This document shows, piece by piece, positions 1-64,000 of a stretch of 64,000 nt of DNA. The position numbers and the translations under genes were made by a program. The notes under the pieces are model-generated. The model searched no databases. It was not told the DNA's origin and worked only from the letters and a program-made list of their open reading frames with translations. The stretch comes from Posidoniimonas corsicana (lineage in GTDB: Bacteria > Planctomycetota > Planctomycetia > Pirellulales > Lacipirellulaceae). Location of the stretch: assembly GCF_007859765.1 (NCBI RefSeq), contig NZ_SIHJ01000002.1, positions 496,001 through 560,000 of the forward strand. Direction: 5' to 3'. The first letter of the stretch is position 1; each line of letters starts with the position of its first letter.

Positions 1-2
1 TG

Positions 3-293
3 GTAAAGGTGCTCGCCCGGCCTCGAATCATGGCTCTCAATGGTCAGACGGGGCAATTCGCTATCCAAACCGACGAGGCGCCGATCAAGCAAATAAGCGT
101 GGAGCTACAGAACCGCCACAGCGGCGCCCAGGTGATCTTTCGGGCGCACGCGACTGTGGAAATTGATGAGCGCAAGCAGCAGCTCGACACGGCGTTCGCC
201 CTCGCGGAGGGTCAGTCGTGCTTGATGCGTCTTCGTCAGGAGGAGCCCGAGTCCGACGCTGATGACCTCTACCTGCTCGTGACGCGGGAGTAG
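3..293 (+). CDS. C-terminal fragment of a possible secretin-type protein
   Basis: The reading frame is open from the window edge, so the true start lies upstream. The visible 96 residues begin with V-K-V-L-A-R-P-R-I-M-A-L-N-G-Q-T, which resembles the 'sPrilalnnq.a' stretch of type II/III secretion secretin domains. The rest is a short beta-rich tail ending in LYLLVTRE. Planctomycetes often carry secretin-like proteins of unknown partner. No membrane segment is visible in this part. The assignment rests on one motif and is weak; it could be any beta-rich secreted protein. Confidence 0.4.
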   Translation, partial: VKVLARPRIMALNGQTGQFAIQTDEAPIKQISVELQNRHSGAQVIFRAHATVEIDERKQQLDTAFALAEGQSCLMRLRQEEPESDADDLYLLVTRE

Positions 294-542
294 AGAGCCG
301 CCGGTCGATGGCGACGATCCTCAGCACACCGCATGCCGAGACGTCCACGGCGCCAGGCCTGGCGCGTGCGGATCGGAAGTTTCCCGTCGTTCACGTTGGC
401 GAACCGGGTGTCATGAGACTTGCTTGTGGTTCGCGCCGTATATTCCCACGGCCGCGGCAAGAAGCACGCGCGGGCAACGAATAAGCGAGCGTCCCCACCG
501 GGTTGCGAACAACCCGGCGCCTCCAACCGGAAAGCAACGTTC

Positions 543-737
543 ATGAAGTGTGCGATCTGCAACACCGACGCCCAGGCGGTATGCAAGTTCTGCGGGCGCG
601 CCGTGTGCGGCGAGTGCGCCTCGCAGCGTGAGTACCGCAGCGGCGCGGCGCCCAAGTACTTCACCCAAACCGCCAAGAGCGCGATCATCGTTTCCAACGC
701 GATCTGGTGCCGCCAATGCCATGTTGAGACCGCCTAA
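543..737 (+). CDS. small zinc-binding (B-box-like) protein
   Basis: A 64-residue protein starting MKCAICNTDAQAVCKFCGR. It has eight cysteines: CAIC, CKFC, CGEC and WCRQC, with a late His. That is enough for two zinc sites in a B-box or zinc-ribbon pattern. The ATG at 543 was preferred over an upstream in-frame start because the cysteine motif begins at once and upstream residues look non-coding. The next gene lies 7 bp away on the other strand, so the two are convergent. The role is unknown; proteins of this kind usually mediate protein contacts. Confidence 0.65.
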   Translation: MKCAICNTDAQAVCKFCGRAVCGECASQREYRSGAAPKYFTQTAKSAIIVSNAIWCRQCHVETA

Positions 738-743
738 GTGGGC

Positions 744-1322
744 CTAGATGGCGCCGCGGCCGGCCACTACGGCGATGGAAGTGACGGCCACCCAGCCAAA
801 CACCACCGCGAACACCAGCCGGTGGGCCACCGGCATCGACCACACCCCAACCGCGCCGCCCAGCATCGCCGCCACCATCAGCACTGCGGCCAGGTTGGCG
901 CGACGGAGGGTCAAGTGGTCGAGGCTCCGATTCCCCGCTATCCGAGCCAGCCCCAACGACCACCCTGCCAGCGACAGGCAGATCGCTACGATGTGCGTCT
1001 TGGTCAGCGGCGTCTGCGAGTCGGTCGACTCGATCGGCAACGCCGCCACCGCGAAACCGACGCCGAACGTCGCCAGCAGCGACGAAACCCACCGGTCGCC
1101 CAGCAGCCGGCCGTAGCACCAGCCGAAAATCGTCAACGCGAGCCCCACGCCCAGGAAGCCAATAACGTTCCAGCATACGGCGTAAGGCTGGCCGTCGGCG
1201 CCCAACTCGCTGACATAGCTCTGCCAGGCGTCAAACCCAGGCGTCAGGCTAGCGATGACCAGCAGCGCCGCCACGAAGACGACAACCGAAGCAAGACCGG
1301 ACGCGGCGCAGGTGAGTCGCAT
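744..1322 (-). CDS. DUF998-like integral membrane protein
   Basis: The 192-residue product has about six hydrophobic helices. The first is at residues 10-28 (VVVFVAALLVIASLTPG), followed by a loop with YVSELGADGQPYA, then helices near 50-70, 80-95, 110-125, 143-163 and 168-188. The first-loop pattern 'YVSELGA' and the topology fit the DUF998 family of small membrane proteins, whose function is unknown. It is convergent with the zinc-binding gene at 543. No charged catalytic motif is visible. Confidence 0.7.
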   Translation of the reverse strand: MRLTCAASGLASVVVFVAALLVIASLTPGFDAWQSYVSELGADGQPYAVCWNVIGFLGVGLALTIFGWCYGRLLGDRWVSSLLATFGVGFAVAALPIESTDSQTPLTKTHIVAICLSLAGWSLGLARIAGNRSLDHLTLRRANLAAVLMVAAMLGGAVGVWSMPVAHRLVFAVVFGWVAVTSIAVVAGRGAI

Positions 1323-1417
1323 TAGCTGTCTGTGAGCAGAGCGTGGAGGAGAGAGAAGGGCTGGCGCCGCAAACGCTGTTAGGGCGAGATCAAAGGCCTC
1401 TTGCTGCCCTGAGCCCC

Positions 1418-2554
1418 CTACCGATCGTCGTCTAGTCTATCCGCCCTGTCGGTCAGTTCCGAGAGCGTGAGCCTGACGAACCGCAGGCCCTGGGCACCGC
1501 GCTCGTAGAGGACGCCGATACCGCCGTCCGGGCAGACGGTCATGCTGGAGTACGCCGCAGGGCCGGGGTCGATGACCTTGCCGTCGCTCCAGGTCTGGCC
1601 ATCGTCGTAGCTGATCCGCAGCGTGAGGTTCTTCCGGCCACGCGGCGAGTTCGCGTTGCAGAATAGTAGCCGCTCCGGCTTTCGCCCGTCAGATCTGGAC
1701 CGGTAGCGGAGGAGGCTGGCGTTGCACGCGGGGTCCACCAACCGCGGATCCGCCGCCGACGCCCACGTCCGCCCGTTGTCGTGCGAGCGGTGGACCCACC
1801 GCACAGACTTGCCGTTGACCCGCGAGTTCACCATCAGAGCGCCGTCGGACAACTCGACCACCTTCGACTCGTCGCCGGGCGAGATGGCTGCGTCGTTGAG
1901 GAACCAAGTCTCGCCATGGTCGCGACTGCCGAACAGCCGCACTCCGCGTTTCAGGTTGACCAGCGTGTGCAGCAGGTCGCCGTTGCTCCGCTGGATGCCG
2001 CGCCCCGAAGTGATGAACTTGAAGTCCTTCTTCCAGTCGGGCGGAGTGAGGTCATCGGTGATATCAATGGGGGCCTGCCAGCTAGCTCCGCTGTCTGCGC
2101 TGCGCTGCACGTACAGCCTGAACTCCCCGGGCGCCTGGTCCTGATCCATGACATTGTAGAAGCAGAACACGACGCCCGTCGTGCTGTCGACGATCAACGA
2201 CGGGTCCGACGCGGGCCTGCCGTCGCCGAAGTCGCAGACCACTTCGATATCGGTCCACGTCTCGCCGCTGTCCTTGCTGCGTCTCAGAACGATGTCGATG
2301 TCCCGCGAGCCGATAAGGTCGTGGGGATTGGCCCGGCGGGCGTCGCAGCAGGCGAGGAGGTCACCGTTTGGCGCGGTGATCAGCGCCGGGATCCGGTAGG
2401 TGTGAACGCCGCCGGCGCCGGACACGAACAGGTCGGTCGAGCTGAGCAGATCCGGCCTACCGCTCGGCCGCGTGTCCTGCGCCCTACTGACGTCAGCAGT
2501 CAGCACATTAAAGCACAACAGGGCGAGCAGAGCTCTCCGCACGCAGGTCATCAT
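1418..2554 (-). CDS. exo-alpha-sialidase (GH33-type), secreted
   Basis: The protein has an N-terminal signal peptide (ALLALLCFNVLTADVSRAQ) and a six-bladed sialidase fold signature. The arginine motif TYRIPALI lies at residues 52-59. Five Asp-boxes follow: SKDSGETW, SADSGASW, SRDHGETW, SHDNGRTW and SYDDGQTW. The family removes terminal sialic acids from glycans; the substrate here is not visible. The start is set at the MM pair before the signal peptide; an in-frame ATG 24 codons upstream would give a non-signal extension. Length (378 aa) suits a bare catalytic domain. It is divergent from the amidase. Planctomycetes use many such secreted hydrolases on algal or animal glycans. Confidence 0.9.
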   Translation of the reverse strand: MMTCVRRALLALLCFNVLTADVSRAQDTRPSGRPDLLSSTDLFVSGAGGVHTYRIPALITAPNGDLLACCDARRANPHDLIGSRDIDIVLRRSKDSGETWTDIEVVCDFGDGRPASDPSLIVDSTTGVVFCFYNVMDQDQAPGEFRLYVQRSADSGASWQAPIDITDDLTPPDWKKDFKFITSGRGIQRSNGDLLHTLVNLKRGVRLFGSRDHGETWFLNDAAISPGDESKVVELSDGALMVNSRVNGKSVRWVHRSHDNGRTWASAADPRLVDPACNASLLRYRSRSDGRKPERLLFCNANSPRGRKNLTLRISYDDGQTWSDGKVIDPGPAAYSSMTVCPDGGIGVLYERGAQGLRFVRLTLSELTDRADRLDDDR

Positions 2555-2754
2555 CACCACTCCGCTACTTTCACTAGAGTGAGCGTCCGTCAACATATTG
2601 GGGCCGGCCGCCCGCACGCCAGGCAAACCTGCCGCAGTCTATCACAAGCCGAGCCACCCATTGGCGCCGGCCGCCGATTGGACTAGCGGCGGGCGGCGTG
2701 GCCATAATGGTAGCCCGCAGGCGCTCCCCCGAACTATCTGCCGAGAGTACCCAT

Positions 2755-4467
2755 ATGCTGCACCGCCGTGGTTTGCTGCGCCTGGTTGCCGGCGCGGCCG
2801 CGATTCCCGCCGTGATGCAGCGGGCGCTCGCGGCCCAGCTCGAGTCCGGCGCCGCGGTCAACGCCGAGATGGTCCGCCAGGCCGAGTGGATCGCCGGCAT
2901 CGAGTACACCGATGAACAGCGGGAAGAGCTCGCGGAGTCTCTGCGGCGTAGCCTCCGAGATTTCGAGGCCCTCCGCCAGGTCGACATCGACTACTCCACG
3001 GCGCCCGCGCTGCAGTTCAATCCGGCGCCGTACCTCAAACCTGCCGCACGGATCGTGCGTGACGCGCAGCCCACCGATGCGGCGCCGCCCGAGCTCCCTC
3101 TGACCGACGAGCAGCTGGCGTTCCTCCCGGTGACCGAACTCGCCGCGCTGCTCCGCACGCGGCGCGTGACGTCGCGCAAGCTGACCAAGCTGTCGCTCGC
3201 GCGGCTCAAACGCTTCAACCCGCTGCTCCGCTGCGTGATGACAATCACCGAGGAGCTCGCCCTCCGCCAGGCCGATCAGGCCGACCGCGAGATCGCCGCT
3301 GGGCGCTACCGCGGGCCGCTGCACGGCGTGCCGTGGGGCGCGAAGGACCTGATCGCCGTGGACGGGCACCCCACGACCTGGGGCGCGCCGATGTTCAAGG
3401 ACCGCGTGCTCCGCGACACGGCCACCGTCGCCCGCCGGCTGGACGACGCCGGCGCGGTGCTGGTGGCCAAGCTTACGCTCGGCGCGCTCGCCCAGGGCGA
3501 CCACTGGTACGACCAGTTCACCCGCAACCCGTGGGACCCCGAGCAGGGCTCCAGCGGATCGTCTGCCGGTTCCGCCAGCGCGGTCGCCGCGGGCCTGGTC
3601 CCCTTCGCGTTGGGAAGCGAAACGCTCGGCAGCATCCTGTCGCCCGCCGAGCGCTGCGGCGTCACGGGGCTGCGGCCGACCTTCGGCCGCGTGAGCCGGG
3701 ACGGCTGCATGACGCTTTCCTGGACGATGGACAAGATCGGGCCGATCACCCGCTCGGTGGAAGACGCCGCGTTGGTGCTCAACGCCATCCACGGGAGCGA
3801 CCGTCGCGACCCCACCGCGGTGGATCAGCCGTTCACGTGGCCGCCCACGCGCGACCTCCGCTCGCTGCGGGTCGGCTACTTCAAGGAGCGGGCCGACCGC
3901 CCAGAGATGGACGTCCTCCGCCGCATGGGGGTGCAGCTGGTTGAGATCTCGCTGCCGGACGACCTGCCGGTCTGGCCGATGACCGTGATGCTCAACGTCG
4001 AGGCCACCGCGGCATTCGATGAGTTCGCCCGCACGGGCGTTGAGGAGGGGCTGAACCTCTGGCCAGCGACTTTCCGGCGGCACCAGTTCACGCCCGCGGT
4101 CGAGTACCTCCGCGCGGCGCGCCTGCGGACGAAGCTGCTCGACCGGATGGAAATTCTGATGCAGACGGTCGACCTGTACGTGGAGGGCGACGACCTGGCC
4201 ATCACCAACCTCACCGGGCACCCCAGCGTGCGCGTGCCCAGCGGCTTCCGCGAGCGCGGCGCGCGACGCACGCCCCGCGCCCTGAAATTCACCGGCCGGT
4301 TATTCGGCGAGAGCGAGCTGCTGTCGGTCGCGCACGCCTACCAGCAGGCGACCGGCTGGCATCTGGAGCGCCCGCCCGTCGAGCGGTTCCTGGCCGAGCA
4401 GCAGGAAGCCGAGCGCCGGGCCGCCGCTGAGCAGGACAAACAAGCACCTGCCGACCCGCCCGAGTGA
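2755..4467 (+). CDS. amidase-signature family hydrolase, exported
   Basis: A 570-residue amidase-signature enzyme hydrolysing amide bonds, substrate unknown. The Ser-Ser-Lys triad is visible: Lys about 197 in GVPWGAKDL, Ser about 267 in GSSGSSAGSASAVAAGL, and the nucleophile Ser about 293 in GSETLGSI. In the amidase consensus the last block is usually followed by IRxP; here it reads ILSP, so the arginine is absent. The N-terminus, HRRGLLRLVAGAAAIPAV, looks like a Tat or Sec leader with paired arginines, so export is likely. The start at 2755 puts this leader first; an upstream in-frame ATG at 2698 would bury it. The C-terminal tail is rich in Glu and Gln. Confidence 0.88.
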   Translation: MLHRRGLLRLVAGAAAIPAVMQRALAAQLESGAAVNAEMVRQAEWIAGIEYTDEQREELAESLRRSLRDFEALRQVDIDYSTAPALQFNPAPYLKPAARIVRDAQPTDAAPPELPLTDEQLAFLPVTELAALLRTRRVTSRKLTKLSLARLKRFNPLLRCVMTITEELALRQADQADREIAAGRYRGPLHGVPWGAKDLIAVDGHPTTWGAPMFKDRVLRDTATVARRLDDAGAVLVAKLTLGALAQGDHWYDQFTRNPWDPEQGSSGSSAGSASAVAAGLVPFALGSETLGSILSPAERCGVTGLRPTFGRVSRDGCMTLSWTMDKIGPITRSVEDAALVLNAIHGSDRRDPTAVDQPFTWPPTRDLRSLRVGYFKERADRPEMDVLRRMGVQLVEISLPDDLPVWPMTVMLNVEATAAFDEFARTGVEEGLNLWPATFRRHQFTPAVEYLRAARLRTKLLDRMEILMQTVDLYVEGDDLAITNLTGHPSVRVPSGFRERGARRTPRALKFTGRLFGESELLSVAHAYQQATGWHLERPPVERFLAEQQEAERRAAAEQDKQAPADPPE

Positions 4468-4706
4468 CGCTCTCGTGGGTGGCCTCTGCTGCTCGTGTAC
4501 GGTGTCGCCACCAAGGCAAGCGCCGGCCGCCTGCTCTGCTGGCGTCCAACCAGCACGCCCTGCCGCCAGCCTGCGGGCAAACGGCTGCGGTTGTATGCGG
4601 CGATACCTTGGGGGGCCTCGCGGGTTGGGTAGAATGCCGGGGCGCCGCGTTGGGAACCACGCGGCCGCCCTGCCCTCACCTCCCACCGGTCCCTCGAAAG
4701 GCAACG

Positions 4707-5849
4707 ATGCACGCCCCCAACCTCTACCGCTACGCCCTGACCGTGCTCTCCGCTGCCCTGCTGCTCGGCGGCGCCCCGTCGGCGCACGCCCAGGAGTTCA
4801 GCAAGGACAAGGCGAAGATCAAGCCGGTCCCGGTCGCCGACGGCGCCGCCAAGATCTCGCCCGCCAACACGCAGATCGAGTTCATCGGCCTGCACGTGGG
4901 CGACGACCCCAAGCCGCGGCTGGGCGGCTTCGCGAAGTGGGAAGGCTCGCTCGGCGTGGAAGACGGCAAGCTGAAGTCGGTGACCGTCAAGATCGACACC
5001 ACCTCCATCTGGACCGAGTTCGACAAGCTCACCACCCACCTCAACGCGGCGGACTTCTTCCACACCGCCGAGCACCCCACCGCCAGCTTCCAGAGCACCC
5101 AGATCAAGCCCGGCAAGCAGGCGGGCACGGTCGAGATCTCCGGCAAGCTGACCTTCATGGGCACGACCAAGCCGCTCACCTTCCCCGCCAAGGTCACCGT
5201 CGATAAGAGCGGCGTGGTGCTGACCAGCGAGTTTGACTTCGACCGCATCACGCACGGCATCGCCGGCCACGAGGGCGGCGTTGAGCGGCTGGTCAAGCTG
5301 AGCGTGGTGGTGGGTCAGCCGTCGACGCGCGGCGGCAAGCCGACCGCCGCGCAGGCCGCTTCGTCCAAGACATCGGCGGCGCCGGTCTCTGGTCTGCCGG
5401 TCGGCGGCGAGGTCGAGCCGTGGGAGCCGGTGCACGTGTCCGGCCCCCACAAGGGCACGCAGGCCTGCCCGGTCTGCACCTACATGAAGGCGCCCGCGGT
5501 GGTCGCGTTCGCCAAGTCTGGCGACAAGACCCAGCAGATGCTCACGCAGCTGGAGCAGCTGCTCGCCAAGCACAGCGACGACAAGCTGAAGGCGTTTGTC
5601 GTGGTGCTCGACGCGCCGCCGGTGATGGTCACCAGCATGGCGAACGGCTCGCGGCTGCGGCTGACCTCGCTCTGCTACCTCGCGCCCAAGACCCGCGAGG
5701 CGGACCTCGAGAAGTACAAGATCGACCCGTCCGTCGAGAACACGGTGATGGTCTACAAGGACTACACGGTCACGGCGAACTTCAACAACCTGGACGTGGC
5801 CGAGGACCCGGACAAGCTGCCGCAAGCCGTTGACGCGGTGCTGCAGTAG
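4707..5849 (+). CDS. secreted YceI-domain protein with C-terminal thioredoxin-like domain
   Basis: The 380-aa product has a signal peptide ending PSAHAQ. Residues about 35-210 form a YceI lipid-binding barrel: the opening NTQIEFIGLHVGDDP, then HLNAADFF, then the typical GKLTFMGTTKPLTFP and DRITHGI. YceI proteins bind polyisoprenoid lipids in the periplasm. After a low-complexity Ala/Ser linker, residues about 235-380 contain ACPVCTYMKAPAV. This resembles a thioredoxin or peroxiredoxin-like fold with a CPVC motif, as seen in planctomycete proteins. The arrangement suggests a lipid carrier joined to a redox or scaffold domain. The start follows a GAAAGG-like ribosome site. Confidence 0.85.
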   Translation: MHAPNLYRYALTVLSAALLLGGAPSAHAQEFSKDKAKIKPVPVADGAAKISPANTQIEFIGLHVGDDPKPRLGGFAKWEGSLGVEDGKLKSVTVKIDTTSIWTEFDKLTTHLNAADFFHTAEHPTASFQSTQIKPGKQAGTVEISGKLTFMGTTKPLTFPAKVTVDKSGVVLTSEFDFDRITHGIAGHEGGVERLVKLSVVVGQPSTRGGKPTAAQAASSKTSAAPVSGLPVGGEVEPWEPVHVSGPHKGTQACPVCTYMKAPAVVAFAKSGDKTQQMLTQLEQLLAKHSDDKLKAFVVVLDAPPVMVTSMANGSRLRLTSLCYLAPKTREADLEKYKIDPSVENTVMVYKDYTVTANFNNLDVAEDPDKLPQAVDAVLQ

Positions 5850-5911
5850 CGGCCGTACACCATGCGCTGGGCGACCTGCGCAGCCGAAGTGTAGGCAGAC
5901 CTGGTTCCGCG

Positions 5912-7438
5912 CTACTGCCCCAGCTCGTCTTCACTGGCCCGCTCGCCAATCTCTGACGCATTGGAGTTGGCCGACTCCCTGCGCGAAGGGAAGTCCTGGA
6001 AGGTCGCCAGGTGCTGCTGCACGATCCGCTTCGCCGGGCCGAACGCCCACATATTCTTGCCGAGGAACTCCATGTAGTTGCCCGACTCCTCGGCCGCCTT
6101 CTCGAACGGGTCACGGCGGAGGTTGAACAGCAGCGGCGCCCCCAGCTTCTCCTTCGGGCCGAACCAGCCCTCGTTCTGCACGATGAAGTGGGCCTTCCAG
6201 TCGTTGTAGCGGACCGCCTGGAGGGTCGACCCCTCGTAGTAGATGATCTCGTGGCGTTTGGACGGCCCCTTGCCCGTGAGCAGGTCTAGCTGGTTGTAGC
6301 CGTCCAGATGCACCTTGTAACCCCCGTAGCCGTCGAGGAGCCTGGCCGGGAGGTCGTCTGGCCCTCCCGCGGCCGCGACAAGCGTCGGCAAGAAGTCGAG
6401 GCCGGCGAACAGCTCGTTGTTCACCGCGCCGGCGGGCACATGGCCGGGCCAGCGGACCACCATCGGGACGCGGAAACCGCCCTCCCAGGTGGTGCCCTTC
6501 TCGCCGTGGAACGGGGTCATGCCGCCGTCGGGCCAGGTCATGATCTCCGGCCCGTTGTCGGACGTGAACACGACGATCGTGTTGTCGGCTATCCCGAGCT
6601 CGTCAAGCTTGCCGAGCACCTTGCCGACGTTGTCGTCCAGCTCCTTCATCACCACTTCTTGCAGGCCCATCCCGTCTTTGCCAAGGAGCTTCTCGTACTC
6701 CTCGGAAAGGTGGGTGTAGATGTGCGCCCGCGCGGGGCACATCCAGCAGAAGAACGGCTTGTCCGCGTCCGCTTGCCGCTCGATGAAATCGAGGGTGCGA
6801 CGGGTAACCTCGTCGTCGAGCGTCTTCATCCGCTCCGGCGGGCAGGGGCCGTCGTCCTTGACCTCCTGCCCACCGCCCTCGGTGGCCACGCAGTCAACCA
6901 CGTTCCGCGGCGCGAAGGCCTCCCCCTCAGGGCCGGTTGGGAAGTCGTAGTCGGCCGTGTACTCCATCGCGTTCAGGTGGTACAGCCAGCCCCAGTACTC
7001 GTCGAAGCCATGCATGGTCGGCAGCGCCGCGTCGGTGTCCCCCAGATGGTTCTTGCCAAACTGCCCGGTCGCGTACCCGAGCTTCTTAAGCAGCGCCGCG
7101 ACCGTGGGGTCGTCGTCGCTCAGCCGCGCGGGATCGCCCGGCAGGCCCACCGTGTGCAGGCCGTTGCGGGCTGGGAACTGCCCGGTCAAGAACGCAGAAC
7201 GCCCCGCCGTGCAGCTTGGCTGGGCGTAGTAGTCCGTCAAACGCATCCCTTCCTTGGCAATACGATCGATGTTCGGGGTGCGGCTGCTCATCACCCCGTG
7301 GTGGTAACAACTGGGATTCGACCACCCAACGTCGTCCGCCATGATGAAAACGATGTTCGGCTTGTCGGCGGCGCCGGCGCCACCGCAGGCCACGATGCAG
7401 GTAAGTACGGTAAACGCAAATCGGCTGGCTGTATTCAC
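5912..7438 (-). CDS. arylsulfatase (type I, formylglycine-dependent), secreted
   Basis: A 508-aa sulfatase with signal peptide FAFTVLTCIVACGGAGA. The metal-binding start KPNIVFIMADDVGWS lies at residues 26-40. The active-site cysteine is C76 in SCTAGRSAFLTG, the C-x-A-x-R form converted to formylglycine by an FGE-type enzyme. Further family blocks are KNHLGD, YWGWLYHLNAMEY, TSDNGPE and GEKGTTWEGGFRVPMVVRWPG. It cleaves sulfate esters, probably from sulfated polysaccharides. It stands alone with no visible partner. Many planctomycetes hold tens of such genes. A maturase gene is not in this window. Confidence 0.95.
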   Translation of the reverse strand: MNTASRFAFTVLTCIVACGGAGAADKPNIVFIMADDVGWSNPSCYHHGVMSSRTPNIDRIAKEGMRLTDYYAQPSCTAGRSAFLTGQFPARNGLHTVGLPGDPARLSDDDPTVAALLKKLGYATGQFGKNHLGDTDAALPTMHGFDEYWGWLYHLNAMEYTADYDFPTGPEGEAFAPRNVVDCVATEGGGQEVKDDGPCPPERMKTLDDEVTRRTLDFIERQADADKPFFCWMCPARAHIYTHLSEEYEKLLGKDGMGLQEVVMKELDDNVGKVLGKLDELGIADNTIVVFTSDNGPEIMTWPDGGMTPFHGEKGTTWEGGFRVPMVVRWPGHVPAGAVNNELFAGLDFLPTLVAAAGGPDDLPARLLDGYGGYKVHLDGYNQLDLLTGKGPSKRHEIIYYEGSTLQAVRYNDWKAHFIVQNEGWFGPKEKLGAPLLFNLRRDPFEKAAEESGNYMEFLGKNMWAFGPAKRIVQQHLATFQDFPSRRESANSNASEIGERASEDELGQ

Positions 7439-7744
7439 GGGACAGGTGCTCTCTGAGATGTGTCGTCGAGGAAGCCGCGCGTCGGGCGAACCGCCCGGAG
7501 ATGAGACCCGTATTGTAGGCTAAATCCGCGGCGTGGGGTGTCCTGAGCACCTGCAAGATCCCAGAAATCTCTTGCCTGCCGAAACCGCCCTGCCCGCTCG
7601 ATGCAGGGCTGAATACCGATACCGCAAACAGTGACTTCGGGCGCCCACATCAGGCTCGCGGGCTCCCTCGCTCTGCTATGAGAGCAGCAAGCGGAAGACC
7701 CTGTGTGAGAAGCAATCCTCTCGGACCAAACTCCTGAAGTCCGC
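7439..7744. other. intergenic region without recognised genes
   Basis: About 300 bp between the sulfatase start and the end of the NPYQSP-type membrane protein. It should hold the sulfatase promoter, but I see no convincing -35/-10 pair, hairpin or small gene. Confidence 0.4.
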
Positions 7745-8458
7745 TTAGTCGCTACCGGCCGCTCGTGTTTGATCTGCGATGGTCGCGCCGATTCGTTCGG
7801 CCGCTAGGTCCTCCTCTCTTAGGAACGGCCAGGCGTGCCAGTCGCCGGCGAGTCTCCAGGCTTGCAAGGCGGGTGACTCGACGCGGGACTGGTAGATCAG
7901 CACCCACAGGCTCAGCACCAGCACCGCTGCGCTGGGGACGACCAGCACCGAGGCGAACAGCCAGTCATTGCCGAACAGCAGCAGCGGCAGGCAGATAACG
8001 AGCATCGCGATTGATCCCGGCAGGCCGAGGTTGAGCGCCAACGCCCAGGCGGCGCGGCGGGCGGGTTCGCTCGGCGGGGGCGGCCACTGGTAGGGGCGGT
8101 CGGTCCGCAAGAACAGCACGCACCGGGCGGCCGCCTGCTTTTCATCGCCGTTGACGCGGTGGCGGCCCTTTAGCCGGTAGGGCATCAACACGTCGCTGCT
8201 GTACAGGCCCCAGCCGAACCTGGCGATCTCGCGGACCGCGTCGTCGGGCGAGTCTTCGTAGGCGTCGAAGTAGAGGTCGTCGAAGTCGTCGTTGGTCATC
8301 CGCCCCGTGACCAGCCGGCGGAGGTCCCGCGAGAGTTTGTCCCGCTGGTCGCGGTCGACCACGCCCGAGCCCCACCCGCCGGCGTACCGCCCGGCCGCCG
8401 CCGGCAAGGCGCCACGCGAGCAGTCGTGCTGGGGGGACTGGTAGGGGTTTGTGGTCAT
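7745..8458 (-). CDS. planctomycete NPYQSP-type membrane protein
   Basis: A 237-residue product starting MTTNPYQSPQHDC. The N-terminal NPYQSP motif is common in membrane proteins of this phylum. A soluble part (residues 25-125) carries many acidic residues (DDFDDLYFDAYEDSPDD). Two hydrophobic helices follow at about 145-167 and 172-193, then a cytoplasmic tail. The start was set at this methionine, not the in-frame ATG 15 codons earlier, because of the NPYQSP convention. Function is not recognisable. Confidence 0.65.
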   Translation of the reverse strand: MTTNPYQSPQHDCSRGALPAAAGRYAGGWGSGVVDRDQRDKLSRDLRRLVTGRMTNDDFDDLYFDAYEDSPDDAVREIARFGWGLYSSDVLMPYRLKGRHRVNGDEKQAAARCVLFLRTDRPYQWPPPPSEPARRAAWALALNLGLPGSIAMLVICLPLLLFGNDWLFASVLVVPSAAVLVLSLWVLIYQSRVESPALQAWRLAGDWHAWPFLREEDLAAERIGATIADQTRAAGSD

Positions 8459-8503
8459 GGGAGGGGCGGAGGGCTTCGTCAGGTACGCATCGCCCCTGTT
8501 CAA

Positions 8504-8941
8504 CTAGCTGGTGCCATCCTGCCAGAGTATCCGCCCGTTGCATTGCACCAGCAGCTTTTTGTACTCCATCGAATGCATTGGAGGGCACGCCCGCACTGCC
8601 TCCATGAACACGCTCGGCGGCTGGTAGCGGTGGGCGTTAATGTAGTGTGAAATCATTGCCGGACAGACGTAGATCCGTTGGTCGTACGGTATGAAGAGGT
8701 TCGCGTTCCCCACGGCTTCCCCTTCGAATTGGCACAACTCGCACTCATGGACGCCCATGGAGACAAACGGCTGCCATGGATTGACCAAGAACTCCTTCAG
8801 CCGTTGATACACGTCTTTAGGCGTCGGGCCCGTAGGAATCGGCGAGGAAGCTCCCAGCCAGCCTACCGCTAGAATGTGCACGCCTCCCACGGGTAGGCAT
8901 GAGCAAGGCTCTAAGTCCACTACAGCGGCCATCCACACCAC
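8504..8941 (-). CDS. conserved hypothetical protein with CxxC motif
   Basis: A 145-residue product. The region ECELCQFEGEAVGNANLFIP followed by VCPAMISHYINAHRYQPP looks like a compact fold with a Cys-x-x-Cys pair, one later Cys and a His pair, possibly metal-binding. The first 40 residues look less conserved and the true start may be internal. It lies 45 bp upstream of the NPYQSP-type membrane protein on the same strand, so the two may be co-transcribed. No function can be named. Confidence 0.5.
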   Translation of the reverse strand: MVWMAAVVDLEPCSCLPVGGVHILAVGWLGASSPIPTGPTPKDVYQRLKEFLVNPWQPFVSMGVHECELCQFEGEAVGNANLFIPYDQRIYVCPAMISHYINAHRYQPPSVFMEAVRACPPMHSMEYKKLLVQCNGRILWQDGTS

Positions 8942-9076
8942 TCTTTCTGTATGGTGAGTTCGCAGGGCGGGTGGATTTGTAAGCTCAGTAGGCTCTCCAG
9001 ATCAAGCCGTTGCGTTGCCAACTGGGGTACTCGGCTTCCCCTGCGTCTCAACACCTAGGCTGCCACCCACCAACCG

Positions 9077-10216
9077 CTACTCCCCGCCCGTCATCTGCTT
9101 GATCAGCTTCACCTCGGCCGGCAGGTAGGGCGTGCCGTCGGGGCGGAAGATATCGTGGAACCAGAGCTCGGGCTCGGCCGTGTAGGGGCGGTTCCAGCTG
9201 TCCCACGGGTAGATGGTCTGGCTGCGGCCGTCGACGAATCCCCAGTTGTACGCGCCGACCTTGTGCTCTTTGCAGATCGGCAGGATGGCCTCGAAGGTGC
9301 TGCCGCGGGGGCGGGCCATGTACTCGGTGCACAGCACGGGGCGTCCGTACCGCTCTAGCTGCTCGACCTTGGCGGCGAACACGTCGGCCGGGTCGTAGCA
9401 GTGGAAGGTGATGATGTCCGACTGCTCGGTCATGAAGCGGTCCATCGGCTTCATGGCGTCGTGGTCGGACCAGTCGTCGTACCACATGGCGGAGGTGAGC
9501 GGCTGGCTGGGGTTCACCTCGCGGGCCCAGGCGAAGGCCTTCTCGAGCAGCAGCATGGCCATCTCGGCCTTGTTGGGCAGCTCGACCGTGCCGTAGGCGC
9601 TGACGTTGGGGTTGTCCGGCTCGTTGAACAGGTCCCACGCGTGGATGCGTTTGTCGTCCTTGAAGCGGGTGAGCAGGCCCTGGATGTAGGGCTTCAATTC
9701 GTCGTGCCGGGCGGGGTCGCGGAGGATCTCGGCGCCGGGGCTCTGCACCCAGCCAGAGTTGTGCGTGTGCGGCTTGGGGTCGCGTTGGGGGCCGGCCTTG
9801 GGGAACGGGTCCCAGACGCCGTCCAGCGGCACGAACATCACGCCGATGCCGTGGCTGTCGGCGATCTTGAGGAACCTCTCAATGCGCTGGCAGAACGCTT
9901 CGCTGCCTTCCTTCCAGCAGAGGTCGTGCAGGTAGACGCGCACCGAGTTGAAGCCGAGGCCTTCGGCCCAGCCGAGTTCGCGGTTGATGGTCTCGGGGTC
10001 AAAGGTGTCGGCCTGCCACATCTCCAGCTGGTTCATGGCCGTGCTGGGGTTGAAGTTGCAGCCGACCAGCCAGCCGGTCTTGGCGTACCAGGCGTTGGCT
10101 TGCTCCTTGGTCCAGCGCTCACCGGCGGGCGCGGAGGGGGCGAGCGTGGACAGCGACAACACGACAAGGAGGGCCGCGGCGCCAAAGCGCCGGGCGTGGC
10201 AACGGGGTGCGGGCAT
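9077..10216 (-). CDS. secreted clan GH-A glycoside hydrolase (GH5-like)
   Basis: A 379-residue protein with signal peptide FGAAALLVVLSLSTLAPSAPA. A (beta/alpha)8 barrel is suggested by GFNSVRVYLHD, the acid/base block AWDLFNEPDN (Glu in NEP) and the likely nucleophile block PVLCTEYMARP. These are hallmarks of GH5 and related clan A families that act on beta-linked polysaccharides. The exact family and substrate cannot be read. The start at 10216 avoids an upstream 13-residue extension. The neighbouring aminotransferase is on the same strand but about 215 bp away, so an operon is doubtful. Confidence 0.8.
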   Translation of the reverse strand: MPAPRCHARRFGAAALLVVLSLSTLAPSAPAGERWTKEQANAWYAKTGWLVGCNFNPSTAMNQLEMWQADTFDPETINRELGWAEGLGFNSVRVYLHDLCWKEGSEAFCQRIERFLKIADSHGIGVMFVPLDGVWDPFPKAGPQRDPKPHTHNSGWVQSPGAEILRDPARHDELKPYIQGLLTRFKDDKRIHAWDLFNEPDNPNVSAYGTVELPNKAEMAMLLLEKAFAWAREVNPSQPLTSAMWYDDWSDHDAMKPMDRFMTEQSDIITFHCYDPADVFAAKVEQLERYGRPVLCTEYMARPRGSTFEAILPICKEHKVGAYNWGFVDGRSQTIYPWDSWNRPYTAEPELWFHDIFRPDGTPYLPAEVKLIKQMTGGE

Positions 10217-10430
10217 GGTAGGCCTGAATCGAAACGGGGTAGGAACGGGAAGCACCAGATTGCCAGGATCGCCCTATTGTAGTCGAAACCCGGCGCTGTT
10301 TCAGGTGGGCTCTGGGGGAGAACCACGAAGGCACTAAGGCACGAAGACGGGGCCCGCTGGAGCTCAGGCTACAGCCTGCCGCCCTACCGTTCACTTTTAC
10401 GCGCACGCTGAAGCGTGGACTCCAGCCGCC

Positions 10431-11540
10431 TTATGCCAGCTCGCGGAGCACTTCCAGGCCGCGGTCGATGGTTTCCATGCCGGCGGCGTAGCTGATGCGG
10501 AAGTGCGAGTCGTGGGCGCTAAAGATATTGCCCGGGATGATCAGCAGCTCGCGCTCGATCGCCTGGGCGACGAACTCCGTGGCGCTGGCGTACTTGGCGG
10601 GGACCTTGGGGAACGCGTAGAACGCCCCGCCGGGCTGGGGGACCGTGTAGCCGGCGTCGCGGAGGCCGGCGACCAGGTGGTCGCGGCGCTCGCGGTACTT
10701 GTCGGCGTAGGGCTGGATGCTGACGTCCATCGCGGCCAGCGCGCCCCACTGCAGCGGGTGCGGGGCGCAGACAAACGTGTACTGCTGCAGCATGGTCATC
10801 TTCTCGATGACCTCGGCCGGGCCGTGCGCCCAGCCGACCCGCCAGCCGGTCAGCGCGTGCGACTTGCTGAACGCGTCGACTACCAGCGTCTGGTCGTTGA
10901 AGCGGGCGGGGCTTGCGAGCGGCGCGTCGTAGCAGAACGGGCGGTAGATCTCGTCGGACAGCAGCGCGACGTTATGCTTGGCGGCCAGCTCGGCCAGGCC
11001 GCGGACCTCGTCCTCGGTCGCCACCACACCGGATGGGTTGCTGGGCGAGTTGAGCAGGATCAGCTTGGTGCGGTCGGTGATGGCGGCCTCGACCTTGGCC
11101 AGGTCGAGGCGGAAGTCGGGGTACGTGTCGATCGGCACGAACACGCCGCCCGCCATGCCGGTCAGCGCGGGGTACATGACGAAGTACGGGTCGAAGCCGA
11201 TCACCTCGTCGCCGGGGTCTACCATGGCGAGCAGCGCCAACGCCAGCGCGCCGCTGGTGCCGGAGGTGACGATCAGCCTGCGGTCCGGCTGGCCGAGGTC
11301 CTCGCGAACCTGCTGCTCGAGCGCCTCGCGGAGTGGCGGGATGCCCTGGGTCAGGCTGTAGCCGTTCTTGTCGGCGTTGATGGCGTCGATGGCCGCCTGC
11401 TTGACCTCCTGCGGCGCCGGGAAGTCGGGCTGGCCGATCGACAGGTTGATCGGGTTCTCGAGCTTCGCGGCGAGGTCGAACACCTTGCGGATGCCGGAGC
11501 TGTCGAACAGTTCGGTGCGTTGGGCGAGCCAGGGGTGCAT
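10431..11540 (-). CDS. class I/II aminotransferase, PLP-dependent
   Basis: A 369-residue fold-type I aminotransferase. Visible blocks are NLSIGQPDFPAP, the PLP-ring contact region DPYFVMYPAL, the Asn block LNSPSNPSGVV, the Asp/Tyr block LLSDEIYRPF, and the PLP-lysine block DAFSKSHALTGWRVGW. The C-terminal arginine block HFRISYA binds substrate carboxylate. The family transfers amino groups between amino and 2-oxo acids; aspartate or alanine aminotransferase activity is likely but unproven. The start MHPWLAQRTELFDSSGIRKV fits family N-termini; the longer upstream reading is low-complexity. Confidence 0.92.
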   Translation of the reverse strand: MHPWLAQRTELFDSSGIRKVFDLAAKLENPINLSIGQPDFPAPQEVKQAAIDAINADKNGYSLTQGIPPLREALEQQVREDLGQPDRRLIVTSGTSGALALALLAMVDPGDEVIGFDPYFVMYPALTGMAGGVFVPIDTYPDFRLDLAKVEAAITDRTKLILLNSPSNPSGVVATEDEVRGLAELAAKHNVALLSDEIYRPFCYDAPLASPARFNDQTLVVDAFSKSHALTGWRVGWAHGPAEVIEKMTMLQQYTFVCAPHPLQWGALAAMDVSIQPYADKYRERRDHLVAGLRDAGYTVPQPGGAFYAFPKVPAKYASATEFVAQAIERELLIIPGNIFSAHDSHFRISYAAGMETIDRGLEVLRELA

Positions 11541-11622
11541 GGCGGTTGGAAATTGGCGGTTGGAAGTTGGAACAGGCCGCGAGAACAGCCGGCCCACCCG
11601 CCAGGGGTGGGAACGCCCCTTC

Positions 11623-12612
11623 CTACCGCGACGCGCCGGCGCACGCAAGCTCCCGGTCGCAGGGCGGGTGCGGGCACTCGGGGGTTGGCTCGGGGTCGGA
11701 TGGCGTCCCCGGCGCGGGTTCGCCCGACGGTTTCGACGCGGCGCCGTACTGCACGAGGGCCACCATGCCGAGCACGCCGGCGATGGCCACCAATTGGTTG
11801 GTCGTGACGCGTTCGCCGTCGAACAGCCCCCACATCATCGCCACGACCGGCACCACGTAGGTCACCATGCCCGCGAACAGCGGGCCCTGGGTCGCGACCA
11901 GGCGGACCCACAGCCACATCATCAGCCCGGTGCCGATCGGCCCGAGCATCAGCATGGCCGCCGTGGCGACGCCCGCGGCGCCCTCGCCCGACGGCGGGGC
12001 GAGGCCCAGCGGCTGCAGCAGCGGCGCGGCCGCCGCCAGCGGCGCAAGCAGCAGCCCGGACGAGCCGAGCATGACCAGCGTCACCGCCAGCGGCGGCGCG
12101 TCGTGCAGCGTCTTGCGGAGGTAGGCGTTGGCCAGCCCGTAACTGAGCGGCACGGAGATGGCGAGCGACAACACGCCGAGCGAATAGCCGCGGAAGCTGC
12201 CGTCGACCATCAGCAGCGACAAGAACGCCAGCCCGCCGACCACGCCGACCACCTGCCGCGTGGTGGGCCACACGCCGAGCACGGGGACCGACAGCAGCAT
12301 GATGGACATCGGCGTGAACGAGACCATCGTCGCGATGAAGCTGTGCTCCAGCCCGTTGGCGATCAGCGCCGGCTGCATGGCGTACGGGTACGAGTGCCCG
12401 ACAAACCCGATCAGCGAGGCGGCCACGAACTGGCGCCTGGTGAGCGACTCGCGGCGGGCCGACAGCCCCCACAGGAGCACCAGCATTGCGGCGCCGCCCA
12501 GCAGGCGGCCGGCGCCCACGGCCAGCGGGCCGTAGTACGACGACGCGAGGCTCATCAGGTAGAAGTTCGAGCCGAAGACCAGGCAGATGATGCCGAAGAA
12601 GACGTAGGGCAT
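11623..12612 (-). CDS. EamA/DMT-superfamily transporter
   Basis: A 329-residue membrane protein with ten hydrophobic helices arranged as two EamA repeats: residues 1-140 and about 155-300. The N-terminal segment YVFFGIICLVFGSNFYLMSLA is typical. These proteins export or import small metabolites; the substrate cannot be deduced. A Pro-rich hydrophilic tail (about 30 residues with PGTPSDPEPTPECPHPPC) follows the last helix and is unusual for the family. It ends 82 bp before the aminotransferase on the same strand and may share a transcript. Confidence 0.85.
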   Translation of the reverse strand: MPYVFFGIICLVFGSNFYLMSLASSYYGPLAVGAGRLLGGAAMLVLLWGLSARRESLTRRQFVAASLIGFVGHSYPYAMQPALIANGLEHSFIATMVSFTPMSIMLLSVPVLGVWPTTRQVVGVVGGLAFLSLLMVDGSFRGYSLGVLSLAISVPLSYGLANAYLRKTLHDAPPLAVTLVMLGSSGLLLAPLAAAAPLLQPLGLAPPSGEGAAGVATAAMLMLGPIGTGLMMWLWVRLVATQGPLFAGMVTYVVPVVAMMWGLFDGERVTTNQLVAIAGVLGMVALVQYGAASKPSGEPAPGTPSDPEPTPECPHPPCDRELACAGASR

Positions 12613-12788
12613 GCGGGCGGCGGGGGGGTGGGAGGCGGGCGCCCCCATTGTACCGGGCGCGCCAGGGGCAACCTAGCCGGCCGGTCTGCACATGCCCGTA
12701 CTAAGCGGGCCCATAGCAGATGGACCCATAGCACGCGGCAGCGCCGGCCGCACGACGGACCCGCGCCGCCGGCCCCGGGTTCGCCCCG

Positions 12789-13898
12789 CTAGCGGACCCG
12801 CACCTTGAATTGCAGAACCCCGCCCTGCTTGGGCTCGAGGGGCTCCTTGATCTCCCACCGCAGGATCAGCGACCCGCCGCTGTTCTCCTCGGTGGAGAAG
12901 TCTGCGTCAATGCTCGACTCGGCCGACTCTGGAACGTACTCCAGGCGGGTGGCCAGGTTGTCGACAATCGTGACGTTGCCGATCTCCTCCGTGCCGATGT
13001 TGTCGAACCGGAGCGTGAACTCGATCTCCTCGCCGGGCAGCGCGTCGCGGGCCGAGGCGAGCTTGATCAGCCGCAGGCAGGGCTTGCCGCCGGGGATGTT
13101 GAACACCACGCCGGGCTGCAGGCTGCTGGCCAGCACGGACGTGGCCTTCTTCTCGATCACCACCTGCACTTCCTGGTCGCCGGTCCAGGTGTACGCGGCG
13201 AGCGCGTTCTTGGCGAGCCAGGGCTTCTCGGCGTTGTCCATCACGCCCAGGCGGACCACCTGGAAGTCGCAGTACGGCTTGATCATGTTGGTCAGCTCGC
13301 GGACGACGACGCGGGCCTCCATCTCGCCGGCCTGCTGGCGTTCCTTGAGCAGGCTGGGCGGGAGGTCGCCGATCCTGGCGACCGGCTGCAGGTTCTGCAG
13401 CGTGGTGGTGGCCTTCTCGTTCTCCGCGGCCAGCGCGAGCGAGGCGTCTTCTTCCACCACTCCGACAAAGTTGCGTTGCTGCTTCTCGACCAGCGTCACG
13501 ACCCGCCGCACCGCGCCGAAGCGGGGCGCGTAGATGCAGACGCGGTTGCTCGGCTCGACCAGCACGCAGCCGCCGAGCGTGTCGTAGTGGGCGACCGTGT
13601 CCTCCTGCTCCAGGCCGTCGATCTTCCAATTGGAACGGACGCCCACCGGTGAGTAGTAGTCGCCGCCGTCGCACAGGTACTCGTCACACGGGCCGGGGAT
13701 GCCGCACGCCTGGCAGCCGCCCTGGGGCACGCACGTGCCGTCGCGGCACGCGTCGCAGCCGGACGGCGCCTGGTGCTCGGGGCAGCACTGCTGCGGCTGG
13801 ATCTCCTGCGACTGGGCCGGCGCGCTGCACGAGCACATGATGACCGTCGCGATGGCGATCAGCAGACCGCGGAACCACATGGGAAGGAGCGTGCTCAT
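12789..13898 (-). CDS. cysteine-rich secreted protein with DUF11 domain (OmcB-like)
   Basis: A 369-residue protein. After the signal peptide (FRGLLIAIATVIMCSCSAPA) residues 30-80 are rich in cysteine: QQCCPEH, CDACRDGTC, CQACGIPGPC and YLCDGG. The middle is a folded region of unknown type. The last 95 residues, from ASARDALPGEEIEFTLRF, form a DUF11 beta-sandwich, seen in cell-surface proteins and in chlamydial OmcB. Its ATG overlaps the stop of the upstream gene as ATGA, which indicates translational coupling. It is the third gene of the envelope operon. A disulfide-linked wall or outer-membrane role is likely. Confidence 0.8.
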   Translation of the reverse strand: MSTLLPMWFRGLLIAIATVIMCSCSAPAQSQEIQPQQCCPEHQAPSGCDACRDGTCVPQGGCQACGIPGPCDEYLCDGGDYYSPVGVRSNWKIDGLEQEDTVAHYDTLGGCVLVEPSNRVCIYAPRFGAVRRVVTLVEKQQRNFVGVVEEDASLALAAENEKATTTLQNLQPVARIGDLPPSLLKERQQAGEMEARVVVRELTNMIKPYCDFQVVRLGVMDNAEKPWLAKNALAAYTWTGDQEVQVVIEKKATSVLASSLQPGVVFNIPGGKPCLRLIKLASARDALPGEEIEFTLRFDNIGTEEIGNVTIVDNLATRLEYVPESAESSIDADFSTEENSGGSLILRWEIKEPLEPKQGGVLQFKVRVR

Positions 13899-14668
13899 CG
13901 GGCCTCCTCGGTCGCCGAGGTCTGGACGACGTCGGCGTCCTGGGTGGGCGTCTGGTGGTGCTCGTAGAACTGCATCGGCAGCTGTGGCAGCGGCGGCATG
14001 CGGCTGCCGATCCGCACAATGGCGATCGGGCGGCCCAGCACGTCGGCGGTGACCAGCGGGTCGTCGCCCGGGGCGGCCTCGAACCACTGCTGGCCCTTGC
14101 CGTTGGCGGAGAAGTCCTTCTCCGCGATGGGCAGCGCCATGCGGGGGTCCTCGACGTAGACGACCCGCGTCACGAACGACGAGTTGGCCGCCAGCCGCAG
14201 GTCCTCGTCGGTCAGCTCGACCGGCACCGGGAACCGCAGCTCCTTGCCGCAGGGCGGGTGCAGGCGGTCGATCAGCTCGACCGTGGCGTACACCTGGGCC
14301 TCCGGCTGGTTGGGCAGGTTTGTCACCGAGAACGCGTAGACCCCGCCCACCTGCAGGCCGGCCAGCAGGGCGCCCTCGTGGCTCTGGGCGTAGCCCTGGT
14401 CCGAGGCGGCGGTGATGGTCAGACCCTCGGAGCCGAAGACCTTGACCGGCTGAACATACCCTAACAACGGTCCGCCCCTCAGGAGCCGCTGGGCGCCAAT
14501 CGCTCCCGGAGGCATGACACCGGCGTGAAGCCAGTGCCTAGGGCTGTCTGGTCGCTGAGCCAGGAGAGGCGTTCCCGACATCAGCAGGACCAGCGCGGCC
14601 ATCGCCAAATTGCCCGCGGCAAACTTCCCCGGCTTGGGGGCAGGACTGAGGTGGCGGACCGTTGTCAT
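13895..14668 (-). CDS. secreted envelope protein, paralogue of the 14758 lipoprotein
   Basis: A 257-residue product with a hydrophobic leader (GNLAMAALVLLMSGTPLLAQ). The core carries the same blocks as the upstream lipoprotein: GGVYAFSVTNLPNQPEAQVYATVELID, then VPVELTDEDL, then FVTRVVYVEDP, then AIVRIGS. The shared core is about 130 residues, so the two arose by duplication. The gene sits between that lipoprotein and the DUF11 gene in one operon, coupled to the latter by ATGA. No catalytic motif is visible; a structural surface role is inferred. Confidence 0.75.
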   Translation of the reverse strand: MTTVRHLSPAPKPGKFAAGNLAMAALVLLMSGTPLLAQRPDSPRHWLHAGVMPPGAIGAQRLLRGGPLLGYVQPVKVFGSEGLTITAASDQGYAQSHEGALLAGLQVGGVYAFSVTNLPNQPEAQVYATVELIDRLHPPCGKELRFPVPVELTDEDLRLAANSSFVTRVVYVEDPRMALPIAEKDFSANGKGQQWFEAAPGDDPLVTADVLGRPIAIVRIGSRMPPLPQLPMQFYEHHQTPTQDADVVQTSATEEAR

Positions 14669-14757
14669 GGGATAGGTTCGAAGAGTTCGCAGAGTGTGTA
14701 GGCTTCAACTCAAAGACCACCGGGCGCCCGCGGTCGGGCGCCCGGCGGCCGGTAGGT

Positions 14758-16044
14758 TTACTCCGTGTAGCAACCGCCGTCCTCGCAGTAGCCGAGGCAG
14801 CCCTCGCACTGGCAGTCGTCCTCGCCCGAGCAGCTCATCTGCGTGATCGGGCAAGGCACCGTGCCGCCGATGCACTTCAGCGGGGCGCGGTTGGTCTCGT
14901 CGACGGTCATGCAGTTGACCGGCGCCGGGTAGTTGATGCCGGGACGCTGCTTGACGCTGATGTTGAACTCGTGCGTCGGCGGCGGCAGGTGCACCCGGGT
15001 GCGGTTGGTGACGGTGTGCTTCCGCAGGCCGGCCGGCACACCCAGTGGGATGTGCGGAGGACCGGGGATGCCGATCGGCGTGCCGGTGATCGGCATGCCG
15101 TACTGACCGGCCATGGCGTTCATCATGTGCGGCGGCATCGGCGCCGGGGCCATGCCGGCGGTCGGCATGCCCATCGGCATCGGACCACCAGCCCCGGCGG
15201 CGCCAGCGGCGCCCGGCTCGCAGCCCGCGTAGTCGGCCGGGGTCACGCCGCCCATGTAGCGGTTGGCGTTCTCCAGGTCCTTGTTACCAATCCGCACGAT
15301 CGCCAGGATCGAACCGCGGCGGTCGGCCTCGGCCACCGGGTCGCAGCCCGGGTCCAGCCGCGTGCTAACCAGGGTCTCCACGCCGGCCAACGCGAGCTCT
15401 TGGAACTCGGGGTCCGGCAGGTAGATCACCTTGGTGACAAAGTTGCCGCTGATCACCTGGTCGAAGTCTTCCTCGGTGAACTGCACCGGGATCGGCGCGT
15501 GGGCCAGGTAGGCGTCGGTGCGCGGGGTGACCGGGGCCACCTCCAGCGTCGGGTACAGCGAGATCGCCTCGCGGCCCGGGATGTTGGTCAGCTTCAGGCG
15601 ATAGATGGCGCCCTGGCGGAAGTCCTGACGGCCCGGCACCACCAGCGGCGACGAGTCGAACAAGCCGCTGCCACTGACGTCCCAAGAGACCTGCAGGCCG
15701 TCTTCGCCAACGAACGCGATCTGCGACGCCGCGCCCATCATGCCCATCCCGCCGCCAGCGCCGGCGCCGCCATCGGGACAATACTGGCACTGCTCGATGC
15801 CGCTAGCAGAGTTGCCGCCGGGGCCGAAGGTCGGCCCCATGCCGGCGCCGCCCATGGTCATCTGGCCGCCGACGGGCAGCACGCCCGGTCCGGGGCCTCC
15901 GACGCCCGGGCCCGGGTGCATCATCTGCTGCGCCGGAGGGGCGTTGTAGGCGGGTTGGGTGCAGCCGCCGGGGCCGCAGGTGCAGCCCGTCGCGGCCAGG
16001 CCGGCCGCTGCCAGCGTGCTGAATAACAAGGTCGATACGCGCAT
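14758..16044 (-). CDS. cysteine-rich envelope lipoprotein
   Basis: A 428-residue protein with a lipobox: LAAAGLAATGC, then CGPGGC. Residues 20-110 are Gly/Pro/Met-rich and low complexity. A folded core (about 120-290) shares IPGREAISLYPTLEVAPVT, VQFTEEDFDQVISGNFVTKV and ILAIVRIGNKDLE with the next gene. A second low-complexity stretch follows. The last 50 residues hold ten cysteines (CPITQMSC, CQCEGCLGYC). Initiation at 16044 was chosen because the lipobox follows; the open frame extends further but upstream residues look non-coding. First gene of the envelope operon. Confidence 0.78.
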   Translation of the reverse strand: MRVSTLLFSTLAAAGLAATGCTCGPGGCTQPAYNAPPAQQMMHPGPGVGGPGPGVLPVGGQMTMGGAGMGPTFGPGGNSASGIEQCQYCPDGGAGAGGGMGMMGAASQIAFVGEDGLQVSWDVSGSGLFDSSPLVVPGRQDFRQGAIYRLKLTNIPGREAISLYPTLEVAPVTPRTDAYLAHAPIPVQFTEEDFDQVISGNFVTKVIYLPDPEFQELALAGVETLVSTRLDPGCDPVAEADRRGSILAIVRIGNKDLENANRYMGGVTPADYAGCEPGAAGAAGAGGPMPMGMPTAGMAPAPMPPHMMNAMAGQYGMPITGTPIGIPGPPHIPLGVPAGLRKHTVTNRTRVHLPPPTHEFNISVKQRPGINYPAPVNCMTVDETNRAPLKCIGGTVPCPITQMSCSGEDDCQCEGCLGYCEDGGCYTE

Positions 16045-16326
16045 CGGATTCCCCCCCTCGAAATGGGCTTGAGCCCTGGGCAAAGGCCCAGCGGCCGGTC
16101 GGGCGTCAGGCCCGAAGTCCCTATGTACTGCGTCGTTAGGTAGGCTCTGCTCGGCGCCAGCACCACGAAATGCGGTGGACTCGGCCGGCAGAAGCCCGCT
16201 ACGATCCGCGTCGCTAAGAGCGTCCGCGGCGCAGGGCCATCGCGTCCTACAGACGAGACCTCCCTGCTGGGATAAGAGTCGGCCCCGCAGAAGACGATTC
16301 TTTGGCAAAACCGCTAAAACCGTCAC
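16045..16326. promoter_or_regulatory. shared intergenic region between divergent genes
   Basis: About 280 bp between the start of the envelope operon (minus strand) and the start of the LolA-like gene (plus strand). Both promoters must lie here. I see no clear -35/-10 pair by eye, so only position supports the call. Confidence 0.3.
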
Positions 16327-17376
16327 ATGAAGAGCACCCTGCGCAAATTAACAAACGGCCTGCTGCTGGTCGGGATGGGGTTCGCGGTCTACTACGCGGG
16401 CCCGGTCGCGCACGCGCTGCTGTCTGGCGACCGTGAGTCCAAGCCGCTGCCCACGGCGCCCGCCCTGGCCAACGGCCCGGCCGGCGTCGAGGGGAACGCG
16501 TACCTGCAGCAGGCGCTGGCCGCGCTCGAGCGCCGCGAGTCGGTGGTGGCGAAGGCCTCGCAGACCGGCGTGATCGAGGGCCGCACGGTCGAGTCCACCG
16601 GCGACTACTGGCAGCTCGGCCAGGGGCGCGATCGACAGTTCCAGCTGAAGCTGCAGGGCCTGGTCACCGACGACCCGGTGCGGCTGCTGCAGGTTTCCAA
16701 CGGCAAGTTCCTGTGGACCGACCTCCGCTGGGGCGAAGCCAGCGACGTACAGCTGCGGCAGATCTGGCGGGTCGACCTCCGCCGCCTGCGCAAGGACCTT
16801 AGCGACCCGCAGTCCGACCAGGTCCGTCCGGGCGAGGCCTCGGCCGACAACCTGGACGCCGGCTTATGGGCCAGCCTGGGCGGCCTGCCGATGCTGCTGG
16901 AGTCGCTCGACGCCAACTTCCGCTTCGAGCGGCCGCGTCAGATGCTGCTCCGCAAGACTCCGGTCTACGCGATGGTCGGCTTCTGGCGCGAGGACCAGCG
17001 GGAGACCCTGCTGCAGGACTCCGACACGGCGGACACGGGCCTCCCCTCCCGGCTCCCGCACCACGTGCTGGTGGCGATCGGCGCCTCGGACCTGTTCCCC
17101 TACCGCGTAGAGTACCGGGGCGCAGACGACCCACTGAGCGCCGCGGGCCTGACCGCCGACAAGCGGTACGGCGAGAGCGGGCGGCCGCTGCTGCGGCTCG
17201 ACCTTGTCCAGCCACGGTATGACGTTTCGATCCCAGCTGAGGCGTTCGCCTACACACTGCCCGAAGGCGTCGACTGGATGGACCGCACAACCGAGCGGTT
17301 GGAGATGCTGCGGCGGCGCCGGGAGGTGGCGGTGGCGCAGGCGGGCGGCGCTACATCAGGTGCGCGGTCGCGTTGA
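16327..17376 (+). CDS. membrane-anchored periplasmic protein, possibly LolA-like fold
   Basis: A 349-residue protein with one N-terminal hydrophobic segment (LTNGLLLVGMGFAVYYAGPVAHALL). The body carries beta-rich stretches such as RQFQLKLQGLV and DVQLRQIWRVDLRRL, and ends VSIPAEAFAYTLPEGVDWMDRT. The closing 'F.Y..PEGVd..D' pattern is common in LolA-like outer-membrane lipoprotein carriers. This is a fold hint, not proof. Divergent from the envelope operon, which makes an envelope role plausible. Its tail overlaps the convergent histidine phosphatase gene by 26 bp. Confidence 0.6.
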   Translation: MKSTLRKLTNGLLLVGMGFAVYYAGPVAHALLSGDRESKPLPTAPALANGPAGVEGNAYLQQALAALERRESVVAKASQTGVIEGRTVESTGDYWQLGQGRDRQFQLKLQGLVTDDPVRLLQVSNGKFLWTDLRWGEASDVQLRQIWRVDLRRLRKDLSDPQSDQVRPGEASADNLDAGLWASLGGLPMLLESLDANFRFERPRQMLLRKTPVYAMVGFWREDQRETLLQDSDTADTGLPSRLPHHVLVAIGASDLFPYRVEYRGADDPLSAAGLTADKRYGESGRPLLRLDLVQPRYDVSIPAEAFAYTLPEGVDWMDRTTERLEMLRRRREVAVAQAGGATSGARSR

Positions 17377-17998
17377 CCGTCAGCACCTTCGCCCTGCCCT
17401 CTTTGTAACGCACCGTGCTGATGCCGCAGTTGGAGGTCGGCGTCCAGTGGGACTGCTCGGGCGGGATGCCGAGGGTCGTGCCCACGTACAGCCGGTTCAC
17501 CACGCTGTGGGCCACGACCGCGACTTCCTTGCCCGCGTGCCTGGCGACAATCGCTTCCAGACCAGCGGTCACGCGGTCCAGCAGCCCCTGGCCGGTCTCC
17601 CCGCCGGGGTAGCCGTGCACGTAGGGGTTCTGCCGGTAGAGCGCGTAGGCGTCCGCGTCCTCGGCCTGGATCTCCGCCCACGTCCGGTTCTCCCACCGCC
17701 CGACGTTGATCTCCTGGAACGCCGGCTCGACCAGCGCGTCCTGCCCGTGCGGACCAGCGATGATCTGGGCGGTCTCGTGGGCCCGCTTGAGCGGGCTGGT
17801 GTAGACCGCCGCGAGGGGCCGGCTGGCCAACGCGTCGGCCGCGCGGCCGGCCTGCTCGCGTCCGCGTTCGGTGAGCGACTCGTTGATGCCCGACCCCTGC
17901 AGCCGTGGCGGCGTCATCATGTTGTGCGGCGTGGCGCCGTGGCGGATCAGGTAGACCAGCGTGGTGTCGGCGGCGGGGAACTCAATAACGGAGGGCAT
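17351..17998 (-). CDS. histidine phosphatase (phosphoglycerate mutase family)
   Basis: A 215-residue histidine phosphatase. The catalytic block LVYLIRHGATPHN lies at residues 14-26 with the phospho-accepting His. The second arginine block is YTSPLKRAHETAQII, the glutamate block INVGRWE, and the second catalytic His is VVAHSVVNR. The family includes cofactor-dependent mutases and broad phosphatases; length and motifs suit a small phosphatase (CobC or GpmB type). Substrate unknown. The 3' end overlaps the convergent gene at 16327 by 26 bp. It lies 100 bp downstream of pdxA on the same strand. Confidence 0.9.
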   Translation of the reverse strand: MPSVIEFPAADTTLVYLIRHGATPHNMMTPPRLQGSGINESLTERGREQAGRAADALASRPLAAVYTSPLKRAHETAQIIAGPHGQDALVEPAFQEINVGRWENRTWAEIQAEDADAYALYRQNPYVHGYPGGETGQGLLDRVTAGLEAIVARHAGKEVAVVAHSVVNRLYVGTTLGIPPEQSHWTPTSNCGISTVRYKEGRAKVLTVNATAHLM

Positions 17999-18097
17999 GG
18001 CAGTTGTGGTTGGTGGCTTGTGGGTGGTGGTTGGCGCGTGCGGCGTTGGCTGCCTGGCCCAGACCGCCGGGGGTGGGATTGCGGCGGGGCGCCGGTG

Positions 18098-19123
18098 TCA
18101 CGCGTTGCCGCTCCGCTGCCGCGCCAGGTCGGCGGCGGTCTCCGCGGCGGCCAGCAGGCCGGACGTTTCCGCGATGCCCTGCCACGCGATGTCGGGCGCC
18201 GTGCCGTGCGCGACGCTGGTGCGGATGATCGGCAGGCCGAGGGTGACGTTGACCGCCTGGTGCATGCCGAGCAGCTTCAGCGCGATGTGCCCCTGGTCGT
18301 GGTACATCGCCACCACCGCGTCGAACTCGCCGTCCCGGGCGCGGACCATCAGCGTGTCGGTGGGGTGCGGGCCGCTGGCGTGGATCCCCTCGCGCTGGGC
18401 GAGCTCGACCGCCGGGGTGATGGTGGTCGACTCCTCGTCCCCGAACAGCCCCTGCTCGCCGCCGTGCGGGTTGAGCGCCGCCACGCCGATCCGCGGCCGG
18501 CTGCAGCCAAACGCCCGCATCGCGCGATCGGCCAATCGGCACTTGGCGGCTATCGCCTCGACCGACAGCTGGTCGAACACGCTCCGCAGCGAGGTGTGCA
18601 GCGTGACGTGCACCACCGCCAGGCCGTGTTCGGTGTGGGGCACCACGCGGGGCGGCAGGTACAGCATCATCGCGAAGTCGTCCACGCCGCACAGGTCGGC
18701 CAGCAGTTCGGTGTGGCCGGGGTAGTCGTGGCCGGCCGCCTGCAACGCCGCCTTGCTGATGGGGCCGGTCACCATAGCGTCGATCCGCCCGTCCAGGGCC
18801 AGCCGCGCGGCCTGCTCGATCGCCAGGTAGGCGGCCTGTCCCGGCGGGGTCGTGGGCCCGCCCACCACCAGGCACGGCATGCGCTCCGGCGAGGCGGCGT
18901 CGAACACCTCCTCGCCACAGGCGTCTACCGGGACGACCTCCGCCGCGACCTTCCGCAGCCCGAGCCCCCGCTCGAACTCTTCCTGACGCCCAATCACCAC
19001 CGGCCGGCAGGCGGCGTGCAGCCGCGGGTCGGCCCACGCCCCGGCCGCCACCTCCGGCCCGACCCCGCTGGGGTCGCCCATCGTGATTAGGAGCCGGGGC
19101 CGCGGGTTGGAGATTGGGGGCAT
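18098..19123 (-). CDS. pdxA: 4-hydroxythreonine-4-phosphate dehydrogenase
   Basis: A 341-residue PdxA. The N-terminal block LLITMGDPSGVGPEV is diagnostic. Other blocks are MVTGPISKAALQAAGHDYPGHTELLADL, the metal ligand block VAALNPHGGEQGLFGDEE and MYHDQGHIALKLL. PdxA oxidises 4-phosphohydroxy-L-threonine with NAD(P) in the DXP-dependent pyridoxal phosphate pathway, cytoplasmic. The start MPPISNPRPRLLITMGD was preferred to a Met seven codons upstream, but either is possible. The PLP-dependent aminotransferase at 10.4 kb is not in the same transcription unit. Confidence 0.93.
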   Translation of the reverse strand: MPPISNPRPRLLITMGDPSGVGPEVAAGAWADPRLHAACRPVVIGRQEEFERGLGLRKVAAEVVPVDACGEEVFDAASPERMPCLVVGGPTTPPGQAAYLAIEQAARLALDGRIDAMVTGPISKAALQAAGHDYPGHTELLADLCGVDDFAMMLYLPPRVVPHTEHGLAVVHVTLHTSLRSVFDQLSVEAIAAKCRLADRAMRAFGCSRPRIGVAALNPHGGEQGLFGDEESTTITPAVELAQREGIHASGPHPTDTLMVRARDGEFDAVVAMYHDQGHIALKLLGMHQAVNVTLGLPIIRTSVAHGTAPDIAWQGIAETSGLLAAAETAADLARQRSGNA

Positions 19124-19447
19124 GACAGCCGACACAGGGATCAAGGGCGGTGTGAAAACGGGAAAAACCTGGAAGAGAGGCCGATTCTAGCCCCGCCGCC
19201 GCGCCTCAGCGAGGCGGCCAGCCCCGCTCCGCCCGGCGGCCAACACGCGCTGCAGGAATAACCGGTCTGACCAGACCGATGAGTTCTTGCCCACAGGGCC
19301 TCGGGGACCTGTGACACGTTAATCTGGGCAATTATACTGGAGTGATTGGGTTGCCCAAGCTAGAGGGGCCCCAGCCGAGCCGCGGCTCACGAGACCCGGC
19401 CCCGACGACAGAGCAACAACGACTTACAATCTCCTCGGGACAGCGGA
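19124..19447. other. intergenic region without recognised genes
   Basis: About 320 bp between divergent pdxA and the small membrane protein. It contains a 14-bp palindrome around 19266 (GGTCTGACCAGACC) but no recognisable gene or RNA. The promoters of both flanking genes should be here. Confidence 0.4.
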
Positions 19448-19630
19448 ATGGCCAAAGTGATGACGATTATAGGGATGGTCGTCGCTGGCCTGTTCGCGCT
19501 GGTCTTTGGCCTCGACCTGGTGATCGGCGTGCCGTTCCAGACCGCCAGCGGGACCATGGACATCGGGATGCTGGTCTGCTCGCTGATCCTGGGGTACCTG
19601 AGCTTCAACGCCTTCCGCGATATCCGCTAG
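19448..19630 (+). CDS. small two-helix membrane protein
   Basis: A 60-residue protein with two hydrophobic segments: TIIGMVVAGLFALVFGLDL at residues 6-24 and IGMLVCSLILGYLSF at about 38-52, ending in RDIR. The start ATG follows GGGACAGCGGA. High hydrophobicity and a sensible topology support coding. Length and pattern fit small inner-membrane proteins common in planctomycetes. Function unknown; convergent with the HIT gene 38 bp downstream. Confidence 0.7.
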   Translation: MAKVMTIIGMVVAGLFALVFGLDLVIGVPFQTASGTMDIGMLVCSLILGYLSFNAFRDIR

Positions 19631-19668
19631 CAGGCCCTCGAGCCCCGCCTGAGCGGACCTCTCTCGCG

Positions 19669-20004
19669 TTAGCCCGGCGGCCACGTCAGCGCCCGCCCGC
19701 CCAGCACGTGGTAGTGCAGGTGATCGACCGACTGGCCCCCGTCGGCGCCGGTGTTCACCACCACCCGGTAGCCGTCCGCTAGCCCCTGCTTGCGCGCCAG
19801 GTCTCGGATGACCAGCCACATCCGGCCGATCAAGGCGGCGTCGTCGTCTACTAGCTGGTCGACGCTCTGGATCGGCTTCTTGGGGATCACCAGGAAGTGG
19901 GTCGGCGCCTGCGGGGAGATGTCGCGGAACGCCAGGCAGTGGTCGTCCTCGTGCAGGATGTCGGCGGGGATCTCTTTGCTGATGATCTTGTCGAAGATGG
20001 TCAT
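19669..20004 (-). CDS. HIT-family (HINT-type) nucleotide hydrolase
   Basis: A 111-residue histidine triad protein. The start [21 protein letters not shown] and the block [21 protein letters not shown] are typical of HINT. The catalytic triad is visible as [17 protein letters not shown] enzymes hydrolyse AMP-lysine or aminoacyl-AMP type phosphoramidates. Length equals the family norm. The longer frame upstream was rejected since the family begins here. It stands alone. Confidence 0.93.
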
Positions 20005-20604
20005 GTCGGTGGGACGTCCGCAAGGAAGGTCAACGAGGATCCGGTGAAACGCATGCCGGCGCCGAGTTTTAAGTAGAAACCGGCCGCGCCGACGGTTCCA
20101 ATAGTCTATAGCTGCGGGCTCCCAACGGCAGTCCCGACCGATGCTAGCGCTGGTGAGTTTTGTCCCCTTTTGACCCCGCGAGTGGACAAAACTCTCGCCG
20201 CCGCCGGTGGCGCAGAATCGGCTGCCCCTACAAATACAGTCCCAATCGCGCATCGGCGCCCGGGGCGCCGGCCGACTTTTGTCCCTAAGGATCGATGCTT
20301 CAGAAGGGGACAAAACCCCGCCGCGGTCGTGGCGCCGGTGACAGCTGCCGGACGGGTTGCCGCCTGGGCGAATTTCGACCAACAGATTGCCTGTCTGCCG
20401 GCCACGCGAGTCGCCGATAACCGGTTGCAAGGGAATCTGGAGGACGCCGCCACACTTTAGACGCCAACCACCACTCGTTCGATCACGCCGGCCAGACGCG
20501 TCTGCCGGCGGGGTCAGCCGCTCGTGGTGCGCGCGTCGGCGACCGAGAGCTTGTCACACGAACGTCCATCCCCCTACTCGGACACCATGGAGGGTCTTCG
20601 AGCC
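20005..20604. other. 600-bp intergenic region with inverted GGACAAAA repeats
   Basis: No convincing gene is seen. The stretch holds two hairpin-forming repeat pairs that share the same TTTTGTCC/GGACAAAA stem, given as a separate repeat entry. The open frames on both strands lack ribosome sites and have no recognisable protein motif. Confidence 0.5.
20155..20316. repeat. two hairpins with the same TTTTGTCC/GGACAAAA stem
   Basis: Hairpin one has GAGTTTTGTCC at 20155-20165 and its perfect complement GGACAAAACTC at 20184-20194, an 11-bp stem. Hairpin two has TTTTGTCCC at 20277-20285 and GGGACAAAA at 20307-20315. The two share an 8-bp core in alternating orientation. Repeats of this style may be REP-like or protein-binding elements; no role is shown. 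Confidence 0.6.
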
Positions 20605-21189
20605 ATGAGAGCTGTTCTGTGCTGTGCCGCGCTGATTCTGCCCGCAGGGGCGTCGGCCTTCGGCCAAACCACCCAGGAACGCGGCGCCGACGGGGTGCTG
20701 TACAACGTCACCCGCACCTCGGTGCCCAAGACGGTGATGGCAACCGAGATCCAGACCCGCGAAGAAACCGTCTACAAGCCGCAGGTCACAACCAAGTACC
20801 AGACCTACCAGCAGACGCAATTAGTGCCGGTCACCGAGCACCGCTGGGTGTCGCGGCAACGCGGCTGGTGGAACCCGTTCCGCGAGCCCTACTGGACGCA
20901 CGCCATCGAGCCTGTGACCCGCTGGGAGCACCGCCCCGCGACCGTGCACGTGCCGGTGAGCACCACCAACTGGGTGCCGGAGACGCGGACCACCCAGGTG
21001 CCGGTGGCCACCTACAAGACCGTCAACGACACCATCGTGTCGCGCGTGCCGGTCGGCCCCGCGCCGGCGCTGAACCCGACGCCAACGCAGCCCCAGGTGC
21101 AGGTCGCCACGCGCCCAACGGGCGGTCAGATCGGCGGCCAACGGCTGGACCAACCGAACTCGTGGGGCGGCGGGTCGCGTTACCGTTAG
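20605..21189 (+). CDS. secreted Val-Pro-rich repeat protein (YTV-like)
   Basis: A 194-residue product with signal peptide AVLCCAALILPAGASAFG. The body repeats a Thr/Val/Tyr motif: ETVYKPQVTTKYQTYQQTQ, QLVPVTEHRW, THAIEPVTRWEHRPATV, HVPVSTTNWVPETRTTQVPV. This periodic pattern resembles the YTV domains of planctomycete cell-wall proteins, but is shorter and has no cysteines in the repeats. A Gly/Asn tail ends SWGGGSRYR. An upstream ATG at 20587 would add six residues. Surface or wall location is inferred. Confidence 0.7.
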   Translation: MRAVLCCAALILPAGASAFGQTTQERGADGVLYNVTRTSVPKTVMATEIQTREETVYKPQVTTKYQTYQQTQLVPVTEHRWVSRQRGWWNPFREPYWTHAIEPVTRWEHRPATVHVPVSTTNWVPETRTTQVPVATYKTVNDTIVSRVPVGPAPALNPTPTQPQVQVATRPTGGQIGGQRLDQPNSWGGGSRYR

Positions 21190-21199
21190 CCGCGTCGAG

Positions 21200-21499
21200 C
21201 TAGGTGGCGGGGCGGGAGGTGCGGCGGCGGCGCGACCGCTTCGGCGCCGGCGCGCCCCACTCCTTGGTGAGGGTCTCGAACACCTCGGGCGACTCGTACC
21301 GCACCACGCCCTTGCCGTCCGGCATCGGGCCGATCAGGCCGCGGAACACCGGCAGGCCGCGTAGCGCCAGGTCGGTGCTGCAGTCGTCCACGCCGATCTG
21401 CGCGTGCATCTTCAGCACCGCGTCGGTGTGGGAGTAGTCCTTGCTGCGGATCTCGCCGTTGGCGCCGCGGGTAACAATCCGGATCGTTTGCTCTGGCAT
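21200..21499 (-). CDS. conserved hypothetical protein, basic tail
   Basis: A 99-residue product starting MPEQTIRIVTRGANGEIRSK. The middle (GLIGPMPDGKGVVRYESPEVFETL) is globular and the tail is strongly basic (PKRSRRRRTSRPAT). No family is recognised. It is convergent with the Val-Pro-rich gene, 10 bp apart. The product is small, cytoplasmic and probably nucleic-acid- or membrane-contacting through its tail; this is inference. Confidence 0.5.
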   Translation of the reverse strand: MPEQTIRIVTRGANGEIRSKDYSHTDAVLKMHAQIGVDDCSTDLALRGLPVFRGLIGPMPDGKGVVRYESPEVFETLTKEWGAPAPKRSRRRRTSRPAT

Positions 21500-21785
21500 C
21501 GGTCGTTAGCTCGGGAAACAGGAAGGGAGGCGCCCGCCGCGAGGGGGCATCACAAGCTATCGACCCGCCGGCAGCTAGCAATCGAGCGCCGGGACGTTCG
21601 GCGGTCGCAACCGCGGCAGGCGCGGCAAACCCCACATCCGATCCGAAACGCGGGGCCCGCGCAATCGGCCGGCCGCGGGTCGGGCTGTGAGGGTATTTGG
21701 GCCCCGGCGGCGCGGTTGTCGGGCCGGCGCAGCCCCCAACCGAACCAACCCGCAGTTTTTACCGCCCCGGCCCGCCCACCCGTTC

Positions 21786-21814
21786 TTGCCGGCGCCACGC
21801 CGGCGGGCTAGAAT
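21786..21814 (+). promoter_or_regulatory. sigma-70-type promoter of tRNA-Ser
   Basis: A TTGCCG box (21786-21791) and a TAGAAT box (21809-21814) are separated by 17 bp and lie 12 bp before the first tRNA base. Spacing and position both fit a housekeeping promoter. Confidence 0.6.
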
Positions 21815-21826
21815 CTGCGTCTCCCA

Positions 21827-21909
21827 GGAGGGTATCCGAATTGGCTAGGAACCTGATTCGAAATCAGGCGCCCCGCAAGGGGTTGTGGGTTCGAGTCCCA
21901 TGCCCTCCG
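21827..21909 (+). tRNA. tRNA-Ser (anticodon CGA)
   Basis: The acceptor stem pairs GGAGGGT (21827-21833) with GCCCTCC (21902-21908), discriminator G at 21909. The anticodon arm is CCTGA-TTCGAAA-TCAGG with CGA at 21859-21861, decoding UCG. A long variable arm (CGCCCCGCAAGGGGTT) and the T arm GGGTTCGAGTCCC identify tRNA-Ser. CCA is not encoded. The 3' end faces an integrase 100 bp away, so this tRNA is the likely attachment site of the element to its right. Confidence 0.95.
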
Positions 21910-22009
21910 CTCTCGTAAGCTCTTTGGCAACTGATGCTTACAGCACGCCAAAGAACGAGCCCGCCGAGGGCCGCCCAACGCGTTGCAACAGATCTGCAAC
22001 ACTTCTGCG

Positions 22010-23116
22010 TCACGACGGCGCCGTCCAGACCTTCCGCCCGAGTTCGACAGCCGTTCGGTGGTGGTAGTAGCCCATCGTGGTGTCCGGCGAGGCGTGACGC
22101 GCCCACTTCTGCAACTCGGGAATCGTCAGCAGCTGATCCATCCGGGTCAGGAAAGCCCGCCGGCCGATGTCGTGGCTGGTGGCGGTCTTGCCCTTCACGG
22201 GGTCGGTGATCACTCCGGCGGCCTTGCCAATCTCGGACACCACGCGAACCACATTGCTGGGCCGCATCTGACCTTTCCGCCCTGGCAAGGGGAAGACGTA
22301 GCCCCGGCGATTCGGCGGGGCGGTTGCGATCAGATTCCAGAACTCGCGGGTGACTGGCTGAAACTCATCCCGCCGGGACTTGTGCCCACTGGCCAGCATC
22401 CGAATCAGCGGAAACTCATGGCTGGTGTCGATCGACAGTTCCGCCGCCGGCTCCCATGAAAGCCGCCGCAGTTCGTCAACTCGCAGCCCGCTGTGCCACA
22501 GCCCCTGCAAGAAGCGACGCCATACCTCCGCGTCGTGGGGACGAACCTTGGCGACGGTCATGAGGATGCGTTCGTACTCCTCGCTAGTAATTGGCCGCGA
22601 GCGCATCTTCTGCCCCCCGGCTTTGCGTGGCAGACGCACCCGCGGCACGGTTTCGATGAGATCAACGTCGCACGCCCACCCCAAGGCGGCGAGCAGCGTC
22701 GCGAGGTAGCTCCGGATAGAGGACTCGGACAGCCCCCGCTCGCGCAGCTTCGCCGTGAACCGGCTGAGCATCGACTTGTTAACGTCGCTCAGCCGAGTCG
22801 GCGCTACCGTCCGCTCCAGCCAATTGGCGGCGGTCACCCACTGCGACTCGCTCTTCCGCGAAAGCTGCGGCAGCTTCTCCTGCTCGTACCGCTCGCGGAA
22901 GAGCGACCACAATAGCCGCGGCGAGTCCGGGTCGTTTTGTGCGAGGTCAATCTCCAACTCGACTGCAGCCCGCTCGGCGTCGCGCCGGCGCTTGCATCCC
23001 GATGACAGTTCCCGGGTCGAACCATCGGCCCGCCTCCAACGAAGTCCGTAGGGACGGTTCTTGTAGGGCACTACTCGGACTCGGGGGCCGTTCGATCCTC
23101 GTTCTCTAATAGCCAT
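22010..23116 (-). CDS. tyrosine recombinase (phage-type integrase)
   Basis: A 368-residue tyrosine recombinase. The N-terminus has an AP2-like arm (PYKNRPYGLRWRRADGS). A SAM-like core-binding domain spans about 80-165. Catalytic residues are visible: Arg in LWHSGLRVDELRRL, Lys near ASGHKSRRDE, His/Arg in SHDIGRRAF, a later His in KWARHASPDTTMGYYHH and the nucleophile Tyr in MGYYHH. It would integrate or excise an element at the tRNA-Ser 3' end. The start MAIRERG was chosen; it overlaps the upstream excisionase-like gene by 46 bp. Sequence looks intact. Confidence 0.93.
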   Translation of the reverse strand: MAIRERGSNGPRVRVVPYKNRPYGLRWRRADGSTRELSSGCKRRRDAERAAVELEIDLAQNDPDSPRLLWSLFRERYEQEKLPQLSRKSESQWVTAANWLERTVAPTRLSDVNKSMLSRFTAKLRERGLSESSIRSYLATLLAALGWACDVDLIETVPRVRLPRKAGGQKMRSRPITSEEYERILMTVAKVRPHDAEVWRRFLQGLWHSGLRVDELRRLSWEPAAELSIDTSHEFPLIRMLASGHKSRRDEFQPVTREFWNLIATAPPNRRGYVFPLPGRKGQMRPSNVVRVVSEIGKAAGVITDPVKGKTATSHDIGRRAFLTRMDQLLTIPELQKWARHASPDTTMGYYHHRTAVELGRKVWTAPS

Positions 23117-23307
23117 TGCACAAAACTCGTGGTGACGAAGATGGTCTCGTTGCCAAGCGGAATATGAGGACAACCACGCTCAATCGTGTTGCGGCGGATC
23201 ACCCGCCGTCGGTTCTGAAGGGTTTCCTGGTCGGCTTCCTTCTTGGTCCAGGCTTTGACGAGTTCGGTCAGCGTGAAGAACGGCGACTCGCTGAATTTGG
23301 AGTCCAT
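23071..23307 (-). CDS. excisionase-like small DNA-binding protein
   Basis: A 78-residue product starting MDSKFSESPFFTLTELVKAW. The pattern 'FFTLTELVKAW' with a following turn and RRVIRRNTIERGCPHIPLG-type strand resembles winged-helix excisionases. Its 3' end overlaps the integrase start by 46 bp, so the two are co-transcribed and probably coupled. Excisionases set the direction of integrase. The match is by pattern only; it may be another small helix-turn-helix factor. Confidence 0.55.
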   Translation of the reverse strand: MDSKFSESPFFTLTELVKAWTKKEADQETLQNRRRVIRRNTIERGCPHIPLGNETIFVTTSFVQWLLENEDRTAPESE

Positions 23308-23471
23308 AGGGCAGATAGCTTCCTTGACCGCCGCGCTTGCCGTTACCACAATGCGCTCACGGCGGCCTCATAGAGGTCGATTCGAGAGAGGGCCCGCTCT
23401 GGCCGCAAACCGGGAGAGGGCACGAACTTGGGAGCCCTGTGGGGCCGCCCTTCAAGACAGCGCCGCCGGAG

Positions 23472-23500
23472 ACGGGGCCGCCACTGGCGGCCCCGTTTTT
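23472..23500 (+). terminator. intrinsic terminator 1
   Basis: GGGGCCGCCA, a one-base loop region, and TGGCGGCCCC form a 10-bp GC-rich stem followed directly by GTTTTT. This is a strong intrinsic terminator in the plus direction. Confidence 0.75.
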
Positions 23501-23708
23501 CCAACGCCCCTGCCCTCGCCTGGCTATCTCATAGGCCACCCCCTGCCCCACCGAGGCGGTAGCTCTGCGCGGCGCACCGCGGCAGACAGACAAGGGGATC
23601 TCGCGCCGACCTTCGGCGCCATCGATTCGAAGTGCGCAGCCGCGCACAGCTAGACTTGGCGTAACCGCCATGGCGTTTCCCGGGTAACAGCTTGGGGAAA
23701 TGTCCGTG

Positions 23709-23748
23709 GTCCCGATCCGCAGCTGCAACTGCGGGTCGGGACGCCTTT
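23709..23748 (+). terminator. intrinsic terminator 2
   Basis: GTCCCGATCCGCAG (23709-23722) pairs with CTGCGGGTCGGGAC (23729-23742) with one G-T wobble and a 6-base loop, then GCCTTTT. It is a strong plus-direction terminator with no protein gene before it. Confidence 0.75.
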
Positions 23749-24167
23749 TGAATGAGCAGCGTCGATTGTGAACGCCGCCCGGCGGTTGTCAACGCGCGGC
23801 GACGACGCTGATCACGTCGAATGAGGCCACGCCCTCCACGGAAGCCCTTGTGAGGGCAGGAGATAAGTAGGGGGTCCGGCGGTAGAGAACGCGTGACGTT
23901 TTTCTGTTCCGAAACCTTACTGTGCGCACGACTGCGCTCGCTCTGCTGCCAGACCATCGGTTGCCCCCGGTTGCTGCAACCGCGCGCCGCTGCCTAACCC
24001 AAACGCGGCGTGCGGTGGGTCGATGCGTACCTCGCTCCGTGCGCAGCGGCAGCGCAGGCGGCGCGCGGCGCATCCGAGGAGACTGGGTTAGGGCGGCCCC
24101 GCCCACTCGCGGCTGGCTCCGCGGCGGGCGGTACTCTGACGGACCATCTTGCCAGAGTCCGGCGGGG

Positions 24168-24392
24168 TTAAGCGGCCCCGTGCAGCGTGATGGCGCGGGC
24201 CTGGTGGCTCGCGCGGCGGAGGTAGCCCTTCCGCTCTAGCGCCTTAAGGTGACACAGCACGCCGTTGGGGCTCCGGATGCCGAGCCGCGCCGCCAACTCG
24301 CGCAGCGTAGGCGCGTAGCCGTGCGTGGTGATGTAACGCCGCAGAGCCACTAAAATACGGGCTTGGCCGCGGCTGAGAGGAGAATTTGGCAT
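24168..24392 (-). CDS. stand-alone LexA-type winged-helix DNA-binding protein
   Basis: A 74-residue product that matches only the N-terminal domain of LexA: LSRGQARILVALRRYITTHG, then APTLRELAARLGIRSPNGV, then HLKALERKGYLRR. In LexA the second block is the recognition helix region and the third contacts the wing. The autoproteolysis domain is absent, so it cannot self-cleave like LexA. An ATG seven codons upstream is also possible. It may be a phage or island regulator. No SOS box could be identified nearby by eye. Confidence 0.75.
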   Translation of the reverse strand: MPNSPLSRGQARILVALRRYITTHGYAPTLRELAARLGIRSPNGVLCHLKALERKGYLRRASHQARAITLHGAA

Positions 24393-24883
24393 CAGAAAAG
24401 GCCCCGTCGGCATGATGTACTTACGTATAGGTGCTGGGCCCTAGAATACTCACCCCAATCGGCAAAGCAACCCACAATATGTGCACATTTTTTGCGCGGG
24501 CACGCTAGCGATTGGGGGCGCCTATTTGCTCGTCTGAGAGCCAATGCACGCGCAGAGTGGACGTCGCTGCGACAAGGTTCGGGGATCTAAGCCGAGGCGG
24601 CGAAGCCGCTGTCCTAGAGCCGCAGAGGTGGTGAATACCGACTGCAACTAGAGGCTCGCTCTAGTGACGGCGGTTGGGCACACCTCGTGCATCTGGGCGA
24701 CGCGCGAATCTGCTGGTGTTGGTCCAATCGCTACACCGTGGCCGGAGTCGAATCTGAGCGAAGCGATGAGCACCGGTGGGAGTTGCGGAGCCCCAAGAAC
24801 CGCGCTGAATACGAACCATTCGGGTGTTCTCCGGTGCCACCCGCCGGGGCCTTCCCAATACCCCGGCCTTTGGCTGTGGTCGA
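24393..24883. other. 490-bp intergenic region
   Basis: No coding frame is convincing. An A/T-rich patch near 24470-24495 contains the palindrome TGTGCACA followed by a T-run, which could be a regulator site or promoter element. Nothing else is recognised. Confidence 0.35.
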
Positions 24884-26359
24884 TCATTCAATGTTGCACA
24901 CGACCCGCTGGTATCGAACAAGCGGCGGCGTCCCAACGTCAGTAGCTTCGAGAATGATGTGAATCTGTTTGCCGGGCTCGTTGGGGACGACAAAGCTGGC
25001 CTCTTGCTGGCCCGCGTTGTCGATCTCTACCCGGGATTCCGCCGAGTCGGCTTCCTCGTATTGCCACCAGCGATACGTTAATGCGTCACCGTCGGGGTCG
25101 CTGGTTCCAGCAGCGCTCAGCGAAACCGTCTCGCCCGGTTTGACCTCCAAGTCGGCGTCGTGGGCCAATCTGACATCGGGCGGATGGTTTGCTTCGTCAT
25201 AAGGTTTCACGCACCAGTCGGCTCGTGCCGCAAAATCTTGCTGAATGGCATCGATCCAGCGCCATTGAGGTTTGAGGTAGGCAGTCAATTCCGGATCTTT
25301 GGTAGTCTCACGTTTTGCACGTCTGCGACCCCATGCCGAACTGCCATACCAACGACCCTTGGGATACTCGTAGCCACGCTCCGCAACATGATCGAGCCAC
25401 GTGTTCTCGCGGACTTTGGTAAACCGACCGCCCCAACCGCCCCAGTCGGGTGATTCTTCGCTGCGCAGACCGGTCGGAATAACGTGCAGGAACGCCGGCG
25501 AGTCACCCTCGGACCTGAAACGTCCATCATCGTGCGCTTTGTACATCTCGAGTAGCGGCCCATGGCTGCGCAGGGCATTCTCGTTCATCCATTCTGCGGA
25601 GAAATATCGCTGCACTTCCTGAGGTACGGCCTTGCGTTGACGTTCATAGGCGAAGGCGATGAACTGGTCGGAGACGATCGTCGGAATGTTGAACTCGCCC
25701 CAGCGCGGCCGAATGTATTTCTGGTAGGTGTCATCCTGCTCCCAGATGAAATAGAAGCGGAGCTTCTTTGCCACCTCGGCCATCTTATCCGGATGCTTCT
25801 CCTCAATCGTCTTCAGCGCCCGCGCGATAGTGTTGGGTCCGCCCCACGCCTGCAACCAGATCGGTCGGTCGTCGGAATCGTCCAGCAGGGCCTTGACGAT
25901 CAGATTTGAGCCCACCGTTTCTTCATCCATGTCGCCTTCCGATTTGACGTTGCCGAGCACGGTGATGGATCTGAGATAGTCTGGTGCGGGGAAGTCGGGG
26001 TCGTGCTGGCTGAGGTTGGGATAGACTCTCTCATAAGCCTCCAGAAGCGGCTGAATCCAGTCATCGCCCGCCCACCTGTGGCCCTGCCAGTGATACTGCG
26101 AACTCGATGTCACGATGCCCTCGACGTCGAACTCATTCGCGTACAACAGGAACCGCACCATCGAGCATTCGTCGTCGATTTCCCCATCCGTCGTGACGAT
26201 CACTCGCGGCTTGCTATCCGAATCACCCGTTTGTGCGAGCGTCGGCGCAGCTTGGGTTCCAGCGATTGTAAGCAGAAGAACCAACACTCTATGCGGACTG
26301 GCCAGCCTGTTTTGCGGGGTACGATAGCGACAACGTTCACTGCAAGTGTTCTGAAGCAT
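24884..26359 (-). CDS. DUF1593 nucleoside-hydrolase-like secreted protein
   Basis: A 491-residue protein with signal peptide RVLVLLLTIAGTQAAPTLAQ. The block PRVIVTTDGEIDDECSMVRF resembles the Asp cluster (DxDxxxDD-like) of nucleoside hydrolases, as in DUF1593 proteins. Other family blocks are GIVTSSSQYHWQGH and IWLQAWGGPNTIARAL. The C-terminal 100 residues (HDADLEVKPGETVSLSAAGTSDPDGD) form an immunoglobulin-like PKD-type domain. DUF1593 proteins are linked to plant polysaccharide loci and act outside the cytoplasm; their substrate is unknown. Divergent from the PL1-type lyase gene, with which it may share a glycan target. Confidence 0.85.
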   Translation of the reverse strand: MLQNTCSERCRYRTPQNRLASPHRVLVLLLTIAGTQAAPTLAQTGDSDSKPRVIVTTDGEIDDECSMVRFLLYANEFDVEGIVTSSSQYHWQGHRWAGDDWIQPLLEAYERVYPNLSQHDPDFPAPDYLRSITVLGNVKSEGDMDEETVGSNLIVKALLDDSDDRPIWLQAWGGPNTIARALKTIEEKHPDKMAEVAKKLRFYFIWEQDDTYQKYIRPRWGEFNIPTIVSDQFIAFAYERQRKAVPQEVQRYFSAEWMNENALRSHGPLLEMYKAHDDGRFRSEGDSPAFLHVIPTGLRSEESPDWGGWGGRFTKVRENTWLDHVAERGYEYPKGRWYGSSAWGRRRAKRETTKDPELTAYLKPQWRWIDAIQQDFAARADWCVKPYDEANHPPDVRLAHDADLEVKPGETVSLSAAGTSDPDGDALTYRWWQYEEADSAESRVEIDNAGQQEASFVVPNEPGKQIHIILEATDVGTPPLVRYQRVVCNIE

Positions 26360-26742
26360 GACAAAGAGCTCTAATTTGAGGAGAGAGTGGGCCGGCCAAT
26401 TGAGGTCGGAGAGCCACGGATTGGTGCGGGCCGCCCCCCAGCATAGCAGCACGGGCGTTGTTGAGCGCTGAGTTCACAAGGGCAAGAATGCAATGTCAGA
26501 TCCGTAGTTAGGACCGGTTGGGTGGAGCAGATTGCGAGAAGGCTTGTCTCAAAATAGGCCGCGGCCAGATCCGCCGGGGGCTTCATCTGGGCTAAATTGA
26601 GGGTCGGCTGTTGGTCTCGCGTCAGCTCACATGCCTGCGGTGCATATAGCGTCTCGATGAATGAATGGCTCTGGCCTTCTGAATGGCATTCGAACACCAC
26701 GCGATTCTCAGTTGCGTCAATGAACGGCAGGGCAGAACCTGC
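26360..26742. promoter_or_regulatory. divergent promoter region between DUF1593 and lyase genes
   Basis: About 380 bp between two outward-facing secreted-enzyme genes. Promoters for both should lie here. No clean -35/-10 pair or operator palindrome stands out by eye. Confidence 0.3.
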
Positions 26743-29046
26743 ATGCCTTTTGGGAGTAGGCAGATGATACATACAAGCGCTCGTCGAGTTGCCGCCACGT
26801 TCTTGACCATGCTCATCATTGGGCCAGCTGTCGTGGTCGCACAGCAGGTAGCGTTTCCGGGTGCAGAGGGCTACGGCAAGCACACCACCGGTGGACGTGG
26901 CGGCGCTGTCTACGAAGTGACGACTCTGAATCCTACCGGGCCTGGCAGTTTGGGGGCGGCCCTAGACGCTTCCGGGCCACGCACCGTCGTGTTCAGGGTG
27001 TCTGGGACGATTGATGGCAATTTCGACATCGACAACGACAACGTCACCATCGCCGGGCAGACCGCGCCGGGAGGAGGAATTGCGATCAAGGGTAATCTCA
27101 GTATAGACGCCAGTAACGTTAGCATCCGCTACATCCGCGTACGCGATGAAGTTAGTGGTGACGCGTTAGGGGGGAGGTACCAGGAAAACATTATTATCGA
27201 CCACGTGTCAACGAGTTGGAGCAGCGACGAAGTGCTCTCCATCTACCACGGCGAGGACGTCACGATCCAATGGTCGATGATCACAGAGGCGGGGTCGTCG
27301 GACCACAAGTTCGGGGGGATCTGGGGGAACAACCACGGCACCTACCATCACAAGTTGATTGCGCATAATGCAAGCCGTAACCCGCGTTGGGCCTCCGGAA
27401 GCAAGCACAATGACTATCGAAACAACGTCGTCTATAACTGGGGTTACAACAGCTCCTACGGCGGTGAAGCACAGCAAGTCGGTAATCCGAATTTCGACTT
27501 CACTACCATCAACATGATCGGCAACTACTACAAGGCGGGGCCGGCGACATCGAGTGGGGTTAGAGATCGCATCGTCGAACCCTCTGCCCGTGGTTCGGGC
27601 GACGAGGGCAGTTGGTACGTTGCCGACAACGTCGTCGAGGGCTACCCCGCGGTGTCGGACAACAACTGGCTGGGGGTCGATGGCGACGAGTACATCCGGC
27701 TAGATCAACCGTGGGACGCCATGGCGATCAACGAGCAGACCGCACAAGACGCCTTTAAATCCGTCCTCTCACATGTCGGCGCCTCGCTGCCGTCTCGCGA
27801 TTCTGTCGATAGTCGTATCATCCAAGAGGTCAGGGCCGGGACGGCTACCTTTGTAAGTAACGGCTTGATCGAGAGCCCTAGCGACGTTGGGGGATGGCCG
27901 ACCCTAAGCAGTACCCCCGCGCCCGCCGACAACGATCACGACGGCATGCCCAACGAATGGGAACTCCGTCGCGGACTGGACCCTGATCTCGCGTCCGATC
28001 GCAATGACGACTTCGACTCAGACGGCTATACGAATCTCGAAGAGTACCTGAATGAACTCGGCGCGTTTCCGGCTGTCACAGCCCTAAACTTCCACGGCGG
28101 CATGAGCACCCGCTTCGCGGAAGAAGGGAATTGGGATTTCGACTGGCAACCCTCGCGTCTTGACACCGCTGTCGTCCCGGCTGGCACGGCCGTGGTTGAC
28201 GCAAAGGGGCAGCATGCTGGCACAATTCAAGTAGCGCCACATTCTGGGCAGTCAGCAAGATTGGACATTAACGGCGGCTGGCTGGAAGTCGTCGATACGC
28301 TGGAGATCGCCGCTGCAGGCGCCGATGGACAGGTCAACCTGTCGGATGGGGAGCTGCGCGTCGGTACGGTGACCAAGGGGATAGGCGGGGCCTTTAATCT
28401 GACCGGCGGCGTATTGAGCGCGAACATCGTTGAGTTCGACTTGGTCAACAACGGGGCCACGATCTCACCCGGCGAGTCGGTCGGCGCTACAACCGTTCTG
28501 GGCGGCCTTTCACTAAACTCAGGCGTACTGGCAATCGAGCTGGCTTCGCCCTCCCAAGTCGACTTGGTGGATGTGACCGGCGGCGCCTCCCTGGGTGGTG
28601 ACCTTGTCGTCTCGCTTCTAGACGGCTTCTCTCCCACTACCGGATCATGGGTGATCATGACGGCCACCGATTTCTCCGGATCGTTTGCGTCAGTGTCGCC
28701 CGGGTTCAAAGTCTCGCAGCAGGGTGAGAATCTCGTGTTGAGCGTGGTTGTCGAATTGCCAGGAGACTTCAACGCTGACGGAACAGTTGACGCCGCAGAC
28801 TACACGGTATGGCGAGATAACCTGGGCGGGACGTTCGACTTGAACGGTAATGGAGACGAGACCGGGGATTCTGCCGGCACGGTCGACGCCTCTGACTACG
28901 CCGTGTGGAGGTCTAATTATGGAGCAACTGTCCAACCGGCGACGAACTCCGAGAACTCGAACGCGATACCCGAACCGGCCACATTGCTACAACTATCCAC
29001 GCTAATTGCAACGTACCGTTTGCTTTCTTTTCGCCATAGCCCTTGA
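26743..29046 (+). CDS. PL1-type polysaccharide lyase with dockerin-like and PEP-CTERM tail
   Basis: A 767-residue secreted protein. After the leader (VAATFLTMLIIGPAVVVAQ) it begins VAFPGAEGYGKHTTGGRGG, typical of pectate-lyase-like PL1 enzymes. The beta-helix core runs to about residue 390, with IIIDHVSTSWSSDEVLS and NASRNPRWASG. At about 395-425 a Ca-type repeat DNDHDGMPNEWE is followed by a second one, then an autotransporter-like beta-strand region (430-670). A dockerin-like pair follows: DFNADGTVDAADYTVWRDN and SAGTVDASDYAVWRSNYG. The end AIPEPATLLQLSTLIATYR is a PEP-CTERM sorting signal whose helix is weak and ends in FRHSP. An alternative start is the ATG seven codons on. Confidence 0.85.
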   Translation: MPFGSRQMIHTSARRVAATFLTMLIIGPAVVVAQQVAFPGAEGYGKHTTGGRGGAVYEVTTLNPTGPGSLGAALDASGPRTVVFRVSGTIDGNFDIDNDNVTIAGQTAPGGGIAIKGNLSIDASNVSIRYIRVRDEVSGDALGGRYQENIIIDHVSTSWSSDEVLSIYHGEDVTIQWSMITEAGSSDHKFGGIWGNNHGTYHHKLIAHNASRNPRWASGSKHNDYRNNVVYNWGYNSSYGGEAQQVGNPNFDFTTINMIGNYYKAGPATSSGVRDRIVEPSARGSGDEGSWYVADNVVEGYPAVSDNNWLGVDGDEYIRLDQPWDAMAINEQTAQDAFKSVLSHVGASLPSRDSVDSRIIQEVRAGTATFVSNGLIESPSDVGGWPTLSSTPAPADNDHDGMPNEWELRRGLDPDLASDRNDDFDSDGYTNLEEYLNELGAFPAVTALNFHGGMSTRFAEEGNWDFDWQPSRLDTAVVPAGTAVVDAKGQHAGTIQVAPHSGQSARLDINGGWLEVVDTLEIAAAGADGQVNLSDGELRVGTVTKGIGGAFNLTGGVLSANIVEFDLVNNGATISPGESVGATTVLGGLSLNSGVLAIELASPSQVDLVDVTGGASLGGDLVVSLLDGFSPTTGSWVIMTATDFSGSFASVSPGFKVSQQGENLVLSVVVELPGDFNADGTVDAADYTVWRDNLGGTFDLNGNGDETGDSAGTVDASDYAVWRSNYGATVQPATNSENSNAIPEPATLLQLSTLIATYRLLSFRHSP

Positions 29047-29164
29047 TAGACGGCTGAGCCATCCGCCGTATCCACTCCGATGCGGCCTGCTCTGTCTATT
29101 CCCGTAGCGCGATCGCATCGGCGCCGAAATCAACGGACTCGCGGCAAAACCGAGGCGGCTCGGC

Positions 29165-29419
29165 CTATAGCCGCCGCGGCGAACCACTGTCGCCTTCCCC
29201 GTGAACGACCCGCGGTCCTGGCGGTTTCCGGCGCTTCCAGGCCGCATACTTATACCCGAGCTGCGCGGGAGTGGTGGCGCCGAGCTTCTTCATCAGCTTC
29301 TCTCGATAGGTCTTCACAGTCTGCAGGGCAATGCCCATCTTAGTCGCGGCGGATTGACCGGTTTCGCCGCTGATTAGGATTTCGAGGAGAGTGATTTCAC
29401 GCCTGCTGAGTTCAAGCAT
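29165..29419 (-). CDS. stand-alone LuxR-type HTH protein, copy 1
   Basis: An 84-residue protein that consists only of a GerE/LuxR helix-turn-helix: LSRREITLLEILISGETGQS, then AATKMGIALQTVKTYREKLMKKLGA. A conserved tail TTPAQLGYKYAAWKRRKPPGPRV follows. No receiver or sensor domain is attached. It shares the whole plan, tail and leader with the copy at 44848 and the HTH and tail with 30149. It probably acts as a bare transcription factor. Confidence 0.8.
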   Translation of the reverse strand: MLELSRREITLLEILISGETGQSAATKMGIALQTVKTYREKLMKKLGATTPAQLGYKYAAWKRRKPPGPRVVHGEGDSGSPRRL

Positions 29420-29474
29420 CGTACCTGCCTAGTGGGGCTGTGCCCGGATTCTTGCAGGTTCGTTGGCACCACGA
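29420..29474 (-). promoter_or_regulatory. conserved leader of mini-LuxR copy 1
   Basis: The 55 bp in front of copy 1 match the leader of copy 3 (45109-45162) nearly base for base, for example CGGGATTCTTGCAGG-type and GTTGGCACC blocks. Conservation outside the gene suggests a promoter, an autoregulatory site or a recombination unit. Confidence 0.5.
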
Positions 29475-29555
29475 GCCATAGCCGATTGAACCGAGCCGCG
29501 CCACGGGCGGTTCCGGGAATTCGGGCAGGATGGATCGATATCGCGGGTAAAGGCC

Positions 29556-29596
29556 CGCGGGGCGGAGTTTGTGGTCCGCCGGATTGGGGGGGAGCT
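29556..29596 (+). pseudogene. remnant of the 45317-type gene
   Basis: About 40 bp match the 3' end of the gene at 45317. Read in frame they give RGAEFVVRR, against RGAEFVVRGVELW there. A stop codon occurs upstream in this frame. With the neighbouring mini-LuxR it marks a partial segmental duplication. Confidence 0.5.
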
Positions 29597-29669
29597 AGAT
29601 ACCGCCCGCGGTGGTCGAGCAATTGCACTCAACGCCCAATGAGCAGCGAAGGAAGAACGTGGTGGCTCC

Positions 29670-29984
29670 TTAGCTAGTTGCATCGCCGTTCGCCAGCGAC
29701 TCGACGAAGCTCCGCGGGACCTCGGTCACGGCCCAGGCCGCGTCGGGCGTCACCAGCCCCAGCCCGAAGTGATCGAAGTCGGGCGGAATGGCGTCGAGGG
29801 CGCGAACAGCGGCGTTGCGTAGGTGTTCGAACATCGCCGGTGAGACCGCTTCGCGGATTGCTGTCGCCCTGTCTGTTGGCTCCAGATCCGCCACCTCTTG
29901 GTAGCAGTAGCCCACTGCTTCCTTGGGGGTCCAGAGATCGTCGCTGAACTGCCGAGCGATTTGTTCGAGATACTGAGTGTCCAC
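29670..29984 (-). CDS. hypothetical acidic protein
   Basis: A 104-residue product starting MDTQYLEQIARQFSDDLWTP. It is acidic in the first half and has a mixed helical pattern (AISPAMFEHLRNAAVRALDA-like) followed by PPDFDHFGLGLVTPD. No motif or membrane segment is recognised. It sits between two mini-LuxR genes on the same strand, but gaps of 160-250 bp argue against one operon. Confidence 0.45.
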   Translation of the reverse strand: MDTQYLEQIARQFSDDLWTPKEAVGYCYQEVADLEPTDRATAIREAVSPAMFEHLRNAAVRALDAIPPDFDHFGLGLVTPDAAWAVTEVPRSFVESLANGDATS

Positions 29985-30148
29985 TTCCGCCCTTTCGACG
30001 CACGCTAAGCCTAGCGCTGCATGGGTGCTGCTGTTCCACGCGGACTATAGGCGGCAGACGCCAACTAGCAAACCTGCCTCGGCATTGGCGTCGAATGTTA
30101 CAGCCCCCCATTGGAATCACAGTTCGGGGCGGTGCTGGAGGTTTGGCG

Positions 30149-30370
30149 CTAGATCGCGGGCGCCTCAACCGGGGCGCGTTTCAGCTCCAGCATCGCGTAC
30201 TTGTATCCCAGCTGCGCCGGCGAACTCGCGCCCAGCTTCTTCATTACAGCGGCGCGGTGTAGCTCCGCCGTTCTCAAAGCGATGCCCAGTTTCTTGGCCA
30301 GCGTTACGTTCGACGCTCCATCCACAATGAGCCGCATCATCTTCTCTTCGCGGGGGGTGAGTTTGGGCAT
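30149..30370 (-). CDS. stand-alone LuxR-type HTH protein, copy 2
   Basis: A 73-residue GerE-type HTH: LTPREEKMMRLIVDGASNVT, then LAKKLGIALRTAELHRAAVMKKLGASSPAQLGYKYAML. An AGGAG ribosome site lies 6 bp before the ATG. HTH and tail match copies 1 and 3, but its upstream sequence does not carry their conserved leader in a clear form. The tail lacks the KRR-PGPRV end and reads ELKRAPVEAPAI. It is a separate branch of the family. Confidence 0.8.
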   Translation of the reverse strand: MPKLTPREEKMMRLIVDGASNVTLAKKLGIALRTAELHRAAVMKKLGASSPAQLGYKYAMLELKRAPVEAPAI

Positions 30371-30972
30371 TGGGGGCTCCTGCGGTGTGCTGCTGATCTA
30401 GGGGTCAGGCCGGCTATTGTGACTGGGCGGCTCGCCGGTTTCCAGCAATCTTGCGAAGTGCCGGCAGAGCTAACGCCGTTGCCCCCGGCGCCCCAGAACC
30501 CGTAGCGGTCTCGCCGCTCAGCCCCGGTATCCGCCCGGACGTTTCGCCGGTTAGGAATCCCCAACGGACTAAAACGGCTGGAGCAGCCGCCGAAAAGCAG
30601 CCAGCAGGAAACGGCGCCGGAGTTTCACTCCGGGGCGTCGAACCATTGACCCAAAGTCGCTGAGGTTAAGCACACCTCAGCGCACTTGACTCGGGCGGAA
30701 CTCCTGGCGGCTGGTCCAACTTCAGCGTTTAGCTACTCTGGAGGGGATCGAATGCGATGATCAGCGAGGCCCTGATACATCCGGCCACCGCTTCTTATCG
30801 CAGCTGTGTAGCGTGAAGCAGCGCGTAGCCGCAAGGAGTGGCGAGTCCTGCGCAGTCTACCAGCGCTACGTCGAGCACATCACGGCAAATCCATGAACCA
30901 CGTCACCCTCCCGTGAGGAGCGACAGAATGAGGCGTATCGTCCACGCTTGTTAGTCGGCTCTTGCAACGCTA
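30371..30972. other. 600-bp intergenic region with one dispersed repeat
   Basis: No protein gene is seen between copy 2 and the insertion sequence. It contains repeat copy (a) at 30658-30727. The remainder, including 30780-30950, has no motif that I can assign. Confidence 0.45.
30658..30727 (+). repeat. dispersed hairpin repeat, copy a
   Basis: Starts CGCTGAGGTTAAGCACACCT and ends CTGGTCCAACTTCAGCG. The first 20 bases form a short stem, CTGAGGT against ACCTCAG, with a 7-base loop. It belongs to a family with copies at 40561, 44565, 45674 and 59281. Confidence 0.6.
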
Positions 30973-31893
30973 GAGCGTATCTCATAACCGTCTGACGGCC
31001 ATGACGAGGCAGGCGAGCTTGGCGAAGCCGTGGTAGATCGAGGAGTAGAACTCGTGGCGGACGACGAAGCGTCGGAAGGCGTCCAGCCAGCTCACCGTGC
31101 GTTCGATCTTCCAACGCCGGCGGTAGCGACGCAGCTTCCGTCCATCTTGCCTCTTGCGCCGGACGCGGTTCTTGCGGTGCGGCGTGATCAGCTCAACATC
31201 GCGATCGGCGAGCCGGTCCCGCAATGCGTCACAGTCGGCCGCCTTGTCGTAGATCAGCTTGTTGGGGACGTGGGTCGTTGCCGAAGAGTCGAGCAGAGGC
31301 TCAATGAGGTTCACCTCGGCCTCGCTTGCCGAAGCGATGTCGATCGACAGCGGCAGGCCGCCGCCGTCGGCGAGGACCATGACCTTGGTCCCCTTGCCGC
31401 GTTTGGTTTTGCCGACGTGCTCGCCCCTTTTTTAGCCGGGGCGAACGTCCCGTCGGCGAAGCCTTTTTGCCAGTCGATCTTGCCCTCCCGATCGAGCTTC
31501 CGCATCAGGCGTTTCCACGCCCGATCGAGGACGCCGCCGCCGACCCACTCGATGAATCGGCGGTGGACGGTCGAGCGAGAGGGGAACCGCGGCGGCAGGT
31601 CCTTCCAGCGAGCGCCGCTGCGGAGCATCCACAGCACGCCCTCGAAGCAGGCCCGCGGGTCGGCCATCGGGCGGCCGCCCTTGGGGCTAGGATCGGGGTT
31701 GGCAAACAAGTCAGCGATCAGCAGCCAGTGCTCGTCGCTGAGCTCGGCTTGTAGGTCATCAGCTTCGGGCTCCATCCTGGACCCCGCTTCAACGCGGGAT
31801 CGGTCGCTCATCGAAAAGGTCCTCCTTGGGACCTCTTCTACGGAACGCTCAAGCAGCTGTTCAGCTAGCAGATCGAGGTTCTGAGATACGCTC
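30973..31893. mobile_element. IS5-family (IS427-type) insertion sequence
   Basis: The left inverted repeat GAGCGTATCTCATAACC (30973-30989) matches the complement of the right end (31877-31893) at 16 of 17 bases. A TA dinucleotide flanks each side (30971-30972 and 31894-31895), a likely target duplication. The element is 921 bp and holds one transposase in two frames. Both ends, the frameshift site and the catalytic residues are present, so it may still be active. Confidence 0.88.
30982..31811 (-). CDS. IS427-type transposase, expressed by -1 frameshift
   Basis: Two overlapping frames on the minus strand encode one DDE transposase. The first (31311-31811) gives the helix-turn-helix part (LSDEHWLLIADLFANPD) and the first Asp in GFADGTFAPAKKG. 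The second (30982-31380 and just before it) gives HVGKTKRGKGTKVMVLADGG with the second Asp and the final Glu in RRWKIERTVSWLDAF. The frames join at six A and four G (T6 at 31428-31433 on the plus strand). A -1 slip there yields PAKKRGEHVGKTKRG, the usual IS427 product. The stop codon lies inside the left inverted repeat. Confidence 0.88.
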
Positions 31894-32212
31894 TACGGAG
31901 ATCAGGCCTCGTTTCAGCTTACGCTGAGACTCCGGAAAAACTTGGCCGCCAGACTCCTGTTGAAAACACGCCCGTCCTCTAAGGGCGTTGCCGACGCACT
32001 CGGAACTGTGCCAAGTCCAGTTTCAAGTGCCGTCAAGGCGACGAAAGGAGGACTCACCGACCGCGTTTCGCACGCTCTATGGACTCGGTTGCTTTGAATT
32101 CGGTCGACTCGAATTCCCAGATCGACGATCTAGAGGTAAAGATGCTCTTTCCATCTGAACGGTGAAGTATTCGTTCCTCTCGGTGGATGTTGCGGCCGTC
32201 AAACAAGGTGAC
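31894..32212. other. intergenic region after the IS
   Basis: About 320 bp between the insertion sequence and the end of the first GH10 gene. I see no coding frame, RNA or clear terminator here. Confidence 0.4.
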
Positions 32213-33499
32213 TTACTCAACGGGCACGGTCAGAGCAATTCGAAGGGGCTCTTTTCCAGGCAAGACGTGGATCTTTTCCTCTGTTGTAGAAGACGACCCA
32301 GTGTGAACCGTTACTGCGTGTTCGCCGTGGAAGCCACGAAAGTCGAGCGAACCATCGCTGTCCGTCGTACCTGAGAACTCGGTGGACCATTCGGCCATCA
32401 GCGACTCATACCGATCACCGGCGGCGTTGAGTCGCCAGTCACGGTGTGCTAACCCCGCGTTTGCGCCACGCCAAGAATTCCCCGCCCAGAATACCCACAT
32501 GACGACGCCTTCGACAGCAGGATGCCCGAAGGCCGTGCGATACACCGCCTCTAGTGCGTCCGCATTCATTTCGCCGTCCTCGAACGCGGAGTCGAACTCG
32601 GTGATCCAAATCGGAAGCCCGAGCTCGGCGATCTTGTCGAGATTGCTCTTGATCGCCTCGGGGTGCTTTACCGCGTCGGCGGACCAGACATGGCCCTGCA
32701 CGCCTACGCCATGAATCGGCGCCCCGGCGGCGACCAGCGTCCGGACTTGTTCGACGTACTGATCGACCTGGGTCTTCGTGAAGTCCTTGTCCACGGTGAG
32801 GATATTGAACTCGTTTACAAAGAGTTTGGCGTCTGGGTCCAGTGCGTGCGTACGCTCGAACATCCACGGGCGGACATCCTCGCCGAGCCGTTCCTGGAAG
32901 AACGAGCCGTGCAGCATCTCGCTGTTCACGTCCCAGTGGACGACATCCTTTCGATAGCGGCTCACGATGCTCTGTGCACGCTGCTCCACGGCGTGACGTA
33001 GCTCTTCCGCTGTGAGCGACGTTAGCCAGCGAGGCTGCCATTTCCCGGGCGCCCAGTAGATGCAGTGCCCCCTTAACGGTATTCCGTGCTTCGTACACCA
33101 CTGAACCATCGCGTCGGAACGCGCGTAGTTCTCCCGCCCGCGCCTCCCTTCATTGCTGTACCACTTCATCTCGTTCTCGAAGACAGCCCAGCTGAAGTGC
33201 GACAGAAAAAAACCTTGGTAGTTGGCGTCGTTCAGCACCGCCGGGCTGAGGGCGGCCCCGAAAGGGAACGCCATTGCCGTCTGGCTCACTTCCACGTCTG
33301 CACCGGCAATTGGGGCCCCGTGCTCGTCGGTCACGCGTATCCGGATCTCTCGCTGGCGGATCTTGCGAATGGATTCGTTAGCTTCTTCTCGCCAAGCATT
33401 CTCCTGACCGGGCGCGGTCGAGGTGATGACAGCCGAAACCATCAGCACGCCCCAGCAATAGAGAAGAACTCGCCAGCGGGGTGAGGCAATTAGCGGCAT
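32213..33499 (-). CDS. GH10 family enzyme (xylanase-like), secreted
   Basis: A 428-residue protein with leader RVLLYCWGVLMVSAVITSTA. Residues about 50-75 carry an N-terminal strand domain (IRVTDEHGAPIAGADVEV). The GH10 barrel follows: FSWAVFENEMKWYS, then GIPLRGHCIYWAP, then the acid/base block VHWDVNSEMLHGSF and the nucleophile block PIWITEFDSAFED. GH10 enzymes cleave beta-1,4-xylan. The Asn that precedes the acid/base Glu in clan GH-A is Ser here, giving NSE. A C-terminal beta domain ends RIALTVPVE. It is divergent from the MarR gene. Confidence 0.88.
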   Translation of the reverse strand: MPLIASPRWRVLLYCWGVLMVSAVITSTAPGQENAWREEANESIRKIRQREIRIRVTDEHGAPIAGADVEVSQTAMAFPFGAALSPAVLNDANYQGFFLSHFSWAVFENEMKWYSNEGRRGRENYARSDAMVQWCTKHGIPLRGHCIYWAPGKWQPRWLTSLTAEELRHAVEQRAQSIVSRYRKDVVHWDVNSEMLHGSFFQERLGEDVRPWMFERTHALDPDAKLFVNEFNILTVDKDFTKTQVDQYVEQVRTLVAAGAPIHGVGVQGHVWSADAVKHPEAIKSNLDKIAELGLPIWITEFDSAFEDGEMNADALEAVYRTAFGHPAVEGVVMWVFWAGNSWRGANAGLAHRDWRLNAAGDRYESLMAEWSTEFSGTTDSDGSLDFRGFHGEHAVTVHTGSSSTTEEKIHVLPGKEPLRIALTVPVE

Positions 33500-33749
33500 C
33501 GTTGTTCCTGCGGATCTGATGAGGCATCGCTGGCAGGTGGAAGTCGCCTTCGGCGCGACGCCTCCACTATATCTGATTGTGAACTCGTCATGAACTCGGA
33601 GAGCATGCTGTAGCGTGAGGTTTCCTAACGGGGCCCTTTCGGAGTGAACCTTCGCTTTCGCTCCGTACGGACGACGCTGCCATCGGAAGAACACCTGCTG
33701 GGTTGCATACAAGCGGCGCTACCCACGCCCCATGACCGCTCGAAAATGG

Positions 33750-33778
33750 TTGACTCCTGATTGTCCAGCAGTTTTAAT
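33750..33778 (+). promoter_or_regulatory. sigma-70 promoter of the marR-type gene
   Basis: TTGACT at 33750-33755 and TTTAAT at 33773-33778 are 17 bp apart, an almost perfect housekeeping promoter. It lies about 30 bp before the MarR start codon. Confidence 0.7.
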
Positions 33779-33789
33779 ACGTGCACGTA
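33778..33789. promoter_or_regulatory. TACGTGCACGTA operator-like palindrome
   Basis: A perfect 12-bp palindrome that starts at the last base of the -10 box and covers the expected transcription start. MarR proteins often bind such sites, so autorepression is likely. No second copy was recognised before the neighbouring enzyme genes by eye. Confidence 0.55.
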
Positions 33790-33808
33790 ATTGCACAGGC
33801 GGAGCTCA

Positions 33809-34231
33809 ATGACAACAGGGCACGATATAGCATTGGGCCTGCGGGCGGCCTACCTGACAATGCACCGGCAGACACAGTCGCTGCTGTCGGAGTTCGGCTT
33901 CACCCCGTTCCAGTATGTGGTGCTCTCTGTGCTTTGTACGGAAGACGGCGTCACCCAACGGGAGTTGACCGAGCGGGCCTCGTCAGACGCAAACACAATC
34001 AGCGCTACGCTGCTGTTGTTGGAACGCGACGGAATCCTGGTCCGGGAGTCGCACGAGAAAGATCGGCGCGCGTGGAAGGTCACGGTCACGAGCAAGGGGC
34101 GCAAGGTCTATTTGAAGCTGTCTGACAATCTCAAGCCCGTGCAAGAGATGATCCTCTCCGCGGTGGGCGTCGATGAAGCAGAATCCTTCGTTGCCAACCT
34201 GAATCGCCTCGCCAGCGTGATGAGTCGGTAG
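33809..34231 (+). CDS. MarR-family transcription regulator
   Basis: A 140-residue winged-helix MarR protein. The core reads FTPFQYVVLSVLCTEDGVTQ, then ELTERASSDANTISATLLLLERDGILVRE, then the wing HEKDRRAWKVTVTSKGRKVY. The basic D-x-R-R in the wing is typical. A ribosome site GGAG lies 6 bp before the ATG. It lies between divergent GH10 and the GH62-CE1 fusion and probably controls the xylan block, sensing a phenolic such as ferulate; this ligand idea is inference from the feruloyl-esterase-like neighbours. Confidence 0.88.
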   Translation: MTTGHDIALGLRAAYLTMHRQTQSLLSEFGFTPFQYVVLSVLCTEDGVTQRELTERASSDANTISATLLLLERDGILVRESHEKDRRAWKVTVTSKGRKVYLKLSDNLKPVQEMILSAVGVDEAESFVANLNRLASVMSR

Positions 34232-34356
34232 ACGCGACGTGCATCGACCGTGTGCGTAAGCAGAGAGGAACTTTTTGCCGAAGCGTGGGTTCAATCAATG
34301 CGGCCCCAACTTATCAGGCCCACTCTTGTTGGGAAATCCGGTCGCTTGGTAGATGA

Positions 34357-36432
<2,076 letters not shown>

Positions 36433-36514
36433 CTTGATCCCGCACGCGAGCAACACTTTGTCCCGTCGCGGACCCTGTTCACGCCAGCCTCTTGGGAGGC
36501 GAAAGGTAGGTCCA

Positions 36515-38978
<2,464 letters not shown>

Positions 38979-39103
38979 CAAGTGAAGACTATTAGTGGGG
39001 TCTCTGGCATCGACGCAGCGCCAGACCAGTCAACCGTACTCAGATTTGGGCAATGCGCAAGCCTGACACCAGATCTCTTTCTTGACCTGCTGGGGTTTCT
39101 TCC

Positions 39104-40447
39104 ATGAGTAATGCTTTCCAATCACGCCCGCTACCAACCCGTCGCTCCTTTGTAGGCGCCGCTGGCGCCCTCGCGACTGTCCCCTATTCTTCATGGACAG
39201 AACCCGCATTTGCGAATCTCGCAAGCAACGATCGTCCCCGCATTGGATGCATCGGCACCGGCAGCATGGGAACCGGTGACGCCCAGGAACACGCGAAGTT
39301 TGGTGATGTGATAGCCGTGTGTGATGTTGATTCGCACCACTGCCTCAGGGCCAAGCACCACGATCGAATCGGCAGGGGGCGTGCGGATGCGTACGAAGAT
39401 TACCGACGCGTGCTGGACCGCAGCGACATCGACGTGGTGAGCATCGTCACGCCCGACCATTGGCACGTGAAGATAGCGGTTGAAGCGCTGCTGGCCGGCA
39501 AGCACGTCTTCTGCCAGAAGCCGCTTACCTTGACCCTTGATGAGAACAAGCTGATCCGCTCCGCCTGCCAGAGCCACCCCAACCTGGTGTTCTTCATCGG
39601 CACTCAGCAGCGAAGCGATCGCGACCGCTTCCTTCGTGCGATCAACATGGTGCAGCAGGGTTTGCTCGGACGGGTGCACAGGGTCACCGCCCGTGTCGAC
39701 GGGAGCCCGACCGGAGGTCCCTTCACGCCGGAGGTTCCGCCGGAGCAGATCGACTGGTACATGTGGTTGGGGCAGGCGCCGCTGAGGAACTACATGCCTC
39801 GCCGCTGCCACTACGAGTTCCGTTGGTGGTACGAGTACTCGGGTGGGAAGTTCACCGACTGGGGCGCCCACCACGTGGATATCGCTCTCTGGGCCCTGGA
39901 GTTGGACAAGCAGGGTTCGGGACCCGTGGAGGTGGACGGCTCCGACGCGAAGCACCCTGTCCCGATGAAGGACGGCTACCCGACAGTTCACGACTGCTAC
40001 AACACGTCCCACGACTTCAACGTGATCAGTAAGTTTGACGATGGGCTGGAACTGCACCTGACCAGCCGTGGCCGGAACGGGATACTCTTCGAAGGAGAGA
40101 AGGGCCGCATCTTCGTCAACCGTGGCCGGATCACCGGCAAGCCTATCGACGAGAACTGGGATGATGGCAAGTTCGGCGATGAGCAACTTCGGGCCCTCTA
40201 CCGTGGCAAGCCGTTCGAAGGGCACAAGGAGAACTTCTTCCGCTGTTTGCGCGAGGGCGGCACGCCCGTTTCGGACGTCTACTCGCACGTTCAGACGATG
40301 AACGTCTGCCACCTCTCGTCGATAGCCGCCCGGCTCGGACGTAAGATCACCTGGGACCCCCAGAGCGAGCAAATCTCGGGCGATGAGCAAGCCGCGGCAA
40401 TGATGGCCCGCAAGCCCAGGCCGGGCTTTGAGATCCCATCAGTCTAA
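39104..40447 (+). CDS. Gfo/Idh/MocA-family oxidoreductase, Tat-exported
   Basis: A 447-residue protein with twin-arginine leader TRRSFVGAAGALATV. The NAD-binding fold starts PRIGCIGTGSMGTGD (residues about 45-60), then VIAVCDVDSHH, then VSIVTPDHWHVKIAVEALLAG and the catalytic-lysine block HVFCQKPLTL. The C-terminal substrate half contains WWYEYSGGKFTDWGAHHVDI. The family oxidises or epimerises sugars and polyols with NAD(P). Being in the xylan block, it may act on arabinose or xylose products; this is inference. Many planctomycete members carry this same exported form. Confidence 0.92.
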   Translation: MSNAFQSRPLPTRRSFVGAAGALATVPYSSWTEPAFANLASNDRPRIGCIGTGSMGTGDAQEHAKFGDVIAVCDVDSHHCLRAKHHDRIGRGRADAYEDYRRVLDRSDIDVVSIVTPDHWHVKIAVEALLAGKHVFCQKPLTLTLDENKLIRSACQSHPNLVFFIGTQQRSDRDRFLRAINMVQQGLLGRVHRVTARVDGSPTGGPFTPEVPPEQIDWYMWLGQAPLRNYMPRRCHYEFRWWYEYSGGKFTDWGAHHVDIALWALELDKQGSGPVEVDGSDAKHPVPMKDGYPTVHDCYNTSHDFNVISKFDDGLELHLTSRGRNGILFEGEKGRIFVNRGRITGKPIDENWDDGKFGDEQLRALYRGKPFEGHKENFFRCLREGGTPVSDVYSHVQTMNVCHLSSIAARLGRKITWDPQSEQISGDEQAAAMMARKPRPGFEIPSV

Positions 40448-40861
40448 TGCTTGCGTGGGTAACTAGCTTGATTCTCCTTTAGATCGATCCGTCCATCGTG
40501 AAGCCTGACGACTAGTTCTGCGTAACGGTGGAAACCAGAGAGGGCGACTCACGCTTTCAGGCGTAACGCCAGCCTAACGCACCTCAGGTACGAGCTTCCG
40601 CCGACTCCTCGGTTTGGTGGCGACGAACGTCCGAGTTGAGCCGCAGCTGGACCAACTTCAGGACCTACGCGCCACGCCCGACACAGTGAGATTGGTACAA
40701 CCGCTCTAATTGAGAAGTGATTAGAGTTGCTGTGTATCCATGAAAGAGTGTTCCTTGCTGCCGATGCGGTCCTGCCATTGGATTGGGATGGATTTCCCCG
40801 CCCTCTTTTGCAGGAGAACCTCCCATGCTGTACCTCAGAATGGCCCAGCACGCCCGCCAGC
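40448..40861. other. 414-bp intergenic region with one dispersed repeat
   Basis: Between the oxidoreductase and the phage-like block. It carries repeat copy (f) at 40561-40663. The open frames at 40740-40980 have no recognisable motif and lie over the pseudogene and were not called. Confidence 0.4.
40561..40663 (+). repeat. dispersed hairpin repeat, copy f (diverged)
   Basis: Contains GCACCTCAGG, CTCGGTTTGGTGG and CTGGACCAACTTCAGG in the same order as other copies, but with about 25 extra bases in the middle. It lies just before the phage-like block. Confidence 0.45.
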
Positions 40862-41203
40862 TCACGATCTCATCGCCCGCCACCACGCGGAGAACGCGAC
40901 CGGCTCCCAGGCGCCCGAAGGCTGCGGCCAGAACGCGCAGAAGCAGGTGGCGCCGCGTTGGATCGACGTGTTCAGATAGTGATGCCGCCGAAACAGCTCC
41001 CAGGCGCCACGGTGGACCGGAGCGACCTGGAGCTCAATTGCCGGTCGCCCGTCGGGGAAACGTCGAAGCCGCCCCCTTGCCAGCTGCTGGCTGCTCATGT
41101 CCAACACCCAGTCCGGCTCGAGCCAGTCGAGCACGTCGTAGTGGCAGGTGACCGCGACGAACTTCTTGTCGGCGCCGAAGCGGTCTTTGCGGAGGCTCTT
41201 GTG
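40862..41203 (-). pseudogene. remnant of a phage-type ATPase/acetyltransferase protein
   Basis: The frame directly after the TAG of the gene at 41204 is open without a usable start and reads KSLRKDRFGADKKFVAVTCH, then DWLEPDWVLD, then AWELFRRHHYLNTSIQ and CFCAFWPQPSG, ending soon after VAFSAWW. It looks like the end of an ATPase domain followed by the first half of a GNAT-like domain, seen in phage-associated proteins. Both ends are missing, so it is a deletion remnant. A GTG at 41134 could start a 90-residue product but not a whole domain. Confidence 0.55.
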
Positions 41204-41698
41204 CTATTCGCGGGCCAGCAGCAGCTCGAGCTGTTTCTGTTGAACCAACAGCCGCCGCTCGACGATCCGCTGCCGCAGGAGTTCGTCCTTGAGCTCCTGC
41301 GAGGCGCCGACCAAGAGCACGTCGTCCTCGGTCAGCCCGCCCGGCTTGGCGTCGGGGAGCGGGTGCTCGATGAAGTACCGCCAGAGCCACCGCAGCAGCT
41401 CGATGAGGTTGACGCGCTCCTTGTTCCCCTCGGGCCAGGGCAGCCCGCGGTTCCGCATCGCGTCGCGGATCTGCTTGGACTGCGTGTCCAGCAGCCAGGC
41501 CGACAGCGTCTTGCCGACCGACCCCATCAGCCGCACCAGCGTCGACTCCTCGTTCTTTCGGACCGCGGCCTTCTCCGCCCCGCTCAAACCGCGGAAGCCC
41601 TTCGCCTTGGCGCTGCGCAGCAGCTCGGCCTGCTCCTGCTGCTCGATCTGTTCGCTCAGCGTAGCCGCCTGCGCGGCCCGCTGCTGCTGCTTTGCCAT
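41204..41698 (-). CDS. phage small-terminase-like protein
   Basis: A 164-residue, largely helical protein: a coiled-coil-like N-terminus (QAATLSEQIEQQEQAELLRS), a middle VGKTLSAWLLDTQSKQIRDA and a long Leu-rich helix (ELKDELLRQRIVERRLLVQQ). The pattern 'sv.kt.saWl...Q.kqIRdamr' with later WLWRYF resembles small terminase or Nu1-like DNA-packaging proteins. The family match is weak. Its stop is followed in frame by the ATPase remnant. Confidence 0.5.
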   Translation of the reverse strand: MAKQQQRAAQAATLSEQIEQQEQAELLRSAKAKGFRGLSGAEKAAVRKNEESTLVRLMGSVGKTLSAWLLDTQSKQIRDAMRNRGLPWPEGNKERVNLIELLRWLWRYFIEHPLPDAKPGGLTEDDVLLVGASQELKDELLRQRIVERRLLVQQKQLELLLARE

Positions 41699-41880
41699 GT
41701 ACCACGGTCACCCCACCGCCGCCCGCAGGCGTCAAAATTACTTACCGCAGCCGTCGGAGTTGCCCCGCGTAAAAAAACCCTTCGATCGCTCCGGGCGGAG
41801 CCCCCACGGGGGTCGTCTGGGAAGGACCCCAAGGCCCCCGCCCCCATTACCAAAGGACTTAGGGCGACGCCCGCACGCGC

Positions 41881-42870
41881 CTACTGCACCGGATCAATCA
41901 CCTCCACGAGCACCCGCCGCCGGTCCTCAGTCCCCTCGGTCGGCTGAACCACCACCGGCAGCGACAACTCGGTCCCCGCCGCCACGCCGGCCGCCAGCAC
42001 CACCTCGAACATCGCCCAGCTGCGGTTCACGCCATACTCCTCGCTCAGCGTCATCGCCTCCGGGTCCGGCGACTCCGGCGCCTCCATGCCGTACAGCCAC
42101 GCGTCGGGATCAGGGTAAGCCAGCGCCACCAGCACCCGTTCGCCCGGCGCAGCCCGCAACCGATCCTGGGTGTGCCGGCTATCGGCGCGGTCGCTCACGT
42201 CGATCACCTTGCCCGGCTTGCGCTTCAGGAACGGCGTCGCACCGCTACTCCCGCCCCCAGCCCACTCGGCGTCGCCACGATCACGCACCGCCTGCAGGCT
42301 GTCGGTGGTGTTGTCGTACCCTGCCACGCCGGTAGTGGCCTGCAGCTCCGACAGCGTCACCGCATCTGCGGCCTTGCCCGCCATCAGACCGAGCCAACTA
42401 CCCAACCTGCTTATTCCGCTCACAACGCTCTGCAGGGCAGACGCCGCCGTGCTCGCTGCCGCCGTTTCGGTGGCGGCCGTCGAGATCCCCGCATTATCCA
42501 GGGCCACATACCCAGCTGCCGCCAATCGCGACGAAACCGCCGAGTCCAATCGCCCCAGCTCCATCGCCAGTCCACCCCGCACCGCACTAGCTATCGCCGC
42601 CAGCTCCAGCGCCGGCACGTCTAGGCTGTTGTTGATCACCGTCAGGATCGCGTCGATCAGCTGCTGTCCATCCCCCTCGTTGATCAGCGCCGCCTCGATC
42701 TGCGCCGCCGTCGGGACGTCCGAGACGTCTGGCGGGTTGGCCGGCAGGTTGTCGGTCTTGGCCTGGATCGCATCCGCCACCGCCCTGCCGGCTGCGATAT
42801 CCACCGAGAGGCTGGCACCCTCCGACCATTGCAGGCCCCGCAGGTCGATTTGCAGCAGCGTCGGCGTCAC
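41881..42870 (-). CDS. phage-like structural protein
   Basis: A 329-residue product rich in Ala, Asp and Thr. The first half is helical (IEAALINEGDGQQLIDAILT, AAETAAASTAASALQSV-like), typical of tail-fibre or neck proteins. The second half (GKVIDVSDRADSRHTQD, ERVLVALAYPDPDAWL, FEVVLAAGVAAGTELSLPVV) is beta-rich. No enzyme motif is seen. The start is GTG at 42870, in frame from CTG further upstream; no strong ribosome site is visible. It follows the small signal-peptide gene by 36 bp on the same strand. Confidence 0.55.
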   Translation of the reverse strand: MTPTLLQIDLRGLQWSEGASLSVDIAAGRAVADAIQAKTDNLPANPPDVSDVPTAAQIEAALINEGDGQQLIDAILTVINNSLDVPALELAAIASAVRGGLAMELGRLDSAVSSRLAAAGYVALDNAGISTAATETAAASTAASALQSVVSGISRLGSWLGLMAGKAADAVTLSELQATTGVAGYDNTTDSLQAVRDRGDAEWAGGGSSGATPFLKRKPGKVIDVSDRADSRHTQDRLRAAPGERVLVALAYPDPDAWLYGMEAPESPDPEAMTLSEEYGVNRSWAMFEVVLAAGVAAGTELSLPVVVQPTEGTEDRRRVLVEVIDPVQ

Positions 42871-42906
42871 ATGCTGCGGCGTGCACCGCTCGACAATAGG
42901 CTGCAG

Positions 42907-43110
42907 CTAGCTGCTCGCCACCATCAGCCGCGCCGCGACAGCCAGGTCGGCCTGGTACTCAAGCGCCGCGGCCGCGCAGCTCAGGTAGTAGTGGTAGCCC
43001 CACTCCGCGGGCGGGAACTGCCGCCGGTGGGCGAGCGCAGCCTGCGCCTCGGTCGCCGGGGTGGCCGCGACCGCCAGCAGCATTGCGAATGGCAGCATGG
43101 CTCGGGTCAT
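42907..43110 (-). CDS. small exported protein in the phage-like block
   Basis: A 67-residue product with signal peptide MTRAMLPFAMLLAVAATPAT, then a short body with AEWGYHYYLSCAAAALEYQA. Its ATG overlaps the stop of the metzincin gene as ATGA, indicating coupling. Function unknown; a lysis or tail-accessory role is possible but only guessed from position. Confidence 0.55.
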   Translation of the reverse strand: MTRAMLPFAMLLAVAATPATEAQAALAHRRQFPPAEWGYHYYLSCAAAALEYQADLAVAARLMVASS

Positions 43111-43763
43111 TGCTTGATCAGGTGATAGCGGCCGGCGGCCAGCGAGCGGGACAGCTCGATCGTCACCAGGCCGGGCTCGGGGTCGCCGGAGTCGGGCGTC
43201 GGCGTGGCCAGCTTCGGCCCGTACCGGTAGACCGCCTGCTCGGCGTCCAGCGTCTGCGGACGCAGCACGTCGGGGCGGTACATGGGGTTCAAGAGCGCGA
43301 CGCCCTGCGACGTCGGCACGTGCTCGATGCCCAGCGCGTGGCCGAACTCGTGGCACAGCACGGCGCCCAGGTGGATCATGCCGCGGCCGGGACTGCTGTC
43401 GGGGTCCTCGTGCCAGCTCTCGCTGGTGTCGACCAGGCCGTCCAGCTGCTTGTCGGGGCCGTACGGCAGGTGCATGTACGCCAGCGTGCCGCTGGGGCCG
43501 TCGATCGGACCCTGCCCGATGGTCACGCTGGCCGCCCGCGGGTTGCTCTCCCACTCCACCTCGAGGGCGCAGACCTTCATCCACTCGCGGACCGCCCAGA
43601 TGGTCGCCAGCTTGCACCAGTCGGGCGCGTGGACCGTGAGCTGAACGGCCGCGGGCTCGCCGATCCAGCCGGTCCCGTTCCAGGGGGTTTTGTCCCACCG
43701 GGCGAGCCGGTTGCTGGCCGGTTCTTTGTTGCCGCAAATCAGGATCTGCTGCGGAGCGGTCAT
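43107..43763 (-). CDS. matrixin-type metzincin metalloprotease
   Basis: A 218-residue zinc protease without signal peptide. The zinc motif HEFGHALGIEH lies near residue 135 and the Met-turn is NPMYRP, about 22 residues later. It is the HExxHxxGxxH form of the metzincins and matrixins. The preceding SPGRGMIHLGAVLC is typical of the strand before the zinc helix. No prodomain or cysteine switch is visible. It lies in a phage-like block and may be a virion-associated or exported protease. Confidence 0.85.
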   Translation of the reverse strand: MTAPQQILICGNKEPASNRLARWDKTPWNGTGWIGEPAAVQLTVHAPDWCKLATIWAVREWMKVCALEVEWESNPRAASVTIGQGPIDGPSGTLAYMHLPYGPDKQLDGLVDTSESWHEDPDSSPGRGMIHLGAVLCHEFGHALGIEHVPTSQGVALLNPMYRPDVLRPQTLDAEQAVYRYGPKLATPTPDSGDPEPGLVTIELSRSLAAGRYHLIKQ

Positions 43764-43788
43764 CGTGTGGCCCTCGCTGGGGAAGTAG

Positions 43789-43824
43789 GCCGGCGCCCCC
43801 TGTTTCGCCCGGGGGGACGCCGGC
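43789..43824. terminator. GC-rich hairpin between phage-like genes
   Basis: GCCGGCGCCCCC (43789-43800) pairs with GGGGGGACGCCGGC (43811-43824) with one bulged base. No U-tract follows on either strand, so it may be a structural element or weak terminator. Confidence 0.3.
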
Positions 43825-43836
43825 CGCGAACCCTGC

Positions 43837-44232
43837 CTACTTGGTGAACACCCGCCCCAGGATCTGCAGCAACAGCGGCAGGCCCCACGACAACGCCCTC
43901 TCGAGCAGCGGCCCGTTGAGAAACGCCTCGCGGCGTTCAGGGGTCGGCAGGTGGCGCACCAGGTCCTGCTTCACCGCGTCGGGCATCACGGACACCGCCA
44001 GTGCGCCCTCAGGGATCTGCTCCTGCCGGGTGATCTCGTCGGCCGCCCACTGCACGGCCAGGTCGGAATCGTGCAGCGCCTGCCACATGTCGACCGCGGC
44101 GTCGTCAACCAGCGTCTCGGTCTTCTCGGCCGCGTTGCGGGCCAGCGGCAGGATCATCTCGATTGCGCTGCGGACCGCCTGGCGATCAGGGAACAGGTCG
44201 GCGACGGTAAACGCTTGGGCTTCGGGGGACAT
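43837..44232 (-). CDS. phage-like hypothetical protein
   Basis: A 131-residue, largely alpha-helical protein starting MSPEAQAFTVADLFPDRQAV, ending LLLQILGRVFTK. Near the end a hydrophobic stretch (LLERALSWGLPLLLQILG) could be an amphipathic helix. No enzyme motif is seen. It is the first gene after the tRNA-Met on the same strand, 43 bp from it. Confidence 0.5.
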   Translation of the reverse strand: MSPEAQAFTVADLFPDRQAVRSAIEMILPLARNAAEKTETLVDDAAVDMWQALHDSDLAVQWAADEITRQEQIPEGALAVSVMPDAVKQDLVRHLPTPERREAFLNGPLLERALSWGLPLLLQILGRVFTK

Positions 44233-44274
44233 GACAGGGCGGCTCCAACGGTCGGGACGGGCAGCGGAAACGAG

Positions 44275-44348
44275 TGGCCCCGGCTGGATTCGAACCAGCG
44301 GCCTCCAGGTTATGAGCCTGGCGAGATACCCAACTTCTCCACGGGGCA
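44275..44348 (-). tRNA. tRNA-Met-like gene (anticodon CAT)
   Basis: On the minus strand the anticodon arm is CCAGG-CTCATAA-CCTGG with CAT at 44312-44314. The T arm is GCTGG-TTCGAAT-CCAGC and the D arm GAGA-loop-TCTC. The 7-bp acceptor is TGCCCCG against CGGGGCC, with a T-C mismatch at the first pair; A73 follows. The stem lacks the GGG/CCC signature of initiator tRNA, so it is an elongator Met or an Ile2 (lysidine) tRNA. CCA is not encoded. It lies in a phage-like block. Confidence 0.85.
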
Positions 44349-44350
44349 AC

Positions 44351-44404
44351 AAAAAAACCGCGGCCCCCTGCGAGCTCCAAAGAGCGAAGGCAAGGGACCG
44401 CGGT
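44351..44404 (-). terminator. intrinsic terminator in front of the tRNA-Met
   Basis: On the minus strand, ACCGCGGTCCC and GGGGCCGCGGT form a stem, followed by seven T residues. It ends transcripts that come from the right, just before the tRNA. The loop is about 30 bases. Confidence 0.6.
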
Positions 44405-44847
44405 TATCAGCCGGCGGGTCGGCATTCAGGTTGTGCGGTGCATTAAAGCGCCACGCGTACGATCCGTCAAGCCAATTTAGCCTCCCAACCGATCGGCTGC
44501 GGCGCTGGACGCAAGAAATGCGTCCGAGATTCGCTCTTTCGCGTCGGTAAATTGGGCTCCAACTCACTGAGGTTGGGCACACCTCAGCGACTAATGAGCG
44601 GCTGCAACTCCGGTTTGGTGGACCAGCTTCAGCAGATTGACTGTCCGGGCAACTCGCAGAGGTCTTACTTGAGAAAGGGCACCTCTGCAGGTGGGGCAAG
44701 ACTCTATCTCAGCGAATTCAAAGCAACTGTGCACGAAGTGGTCGCGGGTCACCGAGAACTGCCTGGCGGGTGTCCATGGGCACTAGGATAGGCAGCGGCG
44801 GGGTGCGGCGACAGGAACTGCGGAACCTTAGATCACGTCGCTAACCG
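44405..44847. other. intergenic region with one dispersed repeat
   Basis: About 440 bp between the terminator and mini-LuxR copy 3. It holds repeat copy (b) at 44565-44635. No protein gene is recognised. Confidence 0.4.
44565..44635 (+). repeat. dispersed hairpin repeat, copy b
   Basis: Starts CACTGAGGTTGGGCACACCT and ends GGACCAGCTTCAGC. The stem CTGAGGT/ACCTCAG with loop TGGGCAC is perfect here. Confidence 0.6.
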
Positions 44848-45108
44848 CTACAAGCGTTTCGGCGCCCCGCCGTCACCCGCGCCGTCCCCCGGGATGACAC
44901 GCGGGCCGGGTTGGTTCCGCCTCTTCCAGGCCGCATACTTGAAGCCGAGTTGCACCGGAGTTGCGGCGCCTAGCTTATCCATCACTTTTCTCCGGTGAAG
45001 CTCGATGGTCCGTAGCGCGAGGCCCATCTTTGCCGCAGCGACTCGGCTTGAAGCTCCGCCGACTAGAATATCGAGCAGAGCGATCTCGCGTTTGCTGAAC
45101 TCGGGCAT
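44848..45108 (-). CDS. stand-alone LuxR-type HTH protein, copy 3
   Basis: An 86-residue GerE-type HTH: FSKREIALLDILVGGASSRV, then AAAKMGLALRTIELHRRKVMDKLGAATPVQLGFKYAAWKRR. Ends in PGPRVIPGDGAGDGGAPKRL, like copy 1. The ATG at 45108 sits in the same context as copy 1 (CATNGTACCTGCC on the plus strand). The gene can be read about 40 codons further upstream, but that part is the conserved leader and is not likely translated. Confidence 0.82.
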   Translation of the reverse strand: MPEFSKREIALLDILVGGASSRVAAAKMGLALRTIELHRRKVMDKLGAATPVQLGFKYAAWKRRNQPGPRVIPGDGAGDGGAPKRL

Positions 45109-45162
45109 AGTACCTGCCAGTGGGGGGCCGTGCCGGGATTCTTGCAGGATCGTTGGCACCCG
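45109..45162 (-). promoter_or_regulatory. conserved leader of mini-LuxR copy 3
   Basis: This stretch matches 29420-29474 in order and spacing (GTACCTGCC, ATTCTTGCAGG, CGTTGGCACC on the plus strand). See the entry for copy 1. Confidence 0.5.
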
Positions 45163-45316
45163 ACCCCTAATGAGCGTGCAGCATCCAATCGAACCGGGGC
45201 GGCGCGCCTGAGTTCCGGCGCATCGCGACATTAAGTCTGGTATGGCGGGTTATCGCCACTACAAGATGCGGTGGTCGTCTTGCATTGCGGAGTCGCGTGG
45301 CAACAATCGCGACCCC

Positions 45317-45622
45317 ATGAAATCCCCGTTCCACTCAACGCCCGTCGTCAGAACACCGCCGCTCCCCCTACCCGAGGGTGTGACGCGTTACCCCCACGCG
45401 AGCCCTGACTCCACGCTCGCCAACTGCTGGGCGGTCCGGCTGGAACTGCACAAGCCGAGCGGCGCCGGCTCCATCGGCTGGATCGTCTGGCGCGACCCCA
45501 CGCCCAAGGCCGAGCGGATTAAGCCGCTAGGGAAAGAGCGGATCACGGATCTACGGCCGGGGGATCGGGTGGAGGTTCGCGGGGCGGAGTTTGTGGTTCG
45601 GGGGGTGGAGCTTTGGCGGTAG
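45317..45622 (+). CDS. hypothetical small protein
   Basis: A 101-residue product starting MKSPFHSTPVVRTPPLPLPE. The end has a beta-rich pattern LRPGDRVEVRGAEFVVRGVELW, as in small SAF- or hedgehog-like fold domains. An ATG 25 codons upstream is also in frame. A broken match of its 3' end is found at 29556-29596, next to mini-LuxR copy 1. Function unknown. Confidence 0.5.
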   Translation: MKSPFHSTPVVRTPPLPLPEGVTRYPHASPDSTLANCWAVRLELHKPSGAGSIGWIVWRDPTPKAERIKPLGKERITDLRPGDRVEVRGAEFVVRGVELWR

Positions 45623-45673
45623 CATGACGCGCAGGCGTTTCACGCCTGAGCGTCGAAGAATTGGGCTAAGAGG

Positions 45674-45745
45674 CGCTGAGGTTGGGCACACCAACTACAG
45701 TTCGGCGAGTCGCTCAGAGCTGGCGGCTGGTCCAACTTCTGCAAC
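45674..45745 (+). repeat. dispersed hairpin repeat, copy c
   Basis: Starts CGCTGAGGTTGGGCACACC and ends TGGTCCAACTTCTGC. The right half of the hairpin is degraded (ACACCAACT instead of ACACCTCAG). Confidence 0.5.
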
Positions 45746-45931
45746 ATAGCAACCCATCAATATCGCGGCGGTGATTTCGCCCTCAGTAGCTTCGCCAGCA
45801 GTTTCCGTACAATACACACATACGTCCAGCATCTTCAGATACGGCATAGATAACACGGGCAAGCTGTTCGTTGAGCGGTACGGGAGAGAACACACGCTTC
45901 CCAAATACCTCAACTCGCGTTTGTCAGTCAT
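45695..45931 (-). CDS. doubtful small gene at the end of the bestrophin gene
   Basis: A 78-residue frame whose ATG overlaps the bestrophin stop as ATGA. It begins MTDKRELRYLGSVCSLPYRS and includes CVYCTETAGEATEGE. Its last 17 codons lie in dispersed repeat copy c, so the original end was probably replaced by the repeat. No motif is recognised. It may be a real gene truncated by repeat insertion. Confidence 0.3.
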   Translation of the reverse strand: MTDKRELRYLGSVCSLPYRSTNSLPVLSMPYLKMLDVCVYCTETAGEATEGEITAAILMGCYVAEVGPAASSERLAEL

Positions 45932-46902
45932 GGGGCCTTCGTCGGCTTGAGCTCTGACATGGCGAACAGGTTTCGTTCAATGTTCGCCGAGATGTCATCA
46001 AGCGGCAAATGGCTAAGATTGTCTTCTGAGAATGGATTCTCAAGTTCCACGCCAATCTGATCGAGCGTTAGCAGAGGATATGCGACTAGCATGGTGATGA
46101 CCGGAATTAACCACACCGTATCACTTATATGAAGAAGAGCGATTGGCAATATGAGGAGAAACAGCAGGATAAAACGTCTGATGGTAATGGAATATATCCG
46201 TGGCAGCGGCGTCGCCAAGATTCGTTCGCACGCCCCAATATGATCAATCAACAAAGCCCGCTCCCGGTCGATTTGCATGAAGGCGAACCCGTCCATCGCA
46301 AACCGTTCGGTAGCGTCCTGGAGTAACTCGGCGAGCCGTAATGCCACAAGACTCGGCATGTGATTCGCTTCCGCTAGTTCGTTTGCACGTTCAATGCCGA
46401 TTAGATTGCCGGTTTCAGCGGATGGCTGTTCACTTCGAAGGCTGAGGTGAGCGACGTACGGAAAAACCGCAGTCCACCGAACCACATTCTCTCTCCATTC
46501 CGAATCATGTGGTCCGTAAGCCATTGCACTGATAACAAGATTGCGTGATTGATTGACAATCCCCCCCCACTTTGTACGAGCTTCCCACCAACGGTCATAT
46601 CCTGCATTCAATCGAATGACGAGGAGAATCCCCAACACCGCTCCTGCGAATCCAAGTGGCCTGATGTCGAGAGTGAAGGAAGGGTCGAACATGTGTTGCG
46701 TGAACCACGCAACGGCGCAGACAATGCTACCAAGCAAGCCAAAGAACAGTATTGATGGCAAGACATGAACAGTAATTGACCCCTGAAGGGCAACTGCCTC
46801 TCGCCAGAATCCCTTACGGGTTTGGTAACTTCTCATCAGGTCCTGTCCTGAAGTCACCAGTTCAGACAATCTGATGCGGCTTTCACCGTACGCTGTTTGC
46901 AA
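45928..46902 (-). CDS. bestrophin-like membrane channel
   Basis: A 324-residue protein with hydrophobic segments near 48-68, 76-96, 235-255 and 260-278. The family blocks GFWREAVALQGSITVHVLPS, LVIRLNAGYDRWWEARTKWG and SRNLVISAMAYG are visible, as is the late DQIGVELENPFSEDNLSHLP. Bestrophins form anion (or in some bacteria cation) channels. The base composition is visibly poorer in GC than the neighbours, a sign of transfer. An alternative start is MRSYQTRKGFW, 22 codons in. Confidence 0.88.
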   Translation of the reverse strand: MQTAYGESRIRLSELVTSGQDLMRSYQTRKGFWREAVALQGSITVHVLPSILFFGLLGSIVCAVAWFTQHMFDPSFTLDIRPLGFAGAVLGILLVIRLNAGYDRWWEARTKWGGIVNQSRNLVISAMAYGPHDSEWRENVVRWTAVFPYVAHLSLRSEQPSAETGNLIGIERANELAEANHMPSLVALRLAELLQDATERFAMDGFAFMQIDRERALLIDHIGACERILATPLPRIYSITIRRFILLFLLILPIALLHISDTVWLIPVITMLVAYPLLTLDQIGVELENPFSEDNLSHLPLDDISANIERNLFAMSELKPTKAP

Positions 46903-47211
46903 CTGGATTGTGATGTTCGGTCAATTTCTTCCTTCCCGCCCCGGCGGTAAGGCCCGGTGACACCTGCCCGCCCGAAATAAGTACGTCGCTACCAGCATCG
47001 GCACGGAACTCCCAGCCGATGGTTCCCTCCGTGACCCGAACTAGCAGCCCGTTGATTTATGGGGTGACGCCGCGGCATGTCAGAATAAATCAAGCCCGTT
47101 TGCCGTCGGGCCCCTGCGATCGGCTCGACAAATCCTTGGTTTCCGCTCGTCTTGCGAGCCCCGTTTCAGTCGGCGGGACAGTTTTTCCTGACAGGGCCTC
47201 GCGAGTGACCA
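46903..47211. other. intergenic region upstream of the bestrophin gene
   Basis: About 310 bp. No gene or clear hairpin is recognised; the bestrophin promoter should be here. Confidence 0.35.
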
Positions 47212-47427
47212 TTAATCAACGGCGGCTAGGCTCCCCGACCTTGCTACTACGTCGGAACCTACCTCGCCGCCTGGACCGACAAAGAGGCTGTTACCGTCCA
47301 TTAACTCGACGCCATTCTCCACGACCATTAGTGGCGCGTTGGTAACGAGCTGGGCTTTAGTCGCGGCACCAAGGTACAAAACCAAAGTGCAAGCGAAAAG
47401 ACAATGCAGCGGCGGATACATACTCAT
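47212..47427 (-). CDS. possible truncated secreted protein
   Basis: A 71-residue frame starting MSMYPPLHCLFACTLVLYLG with a leader-like segment ending ATKAQ, then LVTNAPLMVVENGVELMDGN and GPGGEVGSDVV. It could be the first part of a secreted beta-helix protein cut short by a stop, but nothing follows it. Low confidence. Confidence 0.3.
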   Translation of the reverse strand: MSMYPPLHCLFACTLVLYLGAATKAQLVTNAPLMVVENGVELMDGNSLFVGPGGEVGSDVVARSGSLAAVD

Positions 47428-47549
47428 TCGGTGATTCGCTTGCGGCGAGAGCTAGTGGCACATCCGAATGTCCAGCTGGCGGCGGGGTTGAGCCAGGCGT
47501 TGAGACCGGACTATGGATCGTTTCAACCGTGATTACTACGACGTGGGCT

Positions 47550-47657
47550 CTACTTGCCCTTCTTTTCTCGTTGCTTCTGCCGTTTCTCCTTCGGAGTAAG
47601 CTGCGCCTTTTTTTGCTGCTCTCTTTTGCCTTTGTCCTTACTTCCTTTATCACCCAT
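47550..47657 (-). CDS. 35-aa highly charged protein
   Basis: A short frame starting MGDKGSKDKGKREQQKKAQ, then LTPKEKRQKQREKKGK. It is about half Lys/Arg plus Glu/Gln and would be a single charged helix. An AGGAG ribosome site lies 8 bp before the ATG. Small proteins of this exact style are common in many bacterial groups. It is the last gene of the 55.9-47.5 kb cluster, 32 bp after the GH130 gene. Role unknown; nucleic-acid or ribosome contact is inferred from charge. Confidence 0.75.
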   Translation of the reverse strand: MGDKGSKDKGKREQQKKAQLTPKEKRQKQREKKGK

Positions 47658-47689
47658 GACTGGTTCTCCTAGATTGAAGGCGGTAGTAA

Positions 47690-49141
47690 CTACTCTGGTT
47701 CTATTGCGGATAGCAATTCGTTGAGGGGGATCGTGCCGAAAGTTGTGGCGTAGTCGGACATCGCGTAAGGCAAGATTAGGTGGTCGTTGTGAACAACTGC
47801 TCCACAGCTATACACAACATTCGGAACATATCCTTCTCTTTCTTCCTCATTAGGCGTCAACAGCGGATGCTTCAGCCGTCCAATCAAGCGAGATGGATCA
47901 TCACGGTCTACTAGAAAGGCTCCTATGGAATACTTCCGCATGGGGCCGACACCATGAGTGAGGATCAGCCACCCGGCGTCCGTCTCGATGGGAGAACCGC
48001 AGTTTCCGACCTGCACAAAATCCCAAGGGTAAGTAGGCCTTATGAGAACCCGTTTTGAGTGCCAGAAATGCAGCATGTCTGAGTACATCAGAAAGAGGTT
48101 CTCCCCGTCTTGACGTGACAGCATCGCATAGCGCCCATTGATCTTCCTGGGGAACAGCGCCAAGCCCTTGTCGGCTATAGCCGGGCCATTGAGAGTGTGC
48201 ATCTTGAAGTCAAGAAAGTCATCGGTTTCCAACAACTGCGGAAGTACAAGACGTCCGTCATAAGCGCTGTAGGTGGCGTAGTACCGGATGCCGCCGTCTT
48301 CCTCTTGGAAGCGGACGAAACGCGCATCCTCCATCCCTGCTGTTTCTGTTGGGCTGTACGGGAAGATGAGGCGTTCGGATAGCTTTGTCTCCGGTAGGTA
48401 GGTGATCTCGTAGTTCGACCTGGCGAGCGTGACGATCCCGTCAAGAACCGTGTCAAATTCGTGGTGGCGCATGCGGTTCTCACGCACCGCTAGCTCCAAC
48501 GCCTCGTCAAGTTGTTCAAGCGAGAACTCTTTGTCGAGGCGGCCCACTACGCGGTTCGTGAACCCGCCCGCCAACCCGAGTTCGGCCAGCTTCCGAAGAA
48601 ACAGCGTCTTCTGATACCAGGTGTCGGTGACGACGTCGGCAGGCGTAGCGAAGCGTGTCGGCTTGTCAATCGAGATTGCACACTGCGAGTCAACGACCCC
48701 GGACCGAAACGTGATCGAGGAGAGGTGTCCTTCCCCAGTGGCGCGCAGGCTGAGCACAAAACGGCGTGTGCCCTTAGGCAGCCCCGACTGATCAGGGTGC
48801 CATACGATAGAGGGGTTGAACAGCGCCGCCGACTCGACAGCGTACTCCTGGGTGAAGTAGGCTCCGATCAGCAGCCGGCGATTCTCACTTAGCGGGGCGT
48901 CGGTGATCAGGTGCTCGCGCACGTCCTCGAATCTCGCCAGGAGGAAGTCCCTGGGGCGTTGATGCCGCCCGTGGAACTCCTCCAGCACGTTGGCTATCAG
49001 CTCGCCGACTTCGGCTTCCGGCAACGCCGAGAGGCGCGCGATAATTCGTAGGGTTCGCTCCTCGGGAAGAGGAATGAAGGGTCGGAGGACGACCCGCTTG
49101 CTGTTGGGAGAGAGGACGATCCCGGTTCTGTTAATCTGCAT
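47690..49141 (-). CDS. GH130-like phosphorylase/hydrolase with helical N-terminus
   Basis: A 483-residue protein. Residues about 20-110 are an extra helical region (PLPEERTLRIIARLSALPEA). The GH130 five-bladed propeller follows: ESAALFNPSIVWHPDQ, then TAGMEDARFVRFQEEDG, then LFPRKINGRYAMLSRQDGEN, then NCGSPIETDAGWLILTHGVG, and VPNVVYSCGAVVHN near the end. GH130 enzymes phosphorolyse or hydrolyse beta-mannosides. The Glu-Asp in 'MEDAR' matches the family catalytic Asp. The start MQINRTGIVLSPN lies 11 bp inside the upstream GT4 gene, so the two are coupled. Confidence 0.88.
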   Translation of the reverse strand: MQINRTGIVLSPNSKRVVLRPFIPLPEERTLRIIARLSALPEAEVGELIANVLEEFHGRHQRPRDFLLARFEDVREHLITDAPLSENRRLLIGAYFTQEYAVESAALFNPSIVWHPDQSGLPKGTRRFVLSLRATGEGHLSSITFRSGVVDSQCAISIDKPTRFATPADVVTDTWYQKTLFLRKLAELGLAGGFTNRVVGRLDKEFSLEQLDEALELAVRENRMRHHEFDTVLDGIVTLARSNYEITYLPETKLSERLIFPYSPTETAGMEDARFVRFQEEDGGIRYYATYSAYDGRLVLPQLLETDDFLDFKMHTLNGPAIADKGLALFPRKINGRYAMLSRQDGENLFLMYSDMLHFWHSKRVLIRPTYPWDFVQVGNCGSPIETDAGWLILTHGVGPMRKYSIGAFLVDRDDPSRLIGRLKHPLLTPNEEEREGYVPNVVYSCGAVVHNDHLILPYAMSDYATTFGTIPLNELLSAIEPE

Positions 49142-51458
49142 GTACGAGCCGCAAGGCTTCCTGGTCACGATTCTCATCCGTCGCCGTGGTGGCGTCCGGT
49201 GTGGCGACGATCGCCAGGGAACTCTCTAGCTGCTCCATTTCAACGAGCGACATCAGAAACGCCAGCGTCGATTCCGCCCCTTGGTTCTCGTTAACGCGGC
49301 CCTCCTGCAATCCGTCGTGACAACCCGCAGTCGCCGAATCGTAGAGCGGCTGCCCGAGATCGTTGCGACAGAGGAACCAGTCGAACGCCATCTGGGCTTG
49401 GTCTATCCAGAACGGGTCGCCTTCGGCGTTGTACGCCTCGATCGCGGCGGAGATCATCGCGTGGGCCTCAATCGGCTGCTGATCGTAGGCGGCGATGGGT
49501 TTCCCACGTCGATAGAAGCCGTTGCTGCCAATGGGCCGGAACCGCCCCTCCGGAGACACCTGCTTGGCGGCTAGCCAGCGAAGCGAGTCGAGGCCGATCT
49601 TGGTCGCCTTCGCGTTGCCGCTCCACTTCCCGCTGAGGATCAGCGCGTGGGAAAGCTTGGCGCTCGCGTAGGAGGCGATGCTCTCGAACCAGGGCCAGTC
49701 ATCGGTCGCGCTCCGCTCGTACAGTTCGATCAGTTTGTCGGTGAGGGTGTCACGCATCTGATCGACGAGGCGGTCGCCGCTGAGGCGCCGGAGGTACTCG
49801 TGGATGCCGATCAAGGCCAACGCCCAGGTTCTCGGCGACGTAGTTCTCGCCGGGGCCGGCAGGGCCCGCTGAAAGAGCTGAACCGACCAGGACTGGAAGC
49901 TCCTCCGGCGCGACCGCCCGGCGCAGACACCGAGCGCCCACACCGCACGTCCTTGTGAGTCGTCAGAGCCATTCTGCTCCAGCCACGTCCGATCGAAGGC
50001 CATAAAGTTCCGGAAGCGGCCGGTACCCTCGTCGAACGCGTGGTTTAGGAACGCGGCGTAACTGGAAGCGGCTTGGTGCAGCTCGATCGAATCACGCCCA
50101 AGGTCTTCCATGAGAACGGTAAAAATGAGCGCCCTGGCGTTGTCGTCGGTGCAGTACCCCTCCTGAAAGTTGGGCAACGAGAAGGTAGCGTGCTGGAAGA
50201 TGCCGGTCGAGTCGGTCATCCGCAGCACGTGGTCGAGTCGGATCTTGGGGTGTGCGAGCGGCTGTTCGTCGAGCGTCCTGATCGCCAGCGGCTTGGGCGT
50301 CACGGACTGGCTCTGCCGCGCGAGCCCGAACGAGTCAGAGTAGAGCCCGGCGACGTGGCTCCAGACCATCTCACGCCCCAGCAGGTACGCCTTCTTCCGC
50401 ATCGCGTGACGGCGTGGTTCGTCTTGCAGCAGGGCGATGGTCTCTGTAGCGATCGCGGCGGAGTCACCGAATGGCGTCAACACGCCCCGCCCGTCTGCCA
50501 ACAATTCCTCGGCGTGCCAGTACGGGGTTGAGATCACCGCCTGACCGCACCCAAACGAGTAGGCGAGCGTTCCCGAGACGGCTTGCGCCGCGTTCAGGTA
50601 CGGTGTGATGTAGAGGTCGGTCGCTCCGATGAAATTGGTAAGCTCTTCGAGTTCGACAAAGCGGTTGTAGAAAACGACGCGCTTCTGTATGCCCAACTCC
50701 TTGGCCAGTCTTTCAAGGCCGATCCGATAGGTCTCCCCCTCGCTGCGGAGCAGACTGGGGTGGGTCGCTCCGAGCACAAGGTAGACGAAGCTTGGGACTT
50801 CTCGGACGATTTCAGGCAACGCCTTGAGGACCACCTCGATCCCTTTGTTGGGCGAAAGGAGCCCGAAAGTTAGTCCTACGTGCTTGCCCGCCAGGTCGAA
50901 TTGATCCTTGTAGAAGTTCGGATCGGAGAAGGGCCGGTCGGGGATGCCGTGGACGATCAGGTCGATCTTCTCATCCGGAACTTGGTACTGCTCAAGGAGC
51001 GTCGCCCGGCTCCGCCGGGTCATGACGACGACCCGCGTCGATAGCTCGAGCAACTGCTCCATTACCCGGCGCAAGGTCTTGTCGGGATCGGGGAGCACCG
51101 TGTGCAGCGTCGTTACCACTGGCACCCGCAGGTCGCGAAGAAAGCTCAAGATGTGGGCGCCCCGAGGGCCGCCATAGATCCCGAACTCGTGCTGGAGTGA
51201 GACGACGTCAACGTTGCTGAAATTGAGGAAGTCCGCTGCCCGGCGGTAGGACTCCCGGTCCTGTTCTCTGATCTGGAACCGGACGTTGAGTGGGTAGTCG
51301 TAACCCTCCTCGATATCGTCAACTGGCACGACGAGGCATTCGGTGTTCGCGAGGCCGGCGACGGCGGAGCTAAGGTCGTGCGTGAAGGTTGCGATGCCGC
51401 ATTTTCGCGGCGGGTAATCGCCAACAAAGGCGACTCGCAGAGTGTCGGAAATCGTCAT
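49131..51458 (-). CDS. GT4 glycosyltransferase fused to a helical domain
   Basis: A 775-residue protein. Residues 1-375 form a GT-B, GT4-type transferase: FVGDYPPRKCGIATFTHDLS, then LQHEFGIYGG, GLLSPNKGIEVVLKALPEIV, and the donor-site block TDLYITPYLNAAQAVSGTLAYSFGCG. From about 410 a second, helix-rich domain reads EGYCTDDNARALIFTV, FMAFDRTWLEQNGSDDSQGR and AYDQQPIEAHAMISAA, an (alpha/alpha) toroid pattern as in glycoside hydrolases. It would transfer a sugar from a nucleotide donor. It sits between two GH130 genes, so the product may be a mannoside. Confidence 0.88.
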   Translation of the reverse strand: MTISDTLRVAFVGDYPPRKCGIATFTHDLSSAVAGLANTECLVVPVDDIEEGYDYPLNVRFQIREQDRESYRRAADFLNFSNVDVVSLQHEFGIYGGPRGAHILSFLRDLRVPVVTTLHTVLPDPDKTLRRVMEQLLELSTRVVVMTRRSRATLLEQYQVPDEKIDLIVHGIPDRPFSDPNFYKDQFDLAGKHVGLTFGLLSPNKGIEVVLKALPEIVREVPSFVYLVLGATHPSLLRSEGETYRIGLERLAKELGIQKRVVFYNRFVELEELTNFIGATDLYITPYLNAAQAVSGTLAYSFGCGQAVISTPYWHAEELLADGRGVLTPFGDSAAIATETIALLQDEPRRHAMRKKAYLLGREMVWSHVAGLYSDSFGLARQSQSVTPKPLAIRTLDEQPLAHPKIRLDHVLRMTDSTGIFQHATFSLPNFQEGYCTDDNARALIFTVLMEDLGRDSIELHQAASSYAAFLNHAFDEGTGRFRNFMAFDRTWLEQNGSDDSQGRAVWALGVCAGRSRRRSFQSWSVQLFQRALPAPARTTSPRTWALALIGIHEYLRRLSGDRLVDQMRDTLTDKLIELYERSATDDWPWFESIASYASAKLSHALILSGKWSGNAKATKIGLDSLRWLAAKQVSPEGRFRPIGSNGFYRRGKPIAAYDQQPIEAHAMISAAIEAYNAEGDPFWIDQAQMAFDWFLCRNDLGQPLYDSATAGCHDGLQEGRVNENQGAESTLAFLMSLVEMEQLESSLAIVATPDATTATDENRDQEALRLVHAD

Positions 51459-51491
51459 TGGGAATCTTCGAGAGGTTGTTACTGACGGGCG

Positions 51492-52535
51492 TTACTGCAG
51501 CGAGTCAAGCACGGAGTCACGGGACAGGTTGACAACGCCAATCGCTTCGTCTGCCGCGCCGTAGTAAACCGCCAGAGTCGGACCGGCATCGATCAACGCG
51601 GTGGGAAAGACGACGTTCGGCACGAAGCCAGAACACTCAAAGTCGGCGAGAGGCCGAAGGAGGGGCTCAAGGCTCCGACGCAGGACACGCGTCGGGTCGT
51701 CACGGTCAAGCAGAACGGCGGCTCCGCAGTAGGCCCCAATCTGTCCAATTTCACCCGAGGACCCGCAGCCGTGGTAGAGCACCAGCCAGCCGTCGTCCGT
51801 TTCGATCGGCGGCGCCCCGGCGCCGATGCGTTGGTTATCCCAACCGCCGATGCCGCTGAGCAGCGGCTCGTGAGCGCCCCAGTTCAACAGGTCGGGCGAG
51901 GGTGCGAGCCAGATCTCGGGACGGCAGAAGTCGGTCCTCGCCGTCGGCCGATGGAGTGCGACGTACTCGTCGCCAATCTTGCGCGGGAAGAGAACGACAT
52001 CCTTATTCTCGGGCGGGAAGATGACGCCGTGGCGCGCAAAGTCAATGAAGTCTCGGGTCGAGGCGAGGGCGGTCACTGCTCCGTGCCGCGAAACGGCGAC
52101 GTAGGTGACCCAGTGAGCACTGTCGATGGTGGTGATGCGCGGGTCTTCGACGCCGTACTCTTCGGTAGGCGACTCCGGCAACAGAACCAAATCCGCACTC
52201 CACGTGCCTGGGCCGTCCTCGTTGCGGTGGAATACACGAAGATGAGAGATCGACGTCAGGCGGGACTGGCCATTGTTCAGCGCTCGGACGACGCGCGGGT
52301 CGCTCAGGTCGAACTCCGACTCGGGCTCCCAGTCGACGGTCACCTTGCCGCCTTGCTCTATCCGCGGCATTCCAATGCGTCCTGGATGGCCCGGCTTGGG
52401 CCTCTCCGCGACCCTCGCGAGCAGCATGATTCGGTCGCCGGTGCGTACGACGCCTGGGTTGAAGACGCCGATCACCTCGAATCCGTGAGTCAGAGGGGCA
52501 ACTTCGTCGGCGCTTGTCATGGGTTGGGCTGACAC
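51492..52535 (-). CDS. GH130 beta-mannoside phosphorylase-like protein
   Basis: A 347-residue GH130 propeller: FEVIGVFNPGVVRTGDRIML, then EEYGVEDPRITTIDSAHWVT, then VVLFPRKIGDEYVALHRPTA, then GAGAPPIETDDGWLVLYHGC and FVPNVVFPTALID. The catalytic Asp is in GVEDPR. It is shorter and closer to classical mannoside phosphorylases than the copy at 47690. The family turns phosphate and a beta-mannoside into mannose-1-phosphate. The start may be five codons further in (MTSADEV). It overlaps the zinc-ribbon gene and lies 33 bp before the GT4 gene. Confidence 0.9.
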   Translation of the reverse strand: MSAQPMTSADEVAPLTHGFEVIGVFNPGVVRTGDRIMLLARVAERPKPGHPGRIGMPRIEQGGKVTVDWEPESEFDLSDPRVVRALNNGQSRLTSISHLRVFHRNEDGPGTWSADLVLLPESPTEEYGVEDPRITTIDSAHWVTYVAVSRHGAVTALASTRDFIDFARHGVIFPPENKDVVLFPRKIGDEYVALHRPTARTDFCRPEIWLAPSPDLLNWGAHEPLLSGIGGWDNQRIGAGAPPIETDDGWLVLYHGCGSSGEIGQIGAYCGAAVLLDRDDPTRVLRRSLEPLLRPLADFECSGFVPNVVFPTALIDAGPTLAVYYGAADEAIGVVNLSRDSVLDSLQ

Positions 52536-52750
52536 GAGTGGTTGAAGCGATTTCGCTTAGCCACCCGCTCCTCCTCAGATGGGGGTTGGGCGAGGGCTTC
52601 AACGCGACGCAGCGCCCTGCGTTGCTCGTCCGCTGCGTCGCGATTGCACTGAGGATGAACCCCGCCAGCGGAGTAAGAAACGTGGCCACAGACAGGACAC
52701 TTCCTCTGTGGCTGAGCCTTGATCAAGGGTTCTGGCTTCTTGTGACTCAC
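52517..52750 (-). CDS. small zinc-ribbon protein
   Basis: A 77-residue product with CPVCGHVSYSAGGVHPQC, two Cys pairs for one zinc. The tail is helical and charged (EQRRALRRVEALAQPPSEEE). The GTG start VSHKKPEPLIKAQ lies behind AAAGGACG; a longer frame exists but upstream residues look unlike protein. Its last codons overlap the GH130 start. Function unknown. Confidence 0.6.
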   Translation of the reverse strand: MSHKKPEPLIKAQPQRKCPVCGHVSYSAGGVHPQCNRDAADEQRRALRRVEALAQPPSEEERVAKRNRFNHSCQPNP

Positions 52751-52820
52751 AGCATACGTCCTTTGATTGACAAGAGTTGTAGCCCGGGCACTGAGAGTCT
52801 CGAGCCTGCAAGATCGTCTT

Positions 52821-54593
52821 CTAGTCTCTCCGTAAGGCAGTATCGAAAGGTCGGTCGGCAAAGTCGGCCTCTGCGAAGTCGCGCGACCGCCATTCGTCAA
52901 TCAACTCTCGAACTTCGGCGACGCTGTCGCAGTCGATCGCGCGGCTTGCGACACGGCTTGCGACACCAGAGTCGATCTTGCGGATCGCTGACCGCACGGC
53001 TGGCGCAAGCGTGGGGCCAAGACTTAGCTCTCGAATGCCCAGGCCAACAAGCAGGCATGCGAAGTCGGGATCTCCGGCCTCTTCACCGCAAACGCATAAG
53101 GGGCATTGCAGCCTTGCCGCGGCGCCGACGACCGATTTGATCGCTCGCAACACCGAGGGGTGCATGGCGGTGCAGTCGTCCTTTGCCTGCGCGAGGTCTC
53201 GGTCGGTTGCCAGGAGCAGCTGCGTGAGGTCGTTCGTCCCGAGGGCGACAAAGTCCGCTTGGTCGAGGATCTGATCCAGACAGAATAGCGCGGCCGGGGT
53301 TTCAATCATCGCGCCAATGGGCGGGGTGCGGAGCACGCCACAGCGATCGGCAACACGCTGGATGACGGAAACCGCCTTCCCGAAGTCATCGCTGCCGACC
53401 ACCATCGGCAGCAAGATGCGAAGATCGTGGTCCTGTGAGACCTCCAAGATGGCCTGCAGCTGGGATTCAAACAGCGAGCTCTCTGCTAGTAGGAAACGCA
53501 ATCCGCCGAGATGCAACCCGTTCGGCTGCTCGGCCTCGTCCGACAGCAAGAAGGGGGGGATTTTGTCTCGTCCGAGGTCGAAAGTCCGGACGACAAGGGG
53601 ACGTCCAGCGAGTTGATTCGCTATGTCAGCATAGATGGCGCCTTGCGTCGCCGGGTCAGGCCGATCGGGCGCATCGATGAACATGAACTCGGTGCGGAAG
53701 AGCCCAACCCCTTCGAGGCCCTGCTCGACGACCGAGGCGGTTTCGTCCGGTCGACCTAGGTTCGCGACGAGTTCGATTCCAACGCCGTCCAGGGTCGTGC
53801 ACGGTTGGCCGCACTCGATCATCTTGGTGGACGAATCGACTGCAACACGCGTCATCCGCTCATTAAACACTCCTCTCTCATTCGCTGTAGGGTTAACCAC
53901 AACCAGGCCTGTCTCGCCATCGACCAGCAGGCGATCCCCAGGATGGATTACCCGGGCGGCGTCGGTGATGCCGCTGACCATTGGGATATTCAGCGAGCGG
54001 GCGAGGATTGCGGTGTGGCCGTACCGTCCACCGCGGTCGGCGACGATCGCCAAGACCCCACAGTTAGAAAGTTCGACAGCCTCCGAAGGCAGCAGCTCCC
54101 GCGCCACGACGATCGAATCGGCCTTCAACGGCCCTTTGCTCCAAGGCATCGAGCCCGAAAGATACCTCGCCATTCGTCTGCCAACGTCGCGGACGTCTTG
54201 CTCTCGCTCCCGAAGGTACTCGCTGTCGAGCCTCGTCAGCCTCTCGACCCACGCTGCTATCACCGATTCGAGCGCCCGATCGGCATTCACCTGCTGGTGG
54301 TCGATGTGCTTCTTCACGAGAAATGCGATCTCGGCTGTCATCGCCGCATGGGCAGACAAGAGCGACAGCGAAGTCGCGCTGACGGGCGCGTTGCCCGCAA
54401 GTTCGGCGACGCGTCCCAGATCGTGGCTCGATTGTGCGAGCGCACTGTCGACCCTCTCCCACTCTTCGGTAACATCACAACCTGATTCCCCGGCGTGCTG
54501 GACGCATAGCCTGCGTCCCACCTCAAAGTCGTAGACAATCGCTGTACCACTGGCGAGCCCAGGGCTGACAGGAGTCCCTTCCAAAATCGGCAT
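52821..54593 (-). CDS. ptsI: phosphoenolpyruvate-protein phosphotransferase (PTS enzyme I)
   Basis: A 590-residue enzyme I. The phospho-His is H193 in DRGGRYGHTAILARSLNIPM; the family form is GGxTSH, here YGH. The TIM-barrel blocks are GLEGVGLFRTEFMFID, PLVVRTFDLGRDK, GAMIETPAALFCLDQIL, DFVALGTNDLTQLLLATDRD and VCGEEAGDP with the catalytic Cys. It passes phosphate from PEP to HPr. No HPr or EII gene is in the window, so it may serve a regulatory PTS or a non-sugar acceptor. It is 44 bp after the CsbD-like gene. Confidence 0.92.
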   Translation of the reverse strand: MPILEGTPVSPGLASGTAIVYDFEVGRRLCVQHAGESGCDVTEEWERVDSALAQSSHDLGRVAELAGNAPVSATSLSLLSAHAAMTAEIAFLVKKHIDHQQVNADRALESVIAAWVERLTRLDSEYLREREQDVRDVGRRMARYLSGSMPWSKGPLKADSIVVARELLPSEAVELSNCGVLAIVADRGGRYGHTAILARSLNIPMVSGITDAARVIHPGDRLLVDGETGLVVVNPTANERGVFNERMTRVAVDSSTKMIECGQPCTTLDGVGIELVANLGRPDETASVVEQGLEGVGLFRTEFMFIDAPDRPDPATQGAIYADIANQLAGRPLVVRTFDLGRDKIPPFLLSDEAEQPNGLHLGGLRFLLAESSLFESQLQAILEVSQDHDLRILLPMVVGSDDFGKAVSVIQRVADRCGVLRTPPIGAMIETPAALFCLDQILDQADFVALGTNDLTQLLLATDRDLAQAKDDCTAMHPSVLRAIKSVVGAAARLQCPLCVCGEEAGDPDFACLLVGLGIRELSLGPTLAPAVRSAIRKIDSGVASRVASRAIDCDSVAEVRELIDEWRSRDFAEADFADRPFDTALRRD

Positions 54594-54637
54594 ATGAAAT
54601 CCAGCTAGGTTAGGGAGGCGTTCGTCGCCGAGATTTC

Positions 54638-54874
54638 TCAGCAGGGCGTCGTCAGGGCGGCTGCTGGCGAGGTAAGCGCGAGATTCTCCGCGAACGCATC
54701 AACGCGGGCGGTTGCTCGTTCCCGGTCAACGCCATAGCGCTGCACGTACAAGTCAACGAAGCGATCGCGATCGCCAGCGATGAAGACCAGGTCGTCCTCA
54801 CTGAGCTTGCCCCAAGTGAGCAGCACCTGATTGCAAACGAATTTCCAATCCCGCTCGATGACTTCCCAGCTCAT
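54638..54874 (-). CDS. CsbD-like stress protein
   Basis: A 78-residue, acidic helical protein: WEVIERDWKFVCNQVLLTWG, then KLSEDDLVFIAGDRDRFVDL, then YVQRYGVDRERATARVDAFA. The 'W..v...W...kg.lw...gkLtddDL..i.G.rd' pattern is that of CsbD/YjbJ proteins, induced by general stress in other bacteria. The start follows CAGAGG. It lies between the frameshifted gene and ptsI on the same strand. Confidence 0.75.
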   Translation of the reverse strand: MSWEVIERDWKFVCNQVLLTWGKLSEDDLVFIAGDRDRFVDLYVQRYGVDRERATARVDAFAENLALTSPAAALTTPC

Positions 54875-54923
54875 TGGAACCTCTGCTAATTGATGGGTGG
54901 AAAAGCCTAAGCCGGCGAACCCG

Positions 54924-55342
54924 CTAGCCGCCTGCGGTTGTTGACTCTGCGTCGTGCAGCTTCCGCAGTTCGACGTCGTACCCGACAGTCTCGTTGTCGA
55001 GTGTCAACCGATAGAGCGCGATGGTTCGACCGTTTGCATCGCACTTTTTTGCGACTCGTTCCTCGGCGAGCGCCGCGTCGAGGTTTCTTCTGTATGACTC
55101 GGTGCGTCGACAACGAACAGCCGAATGCCGGGGTGGTCGATTACCCGGGTCAGGTAACCGCGAACCAACGGATAGGGCCGCAACGGCTCGGCGACGCGGT
55201 CACAGCAAGCTTCGCAGACGGTCCGTGAGGTGAAGCCGTAGGCAGCGCTGTACGCGTGCTCTGCGTCCTCACGGCAACGAGGTCCGAAGGGGCGTCGCAG
55301 CACGGGGCGTGGAGTCGATGGGCTCGTGTCATTCGCCTTCAT
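54924..55342 (-). pseudogene. frameshifted gene of unknown function
   Basis: The first frame starts MKANDTSPSTPRPVLRRPFG and has CEACCDRVAEPLRPYP and IRLFVVDAPS. After about 55100 the protein-like reading moves to the -1 frame: RRNLDAALAEERVAKKCDAN, then TIALYRLTLDNETVGYDVEL, then RKLHDAES and a stop at 54924. The switch near VVDAPS has no slippery run, so a one-base loss or a sequence error is likely. The ATG at 55342 overlaps the csrA stop as ATGA. No family is recognised. Confidence 0.55.
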
Positions 55343-55587
55343 GCTGCGCCGGTCCTTCTGCCGTTCGGACCTCGGGCCCGTCTGCCCGCTCGCGCTTCTT
55401 GGGCATCGCCTGCTTGCCTGCAAGCGCCTGTTGGATCGAACGTCGTTAGCTCGCCGCGTAAGATCGGGATGTCGGAGGGGGCGTCGATTCCCAGGCGTAC
55501 GACGCGACCCTTTACGCCAAGCACCCTCACTAGGATGTTGTCTCCGATCCGCAAGAACTCATCCGTTCTTCTGCTAAGTACTAACAT
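55339..55587 (-). CDS. csrA: carbon storage regulator CsrA
   Basis: An 82-residue CsrA. The N-terminal MLVLSRRTDEFLRIGDNILV and the block RVVRLGIDAPSDIPILRGEL hold the residues that bind GGA motifs (Leu4, Arg6 and the late R-x-E). It binds mRNAs and blocks or stabilises them. The last 30 residues (GDAQEARAGRRARGPNGRR) are a basic extension absent from most CsrA. It lies between the TPR gene and the frameshifted gene, coupled to the latter. Its own ribosome site holds two GGA motifs. Confidence 0.92.
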   Translation of the reverse strand: MLVLSRRTDEFLRIGDNILVRVLGVKGRVVRLGIDAPSDIPILRGELTTFDPTGACRQAGDAQEARAGRRARGPNGRRTGAA

Positions 55588-55599
55588 GCTTCCGTCCTT
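55588..55599 (-). promoter_or_regulatory. csrA ribosome site with two GGA motifs
   Basis: On the minus strand AAAGGACGGAAGC precedes the ATG. Two GGA motifs overlap the Shine-Dalgarno region, the usual target of CsrA. Autoregulation is plausible. No hairpin context could be proven. Confidence 0.4.
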
Positions 55600-55607
55600 T
55601 TAGTTAT

Positions 55608-55955
55608 TTATCGATTGCCGCCTGGACGATCGGTGAGTGTCGGGTTTCTTTTCATTCTCACAAGCTTCCGCCGCGCCTCGGTCTTGATGGTGGCCGAAAC
55701 GCCAGACAGGAGCAGCAACTGTTCGAGATCGACCGCCGCGGCCGGTTTGTCGCCGCTTGCGCTAAGAGCGAGCGCGCGATTGTAAAGCGCCATCGCCTGC
55801 AATCCTGCTTCGATGTCCGGCGTGGCAAGAACCGTCGTGTAGGCGTCGATTGCCTTCGCGTACTGACGCACGTTCGCCAACACCATGCCGCGACGAAAAG
55901 CCAGCACCCCGCGCTTGCGCACGGTGAAGAGCTCCTTAAACCAGTTCCCGCTCAT
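55608..55955 (-). CDS. TPR-like helical protein
   Basis: A 115-residue protein made of helix pairs: RGVLAFRRGMVLANVRQYAK, then AIDAYTTVLATPDIEAGLQA, then MALYNRALALSASGDKPAAA. The spacing (A-x-Y-N-R-A-L-A-L) is that of tetratricopeptide repeats, about two and a half. TPR proteins act as scaffolds. First gene of the 55.9-47.5 kb cluster, 20 bp before csrA. Confidence 0.7.
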   Translation of the reverse strand: MSGNWFKELFTVRKRGVLAFRRGMVLANVRQYAKAIDAYTTVLATPDIEAGLQAMALYNRALALSASGDKPAAAVDLEQLLLLSGVSATIKTEARRKLVRMKRNPTLTDRPGGNR

Positions 55956-56250
55956 TCGTACCGACCCCGTCGATCGCTCAAGCCGCAGGCTCCGTCACAA
56001 GCCGTGCGCTAGGAAAAACAGACAGCAGGCCCTGCAGTCGACGGACCGACATGCCGGGAGCGCAAGCAACCCGAAAGCTACAGCGACCCGATGTCGCTCC
56101 GACAACGATCGGCTCGGCCGTCTTGAAAACGAACTCGGAGCTGAGCCGAGCGAGCAAGTTAAGAGCCGACTCCAGTCCTTCAACCGTGACAAGATACGAA
56201 TGTGCCCCGTCGCGGCTTCGTCTGTCAGCGGATGGCTCGGCGTTCGTTTG
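55956..56250. other. intergenic region upstream of the csrA cluster
   Basis: About 295 bp; should hold the promoter of the TPR-csrA cluster. No clear element is recognised. Confidence 0.35.
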
Positions 56251-56781
56251 CTATTCCTTAATCGTCTGCCGATTCTTCGATGAACGAGGCTGCGGCGCCG
56301 CTTCCATCTGCTTGCACAGCTCCGATACCGAAGCAAACGGCATCCCCTCAGCAAGCTCGTACCGCTCAGCACGGACAAACCAGAAAGCCAACCCGCCCGT
56401 GTTGTGGGCCGGCTCGCCCTTTGTGCGCTGCGCGCGAACTCCTAGCGACCCTTTCCTGCCCGCCTTCTTCCAGCCACGCCGCTCCATAACGATCCGTATG
56501 ACGACTCCAATCGCCTGCCGCAGGCGTTGCGTTCGACAGGCATGGACACCCGAGAGGACCGCTTCGACTTTGGGGTGCGACTCCAGTTCTCGTACGACGC
56601 CCGCGAGGGGCGCGCGGTCGTGGTGGATCTCGGCGTCTTCCATCCGCCACTGCCATTCCGCGTCGCAGAAGCACTCCAGCACGGTATCAAAGCGCTGTTC
56701 GGGATCGTCGACGACATCCAAGAACGCTTTCCCCTGGCGATCATCCACGAAGTCCCGGCTTGTGATCTTCGCTTTCGGCAT
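56251..56781 (-). CDS. conserved protein, intact paralogue of 58021
   Basis: A 176-residue product starting MPKAKITSRDFVDDRQGKAF, then DVVDDPEQRFDTVLECFCDA, then WQWRMEDAEIHHDR. Further on: GVVRELESHPKVEAVL, then a basic region (RIVMERRGWKKAGRKGS) and a C-terminal FWFVRAERYELAEG. No family is recognised. Its first 75 residues match the frame at 58021-58230, so the two are paralogues. The start was chosen because this paralogy begins at MPKAK. Confidence 0.6.
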   Translation of the reverse strand: MPKAKITSRDFVDDRQGKAFLDVVDDPEQRFDTVLECFCDAEWQWRMEDAEIHHDRAPLAGVVRELESHPKVEAVLSGVHACRTQRLRQAIGVVIRIVMERRGWKKAGRKGSLGVRAQRTKGEPAHNTGGLAFWFVRAERYELAEGMPFASVSELCKQMEAAPQPRSSKNRQTIKE

Positions 56782-58020
56782 CCAGTTGGCTTCGCGGACG
56801 GTGGGCGACACCCTGGACGTACAAATATTGTATCTGCAAAAACCGTTGGCGGCTAGCCCTCCTTTCTGCTCAAGGGAGAGGTACGCCGCGTCCCCGCAGC
56901 CGTGGCACCGAGTGCTTGCCCGGCTGACTCAGTCGGCTATTCGGACGACGGATGCGTCTGTTGCAGTACCGATCCGCTTCACCGCCATGAAGTGATGAAT
57001 CGTTCTTGGACGAAGGCGTCAGCTACTTTTGTCGGCTGGGCTCTTGCGCGCACTCCTTGCTTCGAGCACGAGGTTGCATCGACTTCGCTGAGATCGCGTC
57101 TCAGAGAACTCGCGTCGGTTGTCACTACCTCGTGCAGATTCAGGACGGCCCCCCGAACCTGCTCCGGATTCATCGTCCTGTGCACGTTAGGGCTAGATTC
57201 TCGCGGCGGCGTTGGGGAGCGCCAGGCGGGAGGCGTTGGCTGCGCAGGACTTTCACGCCCACGCACGCTGCATAATTCTGTCAGCAAGGTGGAACAATCT
57301 TGCTATTTCCTTGAGACTTCCTGCCAATAAGGAATCCGCCAACCATCTAGAACTTCCTGGCGACATGATTCACGCACTATTTCGTGGCGACCCCGAACTG
57401 GTAACAGCGCGGCTACCTTTGGAGAATCGCAACTCGCAATCTCGCGATACTTCGAAGGTGACCTTCGCACTTGCTGCGTGTAAGTTACATGATGAGCACG
57501 CGTCGGCTTCGTCGTCAGAAGCAACTTCCACGGGCCGGGCGCCATGCCTACACGCGACAGCGGCTAGGCATGTTTGACGGAGATGCAACAACAAGGATGC
57601 TCACCCGTTACCGCGTGTGAGCATGGCGTCCGACCGTGCCTTGCAATACGCAGGTACTTCACGCCGGTGCACTATTGGGGCGGGCTCTAACTCGCACAGG
57701 TGATACACACCGACAGCAGTTATGCCGAAGGCTTAAGTGCTGACGATAGCTCAACCTCGTCCTCAAGTTTGCTCGATTACCTTCGCCTTGAGACGTGACA
57801 AAAGGGTAGTTCCGCTTCGATCGCTCGCGGTGCGCCGAAGACCGCGATCCATGTGTCAGGGTTTCGGGCGGTGGCCGCATGGCCTGACGACCAATCGGGA
57901 TGTGCTGCCGGCCGATCGCGTTGGACCGGCTTTGCTGTGGATTGCCCTAACTATGCCGGCTATCGGAGACACGATATCTGTATCTGCTTTGGCTCGTCGG
58001 GGCGCATTCGTGGCTCTGGG
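56782..58020. other. 1.2-kb region without recognised genes
   Basis: Several open frames up to about 140 codons exist on both strands but none has a ribosome site, sensible composition or motif. The stretch is somewhat AT-richer than the chromosome in parts and may be decayed DNA. Confidence 0.4.
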
Positions 58021-58230
58021 ATGCGAAAAGTTGTGCTTTCTCGGAAAGACTTCGCCGAGGATCGGCAAGGCAGGACTTTCTCGGATGTTCTGAACGACCC
58101 GGCTCAGCCGCCCGATTAGATCCTGGCGTTCTTCAGCGATGGCGACCGGCAGCGACGGATGGAGGAATCGGCGAGCATCGACGAGTTAATGGCCACAATG
58201 GAGTCGGTTCGAGATCTCGACGCGCCATAG
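58021..58230 (+). pseudogene. TAG-interrupted paralogue of the 56251 gene
   Basis: ATG at 58021 begins MRKVVLSRKDFAEDRQGRTF, then SDVLNDPAQPPD, a TAG at 58117-58119, then in the same frame ILAFFSDGDRQRRMEESA and a stop at 58228-58230. The whole line follows the gene at 56251 (SRKDF/SRDF, DRQG, DxVxDP, RME). The TAG is a nonsense mutation, or much less likely a recoded codon. Confidence 0.7.
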
Positions 58231-58326
58231 TCTGGGCTTGTGCGCGAGTACTACGACGCTCGCCACTCGGTCTCTGTACTCTCAAGCAGGCCGGAGTCCA
58301 AACCTGCTGCTTGCGTGCTTCTTCCC

Positions 58327-59124
58327 TCAGGTGGGGGGGCCCGGCAATCGCTGGACATCGACCGACATTCGCTTTAGTTCAAGCGGTTCCCCGAACTGGG
58401 TGTAGATCGCAACGTCCGCCGCATCGCGCCCATAGGCTATCGCGACGCGGCAACCCTCCAAGTCATGCTGCGTAGGATCGAACGTGAACCAACGGCCTCC
58501 GACATAAGCCTCGAACCAGGCGTGCAAGTCCATCGGCCGAAGCGTTTCCAAGTAGCCCACGACCATTCTGGCAGGTATGGACAAAGCGCGGCACAACGCT
58601 ATACCGAGGTGCGCCATATCGCGACACACAGCCTGGGTTCGTGTGTTTGCCTCTGCAGCGCTGATGATCTCTTGGCCCGATCCCGGCGCGTACTGAAGAC
58701 TCTGCTGGATGTATTCCACGATGGCTATGCATTGCCCGTAGCCGGGCGCGCAGTTGGCTGTGATCAAAGACGCCATCTCGGTGAATGTGTCTGACTCGCA
58801 ATACCGGCTCGGGTAGAGGAAAGGCAACGCGTCGATCGGAAGGTGGTTCACTGGAACAAACCGCGCGTAGGGTTCCGCATCGGCGAAGTCTGCGGCATTG
58901 ATGTCCGCGGAGGTGCGGATTGTGAACGGCCCAGTTGGAGACACGAGTTTCTGGCACAGGTTCCCGAACGTGTCTGTAAACTCAACGGCCGGCACGCTCG
59001 GCGTCAGGACATACTGCTCGCGAGCAATCCATTGCTGCCCGCCGCTCCGCGGCCTCAACATGAGCAGAAATGGCGTTGCAACGGGCGCGTCAAACTCTAG
59101 CGAACAGGAAGTCTGCAGCCACAT
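58327..59124 (-). CDS. transglutaminase-like protein, copy 1
   Basis: A 265-residue protein. The N-terminal half is a beta-sandwich ([20 protein letters not shown]). The transglutaminase core has the catalytic Cys in [17 protein letters not shown], the His in [16 protein letters not shown] and the Asp in [12 protein letters not shown]. These proteins are papain-fold proteases or amidases, cytoplasmic in this form. An ATG 12 codons upstream is possible. A second copy, about 85% alike by eye over the visible part, starts the right edge of the window. Confidence 0.9.
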
Positions 59125-59664
59125 CGTATCCCCTTGCGAAGGAGTCCAGGAAACCCTCATTGTACCAGGAAGAGTTCCTTAGTTCCTCGCCATAGCCGTG
59201 CCGAGAACGACAGGGAATGAACCAATCGACTTTTTCCCACCATTGTTATGAGGAAAAGCGTGTTGGCGGACTGAATGAGGGTGCATCGTCCGTGGCGCCA
59301 AAGAGCGGCAGCGAACTCGCTGAGGTTGTCACAACTGCCGTCTGAACCGGGCTCTCTGATGGCGCCGATGTTCGGCACACCTCAGCGCATTTGCCGCGGG
59401 CGTAACTCCGGGCGGTTGGCCCAACCTCATCATCTCGTCGTGTGCTCTATGCCGTATGGGGTGGCTCCCTGCTGCAAGCATGTCCAGAACATCGATGATT
59501 GCGAGTTCTAGCAGGCATTAGTGGGGCCGTTGCTCCTGGCAGGGGGCTCGGTTGGAGCGCGCACACCAAGGCGACGACAGTTCTGCTATACTGTTGTGCC
59601 CGACCGCTGTCCGCCCATCCTGCGACACCTTCGGCGTGCCCTAGAGACACAAACGGAGGAAAAG
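59125..59664. other. 540-bp intergenic region with repeat copy d
   Basis: Between the transglutaminase and KaiC genes, which are divergent. It holds the long repeat at 59281-59431. Promoters for both genes should be here; none is clear by eye. Confidence 0.4.
59281..59431 (+). repeat. dispersed repeat, copy d, long form
   Basis: The first 103 bp (59281-59383) match 63431-63533 without gaps. The part after 59370 (GGCACACCTCAGCGCATTTG through TTGGCCCAACCTCA) matches copies a and b. It joins two repeat units in one locus. Confidence 0.6.
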
Positions 59665-61179
59665 GTGACGGACAATGAAACAGAAGAGCGGGCTCGGGTA
59701 AGTACCGGGATTGGGGCGCTCGACGACGTGCTGCACGGTGGCTTGACCGCCGACAGGCTCTACCTGATCGAGGGAAGCCCCGGTTCCGGGAAGACCACGC
59801 TAGGGATGCAATTCCTGCTGGCGGGCCGCGACGCCGGCGAGAAAGGGATCTACGTCACGCGTTCAGAGTCGGCGGTAGAGCTGCGTGACATCGCCCGCTC
59901 GCACGGTTGGTGTCTCGATGGGATCGAGATCCACGAACTTGTCAGGCCGGACGAGGACGTTGACCGGGTTCAGTACACCATGTTCGAACCCGCCGAGGTC
60001 GAACTGGGCGCGACCGTAGGCGACGTCCACAAGCAGATCGATTCAATTAAGCCCGACCGCATCGTCTTCGATTCGCTGTCGGAGATGCGTCTACTCTCGC
60101 AGGGAGCGCTCCGGTACCGGCGCGAAATCCTGGCATTAAAACAGTTTCTGGCGGGGCGCCACTGCACGTCGCTGTTGCTGGACGACAAGTCCGATGGCGA
60201 CGATCAGGAGCTACAAAGCCTCGCCCACGGAGTCATCCGGCTCGAGCAACGGTTGACCGACTACGGAGGCGAACGCCGTTTTCTCCGCGTGACGAAGTTT
60301 CGAGGGTCGGACTTTATCGGGGGCGCCCACGACCTCCAACTAGTTCGTGGCGGGATACGGGTCTACCCGCGCGGGATAGACGGCCCCGCTGCCGAGTTCG
60401 ACGGCCAATCAGTGAGCAGCGGCCTGCCGGCGCTGGACTCGCTACTGGGAGGCGGACTTGCCAAGGGCTCCAGCACCCTGCTCCTAGGGCCGGCGGGCAT
60501 CGGCAAATCAACCACAGGGGTCCAATTCGCCGTTGAGGCGGCGAAGCGTGGGGAGCGCGCTGTGCTGTTTGAGTTCGAAGAAAGCTCCCACGCGCTGTTC
60601 TTGAGATCAAAGGGGTTGGGCCTACCGCTGCGGCGGTACGTTGACGAAGGCTTGATCGAGGTCCGCCACCTCAAAGCGGGTGAGATCACCCCGAATGAGT
60701 TTTCGATGATCGTCCGCGCAGCGGTGGAGCCCTACGAGAGGAGCCGGCCGACCTCCGTGGTGTTGATCGATAGCCTTAACGGCTACCTCAACTCGATGCC
60801 CCACGAGAAACACCTGATGATCCAACTGAACGACATGCTGAACTACCTCGCCAAGCGGGGCGTCGCGACGTTCCTGGTCGTCGCGCAGCACGGCATGCTG
60901 GGACGCGGCATGGCCACGCCTGTCGACACCAGCTACCTGGCCGACGCGGTGATCCTCTTTCGCTACTTCGAGGCCGATGGCGAGATCCACCGTGCGATCT
61001 CGGTCGTAAAGAACCGAACCGCCAATCACGAGCGCACGATCCGCGAATTCAGCATGGGCGAGCAGGGCTTCGTCATCGGCCAACCCCTGACCAACTTTCG
61101 CGGGGTGCTTTCGGGAACGCCGGAGTTCGTCGGATCTCAGGACGCGCTCATGCCGGACCGGGAGAAGCGTTCAGAATGA
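59665..61179 (+). CDS. double-domain KaiC-like ATPase
   Basis: A 504-residue RecA-type protein with two KaiC domains. Walker A motifs are GSPGSGKTT (37-45) and GPAGIGKST (275-283). Walker B-like blocks are RIVFDSLSEM and SVVLIDSLNGYL. In KaiC the catalytic Glu pair reads FEES; domain 2 keeps FEFEESS but domain 1 has TRSESA, with one Glu missing. KaiC phospho-sites are not visible. The GTG start follows GGAGGA by 4 bp. Its end overlaps the histidine kinase start as ATGA, so the two act together. It is a signal-transduction ATPase, not shown to be a clock. Confidence 0.9.
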   Translation: MTDNETEERARVSTGIGALDDVLHGGLTADRLYLIEGSPGSGKTTLGMQFLLAGRDAGEKGIYVTRSESAVELRDIARSHGWCLDGIEIHELVRPDEDVDRVQYTMFEPAEVELGATVGDVHKQIDSIKPDRIVFDSLSEMRLLSQGALRYRREILALKQFLAGRHCTSLLLDDKSDGDDQELQSLAHGVIRLEQRLTDYGGERRFLRVTKFRGSDFIGGAHDLQLVRGGIRVYPRGIDGPAAEFDGQSVSSGLPALDSLLGGGLAKGSSTLLLGPAGIGKSTTGVQFAVEAAKRGERAVLFEFEESSHALFLRSKGLGLPLRRYVDEGLIEVRHLKAGEITPNEFSMIVRAAVEPYERSRPTSVVLIDSLNGYLNSMPHEKHLMIQLNDMLNYLAKRGVATFLVVAQHGMLGRGMATPVDTSYLADAVILFRYFEADGEIHRAISVVKNRTANHERTIREFSMGEQGFVIGQPLTNFRGVLSGTPEFVGSQDALMPDREKRSE

Positions 61180-63179
61180 CAACGCGACTACGAGCCGAAA
61201 ACCCTATCGAAACGGTCGCAGTCCTCGCGCCCACGCCCTCGGACTCGCGGATCTGCGATGAAATCCTGCAGAGTGCTGAGATCGAAGTGGCCTTCTGCCG
61301 AGACATTGGCGAACTGTGCCGAGCGATTGATGCGGGAGTTGGAGTCGGCGTGGCGCCTGAGGCATGGCTGAACGCGGCCGGCTTCAAGCAGCTTCAGCGC
61401 ACGCTGGCGAATCAGCCGGATTGGTCGGAGTTCCCACTCCTGGTGCTACTGGGCAAGGCCGCGTTGTCATCACAGCGGGTTGAGCAGCTGCTGTCGCTGG
61501 GAAATGTGACGCTGGTCCCTTGCCCGATCCGGATCGCGGTCTTCGTGAGCACGGTGCGGGCGCGGCTGCGTGACCGCCAGCGCCAGTGCGCCGTGAGGGA
61601 CTTGATCGATGAACGTCGCCGAGCCGCCGAGGGGGCCGCAATCGATTCCCGACGCCTGCAAATGGCGTTGCAGGCGGGACAGATGGGCGTTTGGGAGTGG
61701 AGCGAGCGAGAACTCTATTGGTCGCCGCGATTCTTCGAGCTGTTTGGCTTCGATAGCGAGTTGGCGCCAGACCCCGAACGGTGTTTCGAACGCGTGCACG
61801 ACGACGACCGCGACGAGCTCGTCGATCGTTGGGAGCGATCCTTGGCCGACGGAGTCGACCTAGAGATGGAGTTTCGCATCCTCCACCCGCGGCTCGGCCA
61901 GCGCTGGTTGTCGGCGATCGGGGAACCGGTCCGCGGGAAGTCCGGGCGAACGATCCGCCACTCGGGCGTGATCTGGGACGTGACCCCACGCCACGACGCG
62001 GAGGCTTCCTTGAGAGAGGCCCGTGAGCAAGCCGAACTCGCGAATCGGTCCAAAAGTGAGTTCCTCGCCAACATGAGTCACGAGATCCGTACGCCGATGA
62101 CGGCGATCCTTGGGTATGTGGACCTGATTGGCGAGAGTGCGACGAATGCCGAAGCCCAGCAGCACGTCGCGACCGTCCGCCGAAACGGACTGTACCTCCT
62201 GGAGATCATCAACGACATCCTGGACCTGTCGAAGATCGAAGCCGACAAGATCGAGCTGTTCGCCGAGCCGTTCTCTCCTATCAGCGTCGTTGAGGACGTG
62301 CGGAGCGTTATGGGCGTTCGCGCTGCCGAAAGCGGCATCAAGTTTGAGCTAGACTGCAGCGACGTACCGGAAGTGATTGTGTCCGACCTTAAGCGATTGA
62401 AGCAAATCCTAATCAACCTCATTGGTAACGCGATTAAGTTCACCGACCGCGGCGTAGTGACGCTCTCCGTACGGTACGACAAATCAACCAATCGTATTGA
62501 GTTCCAGGTCGCCGATACGGGGATTGGCATGACCAAGCGGCAGATCCATCAGCTGTTCAAGCCGTTCACGCAGGTCGACTCGTCGGTCTCACGACGGTTC
62601 GAGGGCACGGGCCTAGGTCTGGCGATTTCGCAGCGTTTGGCCGGATTGATGGGGGGCGATATCGCCGTGCGTAGCGAACCGGGGGTGGGCAGTTGCTTCA
62701 CCGCCACGATCGACTGCGGCGACATCGCTGGGGCTCGTCTCATCCCGTTGGACCGGTCGAGCGAGTACGAGCCGCAACCGCTCGCGTCTGAAGGGGCGCC
62801 ACTCGCCTGCAGCGTGTTGATCGTCGACGATCGTCGAGAGATTCGGTTTCTCGCCACCCGGCTCTTGGGAAAAGCCGGCGCCAAGATCACCGAAGCCGAA
62901 GACGGGCAGCAAGCCGTCGAGATGGTTCAAGAAATGCTGCGGAACGACCGCATCGTCGATATCATCCTGCTTGACATGCAGATGCCAAGGCTGGACGGCT
63001 ATCGAACCGCGGATCAACTACGGCGTCTCGGTTACAACGGACCGATCGTTGCGCTCACTGCAGACGCCATGCAAGGCGACATGAGCCGCTGCATCAAAGC
63101 CGGGTGTGACGACTACTTGAGCAAGCCGATCGACAACGGCCTCTTACTTGAAAAAGTCCGGCGCCTCGTCGCGTCATAG
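61176..63179 (+). CDS. hybrid histidine kinase with N-terminal receiver-like and PAS domains
   Basis: A 667-residue kinase without membrane segment. Residues 10-130 look like a receiver fold lacking the phospho-Asp (TVAVLAPTPSDSRICDEI ... VLLGKAALSSQ). A PAS domain spans about 160-275 (GVWEWSERELYWSPRFFELF). HisKA has His302 in FLANMSHEIRTPMTAILGY. The ATPase has NLIGNAIKFTD, DTGIGM and GTGLGLAIS. A C-terminal receiver has Asp600 in ILLDMQMPRLDGY and Lys in YLSKPID. It is soluble and would receive input from the co-translated KaiC protein. No output protein is nearby. Confidence 0.93.
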   Translation: MTTRLRAENPIETVAVLAPTPSDSRICDEILQSAEIEVAFCRDIGELCRAIDAGVGVGVAPEAWLNAAGFKQLQRTLANQPDWSEFPLLVLLGKAALSSQRVEQLLSLGNVTLVPCPIRIAVFVSTVRARLRDRQRQCAVRDLIDERRRAAEGAAIDSRRLQMALQAGQMGVWEWSERELYWSPRFFELFGFDSELAPDPERCFERVHDDDRDELVDRWERSLADGVDLEMEFRILHPRLGQRWLSAIGEPVRGKSGRTIRHSGVIWDVTPRHDAEASLREAREQAELANRSKSEFLANMSHEIRTPMTAILGYVDLIGESATNAEAQQHVATVRRNGLYLLEIINDILDLSKIEADKIELFAEPFSPISVVEDVRSVMGVRAAESGIKFELDCSDVPEVIVSDLKRLKQILINLIGNAIKFTDRGVVTLSVRYDKSTNRIEFQVADTGIGMTKRQIHQLFKPFTQVDSSVSRRFEGTGLGLAISQRLAGLMGGDIAVRSEPGVGSCFTATIDCGDIAGARLIPLDRSSEYEPQPLASEGAPLACSVLIVDDRREIRFLATRLLGKAGAKITEAEDGQQAVEMVQEMLRNDRIVDIILLDMQMPRLDGYRTADQLRRLGYNGPIVALTADAMQGDMSRCIKAGCDDYLSKPIDNGLLLEKVRRLVAS

Positions 63180-63658
63180 CAGGCGACCCCGGACACACGC
63201 TGCGCCGAAGGCCGCGATTCAACTGCCTGTCTCGTTAATGAATCATAGCGAGGAGGGTGCACGGCTTATGAATCGATGGCATCGCGTACCGTGACATGCT
63301 GATTGTCCGGACCCCGGATGCGGGCGTCTGACGTGTCTGCTTGATTCGGCGCCTTCTGTGGTGCATGCACGGCTAGCAAGTGAGGTCGCTTGCCTTGCTG
63401 GGCCGGGTGCCTAGATGAGACTCTGTGAGGTTGCATCGTTCGCGGCGCCAAAAAACGGTAGCAAACTCGCTGAGGTCGTCACAACCGCCGTCTGAACCGG
63501 GACTTCTGAAGGCGCCGAGATTGTGTACACCTCTGCAGGAAGACTAGCCTCCACAATCCGCGTCGAGCGCTCAGGCGTGACTCTGGTTCGATTTCGGCTT
63601 GGACCAGCCCTTTCGGGGGCGAGAGCACTGGCGGACGCAGGACCCGTCATCGCTCCGC
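63180..63658. other. 480-bp intergenic region with repeat copy e
   Basis: Between the kinase and the second transglutaminase (convergent). It holds the repeat at 63431-63533. No gene or terminator is clear. Confidence 0.4.
63431..63533 (+). repeat. dispersed repeat, copy e
   Basis: Matches 59281-59383 along its whole length with scattered substitutions (TTGCATCGTTCGCGGCGCCA against GTGCATCGTCCGTGGCGCCA). The part that follows copy d (CAGCGCATTTG) is missing here. Confidence 0.65.
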
Positions 63659-64000
63659 TCATGTGGGCGACCCGGGTAGCCGCGCCACACGGACGGTCAT
63701 GCTAACCAGGTCCACCGGTTCGCCAAACTGTGTGTAAACAGCGACGTCCGCGGCGTCGCGGCCGTAAGCAATCGACACGCGTCCCCCATGCAACGCGTCC
63801 TGCGTCGGATCGAAGGTGTACCAGCGGCCGCCCACATACGCCTCGAACCACGCGTGCAGGTCCATTGGCTGAAGCGACTCGAGGTACCCGACGACCATCC
63901 GTGCGGGGATGCTTAACGCGCGGCAGAGGGCGATGCCCAGGTGGGCCATGTCGCCGCAGACCGCCTGCGTTCGGCCATTCACCTCGGCCGCGCTGATGAT
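63659..64000 (-). CDS. transglutaminase-like protein, copy 2 (partial)
   Basis: The frame runs off the right edge; the last 113 residues are visible. It begins [20 protein letters not shown] and keeps the catalytic Cys, His ([16 protein letters not shown]) and Asp ([12 protein letters not shown]). It matches copy 1 nearly residue for residue, differing at for example YLESLQ versus YLETLR. The two copies flank the KaiC-kinase pair and point the same way. Confidence 0.9.

Follow-up and report, generated by a model that had tools for sequence, protein, structure and literature searches.

Gene content and extent of the putative operon

The genes described here lie within 64,000 nucleotides of Posidoniimonas corsicana DNA, referred to below as the window. 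All features are on the minus strand unless noted otherwise. Ten units are packed between positions 47550 and 55955, separated, from the gene for a TPR protein to that for a charged 35-aa protein, by 20, -3, 49, 44, 70, -19, 33, -47, and 32 bp. An earlier note had described ten tightly packed minus-strand units with overlaps, and the gaps (-47 to 70 bp) agree with this description. Its start of the unit at 55955 was set too short: two further genes in the same direction, here called LG and UP2, precede the TPR gene and are also found at the start of related clusters, so that about a dozen co-directional genes are involved. The earlier note had regarded neighbors conserved together nowhere else as evidence against its reading; recurrence of the neighborhood in other genomes was checked and found. 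A generic promoter scan of the region gave no sites (2.6 in shuffled sequences), and a terminator scan gave 10 (9.6 by chance). Judged from gene order and conservation, the run looks like one conserved modular operon of Planctomycetota, the genes of which would share a transcript.

The first gene of the unit, LG (56251-56781), encodes 176 aa from an ATG at 56781; a longer product starting from a GTG at 56811 is possible. It shares 54-64% identity with 12 further members in an alignment, one of them the genome's own second copy, and combines an acidic N-terminal half with a strongly basic C-terminal half. The family gave no matches in NCBIfam and PHROG and no significant ones in Pfam and the PDB, and no DNA-binding domain was recognized in LG with these four collections. 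The single match from a PDB profile search (E 0.017 over 28 residues) was taken as chance, as were three Pfam families, each hit by one of the 13 LG members scanned (best E 0.0054). The 6.77-Mb genome holds two intact LG copies. A broken fragment with internal stops (58021-58269, plus strand) lies behind a degenerate palindrome (57963-57989, 18/25). LG occurs in 37 of 246 genomes of the order and is rare in the phylum sample (7/392, one of these weak). Seven stretches of viral contigs fitted a pattern, and an LG relative was encoded in none of them. No literature on a cluster of this type was found, the literature not being searchable by LG sequence. Between LG and the TPR gene lies UP2 (55978-56190), a short open frame that is conserved; its start codon is not clear.

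The family names proposed in the earlier note held for the TPR protein, CsrA, enzyme I, the GT4 protein, and both GH130 proteins; CsbD is a weak match, and the zinc ribbon is a motif only. The TPR protein (55608-55955, 115 aa) matches TPR_2 with 32.2 bits (cut-off 27, 8.6e-8), and homologues also sit behind LG at other loci. CsrA (55339-55587, 82 aa) scores 69 bits against PF02599 (cut-off 27) and falls under the NCBIfam equivalog cut-offs. The frameshifted gene FS (54924-55341) belongs to a conserved family that reads as a single open frame elsewhere, for example at loci L039 and L054 (the latter compared by eye), and in other genomes frames matching its 5' frame precede the same clusters, which bears out its earlier description as frameshifted. 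The CsbD-like protein (54638-54874, 78 aa) reaches 37.7 bits against NF007748 (cut-off 113, 1.5e-9). ZNR (52517-52750, 77 aa) is a putative zinc ribbon with a CPVC...C pattern and without a significant Pfam or NCBIfam family. The 35-aa charged protein (47550-47657) is encoded by the last unit of the cluster; at L043 (same organism as L133), GH130B is followed after about 35 bp by a homologue with 94% identity.

EI-2 (52821-54593) is a divergent PTS enzyme I (TIGR01417, 364.2 bits, cut-off 341.7) with its catalytic motifs present: HTAI and CGEEA occur in at least 95% of nine EI-2 sequences, and the places of the phospho-His and the C-terminal Cys agree with those in the genome's other enzyme I. 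The latter belongs to a separate EIIA-HPr-EI set (C5:291045-293942) and is 31% identical to EI-2. The cluster had been called self-contained, which is wrong for enzyme I, the cluster copy being a second paralogue; the accompanying remark that HPr is missing here was correct, as none lies beside EI-2. EI-2 resembles the nitrogen-type PTS in family score and active-site motifs but differs from it in having no adjoining HPr.

The palindrome upstream of LG

An imperfect palindrome of 27 bp (56813-56839, consensus TTGCAGnTACAATATTTGTAnCTGCAA) is located 31 bp upstream of the LG ATG and is a putative operator; it contains a -10-like TACAAT hexamer. At up to three mismatches, the genome has two such sites, one before each intact LG, and the control gave none. 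The 246 genomes of the order gave 22 distinct sites (25 strand hits; 8 with a backward-pattern control), 20 of which are upstream of an LG gene at a distance of no more than about 260 bp. At this threshold a site is present in 18 of the 37 genomes with LG and in one of the 209 without; the 19 LG-positive genomes without a site count against the explanation favored below. With scoring in place of mismatch counting, 34 of 36 LG upstream regions reached at least 17 of 25 (3 of 1800 shuffles), the consensus having been derived from part of the same regions. From this set L039, L041, and L044 were omitted as duplicates of L141, L137, and L138, and L126, L127, and L129, all from one genus, were retained. 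These last three loci, with EI-2 only, have degenerate outer palindrome arms, and L178 has no palindrome scoring at least 17. In genome G443 the palindrome is kept at the cassette and the adjacent LG is reduced to a remnant; an intact LG elsewhere in that genome carries the identical 25-bp site in less similar flanks (16/26).

A TTG precedes TACAAT at a 16-bp spacer in 14 of 34 sites; the site in the window has no TTG hexamer at this spacing. A sigma-54 promoter before LG was rejected (best-match score 10.60, shuffles 10.61). Transcription would probably start at a promoter just upstream of LG that is overlapped by the 25-27-bp palindrome, and LG most likely acts at this palindrome, regulating its own operon.

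A reading that we hold to be somewhat less probable, although deserving of weight, is that a different regulator binds the palindrome, or that the palindrome acts as an RNA hairpin, with LG merely the first target gene. LG is without a known DNA-binding fold, and the TACA...TGTA arms resemble the sites of other repressors, for example of the BlaI/CopY type. The co-occurrence of sites with LG across genomes speaks for LG itself; as nearly all of the sites adjoin LG, this is weak evidence that LG binds them. The hairpin is disfavored by the dyad arms, the most variable pair of which shows 14 Watson-Crick and 5 G-T combinations in 34 sites; such little covariation argues against a conserved RNA stem.

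The GH130-GT4-GH130 cassette

Downstream of EI-2 and ZNR lie GH130A (51492-52535), a GT4-fold protein with a fused (α/α)6-barrel domain (49131-51458; PF00534, 54.8 bits, cut-off 26.4), and GH130B (47690-49177). GH130A resembles β-1,2-mannobiose phosphorylases (PF04041, 176.0 bits, cut-off 26). Its NCBIfam score of 321.7 bits is below the equivalog cut-off of 550, and its closest PDB chains over nearly the whole length are Lin0857 (5b0p) and Uhgb_MS (9eqq), a likeness of the protein alone. Several of the nearest solved GH130 relatives are named as acting on β-1,2-mannosides. GH130B (105.7 bits, cut-off 26) is a propeller with additional helices, both N-terminal and inserted; no GT108 chain was among the 50 structure rows listed for it, an absence that proves nothing.

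GH130 phosphorylases have three basic phosphate-site residues, and a Lys marks β-1,2 specificity, according to PMC4599007. In 44 GH130A sequences (48 minus four GH130B genes, which held the three Gln found at position 236), the catalytic D131 and the specificity Lys (K178) are invariant. The columns that we take to be the phosphate site contain R196 (44/44), R236 (39, with Lys in 5), and H255 (44/44) in GH130A. E283, D284, K337, R355, and H408 of GH130B are each conserved in 62/62 sequences, and the presumed phosphate-site position 389 is occupied by Gln in 56 (Lys in 5, Leu in 1). GH130B keeps family membership and fold, has in most sequences two of the three basic residues of a phosphorylase, and on account of the Gln may not be one. 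Both genes had been named as β-mannoside phosphorylases in the earlier note; all of the residues support this for GH130A, and Q389 speaks against it for GH130B. The broader claim of a cluster of mannoside enzymes fits both the conserved linkage and the GH130 residues, which favor β-1,2-mannoside chemistry for the pair.

GT4 enzymes dependent on NDP-sugars are marked by an EX7E motif and a diphosphate-binding Arg. In 76 sequences the EX7E positions, placed by eye in alignments, hold Q292 (76/76) and Y300 (75/76), the Arg position holds L200 (76/76), and K205 and H119 are invariant (76/76 each); the donor site is noncanonical in both respects. As the row for BshA (2jjm) also has no Gly-Arg there, the Arg alone is not decisive.

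A GH130 gene lies within 3 kb of the GT4 gene at 77 of 80 loci; these are the best 80 of 415 relatives, and the sample therefore leans to near kin. One of the three exceptions, L087, stops at a contig edge. GH130A is absent within 3 kb of GT4 at 30 of the same best 80 loci, and tblastn with the GH130A of the window found none at L132 and L138. LG heads GH130/GT4 clusters in ten organisms (the window, L141, L137, L042, L138, L132, L135, L136, L139, and L178, the last, from G155, ranked only as "same phylum"), with loci of one organism merged and absence defined as no tblastn match at E 0.01 to the single window protein. LG lies within 10 kb of GT4 in 9 of the 15 genomes of the order that have both. 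ZNR is present in nine of the ten linked clusters and csrA was found in three. Some EI-2 or flotillin-like clusters without a detected GH130 cassette likewise begin with LG. The loci in these counts are not independent by descent. By such comparisons of gene neighborhoods, GH130-GT4-GH130 is a widespread cassette, and CsrA, the CsbD-like protein, and enzyme I are optional passengers of the operon.

Interpretation of the putative operon

We regard the region, with a probability of about one half, as a stress-type operon with exchangeable cargo and palindrome control, probably by LG, that here carries an intracellular β-1,2-mannoside cassette. This reading draws on the observed gene order, conservation, palindrome specificity, and active-site residues and on predicted folds. 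LG would most likely bind at 56813-56839 for autoregulation; next would come a varying group of small genes with stress or regulatory roles (UP2, TPR, CsrA, FS, CsbD-like, ZNR, and sometimes EI-2), followed by the cargo. GH130A, GT4, and GH130B would most likely interconvert β-1,2-linked mannosides and α-mannose-1-phosphate inside the cell. The operon may have a stress or reserve role, storage being a possible role of the cassette.

It is rather unlikely, in our estimation, that the genes are stress genes accreted through promoter sharing without a common pathway, with EI-2 serving a nitrogen-type PTS with a distant HPr and the mannoside enzymes working alone. EI-2 was found in 12 of 246 genomes (calls separated by a gap between at least 49% and at most 36% identity among the matches listed); LG is present in ten of these and, among the matches listed, lies within 10 kb of EI-2 in nine of the ten. 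Accretion would accommodate the six of the 12 genomes with EI-2 but no adjacent cassette (one, G601, has a 37% GT4 match about 17 kb away), the seven close relatives that carry the cassette GT4 without EI-2, and the differing cargo among loci; it leaves unexplained the persistent association of the cassette with the same LG, palindrome, and ZNR. On control, it overlaps the exchangeable-cargo reading.

Salvage of imported β-1,2-mannosides, by uptake and phosphorolysis to mannose-1-phosphate and then GDP-mannose, is less likely still. It has a model in the Thermoanaerobacter cluster Teth514_1785-1796, read as GDP-mannose salvage in its publication (PMC4264767), which combines two GH130 phosphorylases, a GT4, a guanylyltransferase, an ABC transporter, and a GH5. 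Like that cluster, the window has two GH130 β-1,2-mannoside enzymes near a GT4 gene, and transporter-like genes adjoin the cassette at L068, L077, L081, and L106 (a solute-binding protein by Pfam at L068 only). In contrast, no ABC transporter or mannose-1-phosphate guanylyltransferase was found among 20 open reading frames scanned (44848-63179), nor a GH5 in the window cluster, and the planctomycete clusters have small stress-type genes instead. Only here are the GT4 fused to an (α/α)6 barrel, the GH130B provided with extra helices, and LG, the palindrome, CsrA, CsbD-like, and EI-2 present. One of the 20 scanned frames encodes a bestrophin.

Least likely of all is a self-contained mannogen-like glycan reserve that GT4 and GH130 would synthesize and recycle under the cluster CsrA: the GH130 residues are compatible with β-1,2-mannan and six ANGGA motifs occur in five of 11 start regions (TPR, csrA, FS, ZNR, and GH130B; about 1.4 expected), but the GT4 is without NDP-sugar hallmarks, Shine-Dalgarno sequences also hold GGA and coincide with several of the motifs, so that CsrA sites are not separable from them, and the control by CsrA proposed in the earlier note is not supported, given the presence of csrA in so few linked organisms and nine CsrA matches genome-wide, the cluster's included. 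The precedent is Leishmania, in which, according to PMC8950772, a β-1,2-mannan reserve (mannogen) is turned over by GH130-fold GT108 enzymes. The likeness lies in GH130-type propeller enzymes for β-1,2-mannan, a putative substrate in the window; GT108 is a separate family, and the window adds a GT4 and a bacterial operon.

More speculatively, and with considerable doubt, LG may represent a new regulator family on a 25-bp palindrome, one promoter being carried between stress cargoes (mannoside cassette, flotillin, EI-2) in Planctomycetota, and the GT4-fold partner may be a nucleotide-independent phosphorylase. If so, the cassette would pass sugar between α and β linkages via mannose-1-phosphate alone. 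To our knowledge, planctomycete gene control has been little mapped; a conserved, uncharacterized LG with a palindrome that occurs only twice in the genome is a testable candidate regulator-operator pair. Only partial published precedent was found for the widespread cassette, and a GT4 without the usual nucleotide-sugar residues raises the biochemical question of its donor.

The C-terminal domain of the GT4 protein was modeled as an (α/α)6 barrel (pLDDT 90.1) that aligns with 7tem (Z 38.1, 334 residues, 2.6 Å) and with RmCE (9l8i; Z 31.6, 333 residues, 3.0 Å). AGE 2-epimerases use a catalytic His pair; the domain has only two invariant His columns, H26 and H39, both near its start. AGE epimerase chemistry, with the fold as its support, was not adopted. 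The (α/α)6 barrel is common to AGE 2-epimerase, GH76, and other families.

Extent of the cluster and its head gene

The cluster is most strongly read as a modular operon headed by the gene LG (a name coined here) together with an upstream palindrome, and carrying a mannoside cassette (GH130A, GT4 fusion, GH130B) as cargo. The ten tightly packed minus-strand units of the earlier note were found with the positions and gaps described for them in this genome of 6.77 Mb and 13 contigs, in which the window spans G000:C2:496001-560000, and the assigned families were upheld overall, the CsbD match being weak and the 77-aa zinc ribbon (ZNR) being assigned by motif alone. The limits of the cluster had to be redrawn: the unit begins further upstream on the same strand with LG (56251-56811, minus strand; 176-186 aa; 55-63% identical to cluster-head genes in 13 loci), followed by the short frame UP2, both of which were recognised by ORF comparison among related clusters. 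In L039 and L054, relatives of the frameshifted gene (FS) form a single open frame ahead of a cluster of this type; FS is therefore regarded as a real gene, broken either here or by assembly.

LG gave no match in NCBIfam and PHROG searches and no significant match in Pfam and PDB searches. Many residues are invariant across 13 aligned members, and the two halves differ in charge, the N-terminal one being acidic (computed pI 4.9) and the C-terminal one very basic (11.2). The gene is carried by 37 of the 246 order-sample genomes and by 7 of the 392 in the phylum sample (one of the seven weak).

Just past the window, LG, UP2 and TPR occur together a second time on the opposite strand (L146:6240-7542, G000:C2:562239-563541), again with a palindrome (L146:6318-6342). 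At 57963-58269 (plus strand), a degenerate palindrome and the broken LG fragment behind it make up a third, decayed head. Two transglutaminase-like genes (58327-59160 and L146:3663-4472; 73% identical), which flank KaiC-like and histidine-kinase genes (59521-63179), are signs of local duplication.

The palindrome upstream of LG

The sequence common to LG upstream regions is TTGCAGnTACAATATTTGTAnCTGCAA, located in the window at 56813-56839. Scores of at least 17/25 were obtained for 34 of 36 such regions versus 3 of 1800 shuffled ones, the consensus having been built from 22 of the same 36 regions and the shuffles keeping base composition only. With up to three mismatches allowed, each of the two intact LG copies in the host genome is preceded by a site, at distances of 32 and 41 bp; no further site occurs, and the backward-pattern control gave none in the whole genome. 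Across the 246 genomes, 22 distinct sites (25 strand hits; control: 8 strand hits) were spread over 19 genomes, and 20 of the sites are followed by LG within about 260 bp. A site occurs in 18/37 LG-bearing versus 1/209 other genomes; the remaining 19 LG-bearing genomes have none at three mismatches or fewer, none was found in L178, and the outer arms are weak in several loci of EI-2, the divergent second PTS enzyme I.

In genome G443 the cassette is separate from the intact LG and is preceded by the palindrome, a cut-down LG remnant and ZNR, in that order. The 25 bases of this palindrome match exactly the site in front of the intact LG, which lies on another contig, and the flanks preceding the two sites agree at only 16/26 bases; the palindrome has thus been kept even beside a dead LG. 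An RNA stem is disfavoured as an explanation of the dyad, since the most variable pair of its arms covaries poorly. In 14 of 34 sites (not in the window's own copy), TACAAT is preceded by TTG with a spacer of 16 bp, a pattern that would fit a sigma-70-like promoter under a putative operator. In L179 (7214-7255) and L180 (6880-6921), LG is preceded by a pair of palindromes that lie 15 bp apart and overlap; they look like a doubled putative operator.

Conservation and enzymes of the cassette

In the genome collection, 415 relatives of the GT4 protein were found; the nearest named one among the matches listed is from Botrimarina hoheduenensis (88% identical), a planctomycete of the order Pirellulales. 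In the best 80 of the 415, assigned by record title to Planctomycetota, Verrucomicrobia, Bacteroidetes, Ignavibacteria, Synechococcus and others, 77 loci have a GH130 gene within 3 kb of GT4; 69 loci have type B at this distance, 50 have type A and 42 have both. Three loci of Synechococcus type (L094, at 8514-14417, L095 and L098) show the co-directional order GH130B, GT4, Gfo/Idh/MocA-type gene, GH130A, the last three overlapping by 4 bp; the family was assigned by Pfam for L094 and by membership of the same similarity cluster for the others. That oxidoreductase cluster was encountered in 12 of the best 80 loci, where its distance from GT4 ranges from -10.3 to +8.5 kb. The C-terminal half of the GT4 protein was found in 36/392 phylum-sample and 68/246 order-sample genomes, in the latter partly as shorter, more distant frames. 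Order-sample frames only 35-39% identical to this half, many of about 350-480 aa, are possibly free-standing paralogues.

Among solved structures, GH130A most resembles Lin0857 and Uhgb_MS. Its Lys178 and basic residues are conserved in 44/44 sequences; which columns make up the phosphate site is partly our assumption. Lys178 was aligned with the lysine tied to beta-1,2 specificity in PMC4599007. The GH130B model (pLDDT 90.3; nearest Teth514_1788) shows the GH130 propeller plus extra helices; Arg355, His408 and Lys337 are kept in 62/62 sequences, and one basic position is Gln in 56/62. The GT4 domain could be aligned with proteins that we take to be MshA, PimA and BshA. Its EX7E glutamate positions are occupied by Gln (76/76) and Tyr (75/76), and the diphosphate-Arg position by Leu (76/76); the loss of Arg alone says little, because the BshA row likewise lacks that Gly-Arg. 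The protein may be a nucleotide-free enzyme, since the GT4 family includes phosphorylases, so far all trehalose phosphorylases according to PMC8950772. For the predicted (alpha/alpha)6 barrel of its C-terminal half, the nearest structure was 7tem (uncharacterised protein, Z 38.1), followed by AGE-type epimerases (Z about 31).

The sequence is compatible with a storage as well as a salvage role for the cluster. Its nearest published counterpart, a Thermoanaerobacter cluster, is interpreted as salvage (PMC4264767), and a beta-1,2-mannan reserve is known in Leishmania (PMC8950772).

Optional passengers and alternative cargo

Passengers were scored by tblastn (E 0.01) in ten organisms with linked LG and GT4: ZNR was present in nine, UP2 in eight, FS in six, TPR in four, and CsrA, CsbD and EI-2 in three each. 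Control of the cluster by CsrA, as proposed earlier, was not supported, the only evidence in its favour being motifs indistinguishable from ribosome-binding sequence.

EI-2 is 31% identical to the enzyme I of the genome's EIIA-HPr-EI set, which sits on another contig than the cluster; its phospho-His, PEP-binding and Cys motifs, whose functional roles are presumed, are intact. EI-2 forms a distinct group, found in 12/246 genomes at 49% identity or more, the other matches listed reaching at most 36%. GT4 is close beside EI-2 in six of the twelve. In the remaining six, LG lies nearby and there is no adjacent cassette; most of them also have TPR, some have a flotillin-like gene, and one, G601, has no more than a distant GT4 match about 17 kb off. 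The flotillin-like set behind LG is alternative cargo. The flotillin-like gene scored 379 bits with the FloA model, under the cut-off of 393. It follows LG within about 3 kb in L126-L129, L147, L152, L155, L158 and L179-L181, and some of the LG-flotillin-like loci add a 118-aa gene, EI-2 and bestrophin.
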